Assembly (NCBI GenBank): GCA_015069195.1 | Contig: SVJA01000002.1 | Coordinates: 186,001-250,000, forward strand | DNA from: Oscillospiraceae bacterium | Lineage (GTDB): Bacteria; Bacillota; Clostridia; UBA1212 | DNA length: 64,000 nucleotides | Direction of reading: 5' to 3' | Part shown: positions 1-64,000 of the stretch, one piece after another | Position numbering within the stretch: position 1 is the first letter of the stretch | Layout: every line of letters begins with the position of its first letter | Position numbers and translations under genes: made by a program | The notes under the pieces: model-generated | What the model saw: the letters and a program-made list of their open reading frames with translations, nothing else | The model's database searches: none | Told to the model about the DNA's origin: nothing

Positions 1-69
1 TAAGGCGGTTATGCTCCTTGTCGTGTGTGTATATGTTTAAGCTACGTTAGTGTGGGAACTAGAGCGCAG

Positions 70-156
70 CTATTTTTTTGAAATAGAGTACAAGATAATT
101 CTGACAACTATTTCGATTATGTATAACATAATTGCGATAATTTCATAATCACTCAT
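70..156 (-). CDS. small hydrophobic holin-like type I toxin candidate
   Basis: This 28-residue ORF starts MSDYEIIAIM and is almost entirely one membrane helix ending in SISKK. A very strong ribosome binding site (AAGGGAGGTG) lies just upstream of the ATG. An M-S-x-Y-E start, one helix and a basic tail resemble the short holin-like toxins of type I toxin-antitoxin loci in Firmicutes, which act at the membrane and are silenced by an antisense RNA. Downstream on the minus strand the sequence ATAACCGCC runs off the left edge. I infer that it is one arm of a terminator, but the other arm is outside the window. The antisense RNA was not identified. It could also be an ordinary small membrane peptide. 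Confidence 0.5.
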   Translation of the reverse strand: MSDYEIIAIMLYIIEIVVRIILYSISKK

Positions 157-318
157 ATCTATCACCTCCCTTCCTTTCCCGCAACTCCGGGTAAGAGCTT
201 TGGGTTAGTACAAGGAGAATAACTGCTGCATTATAAATAATGCCCCGGTGCCGTAGCACCGTAGTAGAATCTTAACAGAGATGGTTAGGATTTACAAATT
301 TCCCGGGAAATAATGGGA

Positions 319-358
319 CAAAAAAATAAACGGCTGACTTGGTTTGCAAGTCAGCCGT
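319..358 (-). terminator. intrinsic terminator of the ttcA-like gene
   Basis: A 10-bp perfect stem (CGGCTGACTT / AAGTCAGCCG) has a 7-nt loop and is followed on the minus strand by a T-rich run. It lies a few bases beyond the stop codon of the ttcA-like gene. Confidence 0.85.
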
Positions 359-364
359 TGCTCT

Positions 365-1096
365 TTATTTTTCGCTGATTTCAGGCCAGAGGCCTCTTTT
401 TACCGCACCGAAAATATTTGTTTTAATCATATTGTTGTCTTTTTCGAGCAATTTAATTATTGCCTTGATCTCTGCTCGCTTGCTTGTCTTGTCCATCGGG
501 CAGGTGTTCTCTACCGTGGGGAACACGCCAAGCGATGCGTAGTGTTTGATCTCGTATTCGTTCACATAGATGAACGGTCTGATAACTGTTACACCACTTC
601 TGTCAAGATGTGTTTCAGGTGGGAAACAGTAAAATCTCCCTTCGTAGTGTAGGCTCAGGAGTGCCGTCTCAATAACATCGTCTTTGTGATGTGCAAGTGC
701 TACAACATTGCAACCGTTTTTTCTTGCATAGTCATTTAATGCACCGCGTCTGAGATTTGCACACAACGCACATGGATTCTGCTCTTGGCGTATATCAAAA
801 ACAATTTCTTTTATATGTGATTCAACAATTACGTGTTTAACACCGAGCGACTCGCAGTACTTGGTAATCGGCGTAAAATCCATTCCCTCAAAACCGAGTG
901 AAATGCTTATGGCAGTAAGTTCAAACTTTTTCGGGTAGAACCTCTTGAGCGATGCCAGTACCGTCAAAAGTGCCATGCTGTCCTTACCGCCTGACACACC
1001 GACACAAACATGGTCGCCGTCTTTTATCAGGTCGTAATCCTGTACCGCTTTTCTTGTCAAACTGAGTAAATGTTTTAATGCTTCTTTGCTATCCAT
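365..1096 (-). CDS. ttcA: TtcA-family tRNA 2-thiocytidine synthetase (PP-loop ATPase)
   Basis: A 243-residue PP-loop protein. The SGGKDS motif at about residues 35-40 binds and cleaves ATP to adenylate the target base. A CALC motif near the middle (PCALCANLRR) and a later cysteine (TCPMD) fit the cysteine pattern of TtcA proteins, which carry an iron-sulfur cluster and thiolate cytidine 32 of tRNA in the cytoplasm. The ATG at 1096 is preferred over a TTG six bases upstream, although the ribosome binding site is weak. The gene is monocistronic, with a promoter at 1133-1161 and its own terminator, and is divergent from the ATPase gene. TtcA/TilS-like PP-loop enzymes are hard to separate by eye, so the exact target base is inferred. 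Confidence 0.8.
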   Translation of the reverse strand: MDSKEALKHLLSLTRKAVQDYDLIKDGDHVCVGVSGGKDSMALLTVLASLKRFYPKKFELTAISISLGFEGMDFTPITKYCESLGVKHVIVESHIKEIVFDIRQEQNPCALCANLRRGALNDYARKNGCNVVALAHHKDDVIETALLSLHYEGRFYCFPPETHLDRSGVTVIRPFIYVNEYEIKHYASLGVFPTVENTCPMDKTSKRAEIKAIIKLLEKDNNMIKTNIFGAVKRGLWPEISEK

Positions 1097-1132
1097 AAAC
1101 AAATCAATTTCCTAATTAAAAAAATCATATAT

Positions 1133-1161
1133 ATTATGACAGTTTAGGGGTGATTTGACAA
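1133..1161 (-). promoter_or_regulatory. sigma-A-type promoter for the ttcA-like gene
   Basis: On the minus strand TTGTCA and CATAAT are separated by exactly 17 nt, about 40 nt upstream of the start codon. Confidence 0.65.
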
Positions 1162-1207
1162 GAGAAACCTGTGGTAGAAAAGATCTTGGTACGTAAAGTT
1201 GGTTACT

Positions 1208-1239
1208 GGCATTGCCGTGTGTGATAAGACGGCAATGCC
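1208..1239. other. perfect 11-bp inverted repeat between divergent promoters
   Basis: GGCATTGCCGT and ACGGCAATGCC are separated by 10 nt. Neither strand has a T-run behind the stem, so it is not an obvious terminator. It sits midway between the two divergent promoters in the 233-nt gap at 1097-1329, which otherwise holds only those promoters. It could be an operator, an RNA hairpin or a remnant of an inserted element. Confidence 0.6.
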
Positions 1240-1278
1240 GTAAAAGCACGACTTCTATTTACCATTTTTAAAAAATTG

Positions 1279-1307
1279 TTGAAAGTGGTAAAAATGTGTG
1301 GCATAAT
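1279..1307 (+). promoter_or_regulatory. sigma-A-type promoter for the DUF4143-type ATPase
   Basis: TTGAAA and CATAAT are separated by 17 nt, 22 nt before the ATG. The short leader contains the ribosome binding site GAGAGGTG. Confidence 0.75.
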
Positions 1308-1329
1308 GCTGCATGAGAGGTGATTTGCC

Positions 1330-2520
1330 ATGAAACTTATTACTCGAAATCAATACTTAGAAAAACTTATCAATGTAATCGGAACTCCGGATATTAAGGT
1401 AATCACGGGTGTTCGTCGTAGCGGGAAATCTAAGTTGCTTGAGGCTTTTAAGCACCATATAGAACAGAGCATATCCGAACACAACATCATTCAAATCAAT
1501 TTCAACTTACCGGAGTTTGAACATTTGCTTGAATACAGACCTTTGTACGATTATATCAATTCACAGTATGTGATAGGTAAAGAGAACTTTGTTTTAATTG
1601 ATGAAGTTCAGATGTGCACTGGCTTTGAGAAAGCAATCAACGGTCTGCACGCATCCGAAAAGTTTGATATTTATATCACCGGCTCAAATGCTTTCCTTTT
1701 GAGTTCTGACCTTGCTACGCTGTTTACCGGAAGAACCTTTGAAATCAAGGTGTTCCCGTTCTCGTTCAGCGAATATATGCTGTATTTTGGTTACAGCGAC
1801 AAGTATGCTGCCGTTGATAAGTATATGATTGAGGGCGGCATGGCAGGCTCTTATCTCTATAAAGATCAAGAAGCCAAATATGATTATATTGCCGATGTTT
1901 TCAATACGTTGATTGTCCGTGATATTCGCAAGAAATATAAAATTCGCAATATGCAGTTGATGGACAGACTTGTGGACTTCCTTATGGACAATATCTCAAA
2001 TCTGACCTCTGCACGAAACATTACAAGTACTTTCAGTGGATTAAAGGAAAAGGTCAACCATGTTACTATCAGCTCGTATATTCAATATTTGTGCAATGCC
2101 TTTGCCTTTTATAAAGTCCGCAGATATGACATTAAAGGCAAAAAGTATCTTTCCAGCAACGACAAGTATTATCTGAGCGACCATACTTTCCGCTATTCTA
2201 AGCTCGGTACGAAGAATATGGACTACGGCAGAATCCTTGAAAATGTGGTTGCTATAGAACTGCTTCGCCGAGGATACGAGGTCTACGTTGGTGTGCTTTA
2301 CAAGAAAGAAATCGATTTTGTTGCCATAAAGCGCAATGAAAAGATTTATATACAGGTATCTGATAACATCAGCGATGATAAGACATTTGAACGTGAGGTT
2401 TCGCCCTTGCTTCAGATCAATGATGCCTATCCAAAGATGGTGATTGCTCGCACTCGACACGATGAGTATCAGTACGAGGGCGTAAGGATTGTTGATATTG
2501 CGGATTGGCTACTTAACTGA
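1330..2520 (+). CDS. AAA-family ATPase with DUF4143-type C-terminus
   Basis: A 396-residue protein with the usual length and layout of the AAA_14/DUF4143 family. The Walker A motif is GVRRSGKS (residues 27-34) and the Walker B motif is VLIDEVQ (about 90). It is followed by a GSNAFLLSS sensor-like segment and the family's GRTFEIKVFPFSFSEY block. The C-terminal part holds a nuclease-fold-like motif, KEIDFVAI, with a conserved lysine soon after. Such proteins are common in gut anaerobes, often near mobile or defence genes, but their function is unknown. The gene has its own promoter and is followed after 47 nt by a broken HNH endonuclease gene. That neighbour makes an accessory or horizontally acquired origin plausible. 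Confidence 0.85.
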   Translation: MKLITRNQYLEKLINVIGTPDIKVITGVRRSGKSKLLEAFKHHIEQSISEHNIIQINFNLPEFEHLLEYRPLYDYINSQYVIGKENFVLIDEVQMCTGFEKAINGLHASEKFDIYITGSNAFLLSSDLATLFTGRTFEIKVFPFSFSEYMLYFGYSDKYAAVDKYMIEGGMAGSYLYKDQEAKYDYIADVFNTLIVRDIRKKYKIRNMQLMDRLVDFLMDNISNLTSARNITSTFSGLKEKVNHVTISSYIQYLCNAFAFYKVRRYDIKGKKYLSSNDKYYLSDHTFRYSKLGTKNMDYGRILENVVAIELLRRGYEVYVGVLYKKEIDFVAIKRNEKIYIQVSDNISDDKTFEREVSPLLQINDAYPKMVIARTRHDEYQYEGVRIVDIADWLLN

Positions 2521-2567
2521 TTGGCAAAGCTGTAGAAATATCCAAAACGGCAAATACGGAGAACGAT

Positions 2568-3224
2568 ATGAAATTTGAATATCAAGAATACAACAAAAAA
2601 GCCACTGACGATGAGTTGATAGATGATGTGACGCGTGTTGCTAAAGAACACGGCTTATCTTCTTTGTCGATGCATGAGTATAAAACATACGGAAGTTTCG
2701 ATAATTCTACCATCACCCGTAGATTTGGAACATGGAATCATGCATTGGAATTGGCTGGTTTAGAATGCAGAAATCGTTTTTACACTGAATTGGAGTTATT
2801 CAATAACTTGCAGCATGTATGAATTGCAAAAGGTTGCCAACCCACACGACGTGATATGGACAACAAACAATATTCGACGATTTCAAGTGGTGCATATATG
2901 CGAAAATATACGAAATGGTCGAACGCATTAAAAGCCTTTGTGGAATACATTAATAAAGATGTTAGTGATGACTTTTTCTATGGAGTAAACAGCGAAACAA
3001 GAAGGCATAAAACTGCCCGTGATATAAATCTAAGGTTACGCTTCAAGGTTATGCAACGCGATAACTTTAAATGCTGTACTTGCGGGGCTTCTCCCGCCAA
3101 AGATCCATCAGTTGAATTGCGCATTGACCACATAATCCCTTGGCCAAAGGGAGGAGAAACCGAGATTGATAATTTACAAACTTTGTGTTCCAAGTGCAAT
3201 TTAGGGAAGAGCGACCTTGCTTAA
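2568..3224 (+). pseudogene. HNH endonuclease interrupted by an in-frame TGA
   Basis: Two open segments (2568-2819 and 2823-3224) are in the same frame, separated only by TGA at 2820-2822. Reading through gives a continuous protein of about 218 residues. It has two copies of a DNA-binding repeat (YGSFDNSTITRRFGTWNHAL, then a second copy ending YTKWSNALKAF) and a C-terminal HNH domain (CCTCGASP, then RIDHIIPW, then LCSKCNLGKSDL). The HNH zinc cysteines and catalytic His are intact. As I recall homologues, the stop sits where they have Trp (LFxNLxxVW), so a TGG-to-TGA change is likely. The downstream segment has no good ribosome binding site. A sequencing error is the alternative. Confidence 0.8.
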
Positions 3225-3302
3225 AACTTGAAAATTTTGCATTCAGCACCATCGGTGCGTAGCCAATTTCTCTGAAATTGTTAAAGGGGTTGGGATGTTT
3301 CC

Positions 3303-3342
3303 CAATAAGTACACACCAGTGGATACCGCGGTGTACTTATTG
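3303..3342. repeat. 12-bp perfect inverted repeat
   Basis: CAATAAGTACAC at 3303-3314 is repeated inverted as GTGTACTTATTG at 3331-3342, with a 16-nt spacer. No T-run follows on either strand, so terminator function is doubtful. It may be the end or relic of a small mobile element. Confidence 0.6.
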
Positions 3343-3420
3343 CTATTCGTCATTCTTCATAATAGCAAATAAACTGATAAGAGCCGCAGAAAATATTGGT
3401 TTTATGCTTGTGGCTGTACC

Positions 3421-3460
3421 GACAAAAGCAGAACAGACATGACCGAAATCATGCCTGTTC
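3421..3460 (-). terminator. probable terminator of argGH
   Basis: On the minus strand GAACAGGCATGA pairs with TCATGTCTGTTC, with one G-U or mismatch position, and TGCTTTT follows. It lies about 90 nt past the argH stop. Confidence 0.6.
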
Positions 3461-3552
3461 CAAGAAAATTGCGAATTATTGTTTTACTAGCAGGGCGTCT
3501 TTGCCGGCGCGAAGGTTAAATCATTCCGATTTTAATAATTAATTGCTAATAA

Positions 3553-5001
3553 TCAAAACTCAAACCATTCTGCATAAGCCTGCGGAATTTTAATTTCGCT
3601 AAGCCACTTAGAAGCTTTTTCGATAGCTTTCTTTTCTGTGGCAGGAGCCGGTCCGCCGATAAGGCTACGGCCTTCTACGCAAGCTTCGACTGTGATGGCG
3701 TCGAAAAGATCATCTTTGAATATTTCCATCGGATCTTGTCCGTCTTCGAGTTCGCTCTTGCAGATTTCACGGATTTCATCAAGGGAGAGGTCGTCGATGC
3801 CTTTGTCCATTGATATACAAGTGATGACGAGCTTTCCGGTGATGGCGTGAGCCTGTCTGAACGGTATGCCGTTTTTAACGATGTAGTCAGCAAAGTCTGT
3901 GGCATTTGTGAAGCCTTTGGAAGATGCTTTGTACATGTTATCCTTGCGGAACTTGCAGGTTTCGAGCATTCCGGTGAAAACAGGGAGACACATTTTTACT
4001 GTGTCAATCGCATCGAAAACTCCTTCTTTGTCCTCTTGCATATCTTTGTTGTATGCGAGCGGAAGACCTTTCATAACTGTGAGAAGTCCCATGAGGTCAC
4101 CGTATACGCGGCCTGTTTTACCTCTGACGAGCTCTGCAACGTCGGGGTTCTTTTTCTGTGGCATAATGGATGAACCGGTAGAGTAAGTGTCGGACATTTC
4201 CACAAAGCCGAATTCGTGGCTTGACCAAAGGACAAGTTCTTCGCTGAAACGGCTGAGGTGCATCATAAGGATAGATGCGGCAGAGATAAATTCGATTGCA
4301 AAATCTCTGTCGGATACGCCGTCAAGGCTGTTTTCCGTAACACCGTCAAAACCGAGACGCTCTGCAACATATTCTCTGTCGAGGGGATATGTTGTACCTG
4401 CCAAAGCACCTGAACCGAGCGGCAAAATGTTTGCTCTGTTGTAGCAAGCGATGAAGCGCTCCGTGTCTCTTCTGAACATCTGGCAGTATGCCATCATATG
4501 ATGTGCGAGTGTGACAGGTTGTGCTCTCTGAAGATGTGTGTAGCCCGGCATGATAGTGTCGAGATTGTTTTCTGCAATATTTATAACAGTTTTCACAAGA
4601 TCTGAAAGCATATTGCATATCTCTGCGATTTCATCCTTGAGATACATTCTGATGTCGAGTGCAACCTGGTCGTTTCTCGAACGGCCTGTGTGGAGCATTT
4701 TGCCGACAGCGCCGATTTTCGCAGTGAGAAGTGTTTCGACATTCATATGAATGTCTTCCTGGTCAATGCGGAATTCTACTTTGCCTTCGTGGATATCTGC
4801 TAAAATTTCCTGCAAAGCTGCACAAATCTGCTTTGCGGCATCGGCGGGGATAACTCCCTGCTTGCCGAGCATTTCCGCGTGAGCGATGCTGCCGATAATG
4901 TCGTGGAAATATAATCTTTTATCAAAGCTGATAGATGAATTAAAATCGTCTACCTTTTTGTCTGTACCTGCGGTGAAACGTCCGCCCCAGAGTTTACTCA
5001 T
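3553..5001 (-). CDS. argH: argininosuccinate lyase
   Basis: A 482-residue member of the fumarase/aspartase superfamily. It cleaves argininosuccinate to arginine and fumarate, the last step of arginine synthesis, as a cytoplasmic tetramer. Clear signatures are LWGGRF at the N-terminus, TGRSRNDQV, the [13 protein letters not shown] block with the catalytic His, and the flexible-loop signature [12 protein letters not shown]. It is slightly longer than the usual 455-470 residues because of a short C-terminal extension ([12 protein letters not shown]). The start overlaps the argG stop by 4 nt, so the two are translationally coupled. The terminator candidate is at 3421-3460. Confidence 0.97.
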
Positions 5002-6233
5002 TTCTTTTCGTTCCTTTGTCTTGCCATTGCTCTGACTTTGATCGGGAGACCGAAGAGGTTTATGAATCCTGCAGAATCATTCTGATCGTAAACGTCATCC
5101 TCGTCAAATGTAGCGATTTCTTCGTTGTAGAGTGAGTACGGTGATGTAACTCCGGCATTGATCATGTTGCCTTTGTAGAGCTTCAATGTAACGTCACCTG
5201 TAACTGTCTCCTGTGTGCTGTCAACGAATGCTGAGAGAGCCTCACGGAGAGGTGTGAACCACTGACCGAAGTAAACGAGCTCAGCAAACTTTGCAGCAAC
5301 GAGCTCTTTGTAGTGCTGTGTATCTCTGTCGAGTGTGATTGTTTCGAGAACCTGATGTGCTCTGTAAAGAATTGTACCGCCGGGAGTTTCGTAAACGCCT
5401 CTGGACTTCATACCTACAAGACGGTTTTCTACGAGGTCTGCAAGACCGATACCGTTTGCACCGCCGAGTTCGTTGAGTTTTTTAACGATAGAAACTCCGT
5501 CCATCTTCTCACCGTCGATAGCAACCGGAATACCTTTTTCGAATGAAATCTTTACATAAGTCGGCTTGTCGGGAGCCATTTCCGGAGAAACGCCCATCTC
5601 AAGGAAGCCGGGTTTGTTGTACATAGGCTCATTAGCCGGATCCTCAAGGTCAAGACCTTCGTGTGAAAGATGCCAGAGGTTCTTGTCCTTTGAGTAGTTT
5701 GTCTCACGGTTTATCTTAAGAGGAATGTTGTGTGCCTCTGCGTAATCGATCTCTTCGTCACGTGACTTGATGTCCCAGATTCTCCAAGGAGCGATAATCT
5801 TCATGTCGGGAGCGAAAGCCTTAATTGTGAGCTCGAAACGAACCTGGTCGTTACCCTTACCTGTACATCCGTGGCAGATAGCGTCAGCGCCTTCTGCAAG
5901 AGCGATTTCAACAATTCTTTTTGCGATAACAGGTCTTGCGAAAGATGTACCGAGGAGATAGTCTCCCTCGTACTTAGCGCCTGCCTTAACAGTCGGGAAA
6001 ACATAGTCTTCGATAAACTCTTTGTTAAGATCTTCTATGTAAAGCTTTGATGCACCTGTAGCGATAGCTTTTTCCTCAAGACCGTCAAGCTCTGTGCCCT
6101 GTCCAACGTCACCTGAAACTGCTATAACTTCACAGTTGTTGTAGTTTTCCTTAAGCCACGGAATGATAATGGATGTATCAAGACCGCCGGAATATGCCAA
6201 AACAACTTTTTTAATATCTTTGTCTCTTGTCAT
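4998..6233 (-). CDS. argG: argininosuccinate synthase
   Basis: A 411-residue PP-loop ATPase that condenses citrulline and aspartate using ATP. The ATP-binding motif AYSGGLDTS is at about residues 13-21. The family blocks [13 protein letters not shown] and [19 protein letters not shown] follow in the expected order. The length matches the usual 400-415 residues. It is the first gene of argGH, with a near-consensus promoter at 6274-6302 and a ribosome binding site GGAGG six to eight bases before the ATG. No T-box or other leader structure was seen, so control by an ArgR-type repressor is possible but no operator was identified. Confidence 0.97.
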
Positions 6234-6273
6234 TTTCGTTATTCCTCCAATTTAATATAAAGTTAACGCACCT

Positions 6274-6302
6274 ATTATAGCCCAACAGCGTTGTCGGTGC
6301 AA
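6274..6302 (-). promoter_or_regulatory. sigma-A promoter of argGH
   Basis: On the minus strand TTGCAC and TATAAT are separated by 17 nt, about 40 nt upstream of the argG ATG. Confidence 0.8.
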
Positions 6303-6334
6303 TAAAAAGGTTTTATTTAATCTGAAAAATCGTG

Positions 6335-7906
6335 CTATTTAAATTCCTTGAAATATTCGGAACTTGCGATAAACTCAAAATTTCTTTTGCCGTCGGTTGC
6401 AAACAATATATACTCGTCTGAATTGTCCGAAACCTCATCAACATAATATGCACTGTTGGGGTAAATACTGAGTGAATGGTTTTTCCCGGAGAACTTTTTA
6501 AGAAGTAATCCGGTGTGACGTAAAAGTCCGTCTTCGCACGATATAATGCACACGTCATCGCTAATTACAGTAAAAGAAAATACATCCCCTTTTACGAACC
6601 TTTTAAATTTGTCGCCGGAGCCGTAATACAAATTATCGTTTTTTTCAAAATAAAACTTATTTTTATTTTCTGTCAGTTTGTAATTCTCTATATCTGCGGC
6701 AAGGGTTGTGCCTTTGGCGCCTGCTTTTGCTTTGACTTTGCATAAATCGGATCGGTCTCTAAGATAATATACGTAATCACCGTCGTATGAAATCTGTATA
6801 TTGGTAACATCCAGAACAAGTTTTGTTTCATTACCTTTTTTATCTACATAGTGGATATTTGTGTTTCCGCTGTTTCCGTCGGATGTGTAGAAACAATCAA
6901 AAAAGTTTTTAATTCCGACAGTATTGTTTACGGTAATAACGTTTGACGGCAAAACAAGTTTCAATCGGTTTTGGTAAAGCTCTGTGACAGCACCTGTCGG
7001 TGTTGCAACGTAAGTTTTTTTGTCTGGTGTGAAGTACAAAAGCTGTGTGCTTTCGGAGTTGATATATACAAATCCGTAGTAATCATTCAGATAGAGATCG
7101 TTGCACAACTCGACACATTTTTTGTCATTTTTGGTGTAGCGGTATAAAGTGTTTACTCCTATTTCATCACCGCTTTTGATAAAAATACAAGAACCTTTGT
7201 CTGAAACGCTGATGACCGAAGTTTTCTGAGGGAAGTCCTTTCCGATTAACGTACTTTCCTTTCCGTTGAAACAATAGACTTGTGCAGAGCCGTAACCGGA
7301 AACCGTGTAGACTATGGAGGATCCGTCAGGTGAAATTGCATAGTTTGTCACACCGGTTGCAATCTGTTTAGGCTTTTTGCCGTCAAGGTTTGTTTTGTAT
7401 AATGTGTCCGGATATGTTATGTACGCTGCGGCTTTTCCTTGTGATGAAAGGCTGTAGTTTTCGATATCGGCCGCAACTCTTGTTACTTTGTTGTTTTTGA
7501 CACAGTACAGTTCTCTGGCATCTTCTACGACGGAATCCGCCGGAACTACCCAGAACATACAAACATCGCCGCCAAGGCTCGAACTTTTGTCCACATATCT
7601 TCCTTGGAGTTCGGTATCAATTTTCCTGCCGTTGTTGCAAATCAATATCTTTCCTTCGGCAGTTGTAAACAAAACTATATCGGTTTCTCTTTTTATGAAA
7701 CTTTCATTGTTTGAAAAAATAATTACAAACGCCGTCAGTACGACAGAAATAATTAAAAATGCGGAAATTCCGAAAATAAGCCAAAGTTTTAATTTGGATT
7801 TTTTCTTTATGGGTTTGTTTTGTGTATCTTCCGTATGTCTTGGCTCCGGTGCATATTCTTGGGGTGCATTTTCTGTCGGTACAAATAAAAGGTCTTCGTC
7901 ATTCAT
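6335..7906 (-). CDS. membrane-anchored beta-propeller-like protein, copy 1
   Basis: A 523-residue protein of unknown function. Residues 1-40 are a cytoplasmic tail that starts MNDEDLLFVPTE and ends in a basic patch (KPIKKKSK). One transmembrane helix spans about 41-64, and the remaining roughly 455 residues are predicted outside. The outer part has repeated strands of the type YAISPDGSSIVY and ISYDGDYVYYL, each followed by a product-like LY or VYC strand. This is typical of TolB/WD40-like or DUF5050-like propellers. It is clearly paralogous to the next upstream gene (shared SGYGSAQVYCFNGKES and DKGSCIFIK blocks). It is the last gene of an operon led by an ABC ATPase and permease. A sensor or substrate-binding partner for that transporter is an inference. 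Confidence 0.7.
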   Translation of the reverse strand: MNDEDLLFVPTENAPQEYAPEPRHTEDTQNKPIKKKSKLKLWLIFGISAFLIISVVLTAFVIIFSNNESFIKRETDIVLFTTAEGKILICNNGRKIDTELQGRYVDKSSSLGGDVCMFWVVPADSVVEDARELYCVKNNKVTRVAADIENYSLSSQGKAAAYITYPDTLYKTNLDGKKPKQIATGVTNYAISPDGSSIVYTVSGYGSAQVYCFNGKESTLIGKDFPQKTSVISVSDKGSCIFIKSGDEIGVNTLYRYTKNDKKCVELCNDLYLNDYYGFVYINSESTQLLYFTPDKKTYVATPTGAVTELYQNRLKLVLPSNVITVNNTVGIKNFFDCFYTSDGNSGNTNIHYVDKKGNETKLVLDVTNIQISYDGDYVYYLRDRSDLCKVKAKAGAKGTTLAADIENYKLTENKNKFYFEKNDNLYYGSGDKFKRFVKGDVFSFTVISDDVCIISCEDGLLRHTGLLLKKFSGKNHSLSIYPNSAYYVDEVSDNSDEYILFATDGKRNFEFIASSEYFKEFK

Positions 7907-7955
7907 TATAAAATCTCCTGTTATTTAATTTTATATATGTTTTCTTTTTTTAGTA

Positions 7956-9512
7956 TTAATAGAACCGAGAGGAGCTTCCGATTAGTTCAAAACCTTCTTC
8001 GCCGTCAAAAGAATATAATTCGTACATATCTGAACGTATTTCCTTGTAGAAGAAAAGAGAATTCGGGTAAGAGAAGAAGTCTACACTACCATATTCTAAT
8101 ATGCTGACATTTCTACCTTTGCGACACTTATAAGTTCCGCTTGAACATGAAAACACACAGATGTCGTCATCAAGCACCGTGATTTTTTCGAAGGAGGCGC
8201 TCATAACCTCCCTTGAGAGTAATTCATTGAAACCGTAATACAATGTGCCGTCTATGATGAAATAAAGTTGTGCAGAATCAGTTGAGATTGCGAAGTTGTC
8301 AACGTTTTCCGCCAACAAAATACCATTTGCGTTTGCCTTTGCTTTAAGCATATAAAGATTTTTGCCGATTGTCAAAAAGTATGCAGTATCGCCGTCATAT
8401 GATATGGTTATGAAATTTACGGCATTTTCTGTCAGCGTGTGGAGAACAGCTTTTTTATCAAGGTAATATAGTTTTTTCGTATTATTTGCTTCTGCGGATG
8501 AATAAAAACTGTCGCACAGATTTTTTATACCGTATGTATAGTCACAAGAACCGGTCCTTGCGGACATATGCGGCGTAACGGTGAATGCGGAAACTTGTTT
8601 TGCCGAATCATCCTTTTCTGCAATGTATGTACTGCCGTCTGCTTCTGTATAGAGAATTTGAGTATTGTTGTAATTAAAACATATTATGTAATTAAAATTA
8701 TTGCAGAGTTCGACATATTCATTATTTTTACGTGTGTAACGGTAAAGCGGGCCGGCTTCCTCATCTGAATTACCTTTTATATAAATGTAATTACCTTTGT
8801 CCGATAATCCCAGGATTGTTGTATTTGCCGGAAAATTATCGTCAATCAAAATACTTTCAGAGCCGTTGAAGTAATAAACTGATGTATAGCCGTAACCGGG
8901 AACCGTGTATGCTGCTGCAGAGCCGTCAGGAGAAATTTCATAATCGGATACTTGATCTGCAATGTATGTTGTCTTGTCATGCTTAAATTCAATTTTATTC
9001 AGCGCACTTGCTCCCGATAAATACAATGCAGAGTTTCCTTCTGCCGAAAGACGGAAACTCTTTGCCTCTCCGGTAATATATGTTGCCTCGCCGTCTTCGA
9101 TATGGTACAAATCTTTCGGTGAATTTGCGTCTTCCGTGTTTTTTGCAGTTGTCAGAAGCGCCGAATCGCCATTTATACCGGTCACGAAGTTTACTCTTTT
9201 GCCGGGGATTTCTGTATCTATTTCCTCTCCGTTTTCGCAAACGATAACCGTGTCATATCCTGTTGTAAAAGCTATGTAGTCGGTTTCCTGTTCTATGTAT
9301 TTGCTGCCTGACAGAAAAACTACGATGACAGCAATGATAACGCTTGTCAAAACAACTGCTCCTGACACAATACCGAATATCGGCCAGAACTTGGACTTGG
9401 ATTTTTTTCGTGTAGAGTCAATCGTATTTTCGACAGATGGGTCTTGCGGAATGATATATTCTTCGGTTGAAACCGGTTCTGCCGGAATAAAAAGGTCATC
9501 GTTGTTTTGCAT
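7956..9512 (-). CDS. membrane-anchored beta-propeller-like protein, copy 2
   Basis: A 518-residue paralogue of the adjacent gene. The ATG at 9512 (MQNNDDLFIP) is chosen because it follows an AGGG-type ribosome binding site. Longer reading of the same frame would run into the permease gene. The architecture is the same: an acidic N-terminal tail with the shared DDLFIPAE motif, basic stop-transfer residues (TRKKSKSK), a helix at about 42-67 and a large outer domain. The outer domain has propeller-like strands (YEISPDGSAAAY, ISYDGDTAYFL). Both copies keep a GYG-VYYFNG segment and an RYT-ELCN segment, so they arose by tandem duplication and then diverged. No catalytic motif was seen. Function is unknown; linkage to the transporter is the main clue. 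Confidence 0.7.
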   Translation of the reverse strand: MQNNDDLFIPAEPVSTEEYIIPQDPSVENTIDSTRKKSKSKFWPIFGIVSGAVVLTSVIIAVIVVFLSGSKYIEQETDYIAFTTGYDTVIVCENGEEIDTEIPGKRVNFVTGINGDSALLTTAKNTEDANSPKDLYHIEDGEATYITGEAKSFRLSAEGNSALYLSGASALNKIEFKHDKTTYIADQVSDYEISPDGSAAAYTVPGYGYTSVYYFNGSESILIDDNFPANTTILGLSDKGNYIYIKGNSDEEAGPLYRYTRKNNEYVELCNNFNYIICFNYNNTQILYTEADGSTYIAEKDDSAKQVSAFTVTPHMSARTGSCDYTYGIKNLCDSFYSSAEANNTKKLYYLDKKAVLHTLTENAVNFITISYDGDTAYFLTIGKNLYMLKAKANANGILLAENVDNFAISTDSAQLYFIIDGTLYYGFNELLSREVMSASFEKITVLDDDICVFSCSSGTYKCRKGRNVSILEYGSVDFFSYPNSLFFYKEIRSDMYELYSFDGEEGFELIGSSSRFY

Positions 9513-9535
9513 AATAAATCCCTCGTTCTTAATGT

Positions 9536-10327
9536 TTATACTTCTCTCTTGCGTGATACTAATACGTTTGCCAATGTGAATATTCCGAAGTAAAAGACAG
9601 CGACAACCAACGCTCTGATTATATCTGGGTTCGTTGCTGCGGCATCGGAAAGATTTGTGATATTGCCCTGAATCCAATAGTTGTTTATGTTGAAGTTTTT
9701 GTCGTTAACAAGTACGTTTATTACCAAAAAGATAATTTCAAAAGACATCGGGATACCTATGGAAAGTACCATTGTTCCCGCAGTCTTTTTTATGAAGGAC
9801 GCCATAAAGCAAAACATCGCGCTGTATGCAAACATAAGCATAATCTGAACGAGTAAAATCCAGATGATTTTTAAATTCCAATCACTTCCGATATCTTGCC
9901 ACATAGTGCAACCCAAAAAGAAACCGAACAGATAGCTGATAGCCGTGAAAATTAATGCGACAAACATAGACGCCGTTATTTTTGCAAAAAGCACTTCAAG
10001 TCGTGAATAGCCCTTAGCAAAAATATTTTTTATAGCACCTGACGAAAAATCGGAACAGTTTATAAGTGAAATAACAACAGCAAGCGATAGTACGGCTTCC
10101 GTGTTGAGCAGAGCGGAAACGAGAAATTTCTTTCCGTCAAATGGTCCGGAGAAAAAAATACTGAAATCCATGCCTGTCGCTTCCAGCGCATCTGATTGGA
10201 GCAACACATCGGTGAATTTATAAGTTACAATATTCAACGTCAAAACCGCAACGATAACTCCTGCGAAAATGTAAAGAGTTTTCATTTGAAACAGTTTTCG
10301 GAATTCAAATCTGAGAAGTTCTTTCAT
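9536..10327 (-). CDS. ABC-2-type transporter permease
   Basis: A 263-residue protein with about six transmembrane helices. It begins MKELLRFEFRKLFQMKTLYIF, a typical start of ABC-2 permeases of the bacitracin/lantibiotic-export type. It keeps the ALLNTE-LSLAVVISLI and SGAIKNIFAKGYSR blocks near the second helix that are shared by this family. It follows the ATPase gene after 2 nt and precedes the beta-propeller genes, so all four are very likely one transcript. The substrate is not evident: peptide export, resistance to an antimicrobial, or removal of membrane components are all possible. Confidence 0.85.
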   Translation of the reverse strand: MKELLRFEFRKLFQMKTLYIFAGVIVAVLTLNIVTYKFTDVLLQSDALEATGMDFSIFFSGPFDGKKFLVSALLNTEAVLSLAVVISLINCSDFSSGAIKNIFAKGYSRLEVLFAKITASMFVALIFTAISYLFGFFLGCTMWQDIGSDWNLKIIWILLVQIMLMFAYSAMFCFMASFIKKTAGTMVLSIGIPMSFEIIFLVINVLVNDKNFNINNYWIQGNITNLSDAAATNPDIIRALVVAVFYFGIFTLANVLVSRKREV

Positions 10328-10329
10328 AA

Positions 10330-11223
10330 TCAGACACCGATCCTTTCCATAAAGTATTTTTCAAGAGTGTCCGCTTCTGTTGTAAGACCGCTGACCTCTA
10401 TGCCGTTTTCGACAAGCAAGCGGTTAAGGCGCGCACTTTCTTCTATGTGTGAGAAAAGCACAATGTCATTTTTCTCTGTTTTTATATCATCTGCGGGAAT
10501 AATCTCTGTAAGAAGTTCCAACGCCTTTTCGGTATCATCTACAGTAATAGTTAGTCTGTGACGGCATCTTTCTGCGAGTTCTTCCGTAGTGAATTCATCG
10601 ATAAGGCGACCGTTATTTATGATACCGTATTTTGTGGCAATTTTTGAAAGTTCGTCAAGTAAGTGACTGGATATAAGGAACGTCATCTGTTTTTCTGTAT
10701 TAAGTTTCAGAATGAGATCACGAACTTCTTTCATTCCGGCAGGATCGAGTCCGTTTACCGGCTCGTCAAGTATCATAAATTCAGGATTACCAAGCAATGC
10801 AACCGCAATACCGAGACGTTGCTTCATACCAAGAGAAAATGCATCAACTTTTTTATTTGCGGTATCTGAAAGTCCGACGAATTCGAGAATGTCTTTAATT
10901 TCCTCATCGGTACTCCCGAAAAGAATTGCAAAACGTTTCATATTTTCATAGGCGGTACAATTACCGTAAAGACCGGGAGCCTCAATCAATGCTCCTATCT
11001 TTCTGTTTGAAGAAGCTGAAGGCTTTTCTCCGAAAAGGAAAAAGCTTCCGGATGTGGCATTTGCCAGACCGAGAACAGTTCTCATAAAAGTAGTTTTACC
11101 GGCACCGTTTCTTCCGATGAAACCGTAAATTTCTCCTTGTTTTATACACATATTAACTTTGTCAACGGCCGTATGAGGTCCGAATTTTTTGGTCAAATCT
11201 ACGGTTTGTAAAATATTGTCCAT
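10330..11223 (-). CDS. ABC transporter ATP-binding protein (BcrA-like)
   Basis: A 297-residue cytoplasmic ATPase. The Walker A motif is GRNGAGKTT (about residues 37-45), the signature is FSLGMKQRLGIA, and Walker B is FMILDEPVNGLDP, followed by a switch His in SSHLLDEL. After the ATPase core (about 220 residues) there is a 70-residue C-terminal domain typical of BcrA-type exporters paired with ABC-2 permeases. It is the first gene of the four-gene operon, with a promoter at 11254-11282 whose -35 box overlaps the end of the MFS gene. Substrate unknown. Confidence 0.9.
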   Translation of the reverse strand: MDNILQTVDLTKKFGPHTAVDKVNMCIKQGEIYGFIGRNGAGKTTFMRTVLGLANATSGSFFLFGEKPSASSNRKIGALIEAPGLYGNCTAYENMKRFAILFGSTDEEIKDILEFVGLSDTANKKVDAFSLGMKQRLGIAVALLGNPEFMILDEPVNGLDPAGMKEVRDLILKLNTEKQMTFLISSHLLDELSKIATKYGIINNGRLIDEFTTEELAERCRHRLTITVDDTEKALELLTEIIPADDIKTEKNDIVLFSHIEESARLNRLLVENGIEVSGLTTEADTLEKYFMERIGV

Positions 11224-11253
11224 ATCGCCACTTCCTTTGTATAAATTAACATT

Positions 11254-11282
11254 ATTTTATATTAAAGTTAACGGATTTTCAA
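11254..11282 (-). promoter_or_regulatory. promoter of the ABC/beta-propeller operon
   Basis: On the minus strand TTGAAA and TAAAAT are separated by 17 nt. The -35 box overlaps the stop codon of the upstream MFS gene. Confidence 0.65.
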
Positions 11283-12490
11283 TATAGGCTGTAGCTTTCA
11301 CTTTTGTTCATTAAAAAAATCAGAACGACAAGTAACAGCGGAAATATTGCCGCGGAAATAATTCCGAGAGAGAGATTGTTTTCAGAGCAACTTGCAACAA
11401 ATCCGACAACGCTCGGACCTAGTGTACAACCGATATCTCCCGAAAGAGACAGCAGAGCAAAAAGAACCGTTCCGTTATGATTGAATTTTTCTGCAGCAAG
11501 GCTGAAAGTACCCGGCCAGAAAACTCCGCACGAAAAACCGCACAATGCACCTCCTGCGACGGACACAATCGGCACTCGAACAAAAGAAATCATTAAATAT
11601 GAAACAAAGCACAACACGGCACAAGTAAGCATATATGATGTAATATGAATTTTTTTACTTATCCTTGAATGAAATACCCTTGAAATTCCCATAAGAACCG
11701 CAAAAAGGAATGGTCCTGCAATGTCTCCGGTTGTCTTGGTTATACCTATGTTGAGCTCGGCAAAAGCCGATGCCCATTGACTTACAGAATGACATGAAGC
11801 TCCACCGCAAAGCATGATCATTGCAGTCGCCCAAAACAGTGGTTTATTAATAAAATTTTTTGCAGACTGTTTTTCTCCGGTAATACTTAACGACGGGAGC
11901 GGTACCAACATAAATAGGAATGTGTTTACGAGCGGAATGAAAGCCCAGCCACAGGACAGTATTCTCCAATTATTCTTTCCGAATATAGAAAAAAATACTG
12001 TCGAAAGCCCAATGACCAAAACCGTTCCCCAGCAAAAAAACGAATGCATAAAACTCATTGCAGAAGGCTTGTTCCCGAGAGGACACGACTCTATTATCGG
12101 ACTCGTCAACACTTCAATCAGACCGCTGCCGCTTGAATACAAAATACAAGCAATTATTATTCCGACAAAAGCATCAGGGATAATATCCGGCAAAACTCCC
12201 AACCCTACAAAGCCTATCGCTGAAATAATGAGTGCAAAAATCATACAATGTCTTTGATCTAACTTATCAATGATTAATGCCGACAGAAAATCAACTGCAA
12301 GTTGTATAATGAATGATATTGCTACAAGAACGGTTACTTTTGAAAGCGGCAGACTGTATATTTCATTGAATGTTAAGAAAAGCAGCGGAGCAAAATTTAC
12401 TGCAACTGACTGTGTCATATATGCAATGCAACATGCCGCGGCGGTGCATCGATAGTCGCCGCGGATATATTGAATCAATTTTATATTCAT
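11279..12490 (-). CDS. MFS transporter, 12 helices
   Basis: A 403-residue integral membrane protein with about twelve hydrophobic helices in two halves. The inter-helix 2/3 loop IIDKLDQRHCM is the usual MFS loop with an acidic-basic pattern. Conserved features such as the GSGLIEVLTSPIIESCP helix and the MSFMHSFFCWG segment resemble the FucP/sugar-porter-like branch. The substrate cannot be read from the sequence. The ATG at 12490 follows a clear ribosome binding site (ACGGAG), so it is preferred over a GTG ten codons upstream. It is monocistronic, and upstream lies an inverted repeat that brackets the -10 box, implying tight transcriptional control. Confidence 0.85.
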   Translation of the reverse strand: MNIKLIQYIRGDYRCTAAACCIAYMTQSVAVNFAPLLFLTFNEIYSLPLSKVTVLVAISFIIQLAVDFLSALIIDKLDQRHCMIFALIISAIGFVGLGVLPDIIPDAFVGIIIACILYSSGSGLIEVLTSPIIESCPLGNKPSAMSFMHSFFCWGTVLVIGLSTVFFSIFGKNNWRILSCGWAFIPLVNTFLFMLVPLPSLSITGEKQSAKNFINKPLFWATAMIMLCGGASCHSVSQWASAFAELNIGITKTTGDIAGPFLFAVLMGISRVFHSRISKKIHITSYMLTCAVLCFVSYLMISFVRVPIVSVAGGALCGFSCGVFWPGTFSLAAEKFNHNGTVLFALLSLSGDIGCTLGPSVVGFVASCSENNLSLGIISAAIFPLLLVVLIFLMNKSESYSLY

Positions 12491-12498
12491 ACGGATCA

Positions 12499-12550
12499 CT
12501 CCGTTTATGTAAACCGTCACAATAACATTATATTTTTGACATAAACGGAG
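12499..12550. promoter_or_regulatory. operator-like 12-bp inverted repeat around the MFS promoter
   Basis: CTCCGTTTATGT at 12499-12510 and its exact inverse at 12539-12550 flank a TATAAT box on the minus strand (12527-12532). One arm lies between the -35 region and the -10 box. The other lies over the early transcribed region and overlaps the GGAG of the ribosome binding site. The -35 box itself is poor. This layout suits a dimeric repressor or activator site. Confidence 0.6.
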
Positions 12551-12555
12551 CGTTT

Positions 12556-12592
12556 AAAAATAATTCCGGCGGTCGGCCAAAGCCGACCGCCG
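12556..12592 (-). terminator. terminator of the Xre-regulator gene
   Basis: An 11-bp GC-rich stem (CGGCGGTCGGC / GCCGACCGCCG) is followed on the minus strand by GAATTATTTTT, a few bases after the stop of the regulator gene. Confidence 0.85.
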
Positions 12593-12599
12593 AAAAGAA

Positions 12600-13679
12600 T
12601 CATTGCCACATAAGTGAAAAAATTGATTTCAACTGATCATAATATTTTTCTTCCAACGGATAGGGGTGGGTTTGGAGTGCGTATTGCGTTGGGTTTTCCG
12701 CATTATTGTAGTCGTAGTAGAAATATTTTTTATTTTTATATAATAATTCTCCGTCACTCTTGTAAAAAATATGATTTTTTTCATAAGTTATAACAGGAAC
12801 AGATTCTTCGTTTTTTGAATGAGAAAAGCCACAGTCAAGTGTTGTATCTTGCGGTAATGTTTTCAGATTTTTTATAAGATCTCCGTAATCGTCGTTCAAT
12901 AAAATTTCTTTATATGTCCAAATATCCGGATCTTCGATATATTGCTTGACCAATGCGTATGTGTAGGTTCTTTCAAAGTTTTCAATGATTTCTTCCATTC
13001 GCGCAAGATCGGATTCTTTAACATAATATTCGGATGGCGGAAAATCGTAGTCTGTCTCCAGGTAAATTATCGAATTGTCAGGACAATCGCGTACTGCATA
13101 AATACTGTCACCGAACAATAACTTGCCGAGGATTAAAACTCCTTCTACTTTTGCCTCGCCGACTAATCTTTCTCCCACTGTACAGTCATATCCTTTGGTG
13201 TCGAGTGGAACATATTTTTCTCCGTAGTATGTTATGCATGAGTAATCGTATGAAATAACACAGTCGTGGTATCCTGCAAAATCCGACTTGATATCCGAAA
13301 ATATCTCGCGTAATGCAAACCATGCCAAGATGACTGTTGCGACCAGTGTTACAGAAACAAGAACTGCCAGAATTATTATTGTAGTTTTGTTTCGTTTCTT
13401 TGTTTTTCCCGCATCGTTACAAACAAAAGTTAAATTTTCCTCCGCTGCTATAGGGATAGTCTCTTCCGGAAGTTTTTCACCGTTTAACAATTCATTTATC
13501 GTAATAGAAAACGTCTCTGAAATTTTAGGCAAGAGTTCTATGTCGGGATACCCACGTCCTGTTTCCCAACGTGAAATAGCTTTTCGCGTTACCCCGATTT
13601 TTTCTGCAAGCTCTTGTTGTGTAAGACCGATGGCTTTTCGTTGTTCTGAAATGAAGTTGCCGATTTTTTCAGGATTCAT
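12600..13679 (-). CDS. membrane-anchored Xre-family transcriptional regulator
   Basis: A 359-residue protein. Residues 4-58 are a classic Xre helix-turn-helix (ISEQRKAIGLTQQELAEKIG, TRKAISRWETGRGYPD). After a linker comes a basic segment (KTKKRNKTT), one transmembrane helix at about 99-123, and a 235-residue domain predicted outside the membrane with no family I recognise. The start at 13679 follows an excellent AAAGGAGG site; a longer reading has no support. A DNA-binding domain tethered to an outer domain suggests direct signal sensing with transcriptional output. Its promoter is at 13702-13730. The neighbouring MFS operator is an obvious candidate target, by position only. Confidence 0.8.
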   Translation of the reverse strand: MNPEKIGNFISEQRKAIGLTQQELAEKIGVTRKAISRWETGRGYPDIELLPKISETFSITINELLNGEKLPEETIPIAAEENLTFVCNDAGKTKKRNKTTIIILAVLVSVTLVATVILAWFALREIFSDIKSDFAGYHDCVISYDYSCITYYGEKYVPLDTKGYDCTVGERLVGEAKVEGVLILGKLLFGDSIYAVRDCPDNSIIYLETDYDFPPSEYYVKESDLARMEEIIENFERTYTYALVKQYIEDPDIWTYKEILLNDDYGDLIKNLKTLPQDTTLDCGFSHSKNEESVPVITYEKNHIFYKSDGELLYKNKKYFYYDYNNAENPTQYALQTHPYPLEEKYYDQLKSIFSLMWQ

Positions 13680-13701
13680 TTGATCGCCTCCTTTTATCGG
13701 A

Positions 13702-13730
13702 AGTCTATCAAAAAGTGTCTGAGTGGGCAA
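13702..13730 (-). promoter_or_regulatory. promoter of the Xre-regulator gene
   Basis: On the minus strand TTGCCC and TAGACT are separated by 17 nt, 22 nt before the ATG. Confidence 0.5.
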
Positions 13731-13761
13731 GGAATGATTCGTAGCATAGCTGAAAATAAAC

Positions 13762-13792
13762 AAAAAACCCTGCCGATATAAAATCGACAGGA
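13762..13792 (-). terminator. terminator of tRNA-Ser(GCT)
   Basis: CCTGTCGAT pairs with ATCGGCAGG (one G-U) and is followed by GTTTTTT on the minus strand, just 3' of the tRNA. Confidence 0.85.
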
Positions 13793-13801
13793 TGCATAGT
13801 A

Positions 13802-13890
13802 CGGAGAAGAGGAGATTCGAACTCCTGCACCGGTTACCCAGCCTAACGGTTTAGCAAACCGTCCCCTTCGACCTGCTTGGGTACTTCTCC
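13802..13890 (-). tRNA. tRNA-Ser(GCT)
   Basis: An 89-nt class II tRNA with a 7-bp acceptor stem (GGAGAAG / CTTCTCC), discriminator G, anticodon loop TTGCTAA, a long variable arm and a T-loop GTTCGAATC. The 3' CCA is not encoded. It decodes AGC/AGU serine codons. A promoter lies at 13918-13945. Confidence 0.96.
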
Positions 13891-13917
13891 AAACCAAATA
13901 AATTTGAATGCTTTAAT

Positions 13918-13945
13918 ATATTATCATACTTTGAAAATTCGTCAA
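13918..13945 (-). promoter_or_regulatory. promoter of tRNA-Ser(GCT)
   Basis: TTGACG and TAATAT are separated by 16 nt on the minus strand, about 28 nt upstream of the tRNA 5' end. Confidence 0.65.
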
Positions 13946-13979
13946 GAGTAATTTTTGATATTTCCCGAAACTCCGAAAA

Positions 13980-14008
13980 TTGATTTTAGACAATCTGTGT
14001 GTTATAGT
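13980..14008 (+). promoter_or_regulatory. promoter of the HD-hydrolase operon
   Basis: TTGATT and TATAGT are separated by 17 nt. This places transcription start near 14015 and supports a downstream translation start at 14052. Confidence 0.55.
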
Positions 14009-14051
14009 GTTTTCGATAAGAATTGTGCAGAGTAAGGGAGTGTTGACGGCG

Positions 14052-14708
14052 TTGACTTATGCAGAATTAAAGAAAAACGTGGATATAAGAACTTATATTA
14101 TAAAAGCTGACGAAGCACTCGGTTCTTTGGGTTATACGGAGCATTGTTTTGCTCATATTTGCAAAGTTGCCGAGACCGCAGGAAATATTCTGGAAATGCT
14201 CGGATATGATGACGTGGTCGTTGAGAATGCTAAGATTGCAGGCTACCTGCACGATATCGGAAATATAGTAAATCGTGTGGATCATTCGCAAAGCGGAGGC
14301 ATTATTGCATTTAGATTTTTGTCGCATACCGATATGCCGGCGGAAAGTGTTGCTACGATAGTTTCTGCGATAGGAAACCATGACGAAGGTACGGGTACTC
14401 CGGTAAATGTCGTGGCGGCGGCGCTTATACTTGCTGACAAGTCGGATGTTCGAAGAAGCAGAGTGCGAAACAGAGATATTACGACTTTCGATATACATGA
14501 CAGAGTGAATTATTCCGTAATCCGTTCGGAATTGAATATCAATGCAGAAAAGAACTGCATAGTTCTTTCACTTGAGATTGATACAGAGTGCGGTTCAATA
14601 ATGGATTTCTTTGAAATATTCCTGCACAGAATGACTATGTGTAGAAAGGCTGCGGAGCGGTTGGGATTAAAATTCAGTCTTATTATAAACGGAGACAAAA
14701 TGGTATGA
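14052..14708 (+). CDS. HD-domain phosphohydrolase
   Basis: About 218 residues starting LTYAELKKNVDIR. The HD motif is GYLHDIGN, with upstream His in TEHCFAH and a downstream NHDEG, together forming the metal-binding set of HD hydrolases. Such enzymes usually hydrolyse phosphate bonds in nucleotides or cyclic nucleotides; the substrate here is unknown. The TTG at 14052 is chosen because the promoter lies at 13980-14008 and AAGGGAG lies 11 nt before it. A TTG at 14043 is too close to that site. The stop overlaps the start of the next gene (ATGA), so the two are coupled. Confidence 0.75.
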   Translation: MTYAELKKNVDIRTYIIKADEALGSLGYTEHCFAHICKVAETAGNILEMLGYDDVVVENAKIAGYLHDIGNIVNRVDHSQSGGIIAFRFLSHTDMPAESVATIVSAIGNHDEGTGTPVNVVAAALILADKSDVRRSRVRNRDITTFDIHDRVNYSVIRSELNINAEKNCIVLSLEIDTECGSIMDFFEIFLHRMTMCRKAAERLGLKFSLIINGDKMV

Positions 14709-14878
14709 GCAACTGTGAAAATTGCACCTATTTTATATATGACGAAGATTACGAAGAGTACATATGTTATGTGGATATGGACGAGGATGAAATGATGAGA
14801 TTTATGCAATCCCCGTCGCATGAATGTCCCTATTTCAGATTATATGACGAATACGGAACAGTCAGAAAGCAGAATTAA
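14705..14878 (+). CDS. small Cys-rich acidic protein (DUF6472-like)
   Basis: A 57-residue protein, MSNCENCTYFIYDEDYEEY at the start. It has four cysteines in the pattern CxxC...C...CPYF and a very acidic middle (DMDEDEM). The CxxC pairs suggest a small zinc-binding fold. I recall similar short proteins in Clostridia (DUF6472), of unknown function. It overlaps the HD-hydrolase stop by 4 nt and is followed by the LRR lipoprotein after 26 nt, so it is probably co-transcribed with both. It is too short for many gene finders. Confidence 0.75.
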   Translation: MSNCENCTYFIYDEDYEEYICYVDMDEDEMMRFMQSPSHECPYFRLYDEYGTVRKQN

Positions 14879-14904
14879 AGTGTGTTGTGCATAAGGAGAA
14901 TGAA

Positions 14905-15900
14905 ATGAAACAAATTTTAAAATATGCAGCAGTGATGATAATTGCGGTACTTGTATTGCTCGGAGCCGTCGGTTGCAATGAAGAGCTTCCGGAGTCTTTG
15001 ACAGAGTATGATTATAAGACTCCGAGACCGCTTGCGGGTGAAGATACAAATACGCACAAGACAGAAGCTGAAAAGATGCAAAGTTACAGCGGAAATGTTG
15101 TCGGAGAGGGTAGGTCGAATGATATTTTCAAATATTCGATTTGCGAAAACGGTATACAGATAGACGGACTTATTGACGGCTGTACACTGACTTCAATAGA
15201 TATACCGTCGGAGATTGAAGACAAGGCAGTTCTGGGAATTGCTACAGAAGCGTTTTGTGATAATCTGACTGTGGAAAACGTTACGATTCCGTCTTCCGTA
15301 AAGTATATCGGAACATCTGCATTCAGAAGAAACAGAAAACTTGCGACTGTTACATTAAATGAAGGTCTTTTGTTTGTCGGAGAGAGAGTTTTTGACAGTT
15401 GCGAGGTTCTTTCAAAACTGGTATTCCCTCAGTCGGTAAGCTATATAGGAGAATATGTTTGCGCACGTAGCGGCGTAGAAAATATAAGTATTCCTGCTTT
15501 GATAACGAGAGTGCCGAGCGGAATGTACTACGGAACTGCAGTAAAAGATTTTGAAATTCCGTCACAGGTAACTCATTTTTATGAAAGTGCATTTGCGAAA
15601 TGTAAAAATCTTACTGACATTACCATCCCGGGTAAGGTGGAATATATAGGACAGACTGCGTTTGCGAATTGTATAAATTTGAAGAGAGTTTATATTGAGG
15701 AGGGCTGTATAGAACTCTGTTACGGAGTTTTTGAAGGTGATCCCGCGCTCGAAGATATTTATATTCCGAAAACTGTTGTTACTTTCAGCAGTTCACTCAT
15801 ACCTGATGCAAACCAGGATGTTATATTCCATATTAAAGAAGGTTCGAAGATTGAAGAACTGGTTATAAATAAAAAACATAATTATATTGCAGAAAAATGA
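14905..15900 (+). CDS. BspA-type leucine-rich-repeat lipoprotein
   Basis: A 331-residue secreted lipoprotein. The signal peptide ends in the lipobox LLGAVGC with the lipidated Cys at residue 24. After a linker of about 70 residues, at least six LRR_5-type repeats of about 23 residues follow (VTIPSSVKYIGTSAF, DFEIPSQVTHFYESAF, ITIPGKVEYIGQTAF). This repeat type is widespread on surface proteins of gut bacteria and mediates binding, but the ligand is unknown here. The ATG at 14905 follows AAGGAGAA. It ends the HD-DUF operon and is followed by a terminator. Confidence 0.88.
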   Translation: MKQILKYAAVMIIAVLVLLGAVGCNEELPESLTEYDYKTPRPLAGEDTNTHKTEAEKMQSYSGNVVGEGRSNDIFKYSICENGIQIDGLIDGCTLTSIDIPSEIEDKAVLGIATEAFCDNLTVENVTIPSSVKYIGTSAFRRNRKLATVTLNEGLLFVGERVFDSCEVLSKLVFPQSVSYIGEYVCARSGVENISIPALITRVPSGMYYGTAVKDFEIPSQVTHFYESAFAKCKNLTDITIPGKVEYIGQTAFANCINLKRVYIEEGCIELCYGVFEGDPALEDIYIPKTVVTFSSSLIPDANQDVIFHIKEGSKIEELVINKKHNYIAEK

Positions 15901-15907
15901 TTTGAAT

Positions 15908-15950
15908 GAGATTGCATATATCCTGAGGGAATATCGCAGTCTCTTTTTTT
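15908..15950 (+). terminator. terminator after the LRR lipoprotein gene
   Basis: GAGATTGC pairs with GCAGTCTC and is followed by seven T residues. Confidence 0.75.
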
Positions 15951-16003
15951 GTCTTTTTAGCGCGTATAACATAGGTTTAAGAATGTTAAATTTTCGTAAA
16001 TCG

Positions 16004-16032
16004 TTTAATTTCACAGATATGTATGGTACAAT
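16004..16032 (+). promoter_or_regulatory. candidate promoter of the ATPase-permease fusion gene
   Basis: TTTAAT and TACAAT are separated by 17 nt, about 50 nt before the start codon. Confidence 0.45.
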
Positions 16033-16085
16033 GAAAAATGTATTCGTTAATTACAAAAGGCATTAAGAAAGGTTTGGGGAAAATA

Positions 16086-19000
16086 ATGCTTCAGTTAAAA
16101 AATATAGTAAAAGATTATACGGCGGGTGACAGTGTTGTTCACGCACTCAAAGGTGTCAGTATTGATTTCAGAAAGTCTGAATTTGTTGCGATACTCGGTC
16201 AGTCCGGTTGCGGGAAAACCACATTGCTTAATATCATCGGAGGTCTTGACCGTTATACCAGCGGTGACCTTATCATAAATTCAAAGTCTACTACACAGTT
16301 TAAGGATGCTGATTGGGATACGTACCGAAATCATTCGGTAGGTTTTGTATTCCAAAGTTATAACCTTATCCCGCACCAGTCCGTTCTTGCGAATGTTGAG
16401 CTTGCACTTACTCTTACAGGTGTGTCTAAGGCAGAGAGAAGACGCAGAGCGACAGAAGCTTTGGAAAAGGTAGGTCTCAGCGACCAGATACATAAGAAGC
16501 CGAACCAGATGTCCGGCGGTCAGATGCAGAGAGTTGCTATTGCCAGAGCGATTGTTAACGACCCTGATATTTTACTTGCTGATGAGCCGACAGGTGCGCT
16601 TGATACTGCTACCAGTGTTCAGATTATGGATATATTGAAAGATATTTCCCGGGAAAAGCTTATTATTATGGTAACTCACAATCCGGAGCTTGCTGATGAG
16701 TACGCTTCGCGTATTATTAAACTTTCTGACGGAGAGGTTATCAGTGACTCTCAGCCGTATGATGCGACTGAGGATGAGGCTGCTATAATTGCGGCCCATG
16801 AGGCAAGTCTTGCACAGCTTAGCGAAAAAGAGAAAAAGCAGGCTATAAAGGCTGAAAAGAAAAAGAACAAAAAGCCTTCGATGTCATTCTTTACTGCGCT
16901 TTCTCTTTCTCTTAATAACCTGATGACAAAGAAGACCAGAACATTGCTTACATCTTTTGCCGGCAGTATCGGTATCATAGGTATTGCACTTATACTTGCT
17001 CTTTCTACAGGTATCCAGACATATATAGATGACGTTCAGGAAGAAACTTTGTCATCGTACCCATTGGCGATAAAATCTCAGGAAACCGATATGGCAGGAT
17101 TGCTTTCAACGCTTGCCGGAAATTCCGACAAGAATAAGCATGAAAAAGATGCGGTATATTCAAATACTATGATGTATCAGTTTCTGAATGCGATGAATAA
17201 AGAGACTGCGAAAAATAATATGAAAGACTTCAAGGAGTTTCTCGATAAAGAGATGGACAAGGACACATCCGAAACAGAACTTTATAAGTATGCAAAGGCG
17301 ATAGAATATTCGTACAATGTACCTATAAATGCTTATACCAAGGACGGCGCCGGGGAGTATATAAAAGCTGACATAATGGAATTATTCAAAAAAATGTCCG
17401 TAATGATGATGCAGGGTGCAGATTCAGAAGCATCTGCAAATTCAGCGTCATCGATGTCATCGTTGATGGGAAATTCAGAATCAATGGGTATGCAGCTTTG
17501 GTCAGAGATTCTTCCCGGCCCAAATGGTGAACTTGTAAGTCCTATGATAGAGGATCAGTATGAGTTGGTACACGGTTCATGGCCTAAGGCGAAAAATGAA
17601 GTTGTGGTTATAGTGTCACAAAATAATGAGATTTCAGACTTCGCACTTTACGCGCTCGGTCTTAAAGATATGAACGATATGATTGATGCCATGCAGAAAA
17701 TCCACAAGGGTGAGCAGGTAGACGATACTATCGAAAGTTGGAGCTACGAAGAAATTTGCGATATAGATTTTAAACTCGTTACAAGTGCTGACTATTATAG
17801 TTATTCAGACAAAACACAGCTTTGGCAGGATATGAGTTCAAATAAAGAGTATATGAATATTCTTTTGAAGGACAACTCTCTTGCACTCGATATAGTAGGT
17901 ATCATAAGACCGGTCGAGGATGCGAATTTTGCGATAATGTCAGGTTCACTCGGATACACATCTGAGCTTACCGAATATATTATTGATAGGACAAATGACA
18001 GTGCTGTTGTAAAGGCTCAACAGGAAGAAAAAAACAAAAATGTAGATATTTTCAACGGCAAGCCTTTCTATATTCCCGAGAACCTTACAGAAGCTGAGCG
18101 TATAAAGATGTTCAAGGATTATTGCGAATCTTTGAGCGAATCCGGAAAACATGAGCTTTATGAGGAAATATTGTCCGGAAACAATGATGAAATCGACAAA
18201 AAGGTTGACGAAGAATTAAAAAAATATACGACCAGAGAGGCTCGTATAGATGCGATAGTAAATATGTCTGCACAAGCTGCCGGTGTTTCACCTGATGTTA
18301 TAAAATCGATGGTGAAATTTGACGAATATACTGACGAAAAGGTAGAAGAATCTCTCCGTGAGGTTTTGAAACAGGATATTGGCGGAGCAAGCGGAAAAAC
18401 ACAGATTGAGACTATTATAAAAACTCCTACCGAAGCCGAACTTGATAAAATGGTTGCGGACAGTATTGCAAAGATAAAAGAAAGCATGCCGATGGTTCAG
18501 GATGATAATCAGGCAAAGATGGCATTTGTCGCAATGGCATACTCAAAAGAAATCCAGATGCCTCAGGACATGATAAACGGCTATCTGGCATCGTTGACTG
18601 AACAAGAGATTAATGATGTGATGAGAAATATTCTCAAAATACAATATGTATCTGAAGGCACTTATGAACAGTATGCTGATATGAAGGTTGCTGCTGTATT
18701 TGATTCATATATCGCAGGCTGTGATGACAAGGCGCTTCTCGAATTATTTGAGGAGCATATCGACAAAGGTAAATCCGAATCTTCTTACGAGCAGAATCTT
18801 GCTGTTCTCGGTGTAGCGGATATGGCAGATCCTTTCACGATTAATATTTATGCAGCGACATTTGAGGCAAAAGATAAGATTGCCGAAATTATTGCAGACT
18901 ACAACGATGGTGCCAAAGAGGAAGACATCATAAAATATACCGACTATGTTGCGATACTTATGTCTTCGATCTCAACGGTAATAAATGCTATATCTTATGT

Positions 19001-19394
19001 TTTGATAGCATTCGTATCTATTTCACTTGTCGTATCATCGATAATGATCGGTATCATCACATATATCTCAGTTCTTGAGAGAACAAAAGAAATCGGTATT
19101 CTCAGATCTGTCGGTGCTTCCAAAAAGGATGTTTCCAGAATATTTAATGCTGAGACTGTTATCGAGGGCTTTGTTTCCGGCGCTATGGGTATTTTGATAA
19201 CACTGTTGTTGTGCCTTATTGCTAACCCGATCATACAGGCAATTACAGATATTCCGGAACTTGAAGCCAAACTTCCTGTCGGTGCTGCGATAATACTTAT
19301 TGCCATAAGTGTTATTCTTTCTGTTGTTGCAGGCCTTTTCCCGTCAAGAGTTGCGGCAAAGAAAGATCCTGTCGAAGCGCTTCGTTCAGAATAA
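16086..19394 (+). CDS. ABC transporter, ATPase fused to FtsX-type permease
   Basis: A 1102-residue single polypeptide. Residues 1-235 are a LolD/MacB-like ATPase (Walker A GQSGCGKTT at 38-46, signature MSGGQMQR, Walker B LLADEPTGALD). A charged Lys/Glu linker follows. The rest is a permease with one helix near residue 290, a roughly 640-residue outer domain and three C-terminal helices. The end has the FtsX-family motif RTKEIGILRSVGAS. Such mechanotransmission-type transporters do not move substrate through a channel; they expel peptides or lipoproteins, or drive signalling. The exceptionally large outer domain is mostly helical and Met/Lys/Glu-rich. The ATG at 16086 follows a purine-rich site (GGGGAAAA). 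Monocistronic, with a strong terminator. Confidence 0.88.
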   Translation: MLQLKNIVKDYTAGDSVVHALKGVSIDFRKSEFVAILGQSGCGKTTLLNIIGGLDRYTSGDLIINSKSTTQFKDADWDTYRNHSVGFVFQSYNLIPHQSVLANVELALTLTGVSKAERRRRATEALEKVGLSDQIHKKPNQMSGGQMQRVAIARAIVNDPDILLADEPTGALDTATSVQIMDILKDISREKLIIMVTHNPELADEYASRIIKLSDGEVISDSQPYDATEDEAAIIAAHEASLAQLSEKEKKQAIKAEKKKNKKPSMSFFTALSLSLNNLMTKKTRTLLTSFAGSIGIIGIALILALSTGIQTYIDDVQEETLSSYPLAIKSQETDMAGLLSTLAGNSDKNKHEKDAVYSNTMMYQFLNAMNKETAKNNMKDFKEFLDKEMDKDTSETELYKYAKAIEYSYNVPINAYTKDGAGEYIKADIMELFKKMSVMMMQGADSEASANSASSMSSLMGNSESMGMQLWSEILPGPNGELVSPMIEDQYELVHGSWPKAKNEVVVIVSQNNEISDFALYALGLKDMNDMIDAMQKIHKGEQVDDTIESWSYEEICDIDFKLVTSADYYSYSDKTQLWQDMSSNKEYMNILLKDNSLALDIVGIIRPVEDANFAIMSGSLGYTSELTEYIIDRTNDSAVVKAQQEEKNKNVDIFNGKPFYIPENLTEAERIKMFKDYCESLSESGKHELYEEILSGNNDEIDKKVDEELKKYTTREARIDAIVNMSAQAAGVSPDVIKSMVKFDEYTDEKVEESLREVLKQDIGGASGKTQIETIIKTPTEAELDKMVADSIAKIKESMPMVQDDNQAKMAFVAMAYSKEIQMPQDMINGYLASLTEQEINDVMRNILKIQYVSEGTYEQYADMKVAAVFDSYIAGCDDKALLELFEEHIDKGKSESSYEQNLAVLGVADMADPFTINIYAATFEAKDKIAEIIADYNDGAKEEDIIKYTDYVAILMSSISTVINAISYVLIAFVSISLVVSSIMIGIITYISVLERTKEIGILRSVGASKKDVSRIFNAETVIEGFVSGAMGILITLLLCLIANPIIQAITDIPELEAKLPVGAAIILIAISVILSVVAGLFPSRVAAKKDPVEALRSE

Positions 19395-19434
19395 TGTTAT
19401 TGTATTAGATTAATTAAATTTTATCGGATTAAAT

Positions 19435-19480
19435 AAACACCGAGAGCGGTGCCGCAGGCACCGCTCTCGGTGTTTATTTT
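19435..19480. terminator. strong bidirectional terminator
   Basis: A 19-bp perfect stem (AAACACCGAGAGCGGTGCC and its inverse) with a 3-nt loop and TTTATTTT. It closes the transporter gene. Confidence 0.95.
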
Positions 19481-19517
19481 CCCTGTGTGCCGCATTTTCC
19501 TTTAATTAAAATTGAAA

Positions 19518-19546
19518 TCATATATCACGAAATTACCACATATACA
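19518..19546 (+). promoter_or_regulatory. candidate sigma-E-type promoter of spoIIID
   Basis: TCATATA and CATATACA are separated by 14 nt. This resembles the sigma-E pattern (KMATATT, 14 nt, CATACAMT). In Bacillus subtilis spoIIID is a sigma-E gene, so this is expected, but the match is imperfect. Confidence 0.4.
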
Positions 19547-19588
19547 TTTAAACGGAATGGCAACCTTTAAATGACAGGGGCTGAATAC

Positions 19589-19849
19589 GTGAAAGATTAC
19601 ATTGAAGACAGAGTTATTACGGTAGCACAATATATCGCCGAAAACAAATGTACGGTAAGAGCGGCGGCAAAAGAGTTTGCAACAAGTAAAAGTACAGTTC
19701 ATAAGGATATGATTGACAGACTTCCGTTGCTCAATAAAGCTTTGGCGATTGATGTCGGGAAAGTACTTGCCGAAAATAAAGCAGAAAGACACATCAGAGG
19801 AGGCCTCGCAACAAAAGCGAAATACGAATCGGAAAAAGACAAAATATAA
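19589..19849 (+). CDS. spoIIID: stage III sporulation protein D
   Basis: An 86-residue DNA-binding regulator of mother-cell gene expression. It modulates sigma-E and sigma-K genes during spore formation. The helix-turn-helix AAAKEFATSKSTVHKDM and the C-terminal RHIRGGLATKAKY match SpoIIID closely, and the length equals the usual 80-95 residues. The GTG at 19589 (reading VKDYIEDR) is chosen because AGGGG lies 8 nt before it and known SpoIIID proteins start at this point. An ATG 18 nt upstream lacks a good ribosome binding site. Upstream is a possible sigma-E promoter and downstream a terminator. Confidence 0.95.
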   Translation: MKDYIEDRVITVAQYIAENKCTVRAAAKEFATSKSTVHKDMIDRLPLLNKALAIDVGKVLAENKAERHIRGGLATKAKYESEKDKI

Positions 19850-19865
19850 ATATACTTTGGCAAAG

Positions 19866-19908
19866 AGACAGCGGTCTTCATTAAAAAGGTGGGACTGCTG
19901 TTTCTTTT
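19866..19908 (+). terminator. terminator of spoIIID
   Basis: AGACAGCGGTC pairs with GACTGCTGTTT (two G-U pairs) and is followed by CTTTT. Its 3' arm runs into the -10 region of the next gene (TATAAT at 19913-19918). Confidence 0.7.
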
Positions 19909-19949
19909 GTGGTATAATCTGTATGTATAAAAAAACGGAGCTAATTGAT

Positions 19950-20387
19950 ATGAAATTGATGCGAATTATTGTTTTAAGTATTGTATCTGTAATGTTGTTT
20001 ACTTCTTGCGGCTCAGATGCCGGTAAAGAGGATGGTGCGCCCCAAAATACGGCAGTGGGTACTACTGCAACACCGGCACTTACGGAGAAACCGGAACTGA
20101 AAACTGTTCCTTGGGGACAGGATTCATTTACTGTTCTGTTGCCGGAGTGCCCATTCGGTGCGGTTACTCAGATTACACCCGGCGATGATTTGTGCCTTGT
20201 TCTTGTGGAGCAGATTGAGGAAAGTGAAGCAGTTTTGTATATGGACAAGCTTGCGGAAAAAGGTTTCACCAGCAGCGGAGCAGATGCTGATTTACATACG
20301 GCAGGTTTGAATTATTCAAATGATTCAGGCGTTACGGTGAATGTTGTATATAGTTCCGGCATGATGACTTTGATGATTCAAAAATGA
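19950..20387 (+). CDS. small lipoprotein of unknown function
   Basis: A 145-residue predicted lipoprotein. The signal peptide MKLMRIIVLSIVSVMLFTSC ends in the lipobox LFTSC. A Thr/Ala/Pro-rich linker of about 30 residues follows. The rest is a small domain with a PWGQDSFTVLLPECPFG start and a central SEAVLYMDKLAEKGF helix. I do not recognise the family. The start at 19950 follows ACGGAG. A TATAAT box at 19913-19918 suggests its own promoter, overlapping the spoIIID terminator. The next gene begins 74 nt downstream and may be separately transcribed. Confidence 0.75.
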   Translation: MKLMRIIVLSIVSVMLFTSCGSDAGKEDGAPQNTAVGTTATPALTEKPELKTVPWGQDSFTVLLPECPFGAVTQITPGDDLCLVLVEQIEESEAVLYMDKLAEKGFTSSGADADLHTAGLNYSNDSGVTVNVVYSSGMMTLMIQK

Positions 20388-20461
20388 TAGCGCAGTCTTG
20401 ATGTTTGTGGTATTATGCATATGTGTAATTTTAATTGCAGCAATTATTCCCGGAGGAAATC

Positions 20462-21553
20462 ATGAAAGCGGTAATATTGATCCCGACATATAAGCCGGAT
20501 TTTCACTTTATTGATTTTGTAAAAGAGTTAAAAGAAAGAGATCTTCCCATGTTAGTTGTAAATGACGGCAGCGGAGATGAATTCGATCATTTTTTCACTG
20601 AGGCTGAGGAAATCGGTGCTAAAGTTGTTCATCACGATGTAAACAGAGGCAAGGGAAAGGCTCTTAGAACAGGTTTTGCGGCTATAAAGGAAATTTTCAC
20701 AGACGCAGAGGGCATAGTCACTGCAGACTGTGACGGCCAGCATACAACAAAAGATCTTTTGCGCGTGATAGATACGATGGAACAAAACCCGAAAGCGATC
20801 ATTATCGGCGGAAGGTTTTCCAAAAAAGACGATGATGTTCCGGTTCGTTCGCAGATAGGTAACACGATTACACGTTGGGTTTTCAGACTTGCCACCGGAC
20901 TTAAAATAAGAGATACACAGACAGGTCTTCGCGGCATCCCCGCTTATTTGTTTGACAAAATGGCAGAGCTTAAAGGTGACCGCTACGAGTATGAAATGAA
21001 TATGCTTTTGTACCTCAAAGAGTGGTCGATTCCGTATGTGGAGATTCCGATAGAGACGGTTTACTTTGATAACAACAAGCAGTCGCACTACAATACGCTC
21101 AAAGATTCATGGAGAATTTTCAAGCAAATATTTAAGTACTGCATATCATCGATTTCATCATTGCTTGTCGACTATATAGCATTTATTTTGCTGAACACTT
21201 TTGTATTCAACGGAGGATTTGACCTTGCGGCTGTGCTTACGGAAGCACTTCCGGAGAGCTTGACTTTTCTCGTGAAAAATATGAGTCTTGCATATCTCGT
21301 TGCGCGTGCGATAAGTTCTGTATTCAATTACATCCTTAACAGTAAGGTTGTTTTCCACGCATCAAGCAAAGGTATGGTAGTCAAGTATTTTACATTGGTC
21401 ATCGTGGTGGCAATAGTCGGTTCTTTCTTTACCGAGCTTCTGATAGGTCTCGGTTTGCCGTCATTACTTTGTAAGATAATCGTTGATGTACCGTTGTTCT
21501 TCTCGAATTATTTTATTCAAAGAGAGTTTGTGTTCAAAAAGAAAATAAAGTGA
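20462..21553 (+). CDS. GT2 glycosyltransferase fused to a GtrA-like membrane domain
   Basis: A 363-residue bifunctional protein. Residues 1-220 are a GT-A glycosyltransferase of the dolichol-phosphate-mannose-synthase type (ILIPTYKP start, VVNDGSGDEFD, acceptor-metal motif ADCDGQH, then IIGGRFSKKD and DTQTGLRG). Residues 230-360 hold four helices of the GtrA family, including FNYILNSKVVF and FFSNYFIQREFVFKKK. Such fusions are thought to make and move undecaprenyl-phosphate sugars for surface glycan decoration. The ATG at 20462 follows CGGAGGAAAT. Monocistronic, with a strong terminator behind. Confidence 0.88.
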   Translation: MKAVILIPTYKPDFHFIDFVKELKERDLPMLVVNDGSGDEFDHFFTEAEEIGAKVVHHDVNRGKGKALRTGFAAIKEIFTDAEGIVTADCDGQHTTKDLLRVIDTMEQNPKAIIIGGRFSKKDDDVPVRSQIGNTITRWVFRLATGLKIRDTQTGLRGIPAYLFDKMAELKGDRYEYEMNMLLYLKEWSIPYVEIPIETVYFDNNKQSHYNTLKDSWRIFKQIFKYCISSISSLLVDYIAFILLNTFVFNGGFDLAAVLTEALPESLTFLVKNMSLAYLVARAISSVFNYILNSKVVFHASSKGMVVKYFTLVIVVAIVGSFFTELLIGLGLPSLLCKIIVDVPLFFSNYFIQREFVFKKKIK

Positions 21554-21555
21554 TA

Positions 21556-21598
21556 AAAAGAAGCGGCGAGGAGCTTTCTCCTCGCCGTAATTATTTTT
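21556..21598. terminator. bidirectional terminator between convergent genes
   Basis: CGGCGAGGAG pairs with CTCCTCGCCG across a 4-nt loop, with T-rich sequence on both strands. It separates the GT2-GtrA gene from the convergent P-loop gene. Confidence 0.9.
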
Positions 21599-21607
21599 CG
21601 ATCACAA

Positions 21608-22312
21608 TCAATGATTCTCTCTTCTGTCCCAAAGCAGTTTTACATATTCGTCAAGCGGCAAAAGTTCATCCTCGGGGATGGACTTGTTCAGTTCGTCGCA
21701 CAGGTGTCTTCCTGCGGCAGAGAACATAACCGGGATACCTTTTGCCTCGGAGATTTCATTTATAAGCGGAAGTCCGGCGAGAACCGTTTCGGCGTCTGTC
21801 ATTTCTAGAACATTTGTGTTGTTTATGATTCCGTTGATTTTGAGGCGTGTTGCAGACTCGACTTCATCGAAAATTTTGAGGGCAGACTCTTTGTCTTTTG
21901 TGAACGGTCTGTTTTTGTTTACCACAAAGAAAATTATATGGTCTCGGCGTGCAATTCTGTCGCAGTAATATCCCACGGCTCTTGCACCGAGGTCGTCACC
22001 TCCGACGTCGAGAATAACATCGTATTCTGTATCGTCAATCAATGCTCCCATCTTTCCTGTGAGGGCAATGCCTTCGACATTTGAATTTGCGCAAGTCGGT
22101 ATTTCGACCAAGATGCCTTCCTTTTCGAGTGCAGCCTGTGCATCGGCGCTTCTGAAGAACGGATTGATTATGTCGAGGTCAATCATTGCAACTTTTCTTT
22201 CAGGGTGAGTTCTTTTTAAGTTCATCGCAAAATTTATCGCAACTTCTGACTTGCCGCTGCCGAAATGGCCGGTGAATATATATACGCAAGGTTTACCTTT
22301 AAAAACTTTCAT
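21608..22312 (-). CDS. P-loop ATP-binding protein (MinD/ParA-like fold)
   Basis: A 234-residue cytoplasmic P-loop protein. The Walker A motif GHFGSGKSEVA is near residue 15. A conserved MIDLDIINPFFRS motif follows, then VILDVGGDDLGARAVG as Walker B-like region, and FVVNKNRPFT. This is the pattern of the CobQ/CobB/MinD/ParA superfamily rather than a true MinD. Proteins of this type occur in Clostridia beside oxidoreductase genes and may act in cluster or cofactor handling, but the exact role is unknown. The gene is convergent with the GT2-GtrA gene and divergent from the SDR gene. Confidence 0.75.
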   Translation of the reverse strand: MKVFKGKPCVYIFTGHFGSGKSEVAINFAMNLKRTHPERKVAMIDLDIINPFFRSADAQAALEKEGILVEIPTCANSNVEGIALTGKMGALIDDTEYDVILDVGGDDLGARAVGYYCDRIARRDHIIFFVVNKNRPFTKDKESALKIFDEVESATRLKINGIINNTNVLEMTDAETVLAGLPLINEISEAKGIPVMFSAAGRHLCDELNKSIPEDELLPLDEYVKLLWDRRENH

Positions 22313-22429
22313 AATTAACGCTCCTTTTTAGGTTTGTTTTGCACTTACGATAATAATTATTTTTTCACGATAATGCAAGAATATGTTTTGTTTGATATAA
22401 TCAATAAAAAACTTTTTGAGGGTGCAAAT

Positions 22430-23185
22430 ATGAATGTTGCGATTATTACGGGCGCTTCCTCCGGTATGGGAAGGGATTTTGCAAAACATATAGCTGAGTT
22501 GAACGGCGTCGATGAAGTGTGGCTTCTGGCACGGCGTGAGGATCTTTTGAAAGAGATTGCCTCGGAGATTAAAAAGCCTTGCCGCATTATAGGGGTTGAC
22601 TTGTCTGAAAGATTGTCATTTGCAAAAATTGCTGAAATTCTTTCGGTTGAAAAGCCTCAGATTGCGTGGCTTGTAAATTCTGCCGGCTACGGACTTATCG
22701 GAAGATTTGACATTCTTAGCGGAAAGAATCAAAGCGGAGTGGTTGATGTAAATTGTACTGCTCTTACTGAAATGATTGAAATTTGTCTGCCGTATATGCG
22801 CAAAGGTTCTCAGATAATAAATATGTCGTCGGCGTCTGCTTTTTTGCCGCAACCTGAATTCTCCGTGTATGCTGCGTCCAAATCATATGTATTGAGCCTT
22901 TCGCGTGCGCTCAGAAGCGAACTTCGCAAACAGGGCATAAATGTCCTTGCGGTCTGTCCGGGGCCTGTCGATACTGAGTTTTTCAAAACTGCCGAAGCAG
23001 GAGACACTAAAATGAAGTCGTACAAAAAATTATTTATGATAAAGAGCCAGAAAGTCGTCACAGGGTCGCTTCGTGCCGCTGCAAAAAATAAAGCAGTATA
23101 TGTGCCGTCATTTAAAATCAAACTTCTGCGCTTCGGAACAAAGATTTTGCCGCACGGATTGCTTATAAAAATTATGTATGGCTGA
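22430..23185 (+). CDS. short-chain dehydrogenase/reductase
   Basis: A 251-residue Rossmann-fold oxidoreductase. The cofactor motif TGASSGMG is at residues 8-15. NSAGYG follows the fourth strand, the catalytic Ser is in NMSSASAF, and the YAASK motif holds the catalytic Tyr and Lys. CPGPVDTEF follows. The length is typical of classical SDRs. The substrate is unknown. The start at 22430 follows GAGGGTG. A TATAAT box at 22396-22401 is a probable -10 element, with no strong -35. Confidence 0.9.
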   Translation: MNVAIITGASSGMGRDFAKHIAELNGVDEVWLLARREDLLKEIASEIKKPCRIIGVDLSERLSFAKIAEILSVEKPQIAWLVNSAGYGLIGRFDILSGKNQSGVVDVNCTALTEMIEICLPYMRKGSQIINMSSASAFLPQPEFSVYAASKSYVLSLSRALRSELRKQGINVLAVCPGPVDTEFFKTAEAGDTKMKSYKKLFMIKSQKVVTGSLRAAAKNKAVYVPSFKIKLLRFGTKILPHGLLIKIMYG

Positions 23186-23214
23186 ATGTTAAAATTTTGC
23201 AAAAAATATGTGAA

Positions 23215-23243
23215 TTGACATTGAAATTGCATAGTGATAGAAT
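23215..23243 (+). promoter_or_regulatory. promoter of the cation/proton antiporter gene
   Basis: TTGACA and TAGAAT are separated by 17 nt, about 45 nt before the ATG. Confidence 0.7.
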
Positions 23244-23289
23244 TGCGACGTTTAATATAATATTATAGAAAAACCATTGAGGAAATATT

Positions 23290-24621
23290 ATGGAAATTTT
23301 GCTTTCAGTATCTTTGGCTCTCATAGCGGGCCTCTTAATGACAAGAATATTTAAACCGCTCAAGTTACCGGCGGTTACTGCATACCTTATTGCGGGTGTC
23401 CTTATAGGACCGTACTGTCTGGGTGCATTGCATGTAGACGGTCTTGGTTTTACATCTTTTCATGCGGTGGAGAGTCTCGGATTGATTTCAGAGGTTGCAC
23501 TCGGATTCATTGCGTTCTCTATCGGTAATGAGTTCAGACTTGCAGAACTCAAAAAAACAGGTCATCAGGCTCTTATCATAGGAATATTGCAGGCAATTGT
23601 TGCAACGCTTTTTGTCGATGTTGCGCTGTACGTTTTCCACGTAATCAGACCTGACATACTTTCTTTGCCTCAGGTACTTACACTTGGTGCAATCGCAACT
23701 GCTACCGCACCTGCTGCCACTTTAATGGTTGTAAGACAGTACAAGGCAAACGGACCTTTGACAAAGTTATTGCTCCCTATCGTTGCTCTTGACGATGCGG
23801 TAGGACTTGTTGTGTTTGCAGTATCTTTCGGTATCGCAAAAACTATGGTCAGCGGTGAAATGGATCTTGTTTCAATAATAGTAAATCCTATTGTTGAAAT
23901 CGTCTGCTCACTCTTGCTCGGTGCAATAATGGGTGTGGTTCTTACATATCTTGAAAAATTCTTTAATTCAAATACAAATCGTCTCAATTTGACGATTGGT
24001 GTCGTATTCCTGACGGCATCACTTTCAATGCTCGATTTTACGGTCGGAGGCGTACATATACATTTTTCATCGCTTCTTACATGTATGATGCTCGGCACGG
24101 TATTCTGCAACATCTGTCCGTTGTCGCACGATTTGATGGCAGCATCAGACAAATGGACCTCTCCGCTTTTTGCGCTTTTCTTCGTAATAAGCGGTGCGGA
24201 ACTGCAGCTTGGCGTATTCACAAATGTATCAATCGTTCTCATCGGTGTAATCTACATCGTGTTCCGTTCACTCGGTAAATATTTCGGAGCTTTCGGCAGT
24301 GCAAAACTTTCAAAATGTTCGCCTGAAATCTGTAAATATCTCGGAATAACATTGCTCCCGCAGGCCGGTGTCGCTCTGGGCATGTGCACAACCGCAATGC
24401 AACTCGGCGAGCAAGGAAACCTCATCCGAAACATCACGCTTTTCGCAGTATTGATTTACGAACTTGCAGGTCCGCTCTTCACCCGAATGGCGCTCACAGC
24501 CGCAGGCGAAATCACGCCGATGTCCGATGAAGTAAAACACAGAAGAAAGCATAAATTGTTGGAAGTACATCTTAAGAAAGAACACCATAAAAAAGAACAT
24601 CACAAAAAAGATCATCAATAA
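23290..24621 (+). CDS. monovalent cation:proton antiporter (CPA2 family)
   Basis: A 443-residue membrane protein with about twelve helices. It shows the CPA2/Kef-NapA layout: LKLPAVTAYLIAGVLIGPY at the first unwound helix pair, and ATAPAATLMVVRQY then LPIVALDDAVGLVVF, where the paired acidic residues lie on the ion-binding helix. It probably exchanges sodium or potassium for protons for pH or ion homeostasis. There is no TrkA/RCK domain. The last 25 residues form a His/Lys-rich cytoplasmic tail with repeated HHKKE/HHKKD units. This tail may bind metal or sense pH, which is an inference. It has its own promoter and a terminator. Confidence 0.9.
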   Translation: MEILLSVSLALIAGLLMTRIFKPLKLPAVTAYLIAGVLIGPYCLGALHVDGLGFTSFHAVESLGLISEVALGFIAFSIGNEFRLAELKKTGHQALIIGILQAIVATLFVDVALYVFHVIRPDILSLPQVLTLGAIATATAPAATLMVVRQYKANGPLTKLLLPIVALDDAVGLVVFAVSFGIAKTMVSGEMDLVSIIVNPIVEIVCSLLLGAIMGVVLTYLEKFFNSNTNRLNLTIGVVFLTASLSMLDFTVGGVHIHFSSLLTCMMLGTVFCNICPLSHDLMAASDKWTSPLFALFFVISGAELQLGVFTNVSIVLIGVIYIVFRSLGKYFGAFGSAKLSKCSPEICKYLGITLLPQAGVALGMCTTAMQLGEQGNLIRNITLFAVLIYELAGPLFTRMALTAAGEITPMSDEVKHRRKHKLLEVHLKKEHHKKEHHKKDHQ

Positions 24622-24629
24622 AAAGCAAA

Positions 24630-24675
24630 GCACTCGCCGTTCCGCGTAAGCGGGACGGCGAGTGCGTATTTTATA
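24630..24675 (+). terminator. terminator of the antiporter gene
   Basis: A 15-bp stem (CACTCGCCGT... / ...ACGGCGAGTG, one G-U) with loop GTAA and a T-rich tail. Confidence 0.9.
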
Positions 24676-24701
24676 AAATATCAATGTTGCCAACTGTATT
24701 G

Positions 24702-25177
24702 TTATTTAGAATCCGGATACTCAGCTGTCAAGTTGCAGTCCACTTCTTTATACAACTTATGCGTTTTGACAAAAAATGTAATCATCACAACAAGTAAGAA
24801 AATCATTACTGCGAGACAGAAAGTCAAGCCTAAAATTCCCAAAGTACCGAGTGTCCGGAAACTCTGTATGACGCATACTGTTATCAAAACAATAATCGCC
24901 GCGACAAACGCAAAAATAACAAAATATCAGGCTTTGAGTATGATTTTTTATGCTTTATGTATTTTGCCGGGACAAATTCAATTGAAATCGGCGAGGTGCT
25001 TCCGATTGCATTTATTTTAAAAGTCTTTTTCACTAAAAACGGATTTTCCTCTTTAAAGAAATTGTATAATTTGATTCCGAAATAATTCGTTGCGAAGAAA
25101 TTAAACAGTGATATCAGCAAAAGTAGCGGCGACAGTAAGATCAATATGAGAACTTTCCAAAATGTTATTTTTTTCAT
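24702..25177 (-). pseudogene. frameshifted membrane-protein gene
   Basis: Two overlapping frames together encode one membrane protein of about 158 residues. The first frame runs from MKKITFWKVLILILLSPLLL to KKSYSKPD. The second continues YFVIFAFVAAIIVLITVCVI and ends in EYPDSK. The switch lies near 24927-24932, where one base appears to be missing. Joined, it has an N-terminal helix, a soluble domain with ENPFLVKKTFKINAIGSTS, and two C-terminal helices. There is no good ribosome binding site. Family unknown. A sequencing or assembly error is the alternative to decay. Confidence 0.65.
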
Positions 25178-25348
25178 TACTTTGGCTACTGTTATAAATA
25201 AAATTGACACAAACTACTGTCTGTGTATCATCTGCTATATCAAACGATACTTCTGCACATTCTTTGCTTAGTTTTTTCGTCTCGTTGCCGATTAAAACGG
25301 AAAGCTCGTCTTCAAGTTTTCTGTTTTTAGGTTAAGTGTCAGTGTCAT
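25101..25348 (-). pseudogene. frameshifted small gene of unknown function
   Basis: The ATG at 25348 follows AAAGAGG and reads MTLTLNL before entering a short dead end. Adding one A in the run at about 25324-25328 opens the frame to KNRKLEDELSVLIGNETKK and on to about 82 codons, ending TVAATFADITV. The length (248 nt) is one base short of a multiple of three. It overlaps the start of the next downstream pseudogene in a different frame. No family is recognised. Confidence 0.5.
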
Positions 25349-25362
25349 AGGATACCTCTTTC

Positions 25363-26244
25363 TTAAGTTTCATCATAAGTTGTGAATCCAAACGCTTCTA
25401 TTTGTTTTTGCAATTCGTGAAAACGTTGCATAGTATTTTTCTTCGCAAAAAACTCCTTTAATTTCCCTTTCGACAAAAAGAATATATGCGTGGTTTTCGG
25501 TGCCGTATAGAACGCAAATGACGGATTGGTTCCTGTCGCATCACGTGTTGCTATACATTTACCATTGCCGCTGTGTATTTTCTCAAAGTTGTAGGCACAT
25601 TCTCGGAAATTGATAAGTTTCATATTTTTCAAGGATATGCCGTTTGGAGAAATTCCTACAATATCGTTTTCAGAGTAGGACTCGTAATCATCAAATGTAA
25701 TTTCTTGGTCTGCTGTAATAATTTCCGGCAAACCCATTGCCTTATTCATAAGATCATACCACTCATTACAAAATGCAGAAAAACCATCACGGTCAAAATC
25801 ATTCTCGAATTGTCTGGGAGGGTTTTGATGATAAAAATCTTCTATTTGTTTCGCGTATGACAGAACGGCAGTCTTGTACTCTTCAAACGGGACTGTATAT
25901 GCGTGAGTGTCTTGTGTACGAATAGTAACGTTTTCTTTTTCGCAAATGACATCAAAGTCTATTCCGTTTGGACAACTCCCTATCGTAACTTTTGTTTTAT
26001 CTTCTGACGGAAGTAAAAAATGTCCGCAACAAGGGATTAACTGTTCATCTGTACCAAGGAAATGATTCTCAAATAATGAATGTAAAAAGCGATATGCGGA
26101 CGCACTGACACACCAGTCCGACTCTCCGTCGGAAAGCGAAATGTCTCCGATTTTCATTACAACTTTTCCGTGAACGCAACAATCATAATTTTGTTCTTTA
26201 GGTGAGTTGCTTATAAAATGTAAATCTTTTGCGTATAGTTTCAT
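25363..26244 (-). CDS. hypothetical protein
   Basis: A 293-residue soluble protein with no signal peptide or membrane helix. The start at 26244 (MKLYAKDLHFIS) follows AAAGGAAA; longer readings run into the rlmD gene. Notable parts are a Cys/His-containing middle (DEQLIPCCGHFLLPSEDK) and the segment FENDFDRDGFSAFCNEWYDLM, a pattern I have seen in uncharacterised Firmicutes proteins. The C-terminal half ends in an amphipathic helix, FHELQKQIEAFGF. It starts 2 nt after rlmD and is probably co-transcribed with it; the two frameshifted genes follow. Function unknown. Confidence 0.6.
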   Translation of the reverse strand: MKLYAKDLHFISNSPKEQNYDCCVHGKVVMKIGDISLSDGESDWCVSASAYRFLHSLFENHFLGTDEQLIPCCGHFLLPSEDKTKVTIGSCPNGIDFDVICEKENVTIRTQDTHAYTVPFEEYKTAVLSYAKQIEDFYHQNPPRQFENDFDRDGFSAFCNEWYDLMNKAMGLPEIITADQEITFDDYESYSENDIVGISPNGISLKNMKLINFRECAYNFEKIHSGNGKCIATRDATGTNPSFAFYTAPKTTHIFFLSKGKLKEFFAKKNTMQRFHELQKQIEAFGFTTYDET

Positions 26245-26245
26245 T

Positions 26246-27652
26246 TTAACATTTCCTTTTTTCGAGACACACGACACTCTCCACATGCCCGGCAAAAGGG
26301 AACATGTCCACGGGTTGTACTTTATTTGGCTCGTAACCAATTTCACGAAGATATTTGAGGTCGCGCGCGAGGGTTGCGGCATTGCAGGACACGTAGACGA
26401 TTTTTTCGGGGTTGACCGATATCGCTGTGTCAAGAAGTTTTTTGTCACAGCCTTTGCGCGGAGGGTCTAAAATTACCAAGTCGTATTTGTCGGCAAGGGC
26501 ACCTTTTTCGGAGAGGTCTGACAAGACTTTTCCGGCGTCGCCGTCGTAGAATTTTGCATTTGTTATGTCATTTAATGTTGCGTTATGTTCTGCATCGACA
26601 ACTGCTTGACGGATGTATTCGATTCCGGTCAGGCTTTTTATGGGGTTGCCGGATTTTTGTGCATTGTTTGCGAGGCAGAGGCCGATTGTACCGATGCCGC
26701 AGTAAATATCTAAAATATTTTCGTTGCCGCGAAGGTTTGCAAAGTCTTTTACAACGGAGTAGAGGCGGTCTGTCTGCTCGGGGTTTACTTGATAAAATGA
26801 CATCGGCGAGATGTCAAACCAAGTGTCTAAGATAGCATCGCGGAGTTTTTCTTTGCCGTACAAATGAATATATTTGTCGCCTGATACTTTGTTGCCGGAA
26901 GTCTTGTTTATGTTTACAAAAACAGAACTTACAAAAGGACACTTTTCTGTCAGGAAAGAAATAAATTCATTTGTGTGAGGAAGTGTGTTTCCGTTGATTG
27001 CGAGAACTGCCATTGCTTCGCTTTGACTGCGTGAAGTGCGAACCATAAGATTTCTTATGAGACCTTTGCCGGTTTCTTCGTTGTATGCCGTGAGATTGTA
27101 TGTAGTTGCAAATTCGGTTACTGCAAGGCGTATCTGCGATGCCATTGGATTTTCTATTTTACAATTATCAATTTCAATAACCGAGTGGCTGTTTTTGCGA
27201 TAAAAACCGCTGATTATGTTGCCGTCACGGTCTGTTGAAAAAGGGAAGATTGCTTTGTTCCTGTAATTGTACGGATTTTCCATGCCGATTATCGGTAAAA
27301 ATTCAATTTTACTGTTTTCGGAGAAACCGCCGATTCTTTCGATGCAGTCGCGGACATACTGTTGTTTTGTTTTGAGGTGGGCTTCGTAACTGCAATGTCT
27401 GAAAGAACAACCGCCGCATTTGCCTGTGTACGAACAGTCGGGTGTGATACGGTCGGGAGATTTTTCGATGATTTCATTAACTTTTGCAACAGCATAGTCT
27501 TTTGTAACTTTTATAATCTGTGCTTCGATTTTTTCTCCGGGGAGAGCCCCTTTGCAGAAGACAACACGACCGTCTCCGGGGATACGTCCGATACCGTCAC
27601 CGTCCTCGGTAATGACTGTTATATTTATTTCAAAAATATCATTCTTTTGCAT
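26246..27652 (-). CDS. rlmD: 23S rRNA (uracil-5-)-methyltransferase RumA/RlmD family
   Basis: A 468-residue SAM-dependent RNA methyltransferase. An N-terminal TRAM domain (DGDGIGRIPGDGRVVFCKGALPGE) is followed by the iron-sulfur cluster cysteines CSYTGKCGGCSFRHC. The C-terminal Rossmann domain has DIYCGIGTIGLCLA for SAM binding, ILDPPRKG, and the catalytic Cys in YVSCNAATLARDL. It methylates a uridine of 23S rRNA (U1939 in the E. coli enzyme); Firmicutes paralogues (RlmCD) may hit two sites. The ATG at 27652 follows AAGGAGA. It lies 19 nt after the histidine phosphatase gene and 1 nt before the hypothetical gene. Confidence 0.92.
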   Translation of the reverse strand: MQKNDIFEINITVITEDGDGIGRIPGDGRVVFCKGALPGEKIEAQIIKVTKDYAVAKVNEIIEKSPDRITPDCSYTGKCGGCSFRHCSYEAHLKTKQQYVRDCIERIGGFSENSKIEFLPIIGMENPYNYRNKAIFPFSTDRDGNIISGFYRKNSHSVIEIDNCKIENPMASQIRLAVTEFATTYNLTAYNEETGKGLIRNLMVRTSRSQSEAMAVLAINGNTLPHTNEFISFLTEKCPFVSSVFVNINKTSGNKVSGDKYIHLYGKEKLRDAILDTWFDISPMSFYQVNPEQTDRLYSVVKDFANLRGNENILDIYCGIGTIGLCLANNAQKSGNPIKSLTGIEYIRQAVVDAEHNATLNDITNAKFYDGDAGKVLSDLSEKGALADKYDLVILDPPRKGCDKKLLDTAISVNPEKIVYVSCNAATLARDLKYLREIGYEPNKVQPVDMFPFAGHVESVVCLEKRKC

Positions 27653-27671
27653 AAGGGTCTCCTTTTTATAA

Positions 27672-28403
27672 TCAATCGTGGCGTTCGTCCTCATTGTCGT
27701 AACATTCACAGAATCGTGCAGAGAAAGAAGGCTTTTCGCCTTTTACATACAGGTGCTCCGTACTGCCGAATTCTGCAATTCTGAAACTTGCAATACCTTT
27801 TCGGCGTTCTTCCGTATATATGGTAGTAACCGACGATGGTGCAGCGCAAAAACCTTGCCAGAGTGCAGACGGTGCAATGTTTACCAGGTGCGAAAGAAGC
27901 ACACATTCAAGGCCGAAGTGGCAGAAGAATGCAATGGTGTCGTTGTTTGCTTTTTCGACTCTGTAATATGTACCTTCTCTGACATATCCGTGTTGCGCAA
28001 GCAATTTATCAAGTTCTTCGGCAACATGCATATATCCTTCGTGAATGTTTCCCTCGCGATAAGTTTCATTTTCGAACCAGTGGTTTATGTCGAGCAAGTC
28101 ACGGTTCTTGTCGATATCCTCGGGAAGCCAGTCCCATGGTACAATTCTGCCGTCCTTGTAATCGGGACGGATTATATTTCCGGGAAATTCCTGGAGCCAT
28201 TCGCAAACCGTAGCATCTTTGCCGAGCTTTTTAAGAGTAAGCGAAGCGGTGTCTTTTGCTCTGCCCAAGGGTGAAACGTAAATGTTTTTTATATCAAATG
28301 TTTTTAATTTTTCAGATAAAGCCGCTGCTTCTTTCCAACCGGTTTCGGTGAGTGAATCTATTGAGTAGTCAGGGTCTGCGTGTCGTATGATTAAAAGTTT
28401 CAT
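27672..28403 (-). CDS. histidine phosphatase family protein
   Basis: A 243-residue member of the phosphoglycerate-mutase-like superfamily. The catalytic His is in LLIIRHADPDY (an RHG-like motif with Ala). The second conserved Arg is in VSPLGRAKDTA. The distal catalytic His appears to be in FFCHFGLECVLL. The central part has a long insert rich in Trp and Asp (DWLPEDIDKNRDLLDINHWF) not present in small members. Substrate unknown; such enzymes dephosphorylate sugars or nucleotides. The start follows AAGGAGC. It lies upstream of rlmD and is probably co-transcribed. Confidence 0.85.
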   Translation of the reverse strand: MKLLIIRHADPDYSIDSLTETGWKEAAALSEKLKTFDIKNIYVSPLGRAKDTASLTLKKLGKDATVCEWLQEFPGNIIRPDYKDGRIVPWDWLPEDIDKNRDLLDINHWFENETYREGNIHEGYMHVAEELDKLLAQHGYVREGTYYRVEKANNDTIAFFCHFGLECVLLSHLVNIAPSALWQGFCAAPSSVTTIYTEERRKGIASFRIAEFGSTEHLYVKGEKPSFSARFCECYDNEDERHD

Positions 28404-28484
28404 CGAAAGCTCCTTTATATATTGTAGGCTACCTATTATTTTATAATAATTCGCGAAAAATACAATATTGGCAAATGATATAAA

Positions 28485-30272
28485 TTATAATTCTTTTTTC
28501 CGTTTGCGCAAAAGTGTGAACATACAAGCGCTAAATACAGTCAAACCGCACAATACTGAGGTCGTCAGAAGGTCTGATGTTTCCGGTGAAGCTTCATAGT
28601 CTTTTTTGTACCATACAATTATAGATTTATCTGAATCAAGAATACCTTGCTCGGAATCGCCGGTAATTTTTGTTCTTGTATAGCCATCTATGTTAAGTGT
28701 AATATCCGAAGTCTTGTCATAATCGGAATTATGCTCTCCGTTTGGGAGATATATTACTGTTTCCGCGATATTTTCGTAGGTTTCTTCATCTCGGTATTCA
28801 ATCGTTAAGTCATGGTTGTATCCGTAATAAACATTTATGGTTTTGTCGCAGTCAAGTACGCCTGTCAAGGCATCACCTTCGATGTGATCAATAAAATCAT
28901 ATCCGTCGAACATAAGAGTTGTATGCTTTTCTGCGTCATAATCGGTGTTGTGTTCTGCCGGCTCTGAAATGTAACTCTGTGAAATTTTTTGACCGGTATA
29001 TTTGTCATAGTAATTTATCGTTATATCGTGTGTATAGCCGTAGAAAAGGTTGATTGTTTTATCGTTATCTAAAATACCTGTGATGGCATCTCCTGAGTTT
29101 AACTTCGGATCGTGATTATAAAGTATTTCTTTGTATTTAATCTCGGACAGAATATGTTCAGACACGTCGTATTCACTTAAATGCTCAGTCGCAGACAGCG
29201 CAAAACTGTTTGAAATCTTTTCGTTTGTGTACTTATCGTAGTAGTTAATTTCTATATTTCGGTAAACCGGTTCCGTTTCTAATTTAATGTAAAGCGGAGT
29301 AGCCTCGTTGTCGGTTCCTGAAACAATGCACTGACCTCTTCCGCCGCTTGTATAGGATGTCCAAACATACAGATTGTCGGAATATAACGAACCGGGAAGG
29401 TGTTTATAAACCGTATATGTCTTGGCAGAAGGGATTTTGTTTTTAGTGTAAAGATAAATTGTTTTATCATCTATTTTCTCTACGGAAATGTCTTGCTCGG
29501 TCAACGGTGTATAGTCAATCATATCAATGTTTCCGGAAGTCGTAGTGAGCTCAATTCCCCATTCTTCTTTTTCTTCGCTGTAAGGGAGTGTGATTGTCGG
29601 CGTAGAATTTTCGTCTGTTGCTACAAAAGATGTGTATGTGTAATGGTTCATGAGCTGATTTGAAATCAGAGTGTAATATTTTTCAAAACGAATTCCTGCG
29701 GTCGCTTCACGGAGCGCGGTGTCGGTAACTTTCAGTGATGCGGGATCGCGATAGCCTCCGATAATTTCCCACACTATAAGTTGGCAGGCTGCCCGGGCAC
29801 CGGAAAAGTCGGAAGCCGTTGAATATTGGTTGGAGTATCCTATTGTCAGGCTTATAGCTTCTGCCGTCTCTTTATAATTATTTCTGATGTATTCCCAATA
29901 CGGATCGGATGAATTTACCCCGCTCGCACCGTTATATACCCAACTGCCGTTTACCGGTGCTCCGGGCTCGATGCAATAAGCAGGATGCAGAACACCATCA
30001 AGTATTACAAAGAAAAGTTGAATTCTTCCGCCTTCTCCGTGGGGCGCTTCGGAATAGTTGCAGATGTCTTTGTTAAAATACTTGTTCTTTATTGTTATTT
30101 CATTGCAGAAATATCCGTTTTCTTTATTGTTGTCCGAATCGGCGTGGTTGCCGAAGAAACTTGCGGTAACCTCCTGTGCGGATGCACAAACTTTGCGGGG
30201 AAACGCTCCGGATACGAGTATAGCCGAAAGCATAAGCAATACTCCTGTTTTAAATAAATTTGTCTTTCTCAT
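28485..30272 (-). CDS. thioester-domain surface adhesin with MucBP-like repeats
   Basis: A 595-residue secreted, wall- or membrane-attached protein. The signal peptide ends near VCASA. A thioester domain (TED, Cys-Gln family) is shown by AYCIEPG (Cys100) and AACQLIVWEI (Gln164), the pair expected to form an internal thioester that bonds covalently to host or surface amines. A middle domain spans about 220-335. Three MucBP-like repeats follow at 339-415, 416-486 and 487-557, each with INYYDKYT-type start and a D-KTIN-YYGY end. The C-terminus has ASPETSD, a helix and RKRKK. This is a sorting-signal layout, but LPxTG is replaced by SPETS. The leader contains a terminator-like hairpin. Confidence 0.88.
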   Translation of the reverse strand: MRKTNLFKTGVLLMLSAILVSGAFPRKVCASAQEVTASFFGNHADSDNNKENGYFCNEITIKNKYFNKDICNYSEAPHGEGGRIQLFFVILDGVLHPAYCIEPGAPVNGSWVYNGASGVNSSDPYWEYIRNNYKETAEAISLTIGYSNQYSTASDFSGARAACQLIVWEIIGGYRDPASLKVTDTALREATAGIRFEKYYTLISNQLMNHYTYTSFVATDENSTPTITLPYSEEKEEWGIELTTTSGNIDMIDYTPLTEQDISVEKIDDKTIYLYTKNKIPSAKTYTVYKHLPGSLYSDNLYVWTSYTSGGRGQCIVSGTDNEATPLYIKLETEPVYRNIEINYYDKYTNEKISNSFALSATEHLSEYDVSEHILSEIKYKEILYNHDPKLNSGDAITGILDNDKTINLFYGYTHDITINYYDKYTGQKISQSYISEPAEHNTDYDAEKHTTLMFDGYDFIDHIEGDALTGVLDCDKTINVYYGYNHDLTIEYRDEETYENIAETVIYLPNGEHNSDYDKTSDITLNIDGYTRTKITGDSEQGILDSDKSIIVWYKKDYEASPETSDLLTTSVLCGLTVFSACMFTLLRKRKKEL

Positions 30273-30293
30273 TTTATTTTTCTCCCTTCTGAA

Positions 30294-30328
30294 AATAAAA
30301 AAACAGCCTTCCGAAATATTGAAAGCTG
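30294..30328 (-). terminator. terminator-like hairpin inside the adhesin leader
   Basis: CAGCTTTC pairs with GGAAGGCTG and is followed by seven T residues on the minus strand, only about 20-30 nt before the adhesin ATG and ahead of its ribosome binding site (AGAAGGGAG). It lies downstream of the promoter at 30427-30455, so it can act as an attenuator. Confidence 0.65.
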
Positions 30329-30426
30329 CAAAAAAACTAAATCATTTAATATTAAATTATAAAACTACGATCCTCCTTTCGCTTGTGAGTTTGCAACTGA
30401 AAAGAGTGAATTTCCTTTCTTTTCCT

Positions 30427-30455
30427 CTTATACCATTTTTGCTCTGTTTGTTCAA
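30427..30455 (-). promoter_or_regulatory. promoter of the adhesin gene
   Basis: TTGAAC and TATAAG are separated by 17 nt on the minus strand. It gives a leader of about 148 nt that includes an AAAGGAGG sequence without a following ORF. Confidence 0.6.
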
Positions 30456-30483
30456 GGATATGGATTATTGCCCGGGAAATTTG

Positions 30484-30514
30484 TAAAAAAAAGAGAAGCC
30501 TCACAGCTTCTCTC
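30484..30514 (-). terminator. terminator of tRNA-Arg
   Basis: AGAGAAGC pairs with GCTTCTCT and is followed by a run of eight T residues on the minus strand. Confidence 0.85.
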
Positions 30515-30520
30515 ATAAAA

Positions 30521-30594
30521 CGCACCCGGCAGAGCTCGAATCCACAACCTTCTGGTCCGTAGCCAGACGCTCTATCCAGTTGAGCTACGGGTGC
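30521..30594 (-). tRNA. tRNA-Arg(ACG)
   Basis: A 74-nt tRNA with acceptor stem GCACCCG / CGGGTGC, discriminator G, anticodon loop containing ACG (A34 expected to become inosine and read CGU/CGC/CGA), and T-loop sequence GATTCGAGCTC. The 3' CCA is not encoded. It lies 38 nt downstream of tRNA-Ser(TGA). Confidence 0.96.
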
Positions 30595-30625
30595 AAATAA
30601 ATCTGCCGGAATAACTCCGGCAGAT
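30595..30625. other. perfect 10-bp hairpin between two tRNA genes
   Basis: ATCTGCCGGA and TCCGGCAGAT flank a 5-nt loop, with ATTTATTT behind it on the minus strand. It is probably a processing signal or partial terminator after tRNA-Ser(TGA). Confidence 0.6.
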
Positions 30626-30632
30626 ATGTCAA

Positions 30633-30720
30633 CGGAAAGAGTGGGATTCGAACCCACGGACGGCTCACACCGTCGCCGGTTTTCAAGACCGGTGCCTTAA
30701 ACCAACTCGACCATCTTTCC
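30633..30720 (-). tRNA. tRNA-Ser(TGA)
   Basis: An 88-nt class II tRNA with acceptor stem GGAAAGA / TCTTTCC, discriminator G, anticodon loop CTTGAAA (anticodon TGA), a long variable arm and T-loop GTTCGAATC. It decodes UCN serine codons. A consensus promoter lies just upstream. Confidence 0.96.
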
Positions 30721-30737
30721 ATGGCAACAACGTGTGG

Positions 30738-30766
30738 ATTATAGCAAAGGTTTTATACGTTGTCAA
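30738..30766 (-). promoter_or_regulatory. consensus promoter of the tRNA-Ser/tRNA-Arg pair
   Basis: Perfect TTGACA and perfect TATAAT separated by 17 nt on the minus strand, 17 nt upstream of the tRNA-Ser 5' end. Confidence 0.9.
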
Positions 30767-30808
30767 TAATCTTTTTTGCCGTTTATTCGACTTCGCTGCA
30801 TAAAAGGT

Positions 30809-30837
30809 TTGACGGGTTTCTAAATGCGTGATATATT
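30809..30837 (+). promoter_or_regulatory. promoter of obgE
   Basis: TTGACG and TATATT separated by 17 nt, 43 nt before the obgE ATG. Confidence 0.7.
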
Positions 30838-30880
30838 CATTCGGATAAGGTGACAATGTTTGCGAAGGGAGGCCGATAAA

Positions 30881-32209
30881 ATGTTTATAGACAGAGCGGT
30901 TATATTTGTAAAGTCAGGTAACGGCGGACATGGTGTTGTATCTTTTCACAGAGAAAAATTTGTTGCGGCAGGTGGCCCGGAGGGCGGCGATGGCGGCAGA
31001 GGCGGAAATGTTGTTTTTGTTGTTGACGAAGGCAGCACAACTTTGATTGATTTTAAATACAAACGTAAATATGTTGCGGAAAACGGCGGTAACGGCGGAA
31101 AAAATAAATGTACCGGAAAAAACGGAGATGATTTGTATATAAAAGTTCCGATAGGTACTATTGTAAAGGATAATATTACAGGTCGCATTCTTGCAGATAT
31201 GGTAGAAAAAGACCAGCAGACTATTATAGCTAAAGGCGGCAGAGGCGGTAAAGGAAATATGCACTTTGCTACATCCACAAGACAAGTGCCGAATTTTGCG
31301 AGAGCCGGAGAGGATGGCGTGGAGCTTGAACTCACTCTTGAGCTCAAATTGCTTGCTGATGTAGGTCTGGCGGGATTCCCGAATGTGGGTAAGTCCACAA
31401 TGCTTTCAGTAACAACTGCTGCAAAGCCGGAGATAGCAGATTACCATTTCACAACGATAACTCCTAATCTCGGTGTTGTAAAAGGTCGCGAGGGAAACAG
31501 TTTTGTACTTGCTGACATACCCGGACTTATTGAGGGTGCGTCAGAGGGACTCGGTCTCGGTCACAGATTTTTGCGCCACGTAGAGAGAACAAGACTTTTG
31601 ATACACGTTATTGATATGTCGGGTTTTGAAGGTCGCGATCCGTTTGAAGATTTCCTTTTGATAAATAACGAGCTTAAAAGTTACAGCGCGGAGCTTGCTT
31701 CCAGACCGCAGATAATTGCGGCTAACAAAATGGATATGGACGCGGCTTCGGCAAATCTTGAAATATTCAAAGAAAAATTCAATGCTTGGCTTGAGGCAAA
31801 TCAGGAAGAATTACAGGAAGGTATTGATCTTGGTGCGTGGAAAATATTTGAAACTTGTACGGCACTTGAGATGGGAACCGAAGAGCTTATGGCGTATGTC
31901 GGAAGTATCGTACACAAATTGCCTGTTCCGAATATGATGTCCAAAAAGGATATTGACGATGTGCTCTATACTCCGGAGGATGACGGCCCGTTGTTTGAGA
32001 TTGAGATTGATGAGGACGGCGTGTACGAAATTACAGGTAAGTGGATAATGAACTTGTTCAATTCGGTAAACTTGGGTGACTCGGAATCTGCACAGTATTT
32101 CCAGAGAATGCTTCGTAAAAAAGGCGTTATCGATGAGCTTGAAAGACTCGGTATTGAAAATGAAGATCTCGTCAGAATCGGTGATACAGAATTTGAATTT
32201 GAGTTTTAA
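30881..32209 (+). CDS. obgE: Obg GTPase
   Basis: A 442-residue essential GTPase that associates with the 50S ribosomal subunit and links growth to stress and sporulation signals. Domains in order: the glycine-rich Obg fold (residues 1-157, with AAGGPEGGDGGRGG and AKGGRGGKGN), the G domain (about 158-330: P-loop GFPNVGKST, switch II DIPGLIEGAS, NKMD), and a C-terminal OCT domain (about 355-442, FEIEIDEDGVYEITGKW). The ATG at 30881 follows AGGGAGG. The RsgI-like lipoprotein gene follows after 27 nt, so it may be co-transcribed. Confidence 0.97.
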   Translation: MFIDRAVIFVKSGNGGHGVVSFHREKFVAAGGPEGGDGGRGGNVVFVVDEGSTTLIDFKYKRKYVAENGGNGGKNKCTGKNGDDLYIKVPIGTIVKDNITGRILADMVEKDQQTIIAKGGRGGKGNMHFATSTRQVPNFARAGEDGVELELTLELKLLADVGLAGFPNVGKSTMLSVTTAAKPEIADYHFTTITPNLGVVKGREGNSFVLADIPGLIEGASEGLGLGHRFLRHVERTRLLIHVIDMSGFEGRDPFEDFLLINNELKSYSAELASRPQIIAANKMDMDAASANLEIFKEKFNAWLEANQEELQEGIDLGAWKIFETCTALEMGTEELMAYVGSIVHKLPVPNMMSKKDIDDVLYTPEDDGPLFEIEIDEDGVYEITGKWIMNLFNSVNLGDSESAQYFQRMLRKKGVIDELERLGIENEDLVRIGDTEFEFEF

Positions 32210-32236
32210 TAATCTTGTACTAAAGGGGACTTGGAA

Positions 32237-33787
32237 ATGAAAAGAATCGCATTAATATTTTTAGTTTTTATTTTGACATTGAGTTTTGCGGCTTGCGGAG
32301 AGGGAAAACCTAAAACTTCCGAGAAAGTAAATTCCGGAACGGCTACGCCTGTGGTAACTGCAACCCCTGCGCCGGTAGATAAGAATTTCGAAAAACCGGC
32401 AGAGTATGCTTCTGTTTTGCTGGTGACAATAAATCCGCAGATAAGACTATACCTTGATGCACAAGGAAAGGTGCTCGCAGTAGAGGCTGTAAACGAAGAT
32501 GCGTTGTCGATAAAAGATGGCCTGACTTTCGAAAATGAAACTGTAGAGACGGTGGTAAAAAGCATTGTGACAACTGCCAAAGAAAAAGGCTTTATAAAAG
32601 CTGATGCAAAGATAAGCATTGAGCTTACCGAGACAAAAGACGAGAGTGTTAATAAAACCGAGTTGCTTGCAAAGGCAGAGACTACGGTAAATCAGACAGC
32701 AGCTGACTTGAAAATTGAGATTGTTGTAGAAGCAGAGGATAAGACTGATGTTGTAACCCCGTCTGCAACTGCTACGGAAACAATTGGTGCAACAAATGCG
32801 GCAACGTCAACTCCCGGTGCGACATCTGCACCTCAGACTACTACTGCGCCTACTCCTGCAAAACTTACTCCGGTTAAGGAAAAGGCAGGTTCTTGGTTTG
32901 CAAGATATACTGTAGGGAAATCGTTGTATGATGCAAACTTTTATCTGAGCGGCGGAGCTGACGAAATAAGTGCGGGAATAGGTTACAGGGAGCTTGTTGA
33001 TGATTCACTTGATTCAGATATGTTGGCTGATGCTGTGGAGTTTGAAGGTAAGCTTTATTACGGTGCGGCCGGCGGCGGTGAACCCTTGAAATCAGTTACG
33101 GAAAACGGCAAAATCGTAATTGCAACGGATATGTCAGGAAATACAATAGAGTTCACAAGAGAGTCAGAGACAACATTAAAAGTAAAGGCAGTATCTGCAA
33201 AATTCGGTATAATGGATTCAGATGTCCCGAAGGTAGGCACAGTATTTACATTTAAAGCAGCACATGTACATGATTATTCAATAGCGGCAAATTGCGCTAC
33301 TGCAAAATCATGTGAGTGCGGTGCGACAACGGGAGATCCTCTCGGTCATGATTTCAAAAACGGTGTATGCAGCCGTTGTAAAATAAAGACTGTTTCAAAG
33401 AAAGACGGCACATGGAACTTCAAGTATGTTATTTCGAGTGAATTGTGCGATGTGACGCTTTGCTTGTTTGGATCCGGCGATGATTTAGGTTGCGGCATCG
33501 GCATCGGCGATCTCTTAAGTAGCTTCCCGGAGGAAGTACAGGAGGAGTTGAAACCGGATTGTGTGGATTATTACGGCACTCTGTATTACATAGGTAAAGG
33601 AGACGGTGACGGTTTCAGTTCAGTGTCAGAAACGAATACAGGTGTTGTCATAAAGGATCTTTCGGGTAACGAACTCAAACTTATCAGAACGGATGAGAAC
33701 ACAATGAGAATTTTTTCGGTTTCAGGTAATTTTGCCGGATTGAGTAATATTCCGCTGGGTATTGCCGTAAAGTTTACTGCGGCGTGA
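32237..33787 (+). CDS. lipoprotein with an RsgI-like domain and a duplicated C-terminal domain
   Basis: A 516-residue predicted lipoprotein (lipobox SFAAC, Cys20). Residues 58-165 resemble the extracytoplasmic RsgI domain (VTINPQIRLYLDAQGKVLAVEA, VVKSIVTTAKEKGFI). A Thr/Pro/Ala-rich linker follows (175-212). Two related domains of about 120 residues then occur at 218-341 and 391-515. Both carry GSW/GTW starts, an FEGKLYYG/YYGTLYYI block and a final VGTVFTFKA/LGIAVKFTA strand. They are separated by a Cys-rich segment (Cys 353, 359, 361, 378, 381 plus His) that probably binds zinc. No membrane-spanning anti-sigma part is present. The ATG at 32237 follows AAGGGGA. The role is unknown; polysaccharide sensing or binding is a guess from RsgI biology. 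Confidence 0.75.
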   Translation: MKRIALIFLVFILTLSFAACGEGKPKTSEKVNSGTATPVVTATPAPVDKNFEKPAEYASVLLVTINPQIRLYLDAQGKVLAVEAVNEDALSIKDGLTFENETVETVVKSIVTTAKEKGFIKADAKISIELTETKDESVNKTELLAKAETTVNQTAADLKIEIVVEAEDKTDVVTPSATATETIGATNAATSTPGATSAPQTTTAPTPAKLTPVKEKAGSWFARYTVGKSLYDANFYLSGGADEISAGIGYRELVDDSLDSDMLADAVEFEGKLYYGAAGGGEPLKSVTENGKIVIATDMSGNTIEFTRESETTLKVKAVSAKFGIMDSDVPKVGTVFTFKAAHVHDYSIAANCATAKSCECGATTGDPLGHDFKNGVCSRCKIKTVSKKDGTWNFKYVISSELCDVTLCLFGSGDDLGCGIGIGDLLSSFPEEVQEELKPDCVDYYGTLYYIGKGDGDGFSSVSETNTGVVIKDLSGNELKLIRTDENTMRIFSVSGNFAGLSNIPLGIAVKFTAA

Positions 33788-33817
33788 TTTTTCACCGGAG
33801 AAGGATAAGATTTTTTA

Positions 33818-34366
33818 TCAAAGGATATTATATAATTCAACCAAAAAGCAAATTGCATAGAACGGACCGAACGGCAATGTCAAAGGCTGTTCGGTCTTTT
33901 TGTTTTGTCGGCGTTTTGTGATGATAAGAATAACGCCGAGCGGCGATGCAAGCATCGCCGCGAAGGCGGTTATCCATACGGCATTCATCGGACCGATGAA
34001 TGCCGAGGAGGCGGCGACGAGTTTTACGTCGCCGCCTCCGATTCCGCCTTTTGCAATATGAAAAACTATAATTAAAATGATGAAAAATACACCGGTTTTA
34101 AGAATTGCAAAAGGTGTATTCCGAATTCCTTTTGTGAAAAAAGTAAATGCAATTCCCGATATAAATATTACTGCACTTGAAAAGTCGGGGATTGTACGCG
34201 AGATAAGGTCTTCTGCAGCGCACATGCAGATTGCGGCAACACAGAAAGCTATAGAAAGTTTTGCGCCTAAAAGTAAGTTGGTGGAAACCAATTTAATTGT
34301 AAACACAGTGAACGGAAAAAGTGTGACCGCAATATAAAAGAATTTTCTGTTATCGGAAGTTTTCAT
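33818..34366 (-). CDS. A24-family prepilin peptidase
   Basis: A 182-residue membrane protein with about six helices. Two aspartates expected at the active site lie in AAEDLISRTIPD and in the GGIGGGDVKL motif (the GxGD signature of type IV prepilin peptidases). It lacks the N-terminal Cys-rich methylase domain of PilD, so it is like the short CpaA/TadV type. It cleaves leader peptides of pilin-like proteins. No pilus gene lies nearby, so its substrates are elsewhere. The start follows AGGTGATT. It is convergent with the lipoprotein gene and divergent from cysK. Confidence 0.88.
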   Translation of the reverse strand: MKTSDNRKFFYIAVTLFPFTVFTIKLVSTNLLLGAKLSIAFCVAAICMCAAEDLISRTIPDFSSAVIFISGIAFTFFTKGIRNTPFAILKTGVFFIILIIVFHIAKGGIGGGDVKLVAASSAFIGPMNAVWITAFAAMLASPLGVILIITKRRQNKKTEQPLTLPFGPFYAICFLVELYNIL

Positions 34367-34417
34367 TATAATTAATCACCTCGGCAAAACATTACCACAT
34401 TTGTGTAAATAATGTTA

Positions 34418-34429
34418 TTTCCCGGGAAA
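34418..34429. promoter_or_regulatory. perfect palindrome TTTCCCGGGAAA
   Basis: A 12-bp palindrome in the divergent promoter region of the prepilin peptidase and cysK. The same core occurs at 298-311 in the ttcA/toxin intergenic region. Possible operator; no regulator is known. Confidence 0.35.
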
Positions 34430-34485
34430 ATCTCAGTCAAAAATAATTTTATTTGAATTTACTTGAACGAAATTAAATATTAAAC

Positions 34486-34515
34486 TTGCGGCAATGCACA
34501 TTCATAGAATATAAT
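34486..34515 (+). promoter_or_regulatory. promoter of cysK
   Basis: TTGCGG and TATAAT separated by 18 nt, about 45 nt before the start codon. Confidence 0.55.
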
Positions 34516-34561
34516 AGCAGATGGTGGCGTATGCCAAAGTTATACAAACGGAGACTTGATG

Positions 34562-35491
34562 ATGAGATATAATAATATATTAGAAGCGATGGGAAATACA
34601 CCGCTGATAAAATTAAATCATATGACAGACGATGATTGCGCTGATGTGTATGTTAAGTGGGAAGGCGTAAATATAGGCGGTTCGATAAAAACCCGTACTG
34701 CGTACAATATGATTCTTGAAGCAGAGAAAGATGGTATCATAAAGCCGGATACTATTATTGTTGAACCGACCAGCGGAAACCAGGGCATCGGTCTTGCACT
34801 TGTTGGTGCTGTCAGAGGGTACAAAGTGAAAATTATTATGCCCGACTCGGTGAGTTATGAGAGAAGAAAGCTCGTAAAACACTACGGTGCAGAGGTTATT
34901 ACGGTGCATGATGACGGTAATATCGGCGAATGTATTGATAACTGCTTAAAACTTGCTATGAAGATGGCGGAAGAGGATCCGAGAGTTTATGTACCTCAGC
35001 AGTTTGTTAATCCGAACAATCCGTTGGTACATATAAAAGAGACTGCACAGGAAATTATCCGCGATATGGACGGACCGATTCACGGTTTTTGCTCGGGAGT
35101 AGGTACGGGCGGTACGATTTCCGGCATAGGTCAGATTTTAAAAGAGCATAATCCTGACATAGAAATATGGGCAGTTGAGCCTGAGCACGCTGCTATCCTG
35201 GCCGGCGGAAATATCGGTACACATCTTCAGATGGGTATAGGCGACGGACTTATTCCGGAAAATCTGAATACTTCTATATATTCGGAAGTTTGCATTGTTA
35301 CGGATGATGAGGCGATAAATACTGCTAAAAATCTTTCTTATCGTGAAGGTTTGCTTTGCGGAATTTCGAGCGGTTCAAATGTTGCCGCTGCAATAAAGCT
35401 TGCTAAGAAACTCGGAAAAGGTAAAACAGTTGTTACAGTATTGCCCGATACCGGCGAAAGATATTTCAGCACACCGCTTTTTGAAGATTGA
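34562..35491 (+). CDS. cysK: cysteine synthase (PLP-dependent O-acetylserine sulfhydrylase)
   Basis: A 309-residue fold-type II PLP enzyme. The PLP lysine is in GGSIKTRTA, the substrate loop is PTSGNQGIGLA, and the phosphate-binding glycine loop is GVGTGGTISG. ISSGSNVAAA completes the pattern. It makes cysteine from O-acetylserine and sulfide in the cytoplasm. The usual active-site sequence N-x-G-G-S-x-K is present as NIGGSIK. The start could be ATG at 34559 or 34562; both have CGGAG 5-8 nt upstream. Monocistronic, with a terminator at 35516-35552. A related PLP enzyme such as cystathionine synthase is less likely. Confidence 0.92.
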   Translation: MRYNNILEAMGNTPLIKLNHMTDDDCADVYVKWEGVNIGGSIKTRTAYNMILEAEKDGIIKPDTIIVEPTSGNQGIGLALVGAVRGYKVKIIMPDSVSYERRKLVKHYGAEVITVHDDGNIGECIDNCLKLAMKMAEEDPRVYVPQQFVNPNNPLVHIKETAQEIIRDMDGPIHGFCSGVGTGGTISGIGQILKEHNPDIEIWAVEPEHAAILAGGNIGTHLQMGIGDGLIPENLNTSIYSEVCIVTDDEAINTAKNLSYREGLLCGISSGSNVAAAIKLAKKLGKGKTVVTVLPDTGERYFSTPLFED

Positions 35492-35515
35492 CAGTAAGAG
35501 ATTTATAATTGATGT

Positions 35516-35552
35516 CCCCGCCGTGCCTGTGGCACGGCGGGGAATATTTTTC
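35516..35552 (+). terminator. terminator of cysK
   Basis: CCCCGCCGTGCC pairs with GGCACGGCGGGG across a TGT loop, followed by AATATTTTT. Confidence 0.95.
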
Positions 35553-35579
35553 TCCGAAAAATTCATCCGGCGGCTATGC

Positions 35580-36860
35580 TCAGCTCAGCACCGCTGCCAA
35601 CACCAATAGCTTTTCATTATCACTGTAAATTTTATTAAAATCACTGATAGGAAGCGGATTTACCCCGAGACCTGCTTCAATTGTGTAGCCGGGCAGATTG
35701 TATGTCTGAATAAACCAATCTTTATAGCCTGCATATGCCGACTCGGGCGGTGTTGTTTCGAGGCTGTAACCACTTGCATTTGATAATTGCACGCCTATGT
35801 CAAATGCGTTCGGCGGCATATAGTCGAGGTATTTCCAGAAAATTACTTCTCCTTGTGTGTGATAAGAGAGTGTAAGTCTGAAATTATTTTCCTGTGTGTA
35901 GTTGAACATTGCTCTGCTTTCAGGTGCTGACAGAGGTTCGGGTCCGACAAAGTCGCGCGGCGCCGGTGATGTAAAACCTTGTGCGAATTTTATGTTTCTT
36001 GCATTTTCCCAGCCTGCGGGGTAGTTAAGGTTTAAGTCGGTACCGAGGATGTTTGCTTTCCAACCTGAAGGAAATGAAATTGACGGATAGTCTGCAGAAA
36101 TTCTTTCGGCATTTTTATATGCCGGACTGTTTTTGTTGATTGCTCCGGTAACAAGGTCAACTCCGTCGGGGTTAACAAGCGGAACGATATCAATGGTAGC
36201 GGTATTAAATACAAATCCTGCGGAAAAGCTTCCTATTGATGCCATAAAAATATATGATTTTAAATATTCTTCTGCAAATTTCAGAAGGAGCGGCGTAGTT
36301 ATCCACTCGTTTGCATGATGTGATGCATTGTACATAACTCTTTTGCCACCGTTGCCGATTTGTATGGTGTAGATGTTTTTGCCGGAAACACTTCTTCCGA
36401 TGTTGCCGCGTACGATCTGCGGATATCTTGCCGAAAGCCCTTCAATGCAAAGTTCTGTGAGAGCATACGAGTAATTGATGTCGGTGGGAACTACGTCAAA
36501 TCCAAACGGCAAGATAATTCTGGTGCCGGGTGCGAGATTGAATGGGTCTACATCCGGGTTTGCAGAAACTATGTATTCGATTGGTGTGTTGTATTCTTTA
36601 GATAGTTTGTAAAAAGTATCACCTCGTCTGATTTCGTGTATCTTGTAGCCGGTCAGATAAGGTCTGATAGCGGCAAAGGTGAGTGGTCCCGCGATTCCGT
36701 CTGGAGAAAGGCCGTTTTGCCGTTGAAAGCGTATGACGGCACTCTGTGTTTTCGGTCCGAATTTGCCGTCAGGGGCGTTAGGCAGATATCCGCTTCGTTT
36801 AAGTCCGAGCTGGAGTATTTCGACATGCGGCCCAAGTGAGCCGTAGCGTAAAGTTTCCAT
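35580..36860 (-). CDS. peptidoglycan-binding, LysM and M14 endopeptidase
   Basis: A 426-residue enzyme. Residues 5-70 are a PG_binding_1 domain (GKFGPKTQSAVIRFQRQNGL), 73-118 a LysM domain (HEIRRGDTFYKLSKEYNTP), and 125-426 an M14 zinc carboxypeptidase domain. The zinc ligands HxxE are in HHANEW, the third His is probably in LSYHTQG, and the catalytic Glu is in TIEAGLG. The layout matches gamma-D-glutamyl-diamino-acid endopeptidases such as endopeptidase I of Lysinibacillus, which act on spore or cell peptidoglycan. No signal peptide is seen, so it may act in the spore compartment or be released on lysis. The ATG follows CCGGAGGT. Confidence 0.92.
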   Translation of the reverse strand: METLRYGSLGPHVEILQLGLKRSGYLPNAPDGKFGPKTQSAVIRFQRQNGLSPDGIAGPLTFAAIRPYLTGYKIHEIRRGDTFYKLSKEYNTPIEYIVSANPDVDPFNLAPGTRIILPFGFDVVPTDINYSYALTELCIEGLSARYPQIVRGNIGRSVSGKNIYTIQIGNGGKRVMYNASHHANEWITTPLLLKFAEEYLKSYIFMASIGSFSAGFVFNTATIDIVPLVNPDGVDLVTGAINKNSPAYKNAERISADYPSISFPSGWKANILGTDLNLNYPAGWENARNIKFAQGFTSPAPRDFVGPEPLSAPESRAMFNYTQENNFRLTLSYHTQGEVIFWKYLDYMPPNAFDIGVQLSNASGYSLETTPPESAYAGYKDWFIQTYNLPGYTIEAGLGVNPLPISDFNKIYSDNEKLLVLAAVLS

Positions 36861-37028
36861 TTATAGTTACCTCCGGTGGTAAAAGCATTCAATAATTATT
36901 ATATGCACATATCTTTTTGCCTTTGAATGTTTAATAATATCGGCTATACTTTAATATGTAAAAAAATTTTTTTCTTGGTGCAATAAAACTGCAATGTTAT
37001 GCGTTATTTATATGAGGGGACGAAAACA

Positions 37029-37589
37029 ATGGGGATTTTGATTAAACAAAGTTGGAGTTCGGGTTTCACACGGCCGGTGGACGAAGAACTCATTATCAAA
37101 ATTGCAGACGGTGATATGGAGGCTTTCCGTGATTTGTATGACGCGGCAGCCGGAAGTGTCTACGGATTTGTTCTTTCAATATTAAAAAACAAATATGATG
37201 CAGACGATGTGCTTCAGGATACGTTCTTGAAAATTTATTCAAACGCATCTGAATATGAGCCGAAAGGGAAACCTCTTGCATGGATATTGACGATTGCTAA
37301 AAATTCGGCCTATTCAAAGTTGCGTGATACCGGTAAAACAGAAAGCCTTGAGGAGCAGAATACTGAACCGATTGATTTTTCTTCGATGGAGAATGCTGAA
37401 CAACGACTTTTGGTCGAAACACTTTTTAAGTATCTGACCGATGAGGAAAAACAAATCCTTTTGCTCCACTCGGTAAGCGGAATGAAATACCGCGAAATTG
37501 CTTCATTTATGGATATCCCTTTAAATACGGTACTTTCAAAGTATCATCGTGCTGTAAAGAAATTAAAAGAAAAGATTACGGAGGAATAA
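37029..37589 (+). CDS. ECF-family RNA polymerase sigma factor
   Basis: A 186-residue sigma factor with only regions 2 and 4. Region 2 shows FRDLYDAAAGSVYGFVLSIL and YDADDVLQDTFLKIY; region 4 shows LTDEEKQILLLHSVSGMKYREIASFM and the helix-turn-helix NTVLSKYHRAVKKLKEK. This is an ECF type, not the longer SigI type that normally pairs with RsgI. The ATG at 37029 follows GAGGGGAC. The partner gene starts 3 nt after the stop, so the two are coupled and the second is the probable anti-sigma. No promoter was defined with confidence in 36861-37028. Confidence 0.9.
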   Translation: MGILIKQSWSSGFTRPVDEELIIKIADGDMEAFRDLYDAAAGSVYGFVLSILKNKYDADDVLQDTFLKIYSNASEYEPKGKPLAWILTIAKNSAYSKLRDTGKTESLEEQNTEPIDFSSMENAEQRLLVETLFKYLTDEEKQILLLHSVSGMKYREIASFMDIPLNTVLSKYHRAVKKLKEKITEE

Positions 37590-37592
37590 AAA

Positions 37593-38786
37593 ATGGAAAA
37601 CAGAGAATTGGAAAACAAAATATCTTCTGTAATTTACGGTATGGTACCGGAGGATTCGTTTGATAAAATTTCAGAACGGATTGCAAAAGGTGATGTGCCG
37701 GAGAGGAGTAATGTAAAAATGAATAACGGTAGTAAAGTAAAAAGAGTTCTTTTCCCTGTGGCTGCAGCGTGCATATTTTTGATTGTATCGGTTGTGTTCG
37801 GATTGACTTATTACGGAAACAATTATGCAGTAGCGGCAGTTATCGATATTGATGTAAATCCCAGCATCGAGCTTTCTATAAATAAGAAAGAAAAAGTTCT
37901 CAAAGTGAGAGCGTTAAATGATGACGGTAAAGAAATCATCGAAGGTATGAAACTCAAAAATAAACACGTGGATGTTGCCGTGGATGAAATTGTAGGTTCT
38001 ATGGTGGAAAAAGGTTATGTTGCCGATGATGAAGACAATGGAATTCTTGTAACCGTTAAGAACAAGGATCATAAAAAAGCAGAGAAGTTCCGTGAGAAAA
38101 TAGTAAAAGATTTTGATAAGGCACTTGGCGATCATGATGTAAATGCTCCGGTAATAAACCAATCAGCTACAGACATCAAAAAAGTTAAAGAATTTGCTGA
38201 AGAAAATGATATTTCTGTCGGAAAAGCAATGTTTGTAACTAAACTTGTTGAAGAAGACGAAACATTATCCGCTGAAGAACTTGCAGATATGAGCATCAAA
38301 GAGATTATGGAAATGATCAAAGAAAAAGACATTGAAATCGAAAAAGTTGCTCATTGTCACCGTGGAGGTGATAAGGATAAAGACGGTAAGGGCGATAAAG
38401 GTAACCCAAAAGAGCCTGCGGATGAGAATGTTCCTGCAAAACCCAATGATTCCGTTGAAGGAGAAATTCCTGCAAAACCGGAGAATGATGCCGATGATGA
38501 GAACAAACCTGAAAATAAGCCCCAGGGAAACCCGGAAGGTGATACTGACACAACAAAACCCGAAACAAAGCCTATGCCGGAAAAAGATGACACAACAAAA
38601 CCTTCTGACAAAGAGGATGTAAAGGCAGATAAAGAGAATAAGCCTGTAGTTTCCGAAAGACCGGACGTTCCTGATGAAAATGTTCCGCAGCACAACGGAA
38701 ATCACCGAGATAACAGCAATACTGGTAAGAGACCTGTTATGCAGGCAACTCCTTCCGTTGCAGATCAGAAAGCCGGACAGGCATAA
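37593..38786 (+). CDS. RsgI-like anti-sigma factor
   Basis: A 397-residue membrane protein. Residues 1-50 are cytoplasmic and likely bind the sigma factor. One transmembrane helix is at about 51-73. An RsgI-type extracytoplasmic domain follows (79-180: VIDIDVNPSIELSINKKEKVLKVRA, IVGSMVEKGYV). A helical region runs to about 255. The rest (260-397) is a low-complexity acidic tail rich in Lys, Glu, Asp, Pro and Asn with repeated ENVPAKP-like pieces. In Clostridium thermocellum the RsgI C-terminus senses polysaccharides; here no carbohydrate-binding domain is seen. The start follows CGGAGGAA, next to the ECF sigma gene. Confidence 0.88.
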   Translation: MENRELENKISSVIYGMVPEDSFDKISERIAKGDVPERSNVKMNNGSKVKRVLFPVAAACIFLIVSVVFGLTYYGNNYAVAAVIDIDVNPSIELSINKKEKVLKVRALNDDGKEIIEGMKLKNKHVDVAVDEIVGSMVEKGYVADDEDNGILVTVKNKDHKKAEKFREKIVKDFDKALGDHDVNAPVINQSATDIKKVKEFAEENDISVGKAMFVTKLVEEDETLSAEELADMSIKEIMEMIKEKDIEIEKVAHCHRGGDKDKDGKGDKGNPKEPADENVPAKPNDSVEGEIPAKPENDADDENKPENKPQGNPEGDTDTTKPETKPMPEKDDTTKPSDKEDVKADKENKPVVSERPDVPDENVPQHNGNHRDNSNTGKRPVMQATPSVADQKAGQA

Positions 38787-38867
38787 TAAAAAGTGTATAT
38801 AAAATCAAAACTGTCGGTTAATTGCATGTGAACATGACAGTAATGATTTGTATAAAAATCATCCATT

Positions 38868-38927
38868 TAAAGCAATTCCTATCACGCAAAATATATCCCC
38901 GACCGCGTGGTAGGAATTGCTTTTTTA
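38868..38927 (+). terminator. terminator of the sigma/anti-sigma operon
   Basis: A long stem AAAGCAATTCCTA...CACGC pairs with GCGTG...TAGGAATTGCTTT and is followed by TTTTTT. Confidence 0.9.
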
Positions 38928-38956
38928 TTGACATAACAATAGCTTTGGTTTAACAT
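38928..38956 (+). promoter_or_regulatory. promoter of the lipoprotein gene at 38995
   Basis: TTGACA and TAACAT separated by 17 nt, beginning right at the end of the preceding terminator. Confidence 0.6.
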
Positions 38957-38994
38957 AACAATGCATAGGTTTATACGTCTTTCGGGAGGTGCAT

Positions 38995-39579
38995 ATGTTG
39001 AAAAAAACAGCACTTTTTATAAGAATAATGACTGTGTTTTTTATTGTCGCGGTTGCTTGTGCGACTGTTGTGGCGTGCACCCGGAGAGATAGGGATTTTT
39101 CGGGGGATAATAACTATGTGACATCTTCTGTCGCTCCTGTGCATACCTCTTATCCGGACGAAAGCCGCCTGCCGATATCTACGAAAAAAACTGCGGAAGT
39201 TGCTCCGACCGATGCAGCAGATGTGACGGAAAGTGTTTCTCCGACACCGACTTTGACTGTGATACCTGAGGATATTTACACTGAGATTGCAGAGAGCTTT
39301 TTCCATGGTGCTTGGAAATCGACTTCCGGTATGTTGTATATTTTTGACGGAAAGAGCGGCACGATAACTCTGCAGGATGTTTCTGCGGGCGAAGTTCTTC
39401 TGGAAGGTTCGTATAAAAGTTCGACAGAGGATTTCAGTGAGTACAGGCTTTCTATGACTTTCCACGGCGAGACGGATAGCTTTATTGCATGGAAATATGA
39501 GGATAGCGGCTCGGTAAGATTGATTACAGAGGAGACAGGTGTTATGTATGATTTATTGCACCGTGTCGGGGATAATTGA
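38995..39579 (+). CDS. lipoprotein of unknown function
   Basis: A 194-residue predicted lipoprotein. The signal peptide (RIMTVFFIVAVACATVVAC) ends in the lipobox VVAC near residue 28. A Ser/Thr/Pro-rich linker of about 65 residues precedes a C-terminal domain of about 100 residues. That domain has SFFHGAWKSTSGMLYIFDGK, resembling a lipocalin-like beta-barrel start (G-x-W...G...Y.F), then LLEGSYKSS and SFIAWKYED. The start at 38995 follows GGGAGG with 5-nt spacing. It has its own promoter. The nitroreductase gene follows after 12 nt. Confidence 0.72.
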   Translation: MLKKTALFIRIMTVFFIVAVACATVVACTRRDRDFSGDNNYVTSSVAPVHTSYPDESRLPISTKKTAEVAPTDAADVTESVSPTPTLTVIPEDIYTEIAESFFHGAWKSTSGMLYIFDGKSGTITLQDVSAGEVLLEGSYKSSTEDFSEYRLSMTFHGETDSFIAWKYEDSGSVRLITEETGVMYDLLHRVGDN

Positions 39580-39591
39580 AAGGGAAATTTT

Positions 39592-40116
39592 ATGAATGAT
39601 GTCATACAAAATATTTATACACGCAGAAGTGTAAGAGCTTTTGAGGAGAAAAAAATTCCGAAAGAGGAGCTTGAAATAATTGCTGATGTTGCAAGATATG
39701 CCCCCAGCGGTATGAACAGACAAGAGTGGCGTTTTACCGTTGTACAGGACAAGGTTCTTGTAAAGAAACTTGCAAAAGTTATTACCCAAGAGCTCGACAG
39801 AGGACCGGATTATAACTTTTACGGTGCGGATACTTTGATAATAACTTCCGCGCCCAGAGATGCGAAATATGCACTTGAAGATTGTGCTTGTGCTCTCCAA
39901 AATATGTTTCTTGCTGCCCATTCACTCGGAATAGGTTCTGTGTGGATAAATCAGTTAAAGGGAATTTGTGATGTACCTGCAGTCAGAGCCGTATTGGATG
40001 AAATAAATATCCCTGCAGAAAATATATGCAACGGAATTGCTGCACTCGGTTACGAGAAAACTGAGCCTAAGGGCAAAGTTAAGAAGAAGGAAAATGTAAT
40101 AGAATTTTTTATATAA
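39592..40116 (+). CDS. nitroreductase family protein
   Basis: A 174-residue FMN-dependent oxidoreductase of the short nitroreductase type. The FMN-binding motif RRSVRAF is at residues 11-17, and YAPSGMNRQEWRF and the CACALQNMFLAAHSLGIGSVW helix follow. The family reduces nitroaromatics, quinones or flavins with NAD(P)H; the substrate is unknown. It follows the lipoprotein gene closely (12 nt), with AAAGGGAA as ribosome binding site, and the deacetylase gene starts 42 nt downstream. Confidence 0.9.
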   Translation: MNDVIQNIYTRRSVRAFEEKKIPKEELEIIADVARYAPSGMNRQEWRFTVVQDKVLVKKLAKVITQELDRGPDYNFYGADTLIITSAPRDAKYALEDCACALQNMFLAAHSLGIGSVWINQLKGICDVPAVRAVLDEINIPAENICNGIAALGYEKTEPKGKVKKKENVIEFFI

Positions 40117-40158
40117 GGAGTAAACGATAGTATCTTTTATTTATACGGAGGACAAAAA

Positions 40159-41229
40159 ATGAGTAACACAAAAAAATCTATGAACGGTTTCAATATTGCC
40201 AGCATTATTTTGTGGGCAGTTATAATAATATTGATAATTGTAATAATATTTGAAGTAGTGGGAATTTTCGGCGGAAACAAAGAGAAAGAACCGTCCGGAA
40301 TGCCTTCTGCGAGTGCAACCCAGACAGTAAAACCGTCTGAGACGTCCGGTCAGAATATCGACGGTACAAAAAAACCTGAGGAAACAATAATAGTAAATAA
40401 TGATCCTACTGTTACAAGCGGTCCTGCTACAGATATTGCCTCAGCAGATATAAAAAATCCGTCATCTATAGACTATTCATTTTTGGCAAACAAGTCCAAG
40501 AACAGTTTTGAAGATTGCAGTGACGGTAGTTTTGACTGGTACCCCGGAAAGGTCGAAAGATCCGAAAGCGGAGAAGTTAAATATGTATGGGACAGATATG
40601 CATCTACTTTGAAGGTGCTTGACGAAAATAACGGTATATACAGAAAAAATACAGACCAGAATGTTGTTTATCTTACGTTTGACTGCGGTTATGAGTATGG
40701 ATTTACAACAAAAATATTGGATACACTCAAAGCAAAAAACGTAAAAGCAATATTCTTTGTAACGGGCGGATTTGTAAATGATTCCGCAAATCACGATCTC
40801 TTGAAAAGAATGTACAATGAAGGTCATCTTATCGGAAACCATACGGAAAATCATAAGATAATGCCTACTCTCAGCAACGAAGAATTTGTTTCCGAGCTTA
40901 ACTCTGTATACCAGAAGTGCAAACAGATCTTGGGTAACGATTTCAAAATGTCATATTACAGACCACCGCAGGGTGCAAGTTGTGAGAGAGATCTCGTTCT
41001 TGCGAGCTACCTCGGTTACAGCACAGTGTTCTGGAGTGTTACACACCCTGATTATGATGTAAACAATCAGCCTGCGCACGATGTTGCTATGAAAAATATA
41101 AAAGGCTCGTTGCATCCCGGCTCTGTTTATCTTCTCCACGCTATATCGTCTACAAATGCATCAATACTCGGAGAGTTTATAGACTACTGTGTATCTGAAG
41201 GATTTACATTCAGAAGGATTGATAAATAA
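40159..41229 (+). CDS. polysaccharide deacetylase (PdaA-like)
   Basis: A 356-residue membrane-anchored enzyme: one N-terminal helix (about 15-38), a Ser/Thr/Pro linker to about residue 100, and a NodB domain at about 165-355. Motif 1 is TFDCGYE, motif 2 HTENH supplies the metal histidines, motif 3 RPPQGA follows, and LLHAI carries the last His. The TFDxGYE form and length resemble PdaA, which deacetylates N-acetylmuramic acid to make muramic-delta-lactam in spore cortex. A broader peptidoglycan deacetylase is possible. The stop overlaps the next start by one base (TAATG). Confidence 0.88.
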   Translation: MSNTKKSMNGFNIASIILWAVIIILIIVIIFEVVGIFGGNKEKEPSGMPSASATQTVKPSETSGQNIDGTKKPEETIIVNNDPTVTSGPATDIASADIKNPSSIDYSFLANKSKNSFEDCSDGSFDWYPGKVERSESGEVKYVWDRYASTLKVLDENNGIYRKNTDQNVVYLTFDCGYEYGFTTKILDTLKAKNVKAIFFVTGGFVNDSANHDLLKRMYNEGHLIGNHTENHKIMPTLSNEEFVSELNSVYQKCKQILGNDFKMSYYRPPQGASCERDLVLASYLGYSTVFWSVTHPDYDVNNQPAHDVAMKNIKGSLHPGSVYLLHAISSTNASILGEFIDYCVSEGFTFRRIDK

Positions 41230-42023
41230 TGCACAATAAAATTTTTAACAGAAAAACTATAATTATAGCGTCGATAATCGCTGTTGTGCTTGTTGTGGGT
41301 TTGGTGCTTTGGAATTCTTTGGGTGACTATCTCGGAGATGCCATAAAAGAAGCCGTAAAACCTGACGAGAGTAAACTTTCGCAGACCCATAATGCGTCGC
41401 GTTACTTCTTCAGAGTGGGTTACCCTGAAGATTGGTATGTAGAAGAAGATGCCAGTGGTTTCGGATTTCAGAATGACAGCGAAAGAGGTATAGTAATAAA
41501 GATGTTTAATTCTGCCGATACAAACAAGGCTGTCACGGAAAGCTCTGCTCCGTCGGCTACTGCACCGACAATAGAAAACGGTATGGCAAAGGAAAATGAT
41601 TATTCTACGGTTATAAACTTTTTTTATCGCGGCATAAGAAACGGCGAAGAGATAACGGCTCTTGATGCATGTAAAAAATATATGGACGAATTCGCTTCGG
41701 GACTTATGTACGGTGACGAGTATGTTGCAGAGTACAGTTTCAGCGGTATTTCTGACTTTATGGCTGATAACCTTACTTTTTCAAGAGTCAGCTATGCCTG
41801 CAATGTGTATGCCTGTGAGAAAGGCGCAAACGGTGAAAAGGTAAAGACCGGTGAGCCTGTTGAAACGTTGAGAGGCGAGCTTTACACAGCGTCAAGACGT
41901 GCGGCATATTATGCAATAAACTTTGAAACTTCACTTGAAACTTCAAGCAAAGAATACAATGAATACAGAAAAGATTTTATAAATATCTTAAACGATTTCA
42001 GATTTTCCGTATTTGACGACTAA
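41229..42023 (+). CDS. membrane-anchored protein of unknown function
   Basis: A 264-residue protein with one N-terminal helix (about 11-30, TIIIASIIAVVLVVGLVLW) and a large outer domain. The outer part begins SRYFFRVGYPEDWYVEEDASGFGF, a pattern reminiscent of the PsbP/Mog1-like fold, and ends RKDFINILNDFRFSV. I do not recognise a precise family. It overlaps the deacetylase stop by 1 nt and is therefore coupled to it, suggesting a linked role at the cell envelope. A terminator follows at 42048-42100. Confidence 0.7.
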   Translation: MHNKIFNRKTIIIASIIAVVLVVGLVLWNSLGDYLGDAIKEAVKPDESKLSQTHNASRYFFRVGYPEDWYVEEDASGFGFQNDSERGIVIKMFNSADTNKAVTESSAPSATAPTIENGMAKENDYSTVINFFYRGIRNGEEITALDACKKYMDEFASGLMYGDEYVAEYSFSGISDFMADNLTFSRVSYACNVYACEKGANGEKVKTGEPVETLRGELYTASRRAAYYAINFETSLETSSKEYNEYRKDFINILNDFRFSVFDD

Positions 42024-42041
42024 AAGCAAAAAACAACATAT

Positions 42042-42070
42042 AACACAAACCCGGAGAGATACATACAATA
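42042..42070 (+). promoter_or_regulatory. candidate sigma-K-type promoter of dpaAB
   Basis: AACA (consensus mACm) and CATACAATA (consensus CATAnnnTA) are separated by 16 nt. In B. subtilis the dipicolinate synthase genes are sigma-K genes. The site overlaps the 5' arm and loop of the terminator at 42048-42100, so a sigma-K transcript would carry only its 3' arm. Confidence 0.5.
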
Positions 42071-42100
42071 TAATTGTAATGTAATAATCTTCGGGTTTTT
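42048..42100 (+). terminator. terminator of the deacetylase operon
   Basis: AACCCGGAGA pairs with TCTTCGGGTT (one G-U), with a long AT-rich loop, and TTTTT follows. It ends only 3 nt before the dpaA ATG. Confidence 0.6.
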
Positions 42101-42103
42101 ATT

Positions 42104-42985
42104 ATGGATTATAATATAGCTCTTATCGGGGGAGACCTTCGTAATGCGGCTCTTGCCTCGATGCTTGCACAAGACGGTTGCAATGTAAAGATTTTCGGCA
42201 TACCGCCGGACAGCGTTGAATCAAATAAAAGAATATCTTTTTGTGATAATATTGCTGAATTGTTTGATAATACAGATGCAGTAATCGGACCTGTACCGGT
42301 AAGTCGCGACAAGGGGGAAACATTCAATGCTCCTCTTTTTGACCGTGATATTCCTGTCAGAGATTTCATATCGCATAGCCACGGCTTATACGTATTCATC
42401 GGAGGAAAGATCCCGTCCATACTTTCGGATTATTTCAATTCAAACAACATTGCTTATGAAGATATATTATTGCGTGATGATTTTGCCATACTCAATGCCG
42501 TGCCTACTGCGGAGGGTACTGTGCAGATTGCGATGGAAGAACTTCCGTGTACATTGTGGAATATGAATGTTCTGGTGCTCGGAGCCGGAAGGGTCGGCCG
42601 GCATCTTGCGACTCTTCTGCAGGCGATGGGGGCGAAAGTTACTGTTGCCGTCAGAAAAGGCAAGGACGCGGCGTGGGTGATATCAAACAGGATGGATCAC
42701 TGTTGTTACGATTTTGACGGCAGGGTTCTTTCGGACTATCGGTTGATATGTAATACTGTTCCGGCTGTTGTGCTTGACGAAAGTCTTCTTTCGCGTGTAG
42801 GTGAAAATGCTCTTATCATAGATCTTGCTTCCGACAACGGCGGCGTTGACTATTGTTACGCGCTTTCCCACGGTATAAAAGTGATTCACGCACTTTCGCT
42901 TCCCGGAAAAGTTGCGCCTGAAACTGCAGCGGAAAATTTAAAGAGGGTTATCTATAATATACTCGCCGAAGTAAAAAAGAGGTGA
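42104..42985 (+). CDS. dpaA: dipicolinate synthase subunit A
   Basis: A 293-residue NAD(P)-binding protein (SpoVFA). It makes dipicolinic acid in the mother cell together with DpaB, from a dihydrodipicolinate-pathway intermediate, for export into the spore core. The N-terminal IALIGGDLRNAAL and the central Rossmann motif VLVLGAGRVGRHLA match the family, and LPGKVAPETAAENL near the end is characteristic. The ATG at 42104 has no clear ribosome binding site; TCGGG just upstream is the only weak candidate. dpaB follows after 6 nt. It shows that the organism forms true endospores. Confidence 0.93.
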   Translation: MDYNIALIGGDLRNAALASMLAQDGCNVKIFGIPPDSVESNKRISFCDNIAELFDNTDAVIGPVPVSRDKGETFNAPLFDRDIPVRDFISHSHGLYVFIGGKIPSILSDYFNSNNIAYEDILLRDDFAILNAVPTAEGTVQIAMEELPCTLWNMNVLVLGAGRVGRHLATLLQAMGAKVTVAVRKGKDAAWVISNRMDHCCYDFDGRVLSDYRLICNTVPAVVLDESLLSRVGENALIIDLASDNGGVDYCYALSHGIKVIHALSLPGKVAPETAAENLKRVIYNILAEVKKR

Positions 42986-42991
42986 GTTTAA

Positions 42992-43579
42992 ATGGATTCT
43001 TCGATTCTTGAAGGATTGAGAGTGGGCGTCGGTATAACCGGCTCATTCTGCACACACAAAACAATATTAAGCACATTAGAAAAACTTGTAAAAGACGGAG
43101 CTGATGTGTATCCGATATTTTCGGAGAATGTTTCAAAAACTACAACCAGATTTATGGAAGCAGACGAACTCCGAGCAAAAGTTACTGAAATCACAGGGCG
43201 TGAGCCGATTTGTTCAATCAAAGAAGCGGAACCTATCGGTCCTAAGAAATTGCTTGATGTAATGACAGTTGTGCCGTGTACCGGAAACACTTTAGCAAAG
43301 CTTGCCTGTGCAATAACCGACACACCTGTTCTTATGGCTTGCAAGTCACATCTTCGCAACAATCGCCCCATAGTAATTGCGGTATCAACAAACGATGCGC
43401 TTTCCGGTAATGCAAAGAACATCGGCGCATTGCTCGGGACAAAAAATTACTATTTTGTCCCTATGCGGCAGGATGATCCGACCAATAAGCCCTTCTCCGT
43501 TGTCGCTGACTTTGATAAATTGAATCAAACTATTGTGTACGCTGCACGCGGAATACAGATGCAACCTATATTTCTGTAA
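42992..43579 (+). CDS. dpaB: dipicolinate synthase subunit B
   Basis: A 195-residue flavoprotein-like subunit (SpoVFB), partner of DpaA. The N-terminal VGVGITGSFCTHK is the family's flavin-binding loop, and VVPCTGNTLAKLACAITDTPV and ACKSHLRNNRPIV are conserved. It lies 6 nt downstream of dpaA with AGAGGTGAG as ribosome binding site, so the two are one operon. A terminator follows at 43588-43638. Confidence 0.95.
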   Translation: MDSSILEGLRVGVGITGSFCTHKTILSTLEKLVKDGADVYPIFSENVSKTTTRFMEADELRAKVTEITGREPICSIKEAEPIGPKKLLDVMTVVPCTGNTLAKLACAITDTPVLMACKSHLRNNRPIVIAVSTNDALSGNAKNIGALLGTKNYYFVPMRQDDPTNKPFSVVADFDKLNQTIVYAARGIQMQPIFL

Positions 43580-43587
43580 TGAATGCC

Positions 43588-43638
43588 CCGAAAGCAATCT
43601 GCTTAAAAAATGCGGTTGTTTTCGGAGTCTTTCTTTTT
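43588..43638 (+). terminator. terminator of dpaAB
   Basis: CCGAAAGCAATC pairs with GTTGTTTTCGG including G-U pairs, and TCTTTCTTTTT follows. Confidence 0.7.
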
Positions 43639-43653
43639 ATTGCCCTCGCAACA

Positions 43654-43682
43654 TTGACAATAAAAAACATAAAACATATAAT
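43654..43682 (+). promoter_or_regulatory. consensus promoter of the ftsK/spoIIIE operon
   Basis: Perfect TTGACA and TATAAT separated by 17 nt, about 40 nt before the ATG. Confidence 0.85.
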
Positions 43683-43723
43683 AAATATAATTATCTTAAC
43701 AAAACTTGCCGGGAGGATTTAAA

Positions 43724-46288
43724 ATGGCTGGCAGCACATCACAAAAGAAAAGTACTACAAGAAAATCTAATAATAATTCTACATCAAATCGCTCAAAGTC
43801 GCAGTCGAAAAACGGCAAAAAGAAAAGCCGTATACAGGTGACAGAGGGTTCAGGAAATAAAAAAGAAATTATAGCAGTTATAGTTATAGGTGTTTGTATA
43901 CTTCTTGGAATAAGTTTGTTCGGCGGCGCAGGAGTAGTGGGCAAATTCCTTCAGAGCATATTGCTCGGCTTTTTCGGCGGCATTGCTTCTCTGATAGTTT
44001 TGGTAAGTGTAATTGCACTTGCCGTAAGCATACTCAGAGGTCTTGATAAAAAGGTCTTTTCGGTAAAGCGGATAGTTTGCCTGTCCCTTTTCGTCATATG
44101 CTGTTCTGCATTGATATTCACATTCACAAATGCATATTCTGAATTTGTCGATTCGGGAAAGAACGGATTCATAGATGCGGTGAGTTATCTGTGGACATAT
44201 AAGCCTGCTGTTCTGAGCGGAGGTCTGATCGGCGGAGGACTCAGCTTTTTGTTGCAGAAGCTTATGGACAAGCTTGCGACATTGATAGTTCTCGCCGTAA
44301 TTACAATTGTTCTTACAAATGTTTTGTTTTCTTTCTCGGTAGTAAATTTTGTGAAAAGATGCGCCGCGCTTACAGGCAAGTGCAAGGATAAGATTTCCGG
44401 TGCCGTTTCGCGCGTAAAAGCAGAGAAACAGACTGAAAAGCAAAAGAGGGAAGACGTAGAAGAATTTGACGACGATGTCGATGATGAAGATGACGAGGAC
44501 GATGAGGATTCTTTTGACGGTCCGATGGAGTATCAACCGCTTCCGTACGGCGACCCTGACGATGTTGACCTTTCTTTTGAATATAAGAGAAAGAAACGCG
44601 AGAAGATAACCGAAGACGGTGAGATAATCGAAGTGAGTGAAGGTGAAGTTCCCCCCCCGAGCGATGAAGATGCTCCTCCGGAAAAAGTTGATTCGTTTGA
44701 TGATGAAGATAATTTGAAAAATGATGCAAGGGTTTCAGATGATGGGGAAAAACCTCAGATTCATATACCGGGTACAGTTGCTGATAAATCTCTTGACGGA
44801 CTTGTTTTCAGCAAACCTTCTCAGACGCCTTACAGATTTCCTACAACAGACCTTCTGGATATCGGCAAGAGCAGAAGAAATCCCATTCAGGAAAAAAATC
44901 AGGCGGAAGCTACTGCCAGAAAACTTGAAGCGGTATTAAAGAGCTTCGGTATTGAGGCGAGAGTTTCTCATTACTCAATAGGTCCGAGCGTAACACGTTA
45001 TGAATTGATACCGAATGTCGGTGTCCGCGTAAACAGAATAAAGAATCTTACGGACGATATTGCCCTTAACCTTGCGGCATCGTCTATCAGAATAGAAGCC
45101 CCTATCCCCGGAAAATCTGCGATAGGTATAGAGGTACCGAACAAAGAAGTCAGAACGGTTTACTTCAGAGAAATTATTGAGAGTGATGCATTTAGGTATA
45201 ATCGGTCGAAACTTGCGGCGTGCTTAGGTAGCGGCATATCCGGAGAGCCGGTTGTCGTTGACCTTGCAAAGATGCCTCATCTTATGATTGCAGGTACTAC
45301 CGGTTCAGGTAAATCCGTTTGTACGAACGGTATTATTATGAGTATGCTTTTCAATGCATCTCCCGATGAAGTTAAAATGATTCTTATTGACCCGAAAATG
45401 GTTGAGTTTTCAAAGTATAATGGGATTCCGCATCTTTTACTTCCTGTTGTTACAGAGCCTAAAAAGGCTGCTGCTGCGCTTTCATGGGCGGTTGACCAGA
45501 TGGAGAAACGTTACAAGCTTCTTGCAATGTACGGTGTAAGAGATTTGAAGTCCTATAACCAGTATGCCGAGAAAAACGGACTCAACAAAATGCCGGCGAT
45601 AGTGATAATTATTGATGAACTTGCAGACCTTATGATGGTAGCGAGAGATTCCGTAGAGCAGGCAATAAATCGTATTGCGCAAAAGGCAAGAGCTGCAGGT
45701 ATGCACCTTGTTGTAGCGACGCAGAGACCTTCGGTTGATATAATCACAGGTCTTATCAAATCAAACATTCCCGTGCGTATAGCGCTCAAAGTTTCATCAC
45801 AGGTTGACTCCAGAACAATTATTGATGTTGCCGGTGCGGAAAAGTTGCTAGGTCGCGGTGATATGCTTTATGCGGCTCCCGAATTATCAAAATCGATGCG
45901 AATACAGGGTTCTTATGTGTCAGACGGTGAGATAGAGGGTGTTGTTGAGATTATAAAGAAAACGAGTACTGCTCAGTATGCCGAGGACGTAATGCAAAAG
46001 GTTGATGAAGGCATTCCGACACCGACACAAAACAGCGGCGGTGCAGAAGGCGACGGTAATTTGAGCGAGGACGAACTTCTTTTCAGAAAATCGGTAAAAC
46101 TTGCACTTGAAATAAAGAAGATTTCCGCATCTATGATACAGAGAAAGTTTTCAATCGGCTTTAATCGTGCTGCAAGAATAATCGATATGATGGAAGAGCG
46201 GGGAGTTATAAGCAGTGCCGACGGCAGCAAGCCGAGACAGATAATTGTTGACAGTTATGATTTCGGTGACGATGCCGACTTTGATTGA
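43724..46288 (+). CDS. spoIIIE: DNA translocase FtsK/SpoIIIE
   Basis: An 854-residue membrane-anchored motor that pumps chromosomal DNA across the division or sporulation septum. A basic N-terminus precedes four helices (about residues 45-220). An acidic linker follows (EFDDDVDDEDDEDDEDSFDG, then EVPPPSDEDAPPE). The motor domain has Walker A AGTTGSGKSVCTNG and Walker B VIIIDELADLMM. The C-terminal gamma winged-helix (DELLFRKSVKLALEIKKISASM) recognises polar DNA sequences. A C8 tract in the linker codes for the Pro run. The ATG at 43724 follows GGGAGGA. folD follows after 18 nt. Confidence 0.95.
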   Translation: MAGSTSQKKSTTRKSNNNSTSNRSKSQSKNGKKKSRIQVTEGSGNKKEIIAVIVIGVCILLGISLFGGAGVVGKFLQSILLGFFGGIASLIVLVSVIALAVSILRGLDKKVFSVKRIVCLSLFVICCSALIFTFTNAYSEFVDSGKNGFIDAVSYLWTYKPAVLSGGLIGGGLSFLLQKLMDKLATLIVLAVITIVLTNVLFSFSVVNFVKRCAALTGKCKDKISGAVSRVKAEKQTEKQKREDVEEFDDDVDDEDDEDDEDSFDGPMEYQPLPYGDPDDVDLSFEYKRKKREKITEDGEIIEVSEGEVPPPSDEDAPPEKVDSFDDEDNLKNDARVSDDGEKPQIHIPGTVADKSLDGLVFSKPSQTPYRFPTTDLLDIGKSRRNPIQEKNQAEATARKLEAVLKSFGIEARVSHYSIGPSVTRYELIPNVGVRVNRIKNLTDDIALNLAASSIRIEAPIPGKSAIGIEVPNKEVRTVYFREIIESDAFRYNRSKLAACLGSGISGEPVVVDLAKMPHLMIAGTTGSGKSVCTNGIIMSMLFNASPDEVKMILIDPKMVEFSKYNGIPHLLLPVVTEPKKAAAALSWAVDQMEKRYKLLAMYGVRDLKSYNQYAEKNGLNKMPAIVIIIDELADLMMVARDSVEQAINRIAQKARAAGMHLVVATQRPSVDIITGLIKSNIPVRIALKVSSQVDSRTIIDVAGAEKLLGRGDMLYAAPELSKSMRIQGSYVSDGEIEGVVEIIKKTSTAQYAEDVMQKVDEGIPTPTQNSGGAEGDGNLSEDELLFRKSVKLALEIKKISASMIQRKFSIGFNRAARIIDMMEERGVISSADGSKPRQIIVDSYDFGDDADFD
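44651..44658 (+). repeat. homopolymeric C8 tract in the spoIIIE linker
   Basis: Eight consecutive C residues encode the Pro-Pro-Pro part of the acidic linker. The tract is unusual in AT-rich DNA and is slippage-prone; a single-base change would truncate the motor. Confidence 0.9.
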
Positions 46289-46306
46289 TGTTTCCGGAGG
46301 GAATTT

Positions 46307-47164
46307 ATGGTAGAGAATAAAATAATTGACGGCAAAGCAGTTGCCAAAAGAATACGACTTGAAATTGCAAGAGAAACCGAAGCGGTAAAGCAGATGGGCA
46401 TTGAACCATGCCTTGCCGTAATAATAGTCGGCAACAATCCTGCATCAAGAGTTTACGTTAACAACAAAAAGAATTCCTGTGCAGAGGTAGGAATCAAATC
46501 TCTCGAGTATGCACTTCCCGAGGAAACAACCGAAGAAGAACTTCTTACTCTGATTGACACACTTAACGCAGACGATTCCGTTCACGGAATACTCGTACAG
46601 CTCCCGCTCCCGAAACAGATTTCTGAGCAGAAAGTTATCGAGCATATAGTACCTTCAAAAGATGTTGACTGTTTCCACCCGTACTCGGCAGGAAAGCTTT
46701 TCACAGGCGCTCCTGTATTTGAGCCTTGTACTCCTTCCGGAATAATGGAACTTATTTATGAAAGCGGTATCGAGATTGCCGGAAGCGAATGTGTAGTTGT
46801 AGGCAGAAGCAATATCGTTGGAAAGCCGATGGCAATGTTACTTCTTGCGGCAAACGGCACCGTAACCGTAGCACACTCAAAAACCCCTGAGCTGAAGGCA
46901 GTATGTAAGCGTGCAGACATACTTATTGTTGCAATCGGCAAAGCTAAATTTATAAACGCTGATTATGTAAAAGAGGGCGCTGTTGTCATCGACGTAGGAA
47001 TGAATCGTGATGAAAACGGCAAGCTTTGCGGAGATGTGGACTTTGATTCCGTATATGGAAAGTGCGGAGCTATAACACCTGTTCCGGGCGGTGTAGGTCC
47101 TATGACAATAACAATTCTTTTGCGCAATACACTTCGCGCGGCAAAAGAGTCGAAAAATAAATAA
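46307..47164 (+). CDS. folD: methylene-THF dehydrogenase/cyclohydrolase FolD
   Basis: A 285-residue bifunctional enzyme that interconverts 5,10-methylene-THF and 10-formyl-THF for purine, Met and one-carbon metabolism. The N-terminal domain has [14 protein letters not shown] with the conserved Tyr and Lys, and VQLPLPKQI. The NADP Rossmann part has [16 protein letters not shown], and [16 protein letters not shown] is the C-terminal signature. Length is typical. It lies 18 nt after spoIIIE, with GGAGGG as ribosome binding site, and ends in a bidirectional terminator. Confidence 0.97.
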
Positions 47165-47180
47165 TATGCCGAGTAAACCA

Positions 47181-47216
47181 AAAACGGACTGCCTTTATTA
47201 AAGGCAGTCCGTTTTT
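47181..47216. terminator. bidirectional terminator between folD and mecA
   Basis: AAAACGGACTGCCTTT pairs perfectly with AAAGGCAGTCCGTTTT across a 3-nt loop. Confidence 0.95.
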
Positions 47217-47224
47217 AATAAATT

Positions 47225-47941
47225 TTAATCAAAATTTTTCAGCAAAGTCGATATGGCACCTTTTTTTATAACAAGAGTGCCGTGCTCGAGAAGAATCGGG
47301 ATAATGGTTTCCGAATCTATTTGTTCTCCATCGAACTCGCTGGCGCAGTTACGGAAGATAATCGCAAGGCGCATATTTCTTTCGTAAACCTTAAGGGCAA
47401 GATAGTATGCATCATTGTACACATAAAGTCTGCTAGCAATCGCTTTCGCTGAAGGCATGGTGTGGAGCAGAGATATGAGTTTGTCAAATTCATTAAAGCA
47501 TATAACAATTTCGGTAGGAAGAACTTCGTCGTGACCTTGTTTTTCGCGCAGTAACTTTTCTGTAGCAGATGCTGCTATCTCACTTCCGAGTGCTTCTTCT
47601 AAAAGTTTGGAAAATTCTTCCGGAGTGGGAAGTTTTGCAAGCAATTCGTCCGGAGGTATCGAGCTTGCTGTCGGAGGCATATTTCCGGTCGGAGATTTGG
47701 ATATAAGCAATGTCAGTTCGTTTTTGAGACTCATACTGCCTTCTACAACAAGTCTGCAATCACTCGCGTCAAAATTGAACTCGCCCGACGCCTGTGCCAT
47801 AACTTCCAAAACAAGCTGTCTGTAGGTCTGTGAACCGGGATGCAATTTTTTTACATCAATATTTCTTCGCACAAAATCTTCTTTTGTGAGTATAACTTTT
47901 ATAGTATTTTCGCTCAATTTTTGTATGCGCACGCGTCTCAT
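47225..47941 (-). CDS. mecA: adaptor protein MecA
   Basis: A 238-residue adaptor that delivers substrates to the ClpC-ClpP protease, and in Bacillus controls competence and other processes. The N-terminal domain has the hallmark IQKLSENTIKVILTKEDFVRRNID. A linker of about 60 residues (Pro/Ala/Leu-rich) follows, and the C-terminal ClpC-binding domain is VICFNEFDKLISLLHTMPS...LYVYNDAYYLAL...SEFDGE. The length is typical. It is convergent with folD and divergent from radC. The ATG at 47941 follows AAAGGA. Confidence 0.9.
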   Translation of the reverse strand: MRRVRIQKLSENTIKVILTKEDFVRRNIDVKKLHPGSQTYRQLVLEVMAQASGEFNFDASDCRLVVEGSMSLKNELTLLISKSPTGNMPPTASSIPPDELLAKLPTPEEFSKLLEEALGSEIAASATEKLLREKQGHDEVLPTEIVICFNEFDKLISLLHTMPSAKAIASRLYVYNDAYYLALKVYERNMRLAIIFRNCASEFDGEQIDSETIIPILLEHGTLVIKKGAISTLLKNFD

Positions 47942-48048
47942 CGTCCTTTCCTAAATTATTATAACTTATTTTATGAAAAAAAGAAGTAGATAAATATAAA
48001 AATATTGTTAAATTATGATAATTTTTAAGCCTTCGTGAATGGGTTTTG

Positions 48049-48077
48049 TTGTAATTTTTCGAAAAGAACTATATAAT
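48049..48077 (+). promoter_or_regulatory. promoter of radC
   Basis: TTGTAA and TATAAT separated by 17 nt, about 26 nt before the radC ATG. Confidence 0.7.
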
Positions 48078-48103
48078 AAGGTTTATCGGAGGAAAAGGGC
48101 ATT

Positions 48104-48832
48104 ATGGAAAATAATTTCACCATGAAATGCCTGCCCGAGAGTGACAGACCTTATGAGAAATTAGAAAGAAACGGCGCTTATTCATTGACAGATTCGGAGC
48201 TATTGGCTGTTATAATTCAGACAGGCACCCCAAAAAGCAATGCTATTGATGTTGCGAGGCAGTTAATTTCTTTGTGCGGCGAAAACGGTTTATCGGCTAT
48301 TTCCGATTTGGGCATAAAAGATCTTATGCGGATTGACGGCATAGGACGTGTAAAAGCACTTAAACTATATGCTGTGTGCGAATTGTCCAAACGTATGAGT
48401 CGCAAAAATGATATATACAAGATGTATGTAAAAAATACCGCAATGCTTGCGGATTTTCTTGTGAGTGAGCTGTCATCACTAAAAAAAGAAGTTTTCAGAA
48501 CAGTGATTCTGGATTTGCACAAAAAGGTCATACGGATGACTGATGTATCGATAGGCACTATCGATACGGCAGTAGTTCACCCGCGAGAAGTATTTTTTGA
48601 AGCGATAAAGTTTTCCGGTCATTCTATGGTCGTGGCACACAATCATCCCGGGGGTGCGGCTGTTCCGAGTGCGGCGGATCTGAAAACGACGGAAAGATTG
48701 ATTATTTCCGGGGAAATAATAGGTATAGAAGTTCTGGATCATATCATCGTTGCCGGGCATTCATACTACAGTATGTTGGAACGCGGAGATATGGACAGAT
48801 TACGAAAAAAAATAAGTAACGGATTTGTATAA
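48104..48832 (+). CDS. radC: RadC-family JAMM-domain protein
   Basis: A 242-residue protein with an N-terminal UPF0758 helix-hairpin-helix part (GIGRVKALKLYAVCELSKR) and a C-terminal JAB/MPN metalloprotease-like domain. The zinc motif is AHNHPGG, with a downstream Ser/Asp (AADLKTTERLI), and a Glu lies upstream in the fold. Once thought to act in DNA repair, the real function is unsettled. It precedes the mreBCD genes by 54 nt and has its own promoter, so it may be co-transcribed with them. Confidence 0.93.
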   Translation: MENNFTMKCLPESDRPYEKLERNGAYSLTDSELLAVIIQTGTPKSNAIDVARQLISLCGENGLSAISDLGIKDLMRIDGIGRVKALKLYAVCELSKRMSRKNDIYKMYVKNTAMLADFLVSELSSLKKEVFRTVILDLHKKVIRMTDVSIGTIDTAVVHPREVFFEAIKFSGHSMVVAHNHPGGAAVPSAADLKTTERLIISGEIIGIEVLDHIIVAGHSYYSMLERGDMDRLRKKISNGFV

Positions 48833-48886
48833 TCCGACGACCGCCAAAAGTGTATGACGGCGGCTTAAAGAGAAAGGAAACAAAAA

Positions 48887-49903
48887 ATGGCAAGAGATAT
48901 TGGTATCGATCTCGGCACATCGTATACAAAGATTTATGTTGAGGGCAAAGGTATCGTTTTGCGTGAGCCTTCCGTTATTGCGGTAAATAAGACTACGGGT
49001 ATGGTGCTTGCTTACGGTAGTGAAGCGAAAAAGATGCTTGGCAGAACTCCTGCGAATGTGGTTGCGATAAAACCTCTTCGCGAGGGTGTAGTTGCAGATT
49101 ATGATGCGGCTGCGATGATGCTTAAGTATTTTATAAAGTCCGTGTCTAAGGATGTCGGTCTGTTCGGAAAGCCGAACATTATGATAAGTGTACCTTCGGG
49201 AGTGACAGAAGTAGAGCAGATGGCTGTTTTACAGGCTACAAAAGAAGCCGGTGCGAGAAATCATCCGCGTCTTGTAGAAGAACCGATAGCTGCTGCGATA
49301 GGCGCTGATATTCCTATGGATGAGAGTTCAGGATTTATGATAGTAAATATCGGCGGCGGAACGACTGAGATTGCAGTTGTCTCAGTAGGAGGTATCGTAA
49401 ACGGCAGATCACTCAGAATCGGCGGTGAAGAGTTTGATAAAGCTATTATGGCTTTCGTAAAGCGTGAGTATAATTTGTTGATCGGTGAAAGAACAGCCGA
49501 AAATGTAAAAATACAGATAGGTGCGGCATTCCCCAAGCCCCAGGAAGAGCATATGGAAATCCGCGGTCGTGATCTTGTATCCGGTCTGCCTAAGAATGTA
49601 AAACTTTCATCATCAGAGATAGTAGAGGCACTGAAAGAACCTATAGCGACTATCGTCGATGCGGTAAAAGCAACTCTTGAGTCTACTCCGCCGGAGCTTG
49701 CTGCAGATATATTTGAGCAGGGTATCGTACTTAGCGGAGGCAGTGCGCATCTTGACGGACTTGATAAAATTATAAGACTTGAAACCGGTATGCCGGTAGA
49801 GTGCGCCGAAAATCCGGAAGATATAGTTGCTATCGGTATTGGTCACTGTATCGAAAATCCGAAAGTTCGCGGATTCCTCGAAAGAAATCGCCTTAATCAC
49901 TGA
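48887..49903 (+). CDS. mreB: rod-shape protein MreB
   Basis: A 338-residue actin homologue that forms membrane-associated filaments guiding lateral wall synthesis. It shows the actin-fold ATP sites GIDLGTSYTKIY near the N-terminus, VNIGGGTTEIAVV, and GIVLSGGSAHLDGL. The sequence RLVEEPIAAAIGADIP is typical of MreB. The start follows AAAGGAAAC. It is the first gene of mreBCD, with 29 nt to mreC. Confidence 0.95.
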   Translation: MARDIGIDLGTSYTKIYVEGKGIVLREPSVIAVNKTTGMVLAYGSEAKKMLGRTPANVVAIKPLREGVVADYDAAAMMLKYFIKSVSKDVGLFGKPNIMISVPSGVTEVEQMAVLQATKEAGARNHPRLVEEPIAAAIGADIPMDESSGFMIVNIGGGTTEIAVVSVGGIVNGRSLRIGGEEFDKAIMAFVKREYNLLIGERTAENVKIQIGAAFPKPQEEHMEIRGRDLVSGLPKNVKLSSSEIVEALKEPIATIVDAVKATLESTPPELAADIFEQGIVLSGGSAHLDGLDKIIRLETGMPVECAENPEDIVAIGIGHCIENPKVRGFLERNRLNH

Positions 49904-49932
49904 CAAAAAGCACAAAAGGAGGTGCCCGATAT

Positions 49933-50793
49933 ATGAACAAAAAAGCTAAAATAACGATTTGGATAATGATAGCTATCACTATCATTATGCTTATATTGGT
50001 AATAGTGTCGGGCAATCCCGACAGACGAGCAAACAGTATTTATAAGTTCATCGGAACACCGGTATCAGCCATTCAGAGTGGTTTTTCCAAGATCGGGACG
50101 AAAATGAACAGCTGGTTTAATGTCGTAACTTCGTATGATGAGATCGAAAAAGAGATGGAGTCCCTCAGAAAAGAAAATGCCGAATTAAAGGATTACAAGA
50201 CAGAGTGCGAAAAGCTTGAAGAAGAAAACAGTGAGTTGCGCGAAATGATGTCGCTCAAAGATACCGTAGAAGGGTATGAGCTTGTTGCGGCAAATATAAT
50301 AGCCGGAGATATTACGGATTGGTTCAATTATTTCACAGTAGATTGCGGCTCTACAGACGGAATTTATAAGAATTGTCCGGTTATAACAAATGACGGACTT
50401 GTCGGAATAGTGGCAGAAGTAGGTCTGAACTCTTCTAAGATAATGACCGTTGTTGACGAACAGAATACATTGATGTGTCGTATAGAACGAAGCAATGCGC
50501 TGGTCAGAGTCAGAGGTGTATCTTCTGAAAATATGAAATACGAGTTGTTTCTGGACAGGATAACAGATGATGCTTCTGTTTTTGTGGGTGACAAGTTGGT
50601 TACCGCTGCCAGTGGTGATGTTTTCCCTGACGGCATAGCGGTAGGCACTGTTACGAAAGTTTATACTGATTCTAAAACAGGTGAGTGTACTGCTACGGTG
50701 GAACTTGCTTCTGATATTAGCGGACTTCGTACCGTATATATAATGGCAAAGGACGGCGCCGCTTCTACTGCCGGAGGTGAGTCCGCAGATTGA
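49933..50793 (+). CDS. mreC: rod-shape protein MreC
   Basis: A 286-residue bitopic membrane protein: N-terminal helix at about 6-27 (ITIWIMIAITIIMLILVIV), a coiled coil at about 72-115 (EIEKEMESLRKENAELKD), then a double beta-barrel domain. It links MreB to PBP2 and other wall enzymes. The residues TVDCGSTDGIYKNCPVI are typical of the barrel. The ATG at 49933 follows AGGAGGTG. The stop overlaps the mreD start by 4 nt. Confidence 0.93.
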   Translation: MNKKAKITIWIMIAITIIMLILVIVSGNPDRRANSIYKFIGTPVSAIQSGFSKIGTKMNSWFNVVTSYDEIEKEMESLRKENAELKDYKTECEKLEEENSELREMMSLKDTVEGYELVAANIIAGDITDWFNYFTVDCGSTDGIYKNCPVITNDGLVGIVAEVGLNSSKIMTVVDEQNTLMCRIERSNALVRVRGVSSENMKYELFLDRITDDASVFVGDKLVTAASGDVFPDGIAVGTVTKVYTDSKTGECTATVELASDISGLRTVYIMAKDGAASTAGGESAD

Positions 50794-51464
50794 TAAAACT
50801 TAATTTTAAAAAAATTTTTTCCGGCTCTTTTATGGGTGAAGAAAAAAATATAAAAAGTGACACGATAATAGTTCAGGACAGATTGATTGTGCCGGACACA
50901 GAGGGGTTTGATACATACCCAAGTAAGAAACGAATCATTTTCAGTACGATAATTATGATACTGGCACTGTTCTTGCAGGAAGCTTTTTTCAATGATTTAC
51001 GAATATTCGGTGTCAAACCGTTTTTTCCTATAGTTTTGATTTATATATTTGCTTTTGTAAGTGAGCTTCGTACAGCTATGATATTCGGAGCATGTATGGG
51101 TTTGTATATTGATATAGTATACGGACGTTTTTTGGGGTTTTACGGTCTTATTTTGCTGTATTCGGCGGTTTTGGCATCTCTTATAAGCATGATTCCGTCT
51201 AAAGAAACGGAAAATCGTAAAGGTAAAATAGGATTTATGGTGGTATGCGCGCCGGCGTACTTTTTGTCATACACCGTTGCGGAAAGTTTTTTCGCGCGAT
51301 TGATGCTGATGTATTCAAATTCGACGAGTAGCTTTTATATAGATTATCCGGCGCATTTTATAAGGAGAATTTTGCCGGTGGGGGCATATGACTTTTTGAT
51401 ATTTGCCGTTTTGGTTTGGCCTCTTGTTTTCCTTTGGAAGAAAGCCGGCAAACAAAGGGGATAA
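50790..51464 (+). CDS. mreD: rod-shape protein MreD
   Basis: A 224-residue integral membrane protein with about six helices after a 50-residue cytoplasmic N-terminus. The helices include RIIFSTIIMILALFLQEAFF and YGRFLGFYGLILLYSAVLASL, matching the family's YG.LLG pattern. It works with MreC in the elongasome. The TTG at 50790 overlaps the mreC stop (TTGA), with GGAGGTGAG upstream, so it is coupled. An internal ATG (MGEEKN) is a less likely start. Confidence 0.88.
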   Translation: MIKLNFKKIFSGSFMGEEKNIKSDTIIVQDRLIVPDTEGFDTYPSKKRIIFSTIIMILALFLQEAFFNDLRIFGVKPFFPIVLIYIFAFVSELRTAMIFGACMGLYIDIVYGRFLGFYGLILLYSAVLASLISMIPSKETENRKGKIGFMVVCAPAYFLSYTVAESFFARLMLMYSNSTSSFYIDYPAHFIRRILPVGAYDFLIFAVLVWPLVFLWKKAGKQRG

Positions 51465-51501
51465 TGATTTCCGAAAGGAGGTGCAGGGTAGTACCCGCGT
51501 G

Positions 51502-53640
51502 ATGAAAGAAACATTGAAGAAAATTTTCACAAACAGATTTTTATATCTGGCGTTGATAGTACTTGTTGCAATGTCAGCGCTGGTACTGCGACTGTACCGA
51601 CTTCAGATTATTGAGGGAAAGCCTGCTGCTTCTTCTGGTCGTGTAAATACACATTCAATAGAACTTGAAGCTCCGAGAGGAAATATATACGATTGCAACG
51701 GCGTATTGCTTGCGACAAACAGAACCGCTTATGAGGTTCTTATGGTAAATGTTTCGGGCGAACAGGCAGAGCGAGATGAAATGTATCTTAATTTGATAAA
51801 ACTGTTCGAAGCACACGAAGATATTTACAACAATCCGCTCAAACGATACTTAAAATCGCCTGATGCGTGGGGTGTATCCATTGATGGAGAGGATGAAACT
51901 GAAGCCCGCGCAAATTGGATAAGTACGGTTTCGGAAAAGAAGGCTGACAGAGAGTTTTTGCAAAGTCCTGCCGGTGCATTCAGATATTTACGTGACACTG
52001 TATTTAAACTTGATAAAAAATATTCAGACGAAGATGCTTATAAAATAATGTGTCTGCGTTACGAAACATACACAAACGGTCTTGATTCTTTGAGACCGAC
52101 GGTTATTGCTACGGATTGCTGTGAGAAGACGATGGAGATATTGTCCGCTCGACATCTGGACTTTCCGGGTATAACTACTGAAAAGGTTTATTTCCGTAAG
52201 TATGTAAATACCGAATGCATAAGCCAGATAATAGGTTATGTGCGTGCAATAAGCGGCGAAGAGTATGACGAGTTGAAGGACAAGGGTTATTCCGCTGATG
52301 ATATCATAGGAAAAACCGGTATAGAAAAAAGTGCTGAGGATTATCTGCGTGGCACAAAAGGTTCGCGTGTTGTATACAAGGACAAAGACGGCACCGTCAA
52401 ACAAGAATCTTATACAGCGCCTGTTGCAGGCAATGACGTGTATCTTACCATTGATATAGAGCTGCAAAAGGTATCGCACGACTCGCTTGCCGCAAATATA
52501 AAGGATATTGCATCTCGACCGGACGGAAAATACAATTTCGGTGACTGTAATGCCGGCTCAATTGTTGTGTCGGATGTAAATACCGGAAATGTATTGGCTA
52601 TGGTATCATATCCCGGATTTGACAATTCTATATTTGTACAACCTTCCGCCGACGAGGCTGCACAACAGGCTATAACCGATTTGTTTGCTGATAAGAATTC
52701 TCCCGGTCTGAACAGAGCGACGCAAGGTTTGTATTCGATAGGATCTACTATAAAGCCGCTTATATCGATAGCAGCTCTCGAAACCGGAAAAGTGACAACA
52801 AAAAACGAGGTTCGTTGTCAGGGCGTGACGACGATAAACGGCAGAAAACACACTTGCCTTTCTAGTCACGGATATCTTAATCTGGAATACGCTATTGCAA
52901 AGTCCTGTAACATATTCTTCTATGATACCGGTATAAAAACCGGAATAGATGTTATTGACGACTATGCTGAAATGTTCGGTCTCGGTGAGAAAACCGGAAT
53001 TGAAATTGCAGAATATGAGGGTTTCAGAAGTAATCCGGAAACTATGGAATTAAAAGAAACCGACAAAACCCATAAATGGACAGATTCTGACACTGCTCAG
53101 ACTTCTATCGGTCAGCTCTACACATCTTTTACACCTCTCCAGGTAAACAGATATGTAAGTGCTATAGCAAACGGCGGATATTTGAATACTCCTCACGTAA
53201 TAGGTAGTATTTCTTCGTCTTCAGGCGGTTTGGTATACAGTGCTGAGGCGGAAAGAAAAAAAATTGATGTTTCGGATTGGTCACTCTCTGTGGTCAGACA
53301 GGGTATGCTCACGATGTCGAAGACAAACGGAACTATAAAAACCGTACTTAAGGATTATCCCGAAGGTTTCATATCTGCCAAGACAGGTACCGTTGAAACC
53401 GGCGACAACACAACATCTTCAAACGGTGTATTTATGTGCTATGCTCCGTCGGACAAGCCTCAAATTGCGATAACCGTAGTTGTAGAACACGGCGTATACG
53501 GCGGTTATGTAATCCCTTCGATAAGTGGCACCATAGACACGTATTTCGGCAATGCATTCAAAACAAGAAGTGTATCATCGGGTTCTTTGCATATGACAAT
53601 AAGTTCTGTAACAAACATCATTAACAATCCGCCGGGCTGA
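51502..53640 (+). CDS. mrdA: penicillin-binding protein 2 (elongasome transpeptidase)
   Basis: A 712-residue class B PBP that cross-links peptidoglycan during cell elongation. An N-terminal helix (about 12-30) is followed by the PBP dimer domain (LEAPRGNIYDCNGVLLATN). The transpeptidase domain has the active-site Ser in YSIGSTIKPL (SxxK), AKSCN as SxN, and SAKTGTVETG as KTG. The ATG at 51502 has AGGAGGTG unusually far away (about 18 nt), separated by a small GGGTA-TACCC hairpin that could bring it closer. It lies 37 nt after mreD, in the mreBCD-PBP2 operon, with a terminator at 53679-53717. Confidence 0.92.
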   Translation: MKETLKKIFTNRFLYLALIVLVAMSALVLRLYRLQIIEGKPAASSGRVNTHSIELEAPRGNIYDCNGVLLATNRTAYEVLMVNVSGEQAERDEMYLNLIKLFEAHEDIYNNPLKRYLKSPDAWGVSIDGEDETEARANWISTVSEKKADREFLQSPAGAFRYLRDTVFKLDKKYSDEDAYKIMCLRYETYTNGLDSLRPTVIATDCCEKTMEILSARHLDFPGITTEKVYFRKYVNTECISQIIGYVRAISGEEYDELKDKGYSADDIIGKTGIEKSAEDYLRGTKGSRVVYKDKDGTVKQESYTAPVAGNDVYLTIDIELQKVSHDSLAANIKDIASRPDGKYNFGDCNAGSIVVSDVNTGNVLAMVSYPGFDNSIFVQPSADEAAQQAITDLFADKNSPGLNRATQGLYSIGSTIKPLISIAALETGKVTTKNEVRCQGVTTINGRKHTCLSSHGYLNLEYAIAKSCNIFFYDTGIKTGIDVIDDYAEMFGLGEKTGIEIAEYEGFRSNPETMELKETDKTHKWTDSDTAQTSIGQLYTSFTPLQVNRYVSAIANGGYLNTPHVIGSISSSSGGLVYSAEAERKKIDVSDWSLSVVRQGMLTMSKTNGTIKTVLKDYPEGFISAKTGTVETGDNTTSSNGVFMCYAPSDKPQIAITVVVEHGVYGGYVIPSISGTIDTYFGNAFKTRSVSSGSLHMTISSVTNIINNPPG

Positions 53641-53678
53641 TGATATAATATAAAAAATGAAAAATAATTCGCATTTTT

Positions 53679-53717
53679 ATCGTAGCAAGTATTTTTTATC
53701 TGCTACGATTTTTTTTA
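53679..53717 (+). terminator. terminator after PBP2
   Basis: ATCGTAGCA pairs with TGCTACGAT and is followed by TTTTTTT. It lies between PBP2 and minD, so minDE would depend on read-through or another promoter not found here. Confidence 0.85.
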
Positions 53718-53733
53718 CAAAGGAGGAATGATT

Positions 53734-54564
53734 ATGGGCGAAGTTATTGTTATAACTTCCGGAAAAGGAGGTGTCGGAAAAACAACCACCACTGCAAACA
53801 TAGGTGCGGCTCTCGCATTGATGGGCAAAAAAGTTGCGATGATAGATACCGATATCGGCCTTAGAAATTTAGATATTGTTATGGGACTCGAAAATCGAAT
53901 AGTTTACGATATTGTGAATGTTGCAGAAGGCGTGTGCCGTCCAAAACAAGCTCTGATAAAGGACAAGAGATTTCCCGGGCTTTATGTAATGCCGGCAGCT
54001 CAAAGCAAAGACAAAAGTGCCGTCACACCGCAAAATATGCTTAAAATGTGCAACGAGCTAAAAAAAGAATTTGATTACATGCTCATTGACTGTCCTGCCG
54101 GTATAGAACAGGGCTTTGAAAATGCTGTTGCTGCGGCTGATATGGCACTTGTGGTAACAACCCCCGAGGTTTCATCAATTCGCGATGCAGACCGTGTTAT
54201 AGGCCTTCTGGAAGCACGTGAGATTCATAAGCATAACCTTATAATAAATAAAGTCCGTTACGATATGGTTCGCAAAGGCGATATGCTTACAGTGAACGAT
54301 ATAGTAGATATTCTTTCGGAAGATCTTATCGGAGTAATCCCCGATGACGAAGCTGTTATTGTTACTACAAACCGAGGCGAGCCTGCCGTTCTTTCACCGA
54401 AAAAATCCGCAGCAGCAAATGCTTACAGAAATATTGCAAGGCGCATATGCGGAGAGCCGGTTCCAATATTCTTTAATGCCGACGGAAAGCGAAAAAAGGA
54501 AAGCTTATTTAAGCGAATCTTACGGTTCGGCAATACATATGAAGAGGAGGAGTATGGTATCTGA
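53734..54564 (+). CDS. minD: septum site-determining ATPase MinD
   Basis: A 276-residue deviant Walker-A ATPase that positions the division septum. Motifs: ITSGKGGVGKTTTTANIG, IDTDIGLRNLD, and DYMLIDCPAGIEQGF. The C-terminal amphipathic targeting helix is SLFKRILRFG, followed by an acidic tail (NTYEEEEYGI). The ATG at 53734 is preferred over that at 53728, which is too close to AGGAGG. The stop overlaps the minE start by 1 nt (TGATG). Confidence 0.95.
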   Translation: MGEVIVITSGKGGVGKTTTTANIGAALALMGKKVAMIDTDIGLRNLDIVMGLENRIVYDIVNVAEGVCRPKQALIKDKRFPGLYVMPAAQSKDKSAVTPQNMLKMCNELKKEFDYMLIDCPAGIEQGFENAVAAADMALVVTTPEVSSIRDADRVIGLLEAREIHKHNLIINKVRYDMVRKGDMLTVNDIVDILSEDLIGVIPDDEAVIVTTNRGEPAVLSPKKSAAANAYRNIARRICGEPVPIFFNADGKRKKESLFKRILRFGNTYEEEEYGI

Positions 54565-54836
54565 TGGACTTTTTACAGAGAAAAAATAAAAATATTTCCG
54601 GGGAAATAAACGAAAGTTCGGGAGATGTTGCCAGAAAAAGACTCCTGAATACAATAAACAGTGAGCGCACCCACCTTAGTCCCGTTGTTACGGAAATGAT
54701 GCAAAATGACATAAGGCAAATTATAGAAAATTACATAGGAGGGGACATCGACTCAAGTGATCTTGTCATCGAAATCAAAAATCCTAATTATTCAGCTTTT
54801 GTGTGCGATGTAAACTTGGTTGCCGCTGAAGGTTAA
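54564..54836 (+). CDS. minE: cell division topological specificity factor MinE
   Basis: A 90-residue partner of MinD that stimulates its ATPase and drives oscillation. The N-terminal MinD-binding part (ARKRLLNTINSERTHLSP) and the C-terminal topological domain (MMQNDIRQIIENYIGGD, VIEIKNP) match the family. Presence of minE is typical of Clostridia and not of Bacillus. It overlaps minD by 1 nt and is followed by a large hairpin terminator. Confidence 0.95.
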   Translation: MDFLQRKNKNISGEINESSGDVARKRLLNTINSERTHLSPVVTEMMQNDIRQIIENYIGGDIDSSDLVIEIKNPNYSAFVCDVNLVAAEG

Positions 54837-54885
54837 GAATATAAAGTTAGTAACCCGTTATCAGAATTGTCATAATCACAACAAG

Positions 54886-54953
54886 CAAGGAACGCCCCTG
54901 AAAAAACCTTTTAGCGTAAGCTGAACCAGGATTTTTCAGGGGCGTTCCTTGTT
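54886..54953. terminator. large bidirectional terminator/palindrome
   Basis: CAAGGAACGCCCCTGAAAAA pairs with TTTTTCAGGGGCGTTCCTTG, with a loop of about 26 nt. It separates minDE from the convergent glycan operon. The 20-bp stem is longer than most terminators here. Confidence 0.85.
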
Positions 54954-54957
54954 TAGA

Positions 54958-55893
54958 TTAATCGAAATTAATTCGTCTTTCTTCCGTTACAAGCGGTCTT
55001 CTGAGCATTCTCTTATTTATGTTAAGAACATATTCACCGACCATTCCTACGAAGAACAGCAACACCGAACCTACGAGGTAAATGCTTATGAGTATCGGGA
55101 CAACCCACATTGACCAGAGGGGTGTATAGATGCAAGCTGCTACTATGTATGCTACTGCTAAGAACATGTTAAAGAATATCAATATAGCACCGAGGATTGT
55201 TGCAACTCTGATCGGAGTTTTTGTGTAGGATGTGAAACTGAGCATTGCTGCATCGAAAAGGCTTGCCCAGTTGTTGTGAGTTTTACCTGCACGGCGTTCG
55301 GGCTGGCAGTATTCGATTTCTTTTCTTTCTGGACCGAGCTCTGCGACTATGCCGCGTATGAACGGTGTCGGATCATCGAGTTCGCGAAGCACATCCATAA
55401 AGCTCTTGTCATAAAGTCCGAAACCGGTGAAGTGTTCTATCTGTTCGACTGTTGACATTTTTTTGATTGTCTTGTAGTAGAACGAACGTAGCGAGTAAAC
55501 AATTTTGTTTTCTTTGCTTGTGGTCTTAATTCCGCAAACAATTTTGTAGCCCTTTTCCCACTCTTCTACAAATTTGGGAACAAGTTCTATCGGATCCTGA
55601 AAGTCACAGCACATACAGATTGTGCAGTCACCTGTTGTCTGAAGCATTCCGTAAAAAGGGGAATTGAATTGTCCGAAGTTCTTTGTATTGAAGATGGCTT
55701 TTATTTTTTTGTTTCCGGCACAAATTTCTTCTAAGTATTTTCTTGTGCAATCTTTTGAATCGTTATCAATAAAAAGTATTTCGTAGTCATATTGGGGAAG
55801 CTCTTTTTCGAGCATCTCGCTGACTGCTTCGCTTATTGGCTTTACATTTTCTTCCTCGTTGTAACAAGGAATCATAATACTGATTTTTTTCAT
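54958..55893 (-). CDS. GT2 glycosyltransferase with two membrane helices
   Basis: A 311-residue protein of the GtrB/ArnC type. The GT-A domain (MIPCYNEEENVKPI, FIDNDSKDCT, metal motif CCDFQDPIELV, GFGLYDKSFMD) is followed by two C-terminal helices at about 225-290. It probably transfers a sugar from a nucleotide donor to undecaprenyl phosphate. This is the last gene of the ThDP/HAD/aldolase/epimerase/GT2 operon and so likely uses the sugar made by those enzymes. It starts 28 nt after the epimerase gene. Confidence 0.9.
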   Translation of the reverse strand: MKKISIMIPCYNEEENVKPISEAVSEMLEKELPQYDYEILFIDNDSKDCTRKYLEEICAGNKKIKAIFNTKNFGQFNSPFYGMLQTTGDCTICMCCDFQDPIELVPKFVEEWEKGYKIVCGIKTTSKENKIVYSLRSFYYKTIKKMSTVEQIEHFTGFGLYDKSFMDVLRELDDPTPFIRGIVAELGPERKEIEYCQPERRAGKTHNNWASLFDAAMLSFTSYTKTPIRVATILGAILIFFNMFLAVAYIVAACIYTPLWSMWVVPILISIYLVGSVLLFFVGMVGEYVLNINKRMLRRPLVTEERRINFD

Positions 55894-55920
55894 AAAATCT
55901 CAAACCTTTCGATGTTGTAA

Positions 55921-56844
55921 TCAAAGTCGTGACTTATACCATTCGACAGTTCTTTTTATGCCTTCTTCGAAACTGACCGTGGGAACGAATCCCGTGTCGC
56001 GTGTAAGAGGCTCTATGTCGGCGCACAAATACATAACCTGTTTATCAAAATAGGGCACTTCGCCAAAGCCTATTTCCTGCGCAGGGTTTACCATGTCACG
56101 TATTATGGTGATATATTCTTTTAGCGGACGCACATTTCCGCTACCTATACAATAAACACTTCCGTCAATTCCTTTTTCTGCGGCGCAGTAGAAAGCGTTT
56201 GCGGCGTCGTCGCAGTAGAGATAGTCCCACATTTGCTCGCCTTTGGTGTACTGCGGTCTTTCACCGTTAAGCATTTTTATGATGCCCGACATAACCATTG
56301 TCTGAGAACCGTCAAAAGGTCCGTAAGTACTGAGTATACGTACCCAGATGTGTCGGATGTTTAATTTTTTACACTCAATGCGACTCATCTGTCCGGCGCA
56401 AAGTTTTGCTATGCCGTAACCGTTTTCAGGGAAGGTCGGAAGAGTGGGGGAGATTTTCACTCCGTCTGCAACTCGCCCGTATTCTGCCTGAGAACCTGCA
56501 CCCAAAAAGACGCTGCAACCGAGTTTATTCGCAAGATATACTGCATCGATGGTATTCTGGATGTTTTTATTCTGGAGATGCATATCGTTTCGTGCATCCC
56601 CGTAAGTGCCTTCCCAACCGAAGTGGAAGAATGCATCATACTTTTCTCCCTCGGGGATCGGAGCATTCGTAAGTTCCTTAAGGTCACATTCTATTGTGCT
56701 TACAAGAGGACTTTTCGGTATATTATTTGCTTTTTTTGAATCGGGTCTGATAATCATCAGAACTTTTATGTTTTTGCTTATCAGATGTCTTACCAAAGCA
56801 AGTCCGAGCATTCCCGTACCGCCTGTGATAACTGCGCTTTTCAT
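55921..56844 (-). CDS. NAD-dependent epimerase/dehydratase
   Basis: A 307-residue extended SDR protein. The NAD motif is GGTGMLGLALVRHL near residue 8. The catalytic pattern should be Y-x-x-x-K, seen as YGIAKLC. LGAGSQAEYG and RILSTYGPFDGSQ fit sugar-nucleotide epimerases/reductases. Within this operon it could reduce or epimerise a nucleotide-bound keto sugar. The start is at 56844, with GGAG upstream. The aldolase gene ends 4 nt before the start codon region. Confidence 0.88.
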   Translation of the reverse strand: MKSAVITGGTGMLGLALVRHLISKNIKVLMIIRPDSKKANNIPKSPLVSTIECDLKELTNAPIPEGEKYDAFFHFGWEGTYGDARNDMHLQNKNIQNTIDAVYLANKLGCSVFLGAGSQAEYGRVADGVKISPTLPTFPENGYGIAKLCAGQMSRIECKKLNIRHIWVRILSTYGPFDGSQTMVMSGIIKMLNGERPQYTKGEQMWDYLYCDDAANAFYCAAEKGIDGSVYCIGSGNVRPLKEYITIIRDMVNPAQEIGFGEVPYFDKQVMYLCADIEPLTRDTGFVPTVSFEEGIKRTVEWYKSRL

Positions 56845-56848
56845 ATTG

Positions 56849-58429
56849 TTACTCCGCGAAAAATGATGGAGTTATAAACTCTAAATCGATTTTTCTTCTT
56901 ACTTTTTCAATCTCTTCTTTTATCGCTTCGTTTTTTCTGCGGATTGTTTCAGGTGAAAATCTGAATTCAAGTCCGCTGTTTACATAGTTTGAGTTTGTGT
57001 TGATGTCATACCCATCAATACCTGCAATGCAAATCTTTGACGCACCAAGCTCTATCATAAGTTTCATACACATAAGTCCGGAGTTGTCAATTGTTTCCGG
57101 TGTGTCACCTGAGAATGATGAGAAGTTTACCATATAATCTGCGTTCTTTACTGTACGAAGGTTAGATGTGACAATCTTTTTTACAAGTTTGTTGTCTTTG
57201 ATTTTTTTATATCTTCTCATATGACAACTGAACACATAGTCAGGTCTTATGTTTTCCGGTATGAAATTAAGTGTGATGACAACGGTATTTTCCTCTGCCA
57301 TCTTTTCTTCTATTCTTTTTTTGTTTGCTATGATGCTCTTTCCGGGAGCAATCAACAGAATATTCTTTCCGCTGAGTTCTGTTCTGAGTAGAGCGATTGT
57401 GTCTTTGTCATCAATGTAGTTTTCCTGATATTCAATATATACGCGCTCTGCTACTGCCTTAGAATACTCTGCTTTTTCTTTCGGCGGAATTGATTTAAGT
57501 ATTTCGTTAAATGATTTAACGGTAAGTGTTCCTTTTTCTGCAAAGTAGTTTGCATAGTTAGGGTGACATTGGTTTGTTGCCGAAAGGTAGAAAGGAAGTG
57601 AATATCCCCAGAAATGTCTTGTGTAAATTTCGTTCAGATATTCGTCAATGATTTCGAGCATCGGTCCTATTCTGTATTCTTTACCGAAGTTTTCGTTCAA
57701 AAATCCTGCAAAGATTTCCATGTTAAGATTTCCTGCGCCTCGTCCCATTCCGAATACACAAGCATCTATCATAATATTTCTTTTGAAGTTTTGTTCAGTC
57801 ATCGCCTCGGCATTACCGAAAGCCTGCTGTAGATTGTTATGAGAATGGTATCCGAGAGCTACTTGCGGACAAAGGTTATGGTCTGCAAGCTGCACCCAAC
57901 GGATAAAGTCACGGCGTTTGATTACGCCGAATGTGTCTACTATGTAGAATGCAAAGGGTGAAAGTTCGTTGAATTTTGTGATGACGTCTATAAACTCTTT
58001 GTCGGTGTAGCCGTCAGTTCCGACCGGCTGAACGAAAAGTTTATATCCGAGCTCCTGAACTTTTTTGCAGTATTCAAAAGCTTCTTCAATTTTGTGCTTC
58101 TTGAATATTACACGGATGGCATCTATAGAGTCTTCTCGGCAAGGACCGAATTTTTCGATATCGAGCGGTTTACTCATATCAACCATTCCGACGTACGTTG
58201 TACCCGGAACTTTCGGCTGGATCATTTCCGCGATCTGATCGTTTGTTGAAAAGACCGAGCGGTTTTTGTCATATGCCACTTCTTTCAAAAAGCCTATTTC
58301 AAAATATTCTACACCTGCACGTGCGATTTTCTGCCCGATGTCATATATCGCCTGTTCGCCGAATTCCCAATTGTTTATGTATCCGCCGTCACGAAGTGTG
58401 CAGTCAAGCAAACTGATATTGTTTCTCAT
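56849..58429 (-). CDS. aldolase (HMGL-like TIM barrel) with a DUF115-like C-terminal domain
   Basis: A 526-residue two-domain protein. Residues 1-285 are an HMG-CoA-lyase-like DRE-TIM barrel: LLDCTLRDGGYINNW carries the catalytic Arg-Asp and metal Asp, and GYHSHNNLQQAFGNA carries the metal His pair. This family includes 4-hydroxy-2-oxovalerate aldolases and acyl-transfer synthases. Residues about 355-526 form a second, Rossmann-like domain (ILLIAPGKSIIANKKR, VVITLNFIPENIRPDYVFSC, GASKICIAGIDGYD) that resembles DUF115/Maf-type proteins. The fusion suggests formation of a C-C bond on a sugar or keto acid followed by handling of the product. Exact reaction unknown. Confidence 0.8.
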   Translation of the reverse strand: MRNNISLLDCTLRDGGYINNWEFGEQAIYDIGQKIARAGVEYFEIGFLKEVAYDKNRSVFSTNDQIAEMIQPKVPGTTYVGMVDMSKPLDIEKFGPCREDSIDAIRVIFKKHKIEEAFEYCKKVQELGYKLFVQPVGTDGYTDKEFIDVITKFNELSPFAFYIVDTFGVIKRRDFIRWVQLADHNLCPQVALGYHSHNNLQQAFGNAEAMTEQNFKRNIMIDACVFGMGRGAGNLNMEIFAGFLNENFGKEYRIGPMLEIIDEYLNEIYTRHFWGYSLPFYLSATNQCHPNYANYFAEKGTLTVKSFNEILKSIPPKEKAEYSKAVAERVYIEYQENYIDDKDTIALLRTELSGKNILLIAPGKSIIANKKRIEEKMAEENTVVITLNFIPENIRPDYVFSCHMRRYKKIKDNKLVKKIVTSNLRTVKNADYMVNFSSFSGDTPETIDNSGLMCMKLMIELGASKICIAGIDGYDINTNSNYVNSGLEFRFSPETIRRKNEAIKEEIEKVRRKIDLEFITPSFFAE

Positions 58430-58447
58430 AATAAACCTCGTTATTTT

Positions 58448-59197
58448 TTAAATCATTTTCAAAATGTCTGATATTTTATCTACACATACGGTATCTGAAT
58501 AACCGTTGCCGATAAAAATAGAAGGACATCCTTTTTCTTTTGCCATTGCGATATCTGTTTCGTATGTATCGCCTATCATTATCAATTCTTCGTTCTCAAG
58601 TCCGTTTGTTTTGCAGATAAGATCCAGCATGTATGTGCCGGGCTTACCTATCATAGCATCACATTTTTTATTGCAACACCATTCGATAGCTGCAACCATG
58701 GCACCACAGCCGGGATAACTTTTTTGACCTTCCCCAAGAAAATGTCTGTCGGTATTGCATGAATATACACTTTTGGCACTAAGTCCTGCACGAAGTGCAA
58801 GTGTCATTTTATCATAAGTATATTTTGAATCACAGCCGATGATAAGATTTTCTGCTTCTTCAGGAACTTCAGTATACGAAACACCGATGTCGGCGAATTC
58901 TTTTTTCAACATGTCTGTGCCGGAAATATACAAATTTTTAAGATCTTTTTCTCTTGCAAAACAGGCCGAAGCATAAGCTGCGGTCATTATATCTTCTTCA
59001 GTACAGTCGATTCCCATTCCACGAAGCTTTTCTGCAACCTGATCACGCACTTTTGTTGAATTGTTGGTGACAAATATCACTTTTATATTTTTGGATTTAA
59101 GTGCATTTATCACGTCAAGCGCGCCGTCGATGATTTTACTTCCGTAGTAAATCGTTCCGTCAAGGTCAAAGGCGGCTGTCTTTATATTACTGAACAT
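58448..59197 (-). CDS. HAD-IIA family phosphatase (NagD-like)
   Basis: A 249-residue cytoplasmic phosphatase. Motif I is AFDLDGTIYYGSK with the nucleophile Asp, motif II IFVTNNSTKVRDQ, motif III lysine in MIGKPGTYML, and motif IV MIGDTYETDIAMA. The cap is of the C2A type, typical of NagD-like sugar or nucleotide phosphatases. In this operon it may dephosphorylate a sugar-phosphate intermediate. It lies between the ThDP enzyme (14 nt) and the aldolase (18 nt) and follows AAGGAG. Confidence 0.9.
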   Translation of the reverse strand: MFSNIKTAAFDLDGTIYYGSKIIDGALDVINALKSKNIKVIFVTNNSTKVRDQVAEKLRGMGIDCTEEDIMTAAYASACFAREKDLKNLYISGTDMLKKEFADIGVSYTEVPEEAENLIIGCDSKYTYDKMTLALRAGLSAKSVYSCNTDRHFLGEGQKSYPGCGAMVAAIEWCCNKKCDAMIGKPGTYMLDLICKTNGLENEELIMIGDTYETDIAMAKEKGCPSIFIGNGYSDTVCVDKISDILKMI

Positions 59198-59211
59198 AAC
59201 AAAACTCCTTA

Positions 59212-61029
59212 TCAGAAGCTACCTACAGGAGCTATTATCATATTTTCTCTGAGTTCCTCAGGGTCAAGGAACGGTGCGAGATCTTCGAGCGGTGCAGAAA
59301 CCAAGGTGCCGTCTTCGAGTCTCTTTGTAGCGGATTTCGGCTCAAAATTCTGTGTCTTTGAAACAAACACTTCGCATATAAATGAACCTTCTTTTGCGAA
59401 TGCCTTTGCAAGTGCAGCTTTTATCTCGGCATTATTGCAACAAGCGCAATAATCATATCCGTAAACATACGCAAGTTTTTCCATGCTCGGAAAATCGAGA
59501 TCATGGCTGTCTTCACCGACACCTACCAAAGGCTCACCAAAGAAGTTCGACTGAGTCTGTCTGATAGAGTGGTATCCGCCGTTGTTTATAACAAATATCT
59601 TTATAGGAAGTTTGTTTGTGATGATGGTCTGTAATTCCTGGAGATTCATCTGGATACTTCCCTCGCCTGTGAGACATACGATTTCTCTTCTGCCTTCTGC
59701 TACACAAGCACCGATAGCTGCGGGCAGGTCATATCCCATAGATGCGATAGCCGAGTTTATGATAAATCTCTGACCTTTCTTTATGGTGTATCCATGGCTT
59801 CCGACAACACAAGCAGAACCGTTACCTACAACGGTTGTGTAGTTTTCGGGAAGTGAATTGCTGAGTTCTTTTATGAAAGCATATACATTTGTTCTGCCTT
59901 CTGCTTCGTAATGCTTGGGAAGAACAACAGGGTATCTCTTTTTCCAACCGATACATTTTTCTCTCCAAAAATCTTCGCAACCTGTTTCGACACCTTCAAA
60001 TGCGTCGTATAGCTTTTCCATAACGTCCTTTACATCTGCGCAAACGGGAAGTTCTACATGAAGAGTGGGTTTCTTTAACTCTTCGGGATCAACATCAACC
60101 ATTATAACTTTGGCTTCTCTTGCCCATGTCTTGAAATTGTAACCGACCTGTCTGATACTGAGACGGCTGCCGAGTGAAAGTACGAGGTCACTGTTTTGAA
60201 CTGCAAAGTTTCCTGCACGGTCACCCATAATACCGGCTCGTCCTACATAGTTGTCATCATCGTCTGCAATGAGGTCAATGCTGTTCCAGCCTGTTACGAC
60301 AGGAATGTTTAATTTTTTGACAAGCTTAACAAAAGCATCATATCCGCCGGAAGTACGAATGGCGCTGCCTGCATTTATAACAGGACGTTTTGATTCGATA
60401 AGCATTTTCTTGATTTCGTTTATAGTATCAGCAGAAACCGGAGCGGGTTTTTCTGATTCAAATTCTTTTTCGTCAAATTCGATAAGGTCTTCTGTTTCGA
60501 TATATGCGCCCTGAACATTGAGTGGAATATCAAGCCAGCAGGGACCGGGTCTGCCTGTTTGAGCAAGGAACAATGCTTTGCTGAGGCAATATTTTATTCT
60601 GAGCGGATCAATAACCATCTCACAGTATTTTGTCATACACTCAACTGATTTTGTGATGTCAAACTCCTGGTCACCCATAGCTCTGAGGTTAAGACCGGTG
60701 CTTCTGGCGGTGGTGTCATAACGAACCTGTCCGGAAAGAATAAGCATCGGAATAGAGTCGAGCCAACCGCCTACAACACCTGTGATGGCATTGGTTCCGC
60801 CGGGACCGGTAGTGACGCAGACTGCTGCGATTTTATTATGAATACGAGCATAACTTTCTGCTGCAATAGCACAAGCCTGTTCATGGTGGTTGTAAACACA
60901 TTTAAGCCCGGGATTATGTCCGAGACCGTCATTAAGATGCATTGCACCGCCGCCTGTAAGGGTAAAGACGGTATCAATATCATGTGATGCTAAAAACTCT
61001 GCAATGTAGTCAGATACTTTTATTTTCAT
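59212..61029 (-). CDS. ThDP-dependent enzyme, acetolactate-synthase-like
   Basis: A 605-residue ThDP enzyme of the acetohydroxyacid synthase superfamily. The N-terminal domain has the catalytic Glu in YNHHEQACAIAAESYARI, then TTGPGGTNAITGV. The FAD/central domain is degenerate-looking. The C-terminal ThDP-binding motif is LTGEGSIQMN...NNGGYHSI (GDG-like, with GEG). Its place in a glycan operon rather than with ilv genes suggests attachment of a two-carbon unit to a keto sugar, as YerE does in yersiniose synthesis. The start at 61029 follows AGAGGT. First gene of the operon, with a promoter at 61087-61115. Confidence 0.85.
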   Translation of the reverse strand: MKIKVSDYIAEFLASHDIDTVFTLTGGGAMHLNDGLGHNPGLKCVYNHHEQACAIAAESYARIHNKIAAVCVTTGPGGTNAITGVVGGWLDSIPMLILSGQVRYDTTARSTGLNLRAMGDQEFDITKSVECMTKYCEMVIDPLRIKYCLSKALFLAQTGRPGPCWLDIPLNVQGAYIETEDLIEFDEKEFESEKPAPVSADTINEIKKMLIESKRPVINAGSAIRTSGGYDAFVKLVKKLNIPVVTGWNSIDLIADDDDNYVGRAGIMGDRAGNFAVQNSDLVLSLGSRLSIRQVGYNFKTWAREAKVIMVDVDPEELKKPTLHVELPVCADVKDVMEKLYDAFEGVETGCEDFWREKCIGWKKRYPVVLPKHYEAEGRTNVYAFIKELSNSLPENYTTVVGNGSACVVGSHGYTIKKGQRFIINSAIASMGYDLPAAIGACVAEGRREIVCLTGEGSIQMNLQELQTIITNKLPIKIFVINNGGYHSIRQTQSNFFGEPLVGVGEDSHDLDFPSMEKLAYVYGYDYCACCNNAEIKAALAKAFAKEGSFICEVFVSKTQNFEPKSATKRLEDGTLVSAPLEDLAPFLDPEELRENMIIAPVGSF

Positions 61030-61086
61030 AACCAAAATACCTCTGATATTTTCTTTGGTGCGCACAAGTTATAGACGCACAAATTT

Positions 61087-61115
61087 AGTTTATCACAGTG
61101 TATAATTGCTGTCAA
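61087..61115 (-). promoter_or_regulatory. promoter of the ThDP-to-GT2 operon
   Basis: TTGACA and TAAACT separated by 17 nt on the minus strand. The leader then contains two direct TTGTGCG repeats 16 nt apart before the ribosome binding site. Confidence 0.65.
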
Positions 61116-61170
61116 TTAAAGCCTTTCTTGAAATTTCGAACACTGAACAAAAGTTGAATTTAAGAAATGA

Positions 61171-61195
61171 AAAAAGACGGTTGAACCGTCTTTTT
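61171..61195. terminator. terminator between the GtrII-like gene and the ThDP operon
   Basis: AAAAAGACGGT pairs with ACCGTCTTTTT across a TGA loop. The T-run is present on both strands. Confidence 0.85.
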
Positions 61196-61229
61196 CAACA
61201 CAATATAAGTTTTTGCAAAATTAAAAATT

Positions 61230-62864
61230 TTATCCGAATTTAACTATTACAAAATCCTCGGTATCAAGTATTTCAAATGATGATTTTTCAGGCGTCATAG
61301 TTTCTGCAATTTCTATTGCCTTCTCATTTTGCTCGTGGGTGCCTTGTATAAAATTGTAGCCTAAATATTCAAAGTATCTGAGCAATTCTGTATTTACTTC
61401 ATCGAATGCAAACATACCCCATGAAATTACGGATCCGTGTTGTTGCCCAGCGGGGAGATGCATATTACCAATTTCATCCGATTGGATAACTGAATGTACT
61501 ATAGTGTGTATAACTTTGAAGAGTGGTGTGCCTTCTCTTATGAATATATAGTTGAGCATTTCGTCAGAGAGGGTATATTCACCTACAAATAAAACCGGCT
61601 TTGAGTCAATATCATAGTGTTTCTTAAGCGTATCACCTACGGTAATCATAACTGCTTTTTCTTCTTCGCTTCGCTGATAATCAATATTAAACCATTTTAA
61701 AAGGCTTGCTGTCTGACAAAAAATTAAAAGTGATGCAACAGATATAGAGAGTATTTTTTTCCATTTGATTTTTGTGCTCAATGCTTTATGTAAAATAATT
61801 ATTAAAAAAATACCGCAAAAAATTACCATACTTTGAATATTTCTGTAAAGCGTGAGTCCGGATCTCATAAAACTGAATGCAACGATTGAGAAAATCATTC
61901 CGGCAAAGTAGAGGATGTAAAATCCGTGTTTACATTTGATTGTGTATTTTATTGAGATAACCAATCCGAGGATAGCTGATATAAGGAAAACCATTATCGG
62001 GAAATATTTGAACGCAGCACAGAATAAATGTGTAAATAAAATGAAGAGAGTGTTTTTTACATTAAGTCCTGTCATTGCATTTGTAGCATTGTCACTGGGT
62101 ACGATACAACTTAATTTCATAACTGCATTTGATATGATGAATTCCAATGCAATGGCAACCGCTAGTATGCCTACATACCAGCCTATTTCCGTGAAAATTT
62201 TCTTTGGTGTTTGTCTTTTTTTGAAATCTGATTTTATGGTATCATCAATACAAGGAAGAAAACCTTCTGCTACCATATGTTTTATGAAGAATATGCCGCA
62301 AACCGCACACGAATACACAAGAATAAATGATTCGTACAGTGATATATTGAAAATCCATATCAAAATGCAAGGTAGCAGAAGAATGTATTTTTTTGTTTCA
62401 AAAAATCGCTCAAAAATTATGAGGGACAAAAAAGTGAGTGAATAGCCTATTGCAATATTAAGTCCTGCGCCGGCGTAAAGAAAGATTTCATTTATGAGTG
62501 GGAATGTTACAAAAAAGCAAGCAAAGAAAGTATAAACTCCATAGTAAAGAGCATTTTTAGTAGCTCTTTTTAAAAAAAAAGCAGCAAAGATTCCTGCAAT
62601 AAACATGAATATCATTGCAACCAATTCTTCCCAAAACGGTGTGTATTCAGTGAATCCGAACAGTAAGTCTATTAATGTTCCGCTGAAACGTCCTTGCGCG
62701 ATATTTTCTCCTCCGCCTACATAACGGGTACGTGTGAGGTCATCTATTCCTATGGAAAAATGGAAAAGAGTATAACCATACCCAAGCAAAGTAACGGCGA
62801 AAAGCGGCAATATGAATTTCAAATCACATACCAGATTTTTCAGATCTTTAAGAAAGCCTTTCAT
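61230..62864 (-). CDS. GtrII-like membrane glucosyltransferase-domain protein
   Basis: A 544-residue membrane protein with about eleven helices and a C-terminal soluble part of about 130 residues. The N-terminal loop after the first helix carries FSIGIDDLTRTRYVGGGEN, with acidic residues as in the GtrII-type glucosyltransferase domain family. Such proteins use undecaprenyl-phosphate sugars to decorate surface polymers outside the membrane. It could use the product of the neighbouring GT2 enzyme. Its start overlaps the preceding GT87-like gene by 17 nt. Confidence 0.82.
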   Translation of the reverse strand: MKGFLKDLKNLVCDLKFILPLFAVTLLGYGYTLFHFSIGIDDLTRTRYVGGGENIAQGRFSGTLIDLLFGFTEYTPFWEELVAMIFMFIAGIFAAFFLKRATKNALYYGVYTFFACFFVTFPLINEIFLYAGAGLNIAIGYSLTFLSLIIFERFFETKKYILLLPCILIWIFNISLYESFILVYSCAVCGIFFIKHMVAEGFLPCIDDTIKSDFKKRQTPKKIFTEIGWYVGILAVAIALEFIISNAVMKLSCIVPSDNATNAMTGLNVKNTLFILFTHLFCAAFKYFPIMVFLISAILGLVISIKYTIKCKHGFYILYFAGMIFSIVAFSFMRSGLTLYRNIQSMVIFCGIFLIIILHKALSTKIKWKKILSISVASLLIFCQTASLLKWFNIDYQRSEEEKAVMITVGDTLKKHYDIDSKPVLFVGEYTLSDEMLNYIFIREGTPLFKVIHTIVHSVIQSDEIGNMHLPAGQQHGSVISWGMFAFDEVNTELLRYFEYLGYNFIQGTHEQNEKAIEIAETMTPEKSSFEILDTEDFVIVKFG

Positions 62865-64000
62865 TTGACAACACCTGTACTTCCTTTTTTGTAAATTTGT
62901 TTAGTAATACAGAAAATAAATTTTTACAACCTTCGCTGAATGCAACGACCGTAGCAAGCCCTACCGCAAAGCTTGATACTTTTTCCATTGCGTAGCGTGT
63001 CCAGAGTTTTGTGGACGGTGCTACGGCAGGGATAGGTGCAAAAATTGCTATGAAGCAAAGAATATAGAAATACGTTAAAAGTTTGTTTTCTTTTTCATTA
63101 TCGAGAAGCATTACGAGCGGCAGGATAAAGAACACCAACATATAACTTGTGGTGACTTTCGGAAAACCGTAAATTACACAACAGCAAAGGAGTACGGACT
63201 TCCAGCGCTCTTTTACCGTGAAAACTCCTATTATCGAAAGTCCTGTCATTACATAGTTGAAAATATTTGATACTGCTTTGAGATCAAATGCTTTTATGCG
63301 CAGAACGTTCAGAACATATAAAATCATTTTTGAAAAGTTCAATTGGTCGGTATCTTTCATGCCTCGTATATCAGAATTTGATGAAATGTTTTTAAAAAAC
63401 AAGCCGATGCTTTCAAATCCGTTATAGAAAACAAAGAACGGAACAATTGTAAACAGTATGCAGTAAATTGCGGCACGGAGCAATTCTTTGTAATGTTTTT
63501 CTTTTAGAAGTAATGCTCCGAATGCAATGGGATAAAGTTTGAATCCTACGGCAAGACCGAGAGAAATCAGAGCAATTTCTCTTAACACCTTATTTTCTGA
63601 GTCATAGAACGTAAGGAAAATTATTGAAAAAATGAGAGGTATGATTATATTGTTTCCGCGATCCATCATAAACAAAAAAGGTGCGGACAGAACTATAAGT
63701 GTTGTAAAGAGCAGTTTTTCGGATTTTCTGCCTTGCTTGAATTCATTTAGTGCAAAGATAAAAAGTATTCCCGAAATTACGGCAAATATCATAAATCCGT
63801 AAGTAAATCCCTGATATATTTTCATAGCCGGCGGCTGGAGAACAAGAGAGGGGTCTTCTATGAGTTTATCGTAAATATTCATAGGTACGAGAATCCCCAT
63901 AACCTTGTAGAAAAGCATAGCAAGCGGAGGATACATAACCTTGTTTGCGTACGGATCATCGGAGTATGAATAAACAACGCTGTTGAAGTGATCCATAAAA
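62848..64000 (-). CDS. GT87-like membrane glycosyltransferase, truncated at the window edge
   Basis: At least 382 residues of a membrane protein with about nine helices; the frame stays open to the window edge and the true N-terminus lies outside. DPYANKVMYPPLAML is the YPP motif of DUF2029/GT87 polyprenol-phosphate-mannose-dependent transferases, and MDRGNNIIIPL is a conserved loop with Asp-Arg. The C-terminus is a short cytoplasmic tail. It overlaps the GtrII-like gene, so these two are one transcript, ending in the hairpin at 61171-61195. Its substrate is inferred only from family. Confidence 0.78.
   Translation of the reverse strand, partial: FMDHFNSVVYSYSDDPYANKVMYPPLAMLFYKVMGILVPMNIYDKLIEDPSLVLQPPAMKIYQGFTYGFMIFAVISGILFIFALNEFKQGRKSEKLLFTTLIVLSAPFLFMMDRGNNIIIPLIFSIIFLTFYDSENKVLREIALISLGLAVGFKLYPIAFGALLLKEKHYKELLRAAIYCILFTIVPFFVFYNGFESIGLFFKNISSNSDIRGMKDTDQLNFSKMILYVLNVLRIKAFDLKAVSNIFNYVMTGLSIIGVFTVKERWKSVLLCCCVIYGFPKVTTSYMLVFFILPLVMLLDNEKENKLLTYFYILCFIAIFAPIPAVAPSTKLWTRYAMEKVSSFAVGLATVVAFSEGCKNLFSVLLNKFTKKEVQVLSNERLS

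Follow-up and report, generated by a model that had tools for sequence, protein, structure and literature searches.

We describe a five-gene operon in an Oscillospiraceae genome, which probably encodes the second half of a pathway for a long-branched CDP-sugar, with the product of an aldolase serving as donor for a ThDP-dependent carboligase. This reading builds on the gene identities, the presence of RfbFGH in the genome, the YerE-type affinity of the ThDP enzyme, the conserved gene neighbourhoods and the fold of the aldolase, all established by sequence and structure comparison. The reactions of the pathway, above all the use of the aldolase product rather than pyruvate as ThDP donor, are what we infer from them. 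The analysed stretch of DNA, here called the window, comprises 64,000 nucleotides (contig SVJA01000002.1, positions 186,001 to 250,000, assembly GCA_015069195.1).

Organization of the operon

The operon is a minus-strand run of five co-directional genes for a ThDP enzyme, a HAD phosphatase, an aldolase fusion, an SDR and a GT2, separated, from the ThDP gene to the GT2 gene, by 14, 18, 4 and 27 bp. The features of the region are as follows.

54886..54951, long inverted repeat, 3' of the operon and before a minE-like gene, terminator-like on both strands
54958..55893, minus, GT2 related to ArnC/PgfS with a hydrophobic C-terminal part (domain and family matches)
55921..56844, minus, SDR of the NAD epimerase/dehydratase type (GGTGMLG; YGIAK at residue 143)
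56849-58429, minus, aldolase fusion: HMGL-like aldolase plus C-terminal domain (ORF, Pfam)
56849..57412, minus, C-terminal domain of the fusion, with the fold of archaeal HPPK (MptE) and GT42 sialyltransferases (structure comparison)
57416..58429, minus, N-terminal domain of the fusion, residues 1-338, DmpG-type metal-dependent pyruvate aldolase (structure comparison)
58448..59197, minus, HAD-IIA phosphatase (DLDGT and GDTYETD motifs; TIGR01460, 111 bits, cut-off 100)
59212..61029, minus, YerE-like ThDP-dependent carboligase (three TPP Pfam domains; structure matches)
61087..61115, minus, promoter-like site
61170..61196, minus, terminator-like hairpin, lying between operon and GtrII-like gene (hairpin search)
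61230..62864, minus, GtrII-like membrane glycosyltransferase, upstream neighbour (PF14264, 75.7 bits)
62848..63999, minus, GT87-like membrane glycosyltransferase, extending beyond the window edge (PF09594; 443-aa ORF on the contig)

The promoter-like site, TTGACA-17-TAAACT with a TG extension before the second hexamer, is a consensus match only (10/12 positions) and ranks among the top-scoring sites of the region; since the total number of promoter-like matches there shows no excess over shuffled sequences, only its position is informative. Upstream, the hairpin at 61196-61170 sets the operon apart from the GtrII-like gene. The ORFs, the gaps of 4-27 bp, the one promoter-like site and the PF14264 and PF09594 matches confirm the arrangement given in a preliminary description of this DNA, namely five tightly packed genes under one promoter beside GtrII- and GT87-like transferases. 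The GtrII-like neighbour is likely a user of a lipid-linked sugar, and the GT2 is read as a polyprenyl-phosphate glycosyltransferase. The SDR had been called an epimerase; its role is better read as that of a YerF-type ketoreductase acting on the new branch, as partner of the ThDP enzyme. Homologs of this SDR, up to 69% identical, occur in the operon at 20/35 YerE-type loci.

A YerE-like ThDP enzyme and its acceptor sugar

Judged by its sequence, the predicted ThDP enzyme is YerE-like and not an IlvB. Its best match among solved structures is 8rph (389 bits), a YerE-like lyase with a CDG motif, in keeping with the account of JanthE in PMC12247030; 5ahk (238 bits) and a plant acetolactate synthase (222 bits) follow. 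A quick tree separates the YerE-like rows from two IlvB references (97), with long branches joining near PpYerE. The top NCBIfam match is the acetolactate synthase model TIGR00118, but its 337.9 bits remain under the cut-off of 538.35; no IlvN partner lies beside the ThDP gene in the operon, and the genome holds an IlvB-IlvN pair elsewhere. An acetolactate synthase identity was rejected on the low TIGR00118 score, the far higher 8rph score and the separate IlvB-IlvN pair. The comparison with IlvB and YerE proposed in the preliminary description gave no grouping with IlvB. The ThDP cofactor motif of the window enzyme is TGEGSIQMN (GEG...NN), whereas in those aligned homologs whose motif is readable it is GDG, in one case NDG, and in JanthE CDG. 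As GEG stands where homologs carry GDG or a near variant, carboligase activity of this predicted enzyme is not assured.

The genes for the acceptor, CDP-4-keto-3,6-dideoxyglucose, form an RfbF-RfbG-RfbH operon elsewhere in the genome, on a contig other than that of the window operon. The 4,6-dehydratase, which the preliminary description had proposed to look for beyond the window edge, was found there in the company of RfbF and RfbH. Activation of a sugar by CMP within the window operon was considered and rejected, because no CMP synthetase is encoded there and the genome's single clear match, a NeuA-like gene (C22, ~22 kb), sits beside its own NeuB-like synthase.

The aldolase fusion

The N-terminal domain of the fusion matches the structures 3dxi (Z 30.5) and DmpG (1nvm, Z 28.5), and R13, D14, H195 and H197, equivalent to the metal-site residues of the 4-hydroxy-2-oxovalerate aldolases DmpG/BphI, are invariant across 54 sequences. 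Unlike DmpG/BphI, the window aldolase has an extra C-terminal domain and no acylating aldehyde dehydrogenase partner in the operon, and it reaches 57.7 bits against the DmpG family (equivalog) model, whose cut-off is 286. As maker of a keto-acid donor, the aldolase would have a coherent role.

Foldseek matches of the full fusion were all taken up by the aldolase domain, and the C-terminal domain was therefore folded separately. Alone, it gave no Foldseek match below E 0.001; a closer structural alignment yielded 8sd5 (Z 12.7) and CstII (Z 11.6), the next unrelated rows reaching 4.7. PF01973 matches the window domain with 16.2 bits, under its cut-off of 34.6, and 14/52 members match at E 0.1. 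The C-terminal domain is without a place in the donor scheme proposed below.

Two genomic contexts of the aldolase

The genes of the operon are conserved together in many genomes, with homologs of the ThDP, SDR and GT2 genes recurring in Clostridia and often sharing an operon with RfbFGH. Among 77 aldolase loci, 35 carry a YerE-like gene, 36 a CTP_transf_3/KdsB-like CMP-sugar synthetase and one carries both (Fisher p 1e-13), an exclusivity that is inflated by the common ancestry of the loci. RfbF/G/H, SDR and GT2 genes are present at 21, 20 and 13 of the YerE-linked loci, compared with zero for all three at the CMP-synthetase loci (Fisher p 4e-9, 1e-8 and 3e-5). The two contexts have switched at least four times on the tree, and no aldolase alignment columns specific to either class were found. 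Locus L083 unites the genes in a single row (RfbG-RfbH-YerE-SDR-GT2-HADIIA-ALD-GtrA). A HAD gene lies near the aldolase at 12/39 and 16/36 loci and is fused to it in L093; among aldolase loci of the YerE type, no more than roughly one in three was found to have a HAD. At L042 and L043 an HpcH/HpaI aldolase replaces the fusion aldolase, as NeuB with a KdsC-like HAD does at L051.

We consider it quite possible, if short of probable, that the fusion aldolases make ulosonic acids from pyruvate, not PEP, and that these acids have two mutually exclusive fates: they would either become CMP-sugars or serve as acyl donors of a YerE-like carboligase for long-branched sugars of roughly ten carbons, with HpcH/HpaI aldolases or NeuB as interchangeable donor modules. 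Many YerE-like loci are without the aldolase, and genome-wide 12/19 YerE-positive genomes have no aldolase match. As no ThDP alignment column was found that tells aldolase-bearing from aldolase-free loci, the sequences show no sign of a difference in donor. No alternative aldolases were recognised among the neighbours scanned at aldolase-free YerE loci, and in a plasmid collection the only aldolases were distant or truncated and the only ThDP enzymes were distant ones.

Proposed pathway and related systems

In the proposed pathway, RfbF, RfbG and RfbH would provide CDP-4-keto-3,6-dideoxyglucose, while the aldolase would form a 4-hydroxy-2-keto (3-deoxy-2-ulosonic) acid from pyruvate and an aldehyde that is probably an aldose phosphate, and the HAD would remove a phosphate. 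The YerE-like enzyme would then decarboxylate this keto acid and add the remaining chain at C-4 of the CDP-4-keto sugar, and the SDR would reduce the new ketone. Finally, the ArnC-like GT2 would load the branched sugar onto polyprenyl phosphate, presumably undecaprenyl phosphate, and membrane transferases, with the neighbouring GtrII- and GT87-like proteins as candidates, would pass it on to a surface glycan. The earlier suggestion of an operon for an unusual branched or extended sugar is supported by the YerE-type affinity, RfbFGH and the conserved neighbourhoods.

The yersiniose A pathway of Yersinia pseudotuberculosis (YerE/YerF) likewise uses an RfbF/G/H-type precursor, a ThDP carboligase and a ketoreductase; neither an aldolase nor a phosphatase is known to belong to it. 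It differs in its donor, as YerE prefers pyruvate and its donor range stops at C3-chain transfer (PMC12247030). In the erwiniose pathway of Pectobacterium atrosepticum, the YerE-like enzyme ErwE acts on CDP-4-keto-3,6-dideoxyglucose, refuses pyruvate and prefers 4-hydroxy-2-oxo acids (PMC12247030), a hydroxylated alpha-keto acid donor of the kind we propose for the window. The window differs from it in its Clostridia genome, the fusion of an aldolase to an HPPK/GT42-fold domain, the HAD and the polyprenyl-phosphate GT2. MMAR_2332, the YerE-like enzyme for caryophyllose in Mycobacterium marinum, shows donor behaviour similar to ErwE (PMC12247030); caryophyllose is part of a mycobacterial glycolipid. 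Its C6 branch is a 1,3,4,5-tetrahydroxyhexyl chain (PMC5706390), and the C-2 methylene, beside the carbonyl-derived carbon, would fit what a pyruvate aldol product leaves. A search of the literature on erwiniose and caryophyllose biosynthesis for an aldolase returned just a review on the ThDP enzymes, and the literature examined gives neither the donor-making enzyme for caryophyllose nor, for long-branched sugars of this kind, where the hydroxylated keto-acid donor comes from.

Long-chain coupling by YerE-like enzymes is already known, and it is the aldolase donor module that looks like a new version of it. For caryophyllose, erwiniose and other known long-branched sugars, the coupling enzymes are under characterisation; the operon family offers a concrete candidate for the donor source. 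Our data furthermore suggest that in gut Clostridia and Bacteroidota, among others, CMP-ulosonic acid pathways are supplied by pyruvate aldolases as well as by PEP-dependent synthases. Many gut bacteria may contain undescribed C-branched sugars, and YerE-like enzymes have synthetic value as a route to tertiary alcohols.

Alternative readings

The ThDP enzyme could instead add a two-carbon branch from pyruvate, as in a yersiniose-type pathway, next to an aldolase and HAD whose compound is separate and activated or used elsewhere. This would agree with the YerE-SDR-GT2-RfbFGH core without aldolase at L034-L036, with the ThDP columns, none of which follows aldolase presence, and with the NeuA-like synthetase of the genome. 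We nevertheless consider it unlikely: the window aldolase sits between YerE and its reductase, aldolase and YerE share one operon at about half of the 77 loci, where CMP synthetases are avoided, the NeuA-like gene is paired with a synthase of its own, and the HpcH/HpaI or NeuB substitutes likewise adjoin YerE.

It is more doubtful still that the aldolase fusion works downstream of the ThDP enzyme, extending the branched or another sugar by aldol addition, with the C-terminal domain as a CMP- or ATP-dependent transferase. The HPPK/GT42 fold of that domain, whose motifs are kept in both the YerE and the CMP synthetase operon class, would suit such a role, but a CDP-sugar aldehyde acceptor is without sequence support, and the KdsB-like partners and the KDG-kinase-like PfkB, which adjoins the aldolase in L055, L058 and L065, point to a free 3-deoxy-2-keto acid, as expected for a donor-making aldolase. 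That the ThDP enzyme serves branched-chain amino acid or acetoin metabolism among unrelated glycan genes is hardly credible despite its highest NCBIfam match being TIGR00118, as YerE-like 8rph outscores all acetolactate synthases by far, IlvN is not adjacent and the RfbFGH/SDR/GT2 context is conserved; the preliminary description had noted that branched-chain amino-acid synthesis does not explain a ThDP enzyme together with an aldolase.

Operon organization and identity of the ThDP enzyme

The five closely spaced genes of the preliminary description are arranged in tandem on the minus strand (54958-61029), with intergenic gaps of 4-27 bp, and are transcribed in the following order:

59212-61029, minus strand, ThDP enzyme
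58448-59197, minus strand, HAD-IIA phosphatase
56849-58429, minus strand, HMGL-like aldolase extended by a C-terminal domain (aldolase fusion)
55921-56844, minus strand, NAD-dependent SDR
54958-55893, minus strand, GT2, a relative of ArnC and PgfS

A promoter-like site 5' of the ThDP gene, the first of the row, agrees with the single promoter proposed there, and the GtrII-like gene was likewise found as upstream neighbour. A terminator-like hairpin separates this neighbour from the ThDP gene, and a long inverted repeat marks the operon end. Elsewhere in the window (20435-21553), a GT2 fused to a GtrA-like membrane domain (PF04138, 29.2 bits) is a possible partner for lipid-linked sugars.

Judged from its sequence, the ThDP enzyme is a predicted YerE-like carboligase. 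Its top match among solved structures is 8rph (389 bits), followed by 5ahk (238 bits), which was deposited as acetolactate synthase II and which we take to be PpYerE; plant acetolactate synthases score below both (222 bits). The sequence of 8rph carries the CDG motif of JanthE (PMC12247030). An acetolactate synthase identity was rejected at 200 bits under the family cut-off, and the same genome encodes a separate IlvB followed by IlvN. In the comparison with IlvB and YerE suggested earlier, a quick tree with long branches and unsafe details around PpYerE, the YerE-like rows separate from both IlvB references. The ThDP motif of the window enzyme, TGEGSIQMN, contains an unusual GEG; the aligned YerE-like homologs carry GDG, with one NDG, and the aspartate-to-glutamate change is therefore unique to this genome in the aligned set.

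A 4,6-dehydratase outside the window, for which the preliminary description suggested looking, is present: RfbF and RfbG, both over their family cut-offs, are encoded on another contig of the same genome, C6, adjoined by an RfbH-like gene. The RfbF/RfbG/RfbH families make CDP-4-keto-3,6-dideoxyglucose. This compound is the YerE acceptor (PMC12247030). In relatives, the rfbFGH genes directly adjoin the ThDP gene, as in locus L034 (RfbF 400, RfbG 443 and RfbH 727 bits, each above cut-off). Close ThDP homologs occur in 20 of 291 sampled genomes of the class, this one included.

Two contexts of the aldolase fusion

Scanning of genome contigs yielded 80 aldolase loci, 77 with a callable gene; the operon includes a YerE-like gene in 35 of these, a CMP-sugar synthetase gene (CTP_transf_3) in 36 and both in one, counts that do not represent independent events. 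One of the two CTP subfamilies is, by score, a KdsB-type 3-deoxy-manno-octulosonate cytidylyltransferase (238.6 bits, cut-off 193). RfbFGH, SDR and GT2 are confined to the YerE class, and locus L083 combines all five window gene types with RfbG and RfbH in a single row; joint conservation of the genes is seen across many genomes. The aldolase-domain tree requires at least four class switches, with some CMP-type loci nested within YerE-type ones, and the aldolase alignment contains no column that distinguishes the two classes; it thus seems that both uses draw on the same type of product. A 3-deoxy-2-keto acid fits both. The partner genes, including possible substitutes for the aldolase, agree with such a product: a HAD gene is found close to the aldolase in 12/39 YerE-type and 16/36 CMP-type loci, the two being fused in L093, and a KDG-kinase-like PfkB adjoins the aldolase in L055, L058 and L065.

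Over residues 1-338, the predicted structure of the fusion (mean pLDDT 91.9) resembles both 3dxi, a putative aldolase (Z 30.5, rmsd 2.6, 293 aligned), and DmpG (1nvm; Z 28.5, rmsd 3.5, 324 aligned). Folded alone (pLDDT 93.8), the C-terminal domain is predicted to resemble archaeal HPPK (8sd5; Z 12.7, rmsd 2.8, 152 aligned) as well as CstII, a sialyltransferase (Z 11.6, rmsd 3.1, 159 aligned), with unrelated rows clearly lower (Z 4.7). Its conserved residues are retained in both classes alike, and the domain is therefore probably tied to the aldolase step and not to CMP-sugar transfer.

Outside both main classes, a TagD-like cytidylyltransferase adjoins the fusion in L052 (4683-7792) and L074; in L052, SDR-like and ATP-grasp-like genes adjoin it as well. 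The window's own genome also carries separate NeuB-like and NeuA-like genes (L145, contig C22:21100-24000), which would form a second acidic-sugar pathway.

Proposed pathway

Pyruvate is not a substrate of the YerE-like ErwE, whose preferred donors are 4-hydroxy-2-oxo acids; in the caryophyllose pathway, MMAR_2332 shows similar donor behaviour (PMC12247030). Caryophyllose, a 3,6-dideoxy-4-C-(1,3,4,5-tetrahydroxyhexyl)-hexose (PMC5706390), has in its branch a methylene adjoining the former ketone carbon, as expected if an aldol product of pyruvate is decarboxylated and transferred. From these precedents we infer each reaction of a pathway for the genes observed here: the aldolase would act first, followed by the HAD, coupling by the ThDP enzyme, reduction by the SDR and, finally, sugar loading by the GT2. 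A plain two-carbon branch with the aldolase as bystander is a possible alternative to this donor pathway: YerE-like loci without the aldolase exist, and no column of the ThDP alignment follows aldolase presence. Neither the core enzyme family nor the coupling of long chains is new; judged against the open-access literature, the donor module appears to be new, and so do its almost exclusive alternation with CMP activation and the aldolase-type swaps.

Variants of YerE-type loci

Such apparent swaps are seen in some loci where the fusion is absent: an HpcH/HpaI aldolase lies beside the YerE-like gene in L042 and L043, and NeuB with a KdsC-like phosphatase in L051. The latter locus (4266-18498) encodes NeuB, a KdsC-GmhA fusion and several SDRs, and its RfbF is separated from RfbG/RfbH by a divergent YerE-like gene; this set could possibly make a ulosonic-acid donor from PEP. 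Some YerE-type operons (L042 6069-7789, L108, L112, L113 12334-13392 with 437 bits, and L127) contain a relative of AroB, annotated by TIGR04425 as 'putative sugar phosphate phospholyase', usually with a short SDR and mostly where no HAD was seen; it might convert a terminal phosphate to a deoxy end. On a Desulfobaculum bizertense plasmid (L010, 11843-16011), RfbH shares one row with a split transketolase and with an aldolase that is without the C-terminal domain; here the transketolase may take the place of YerE. In L049, a sugar C-methyltransferase (PF08484, 7434-8648) between YerE/SDR and GT2 suggests that the same sugar is further branched.
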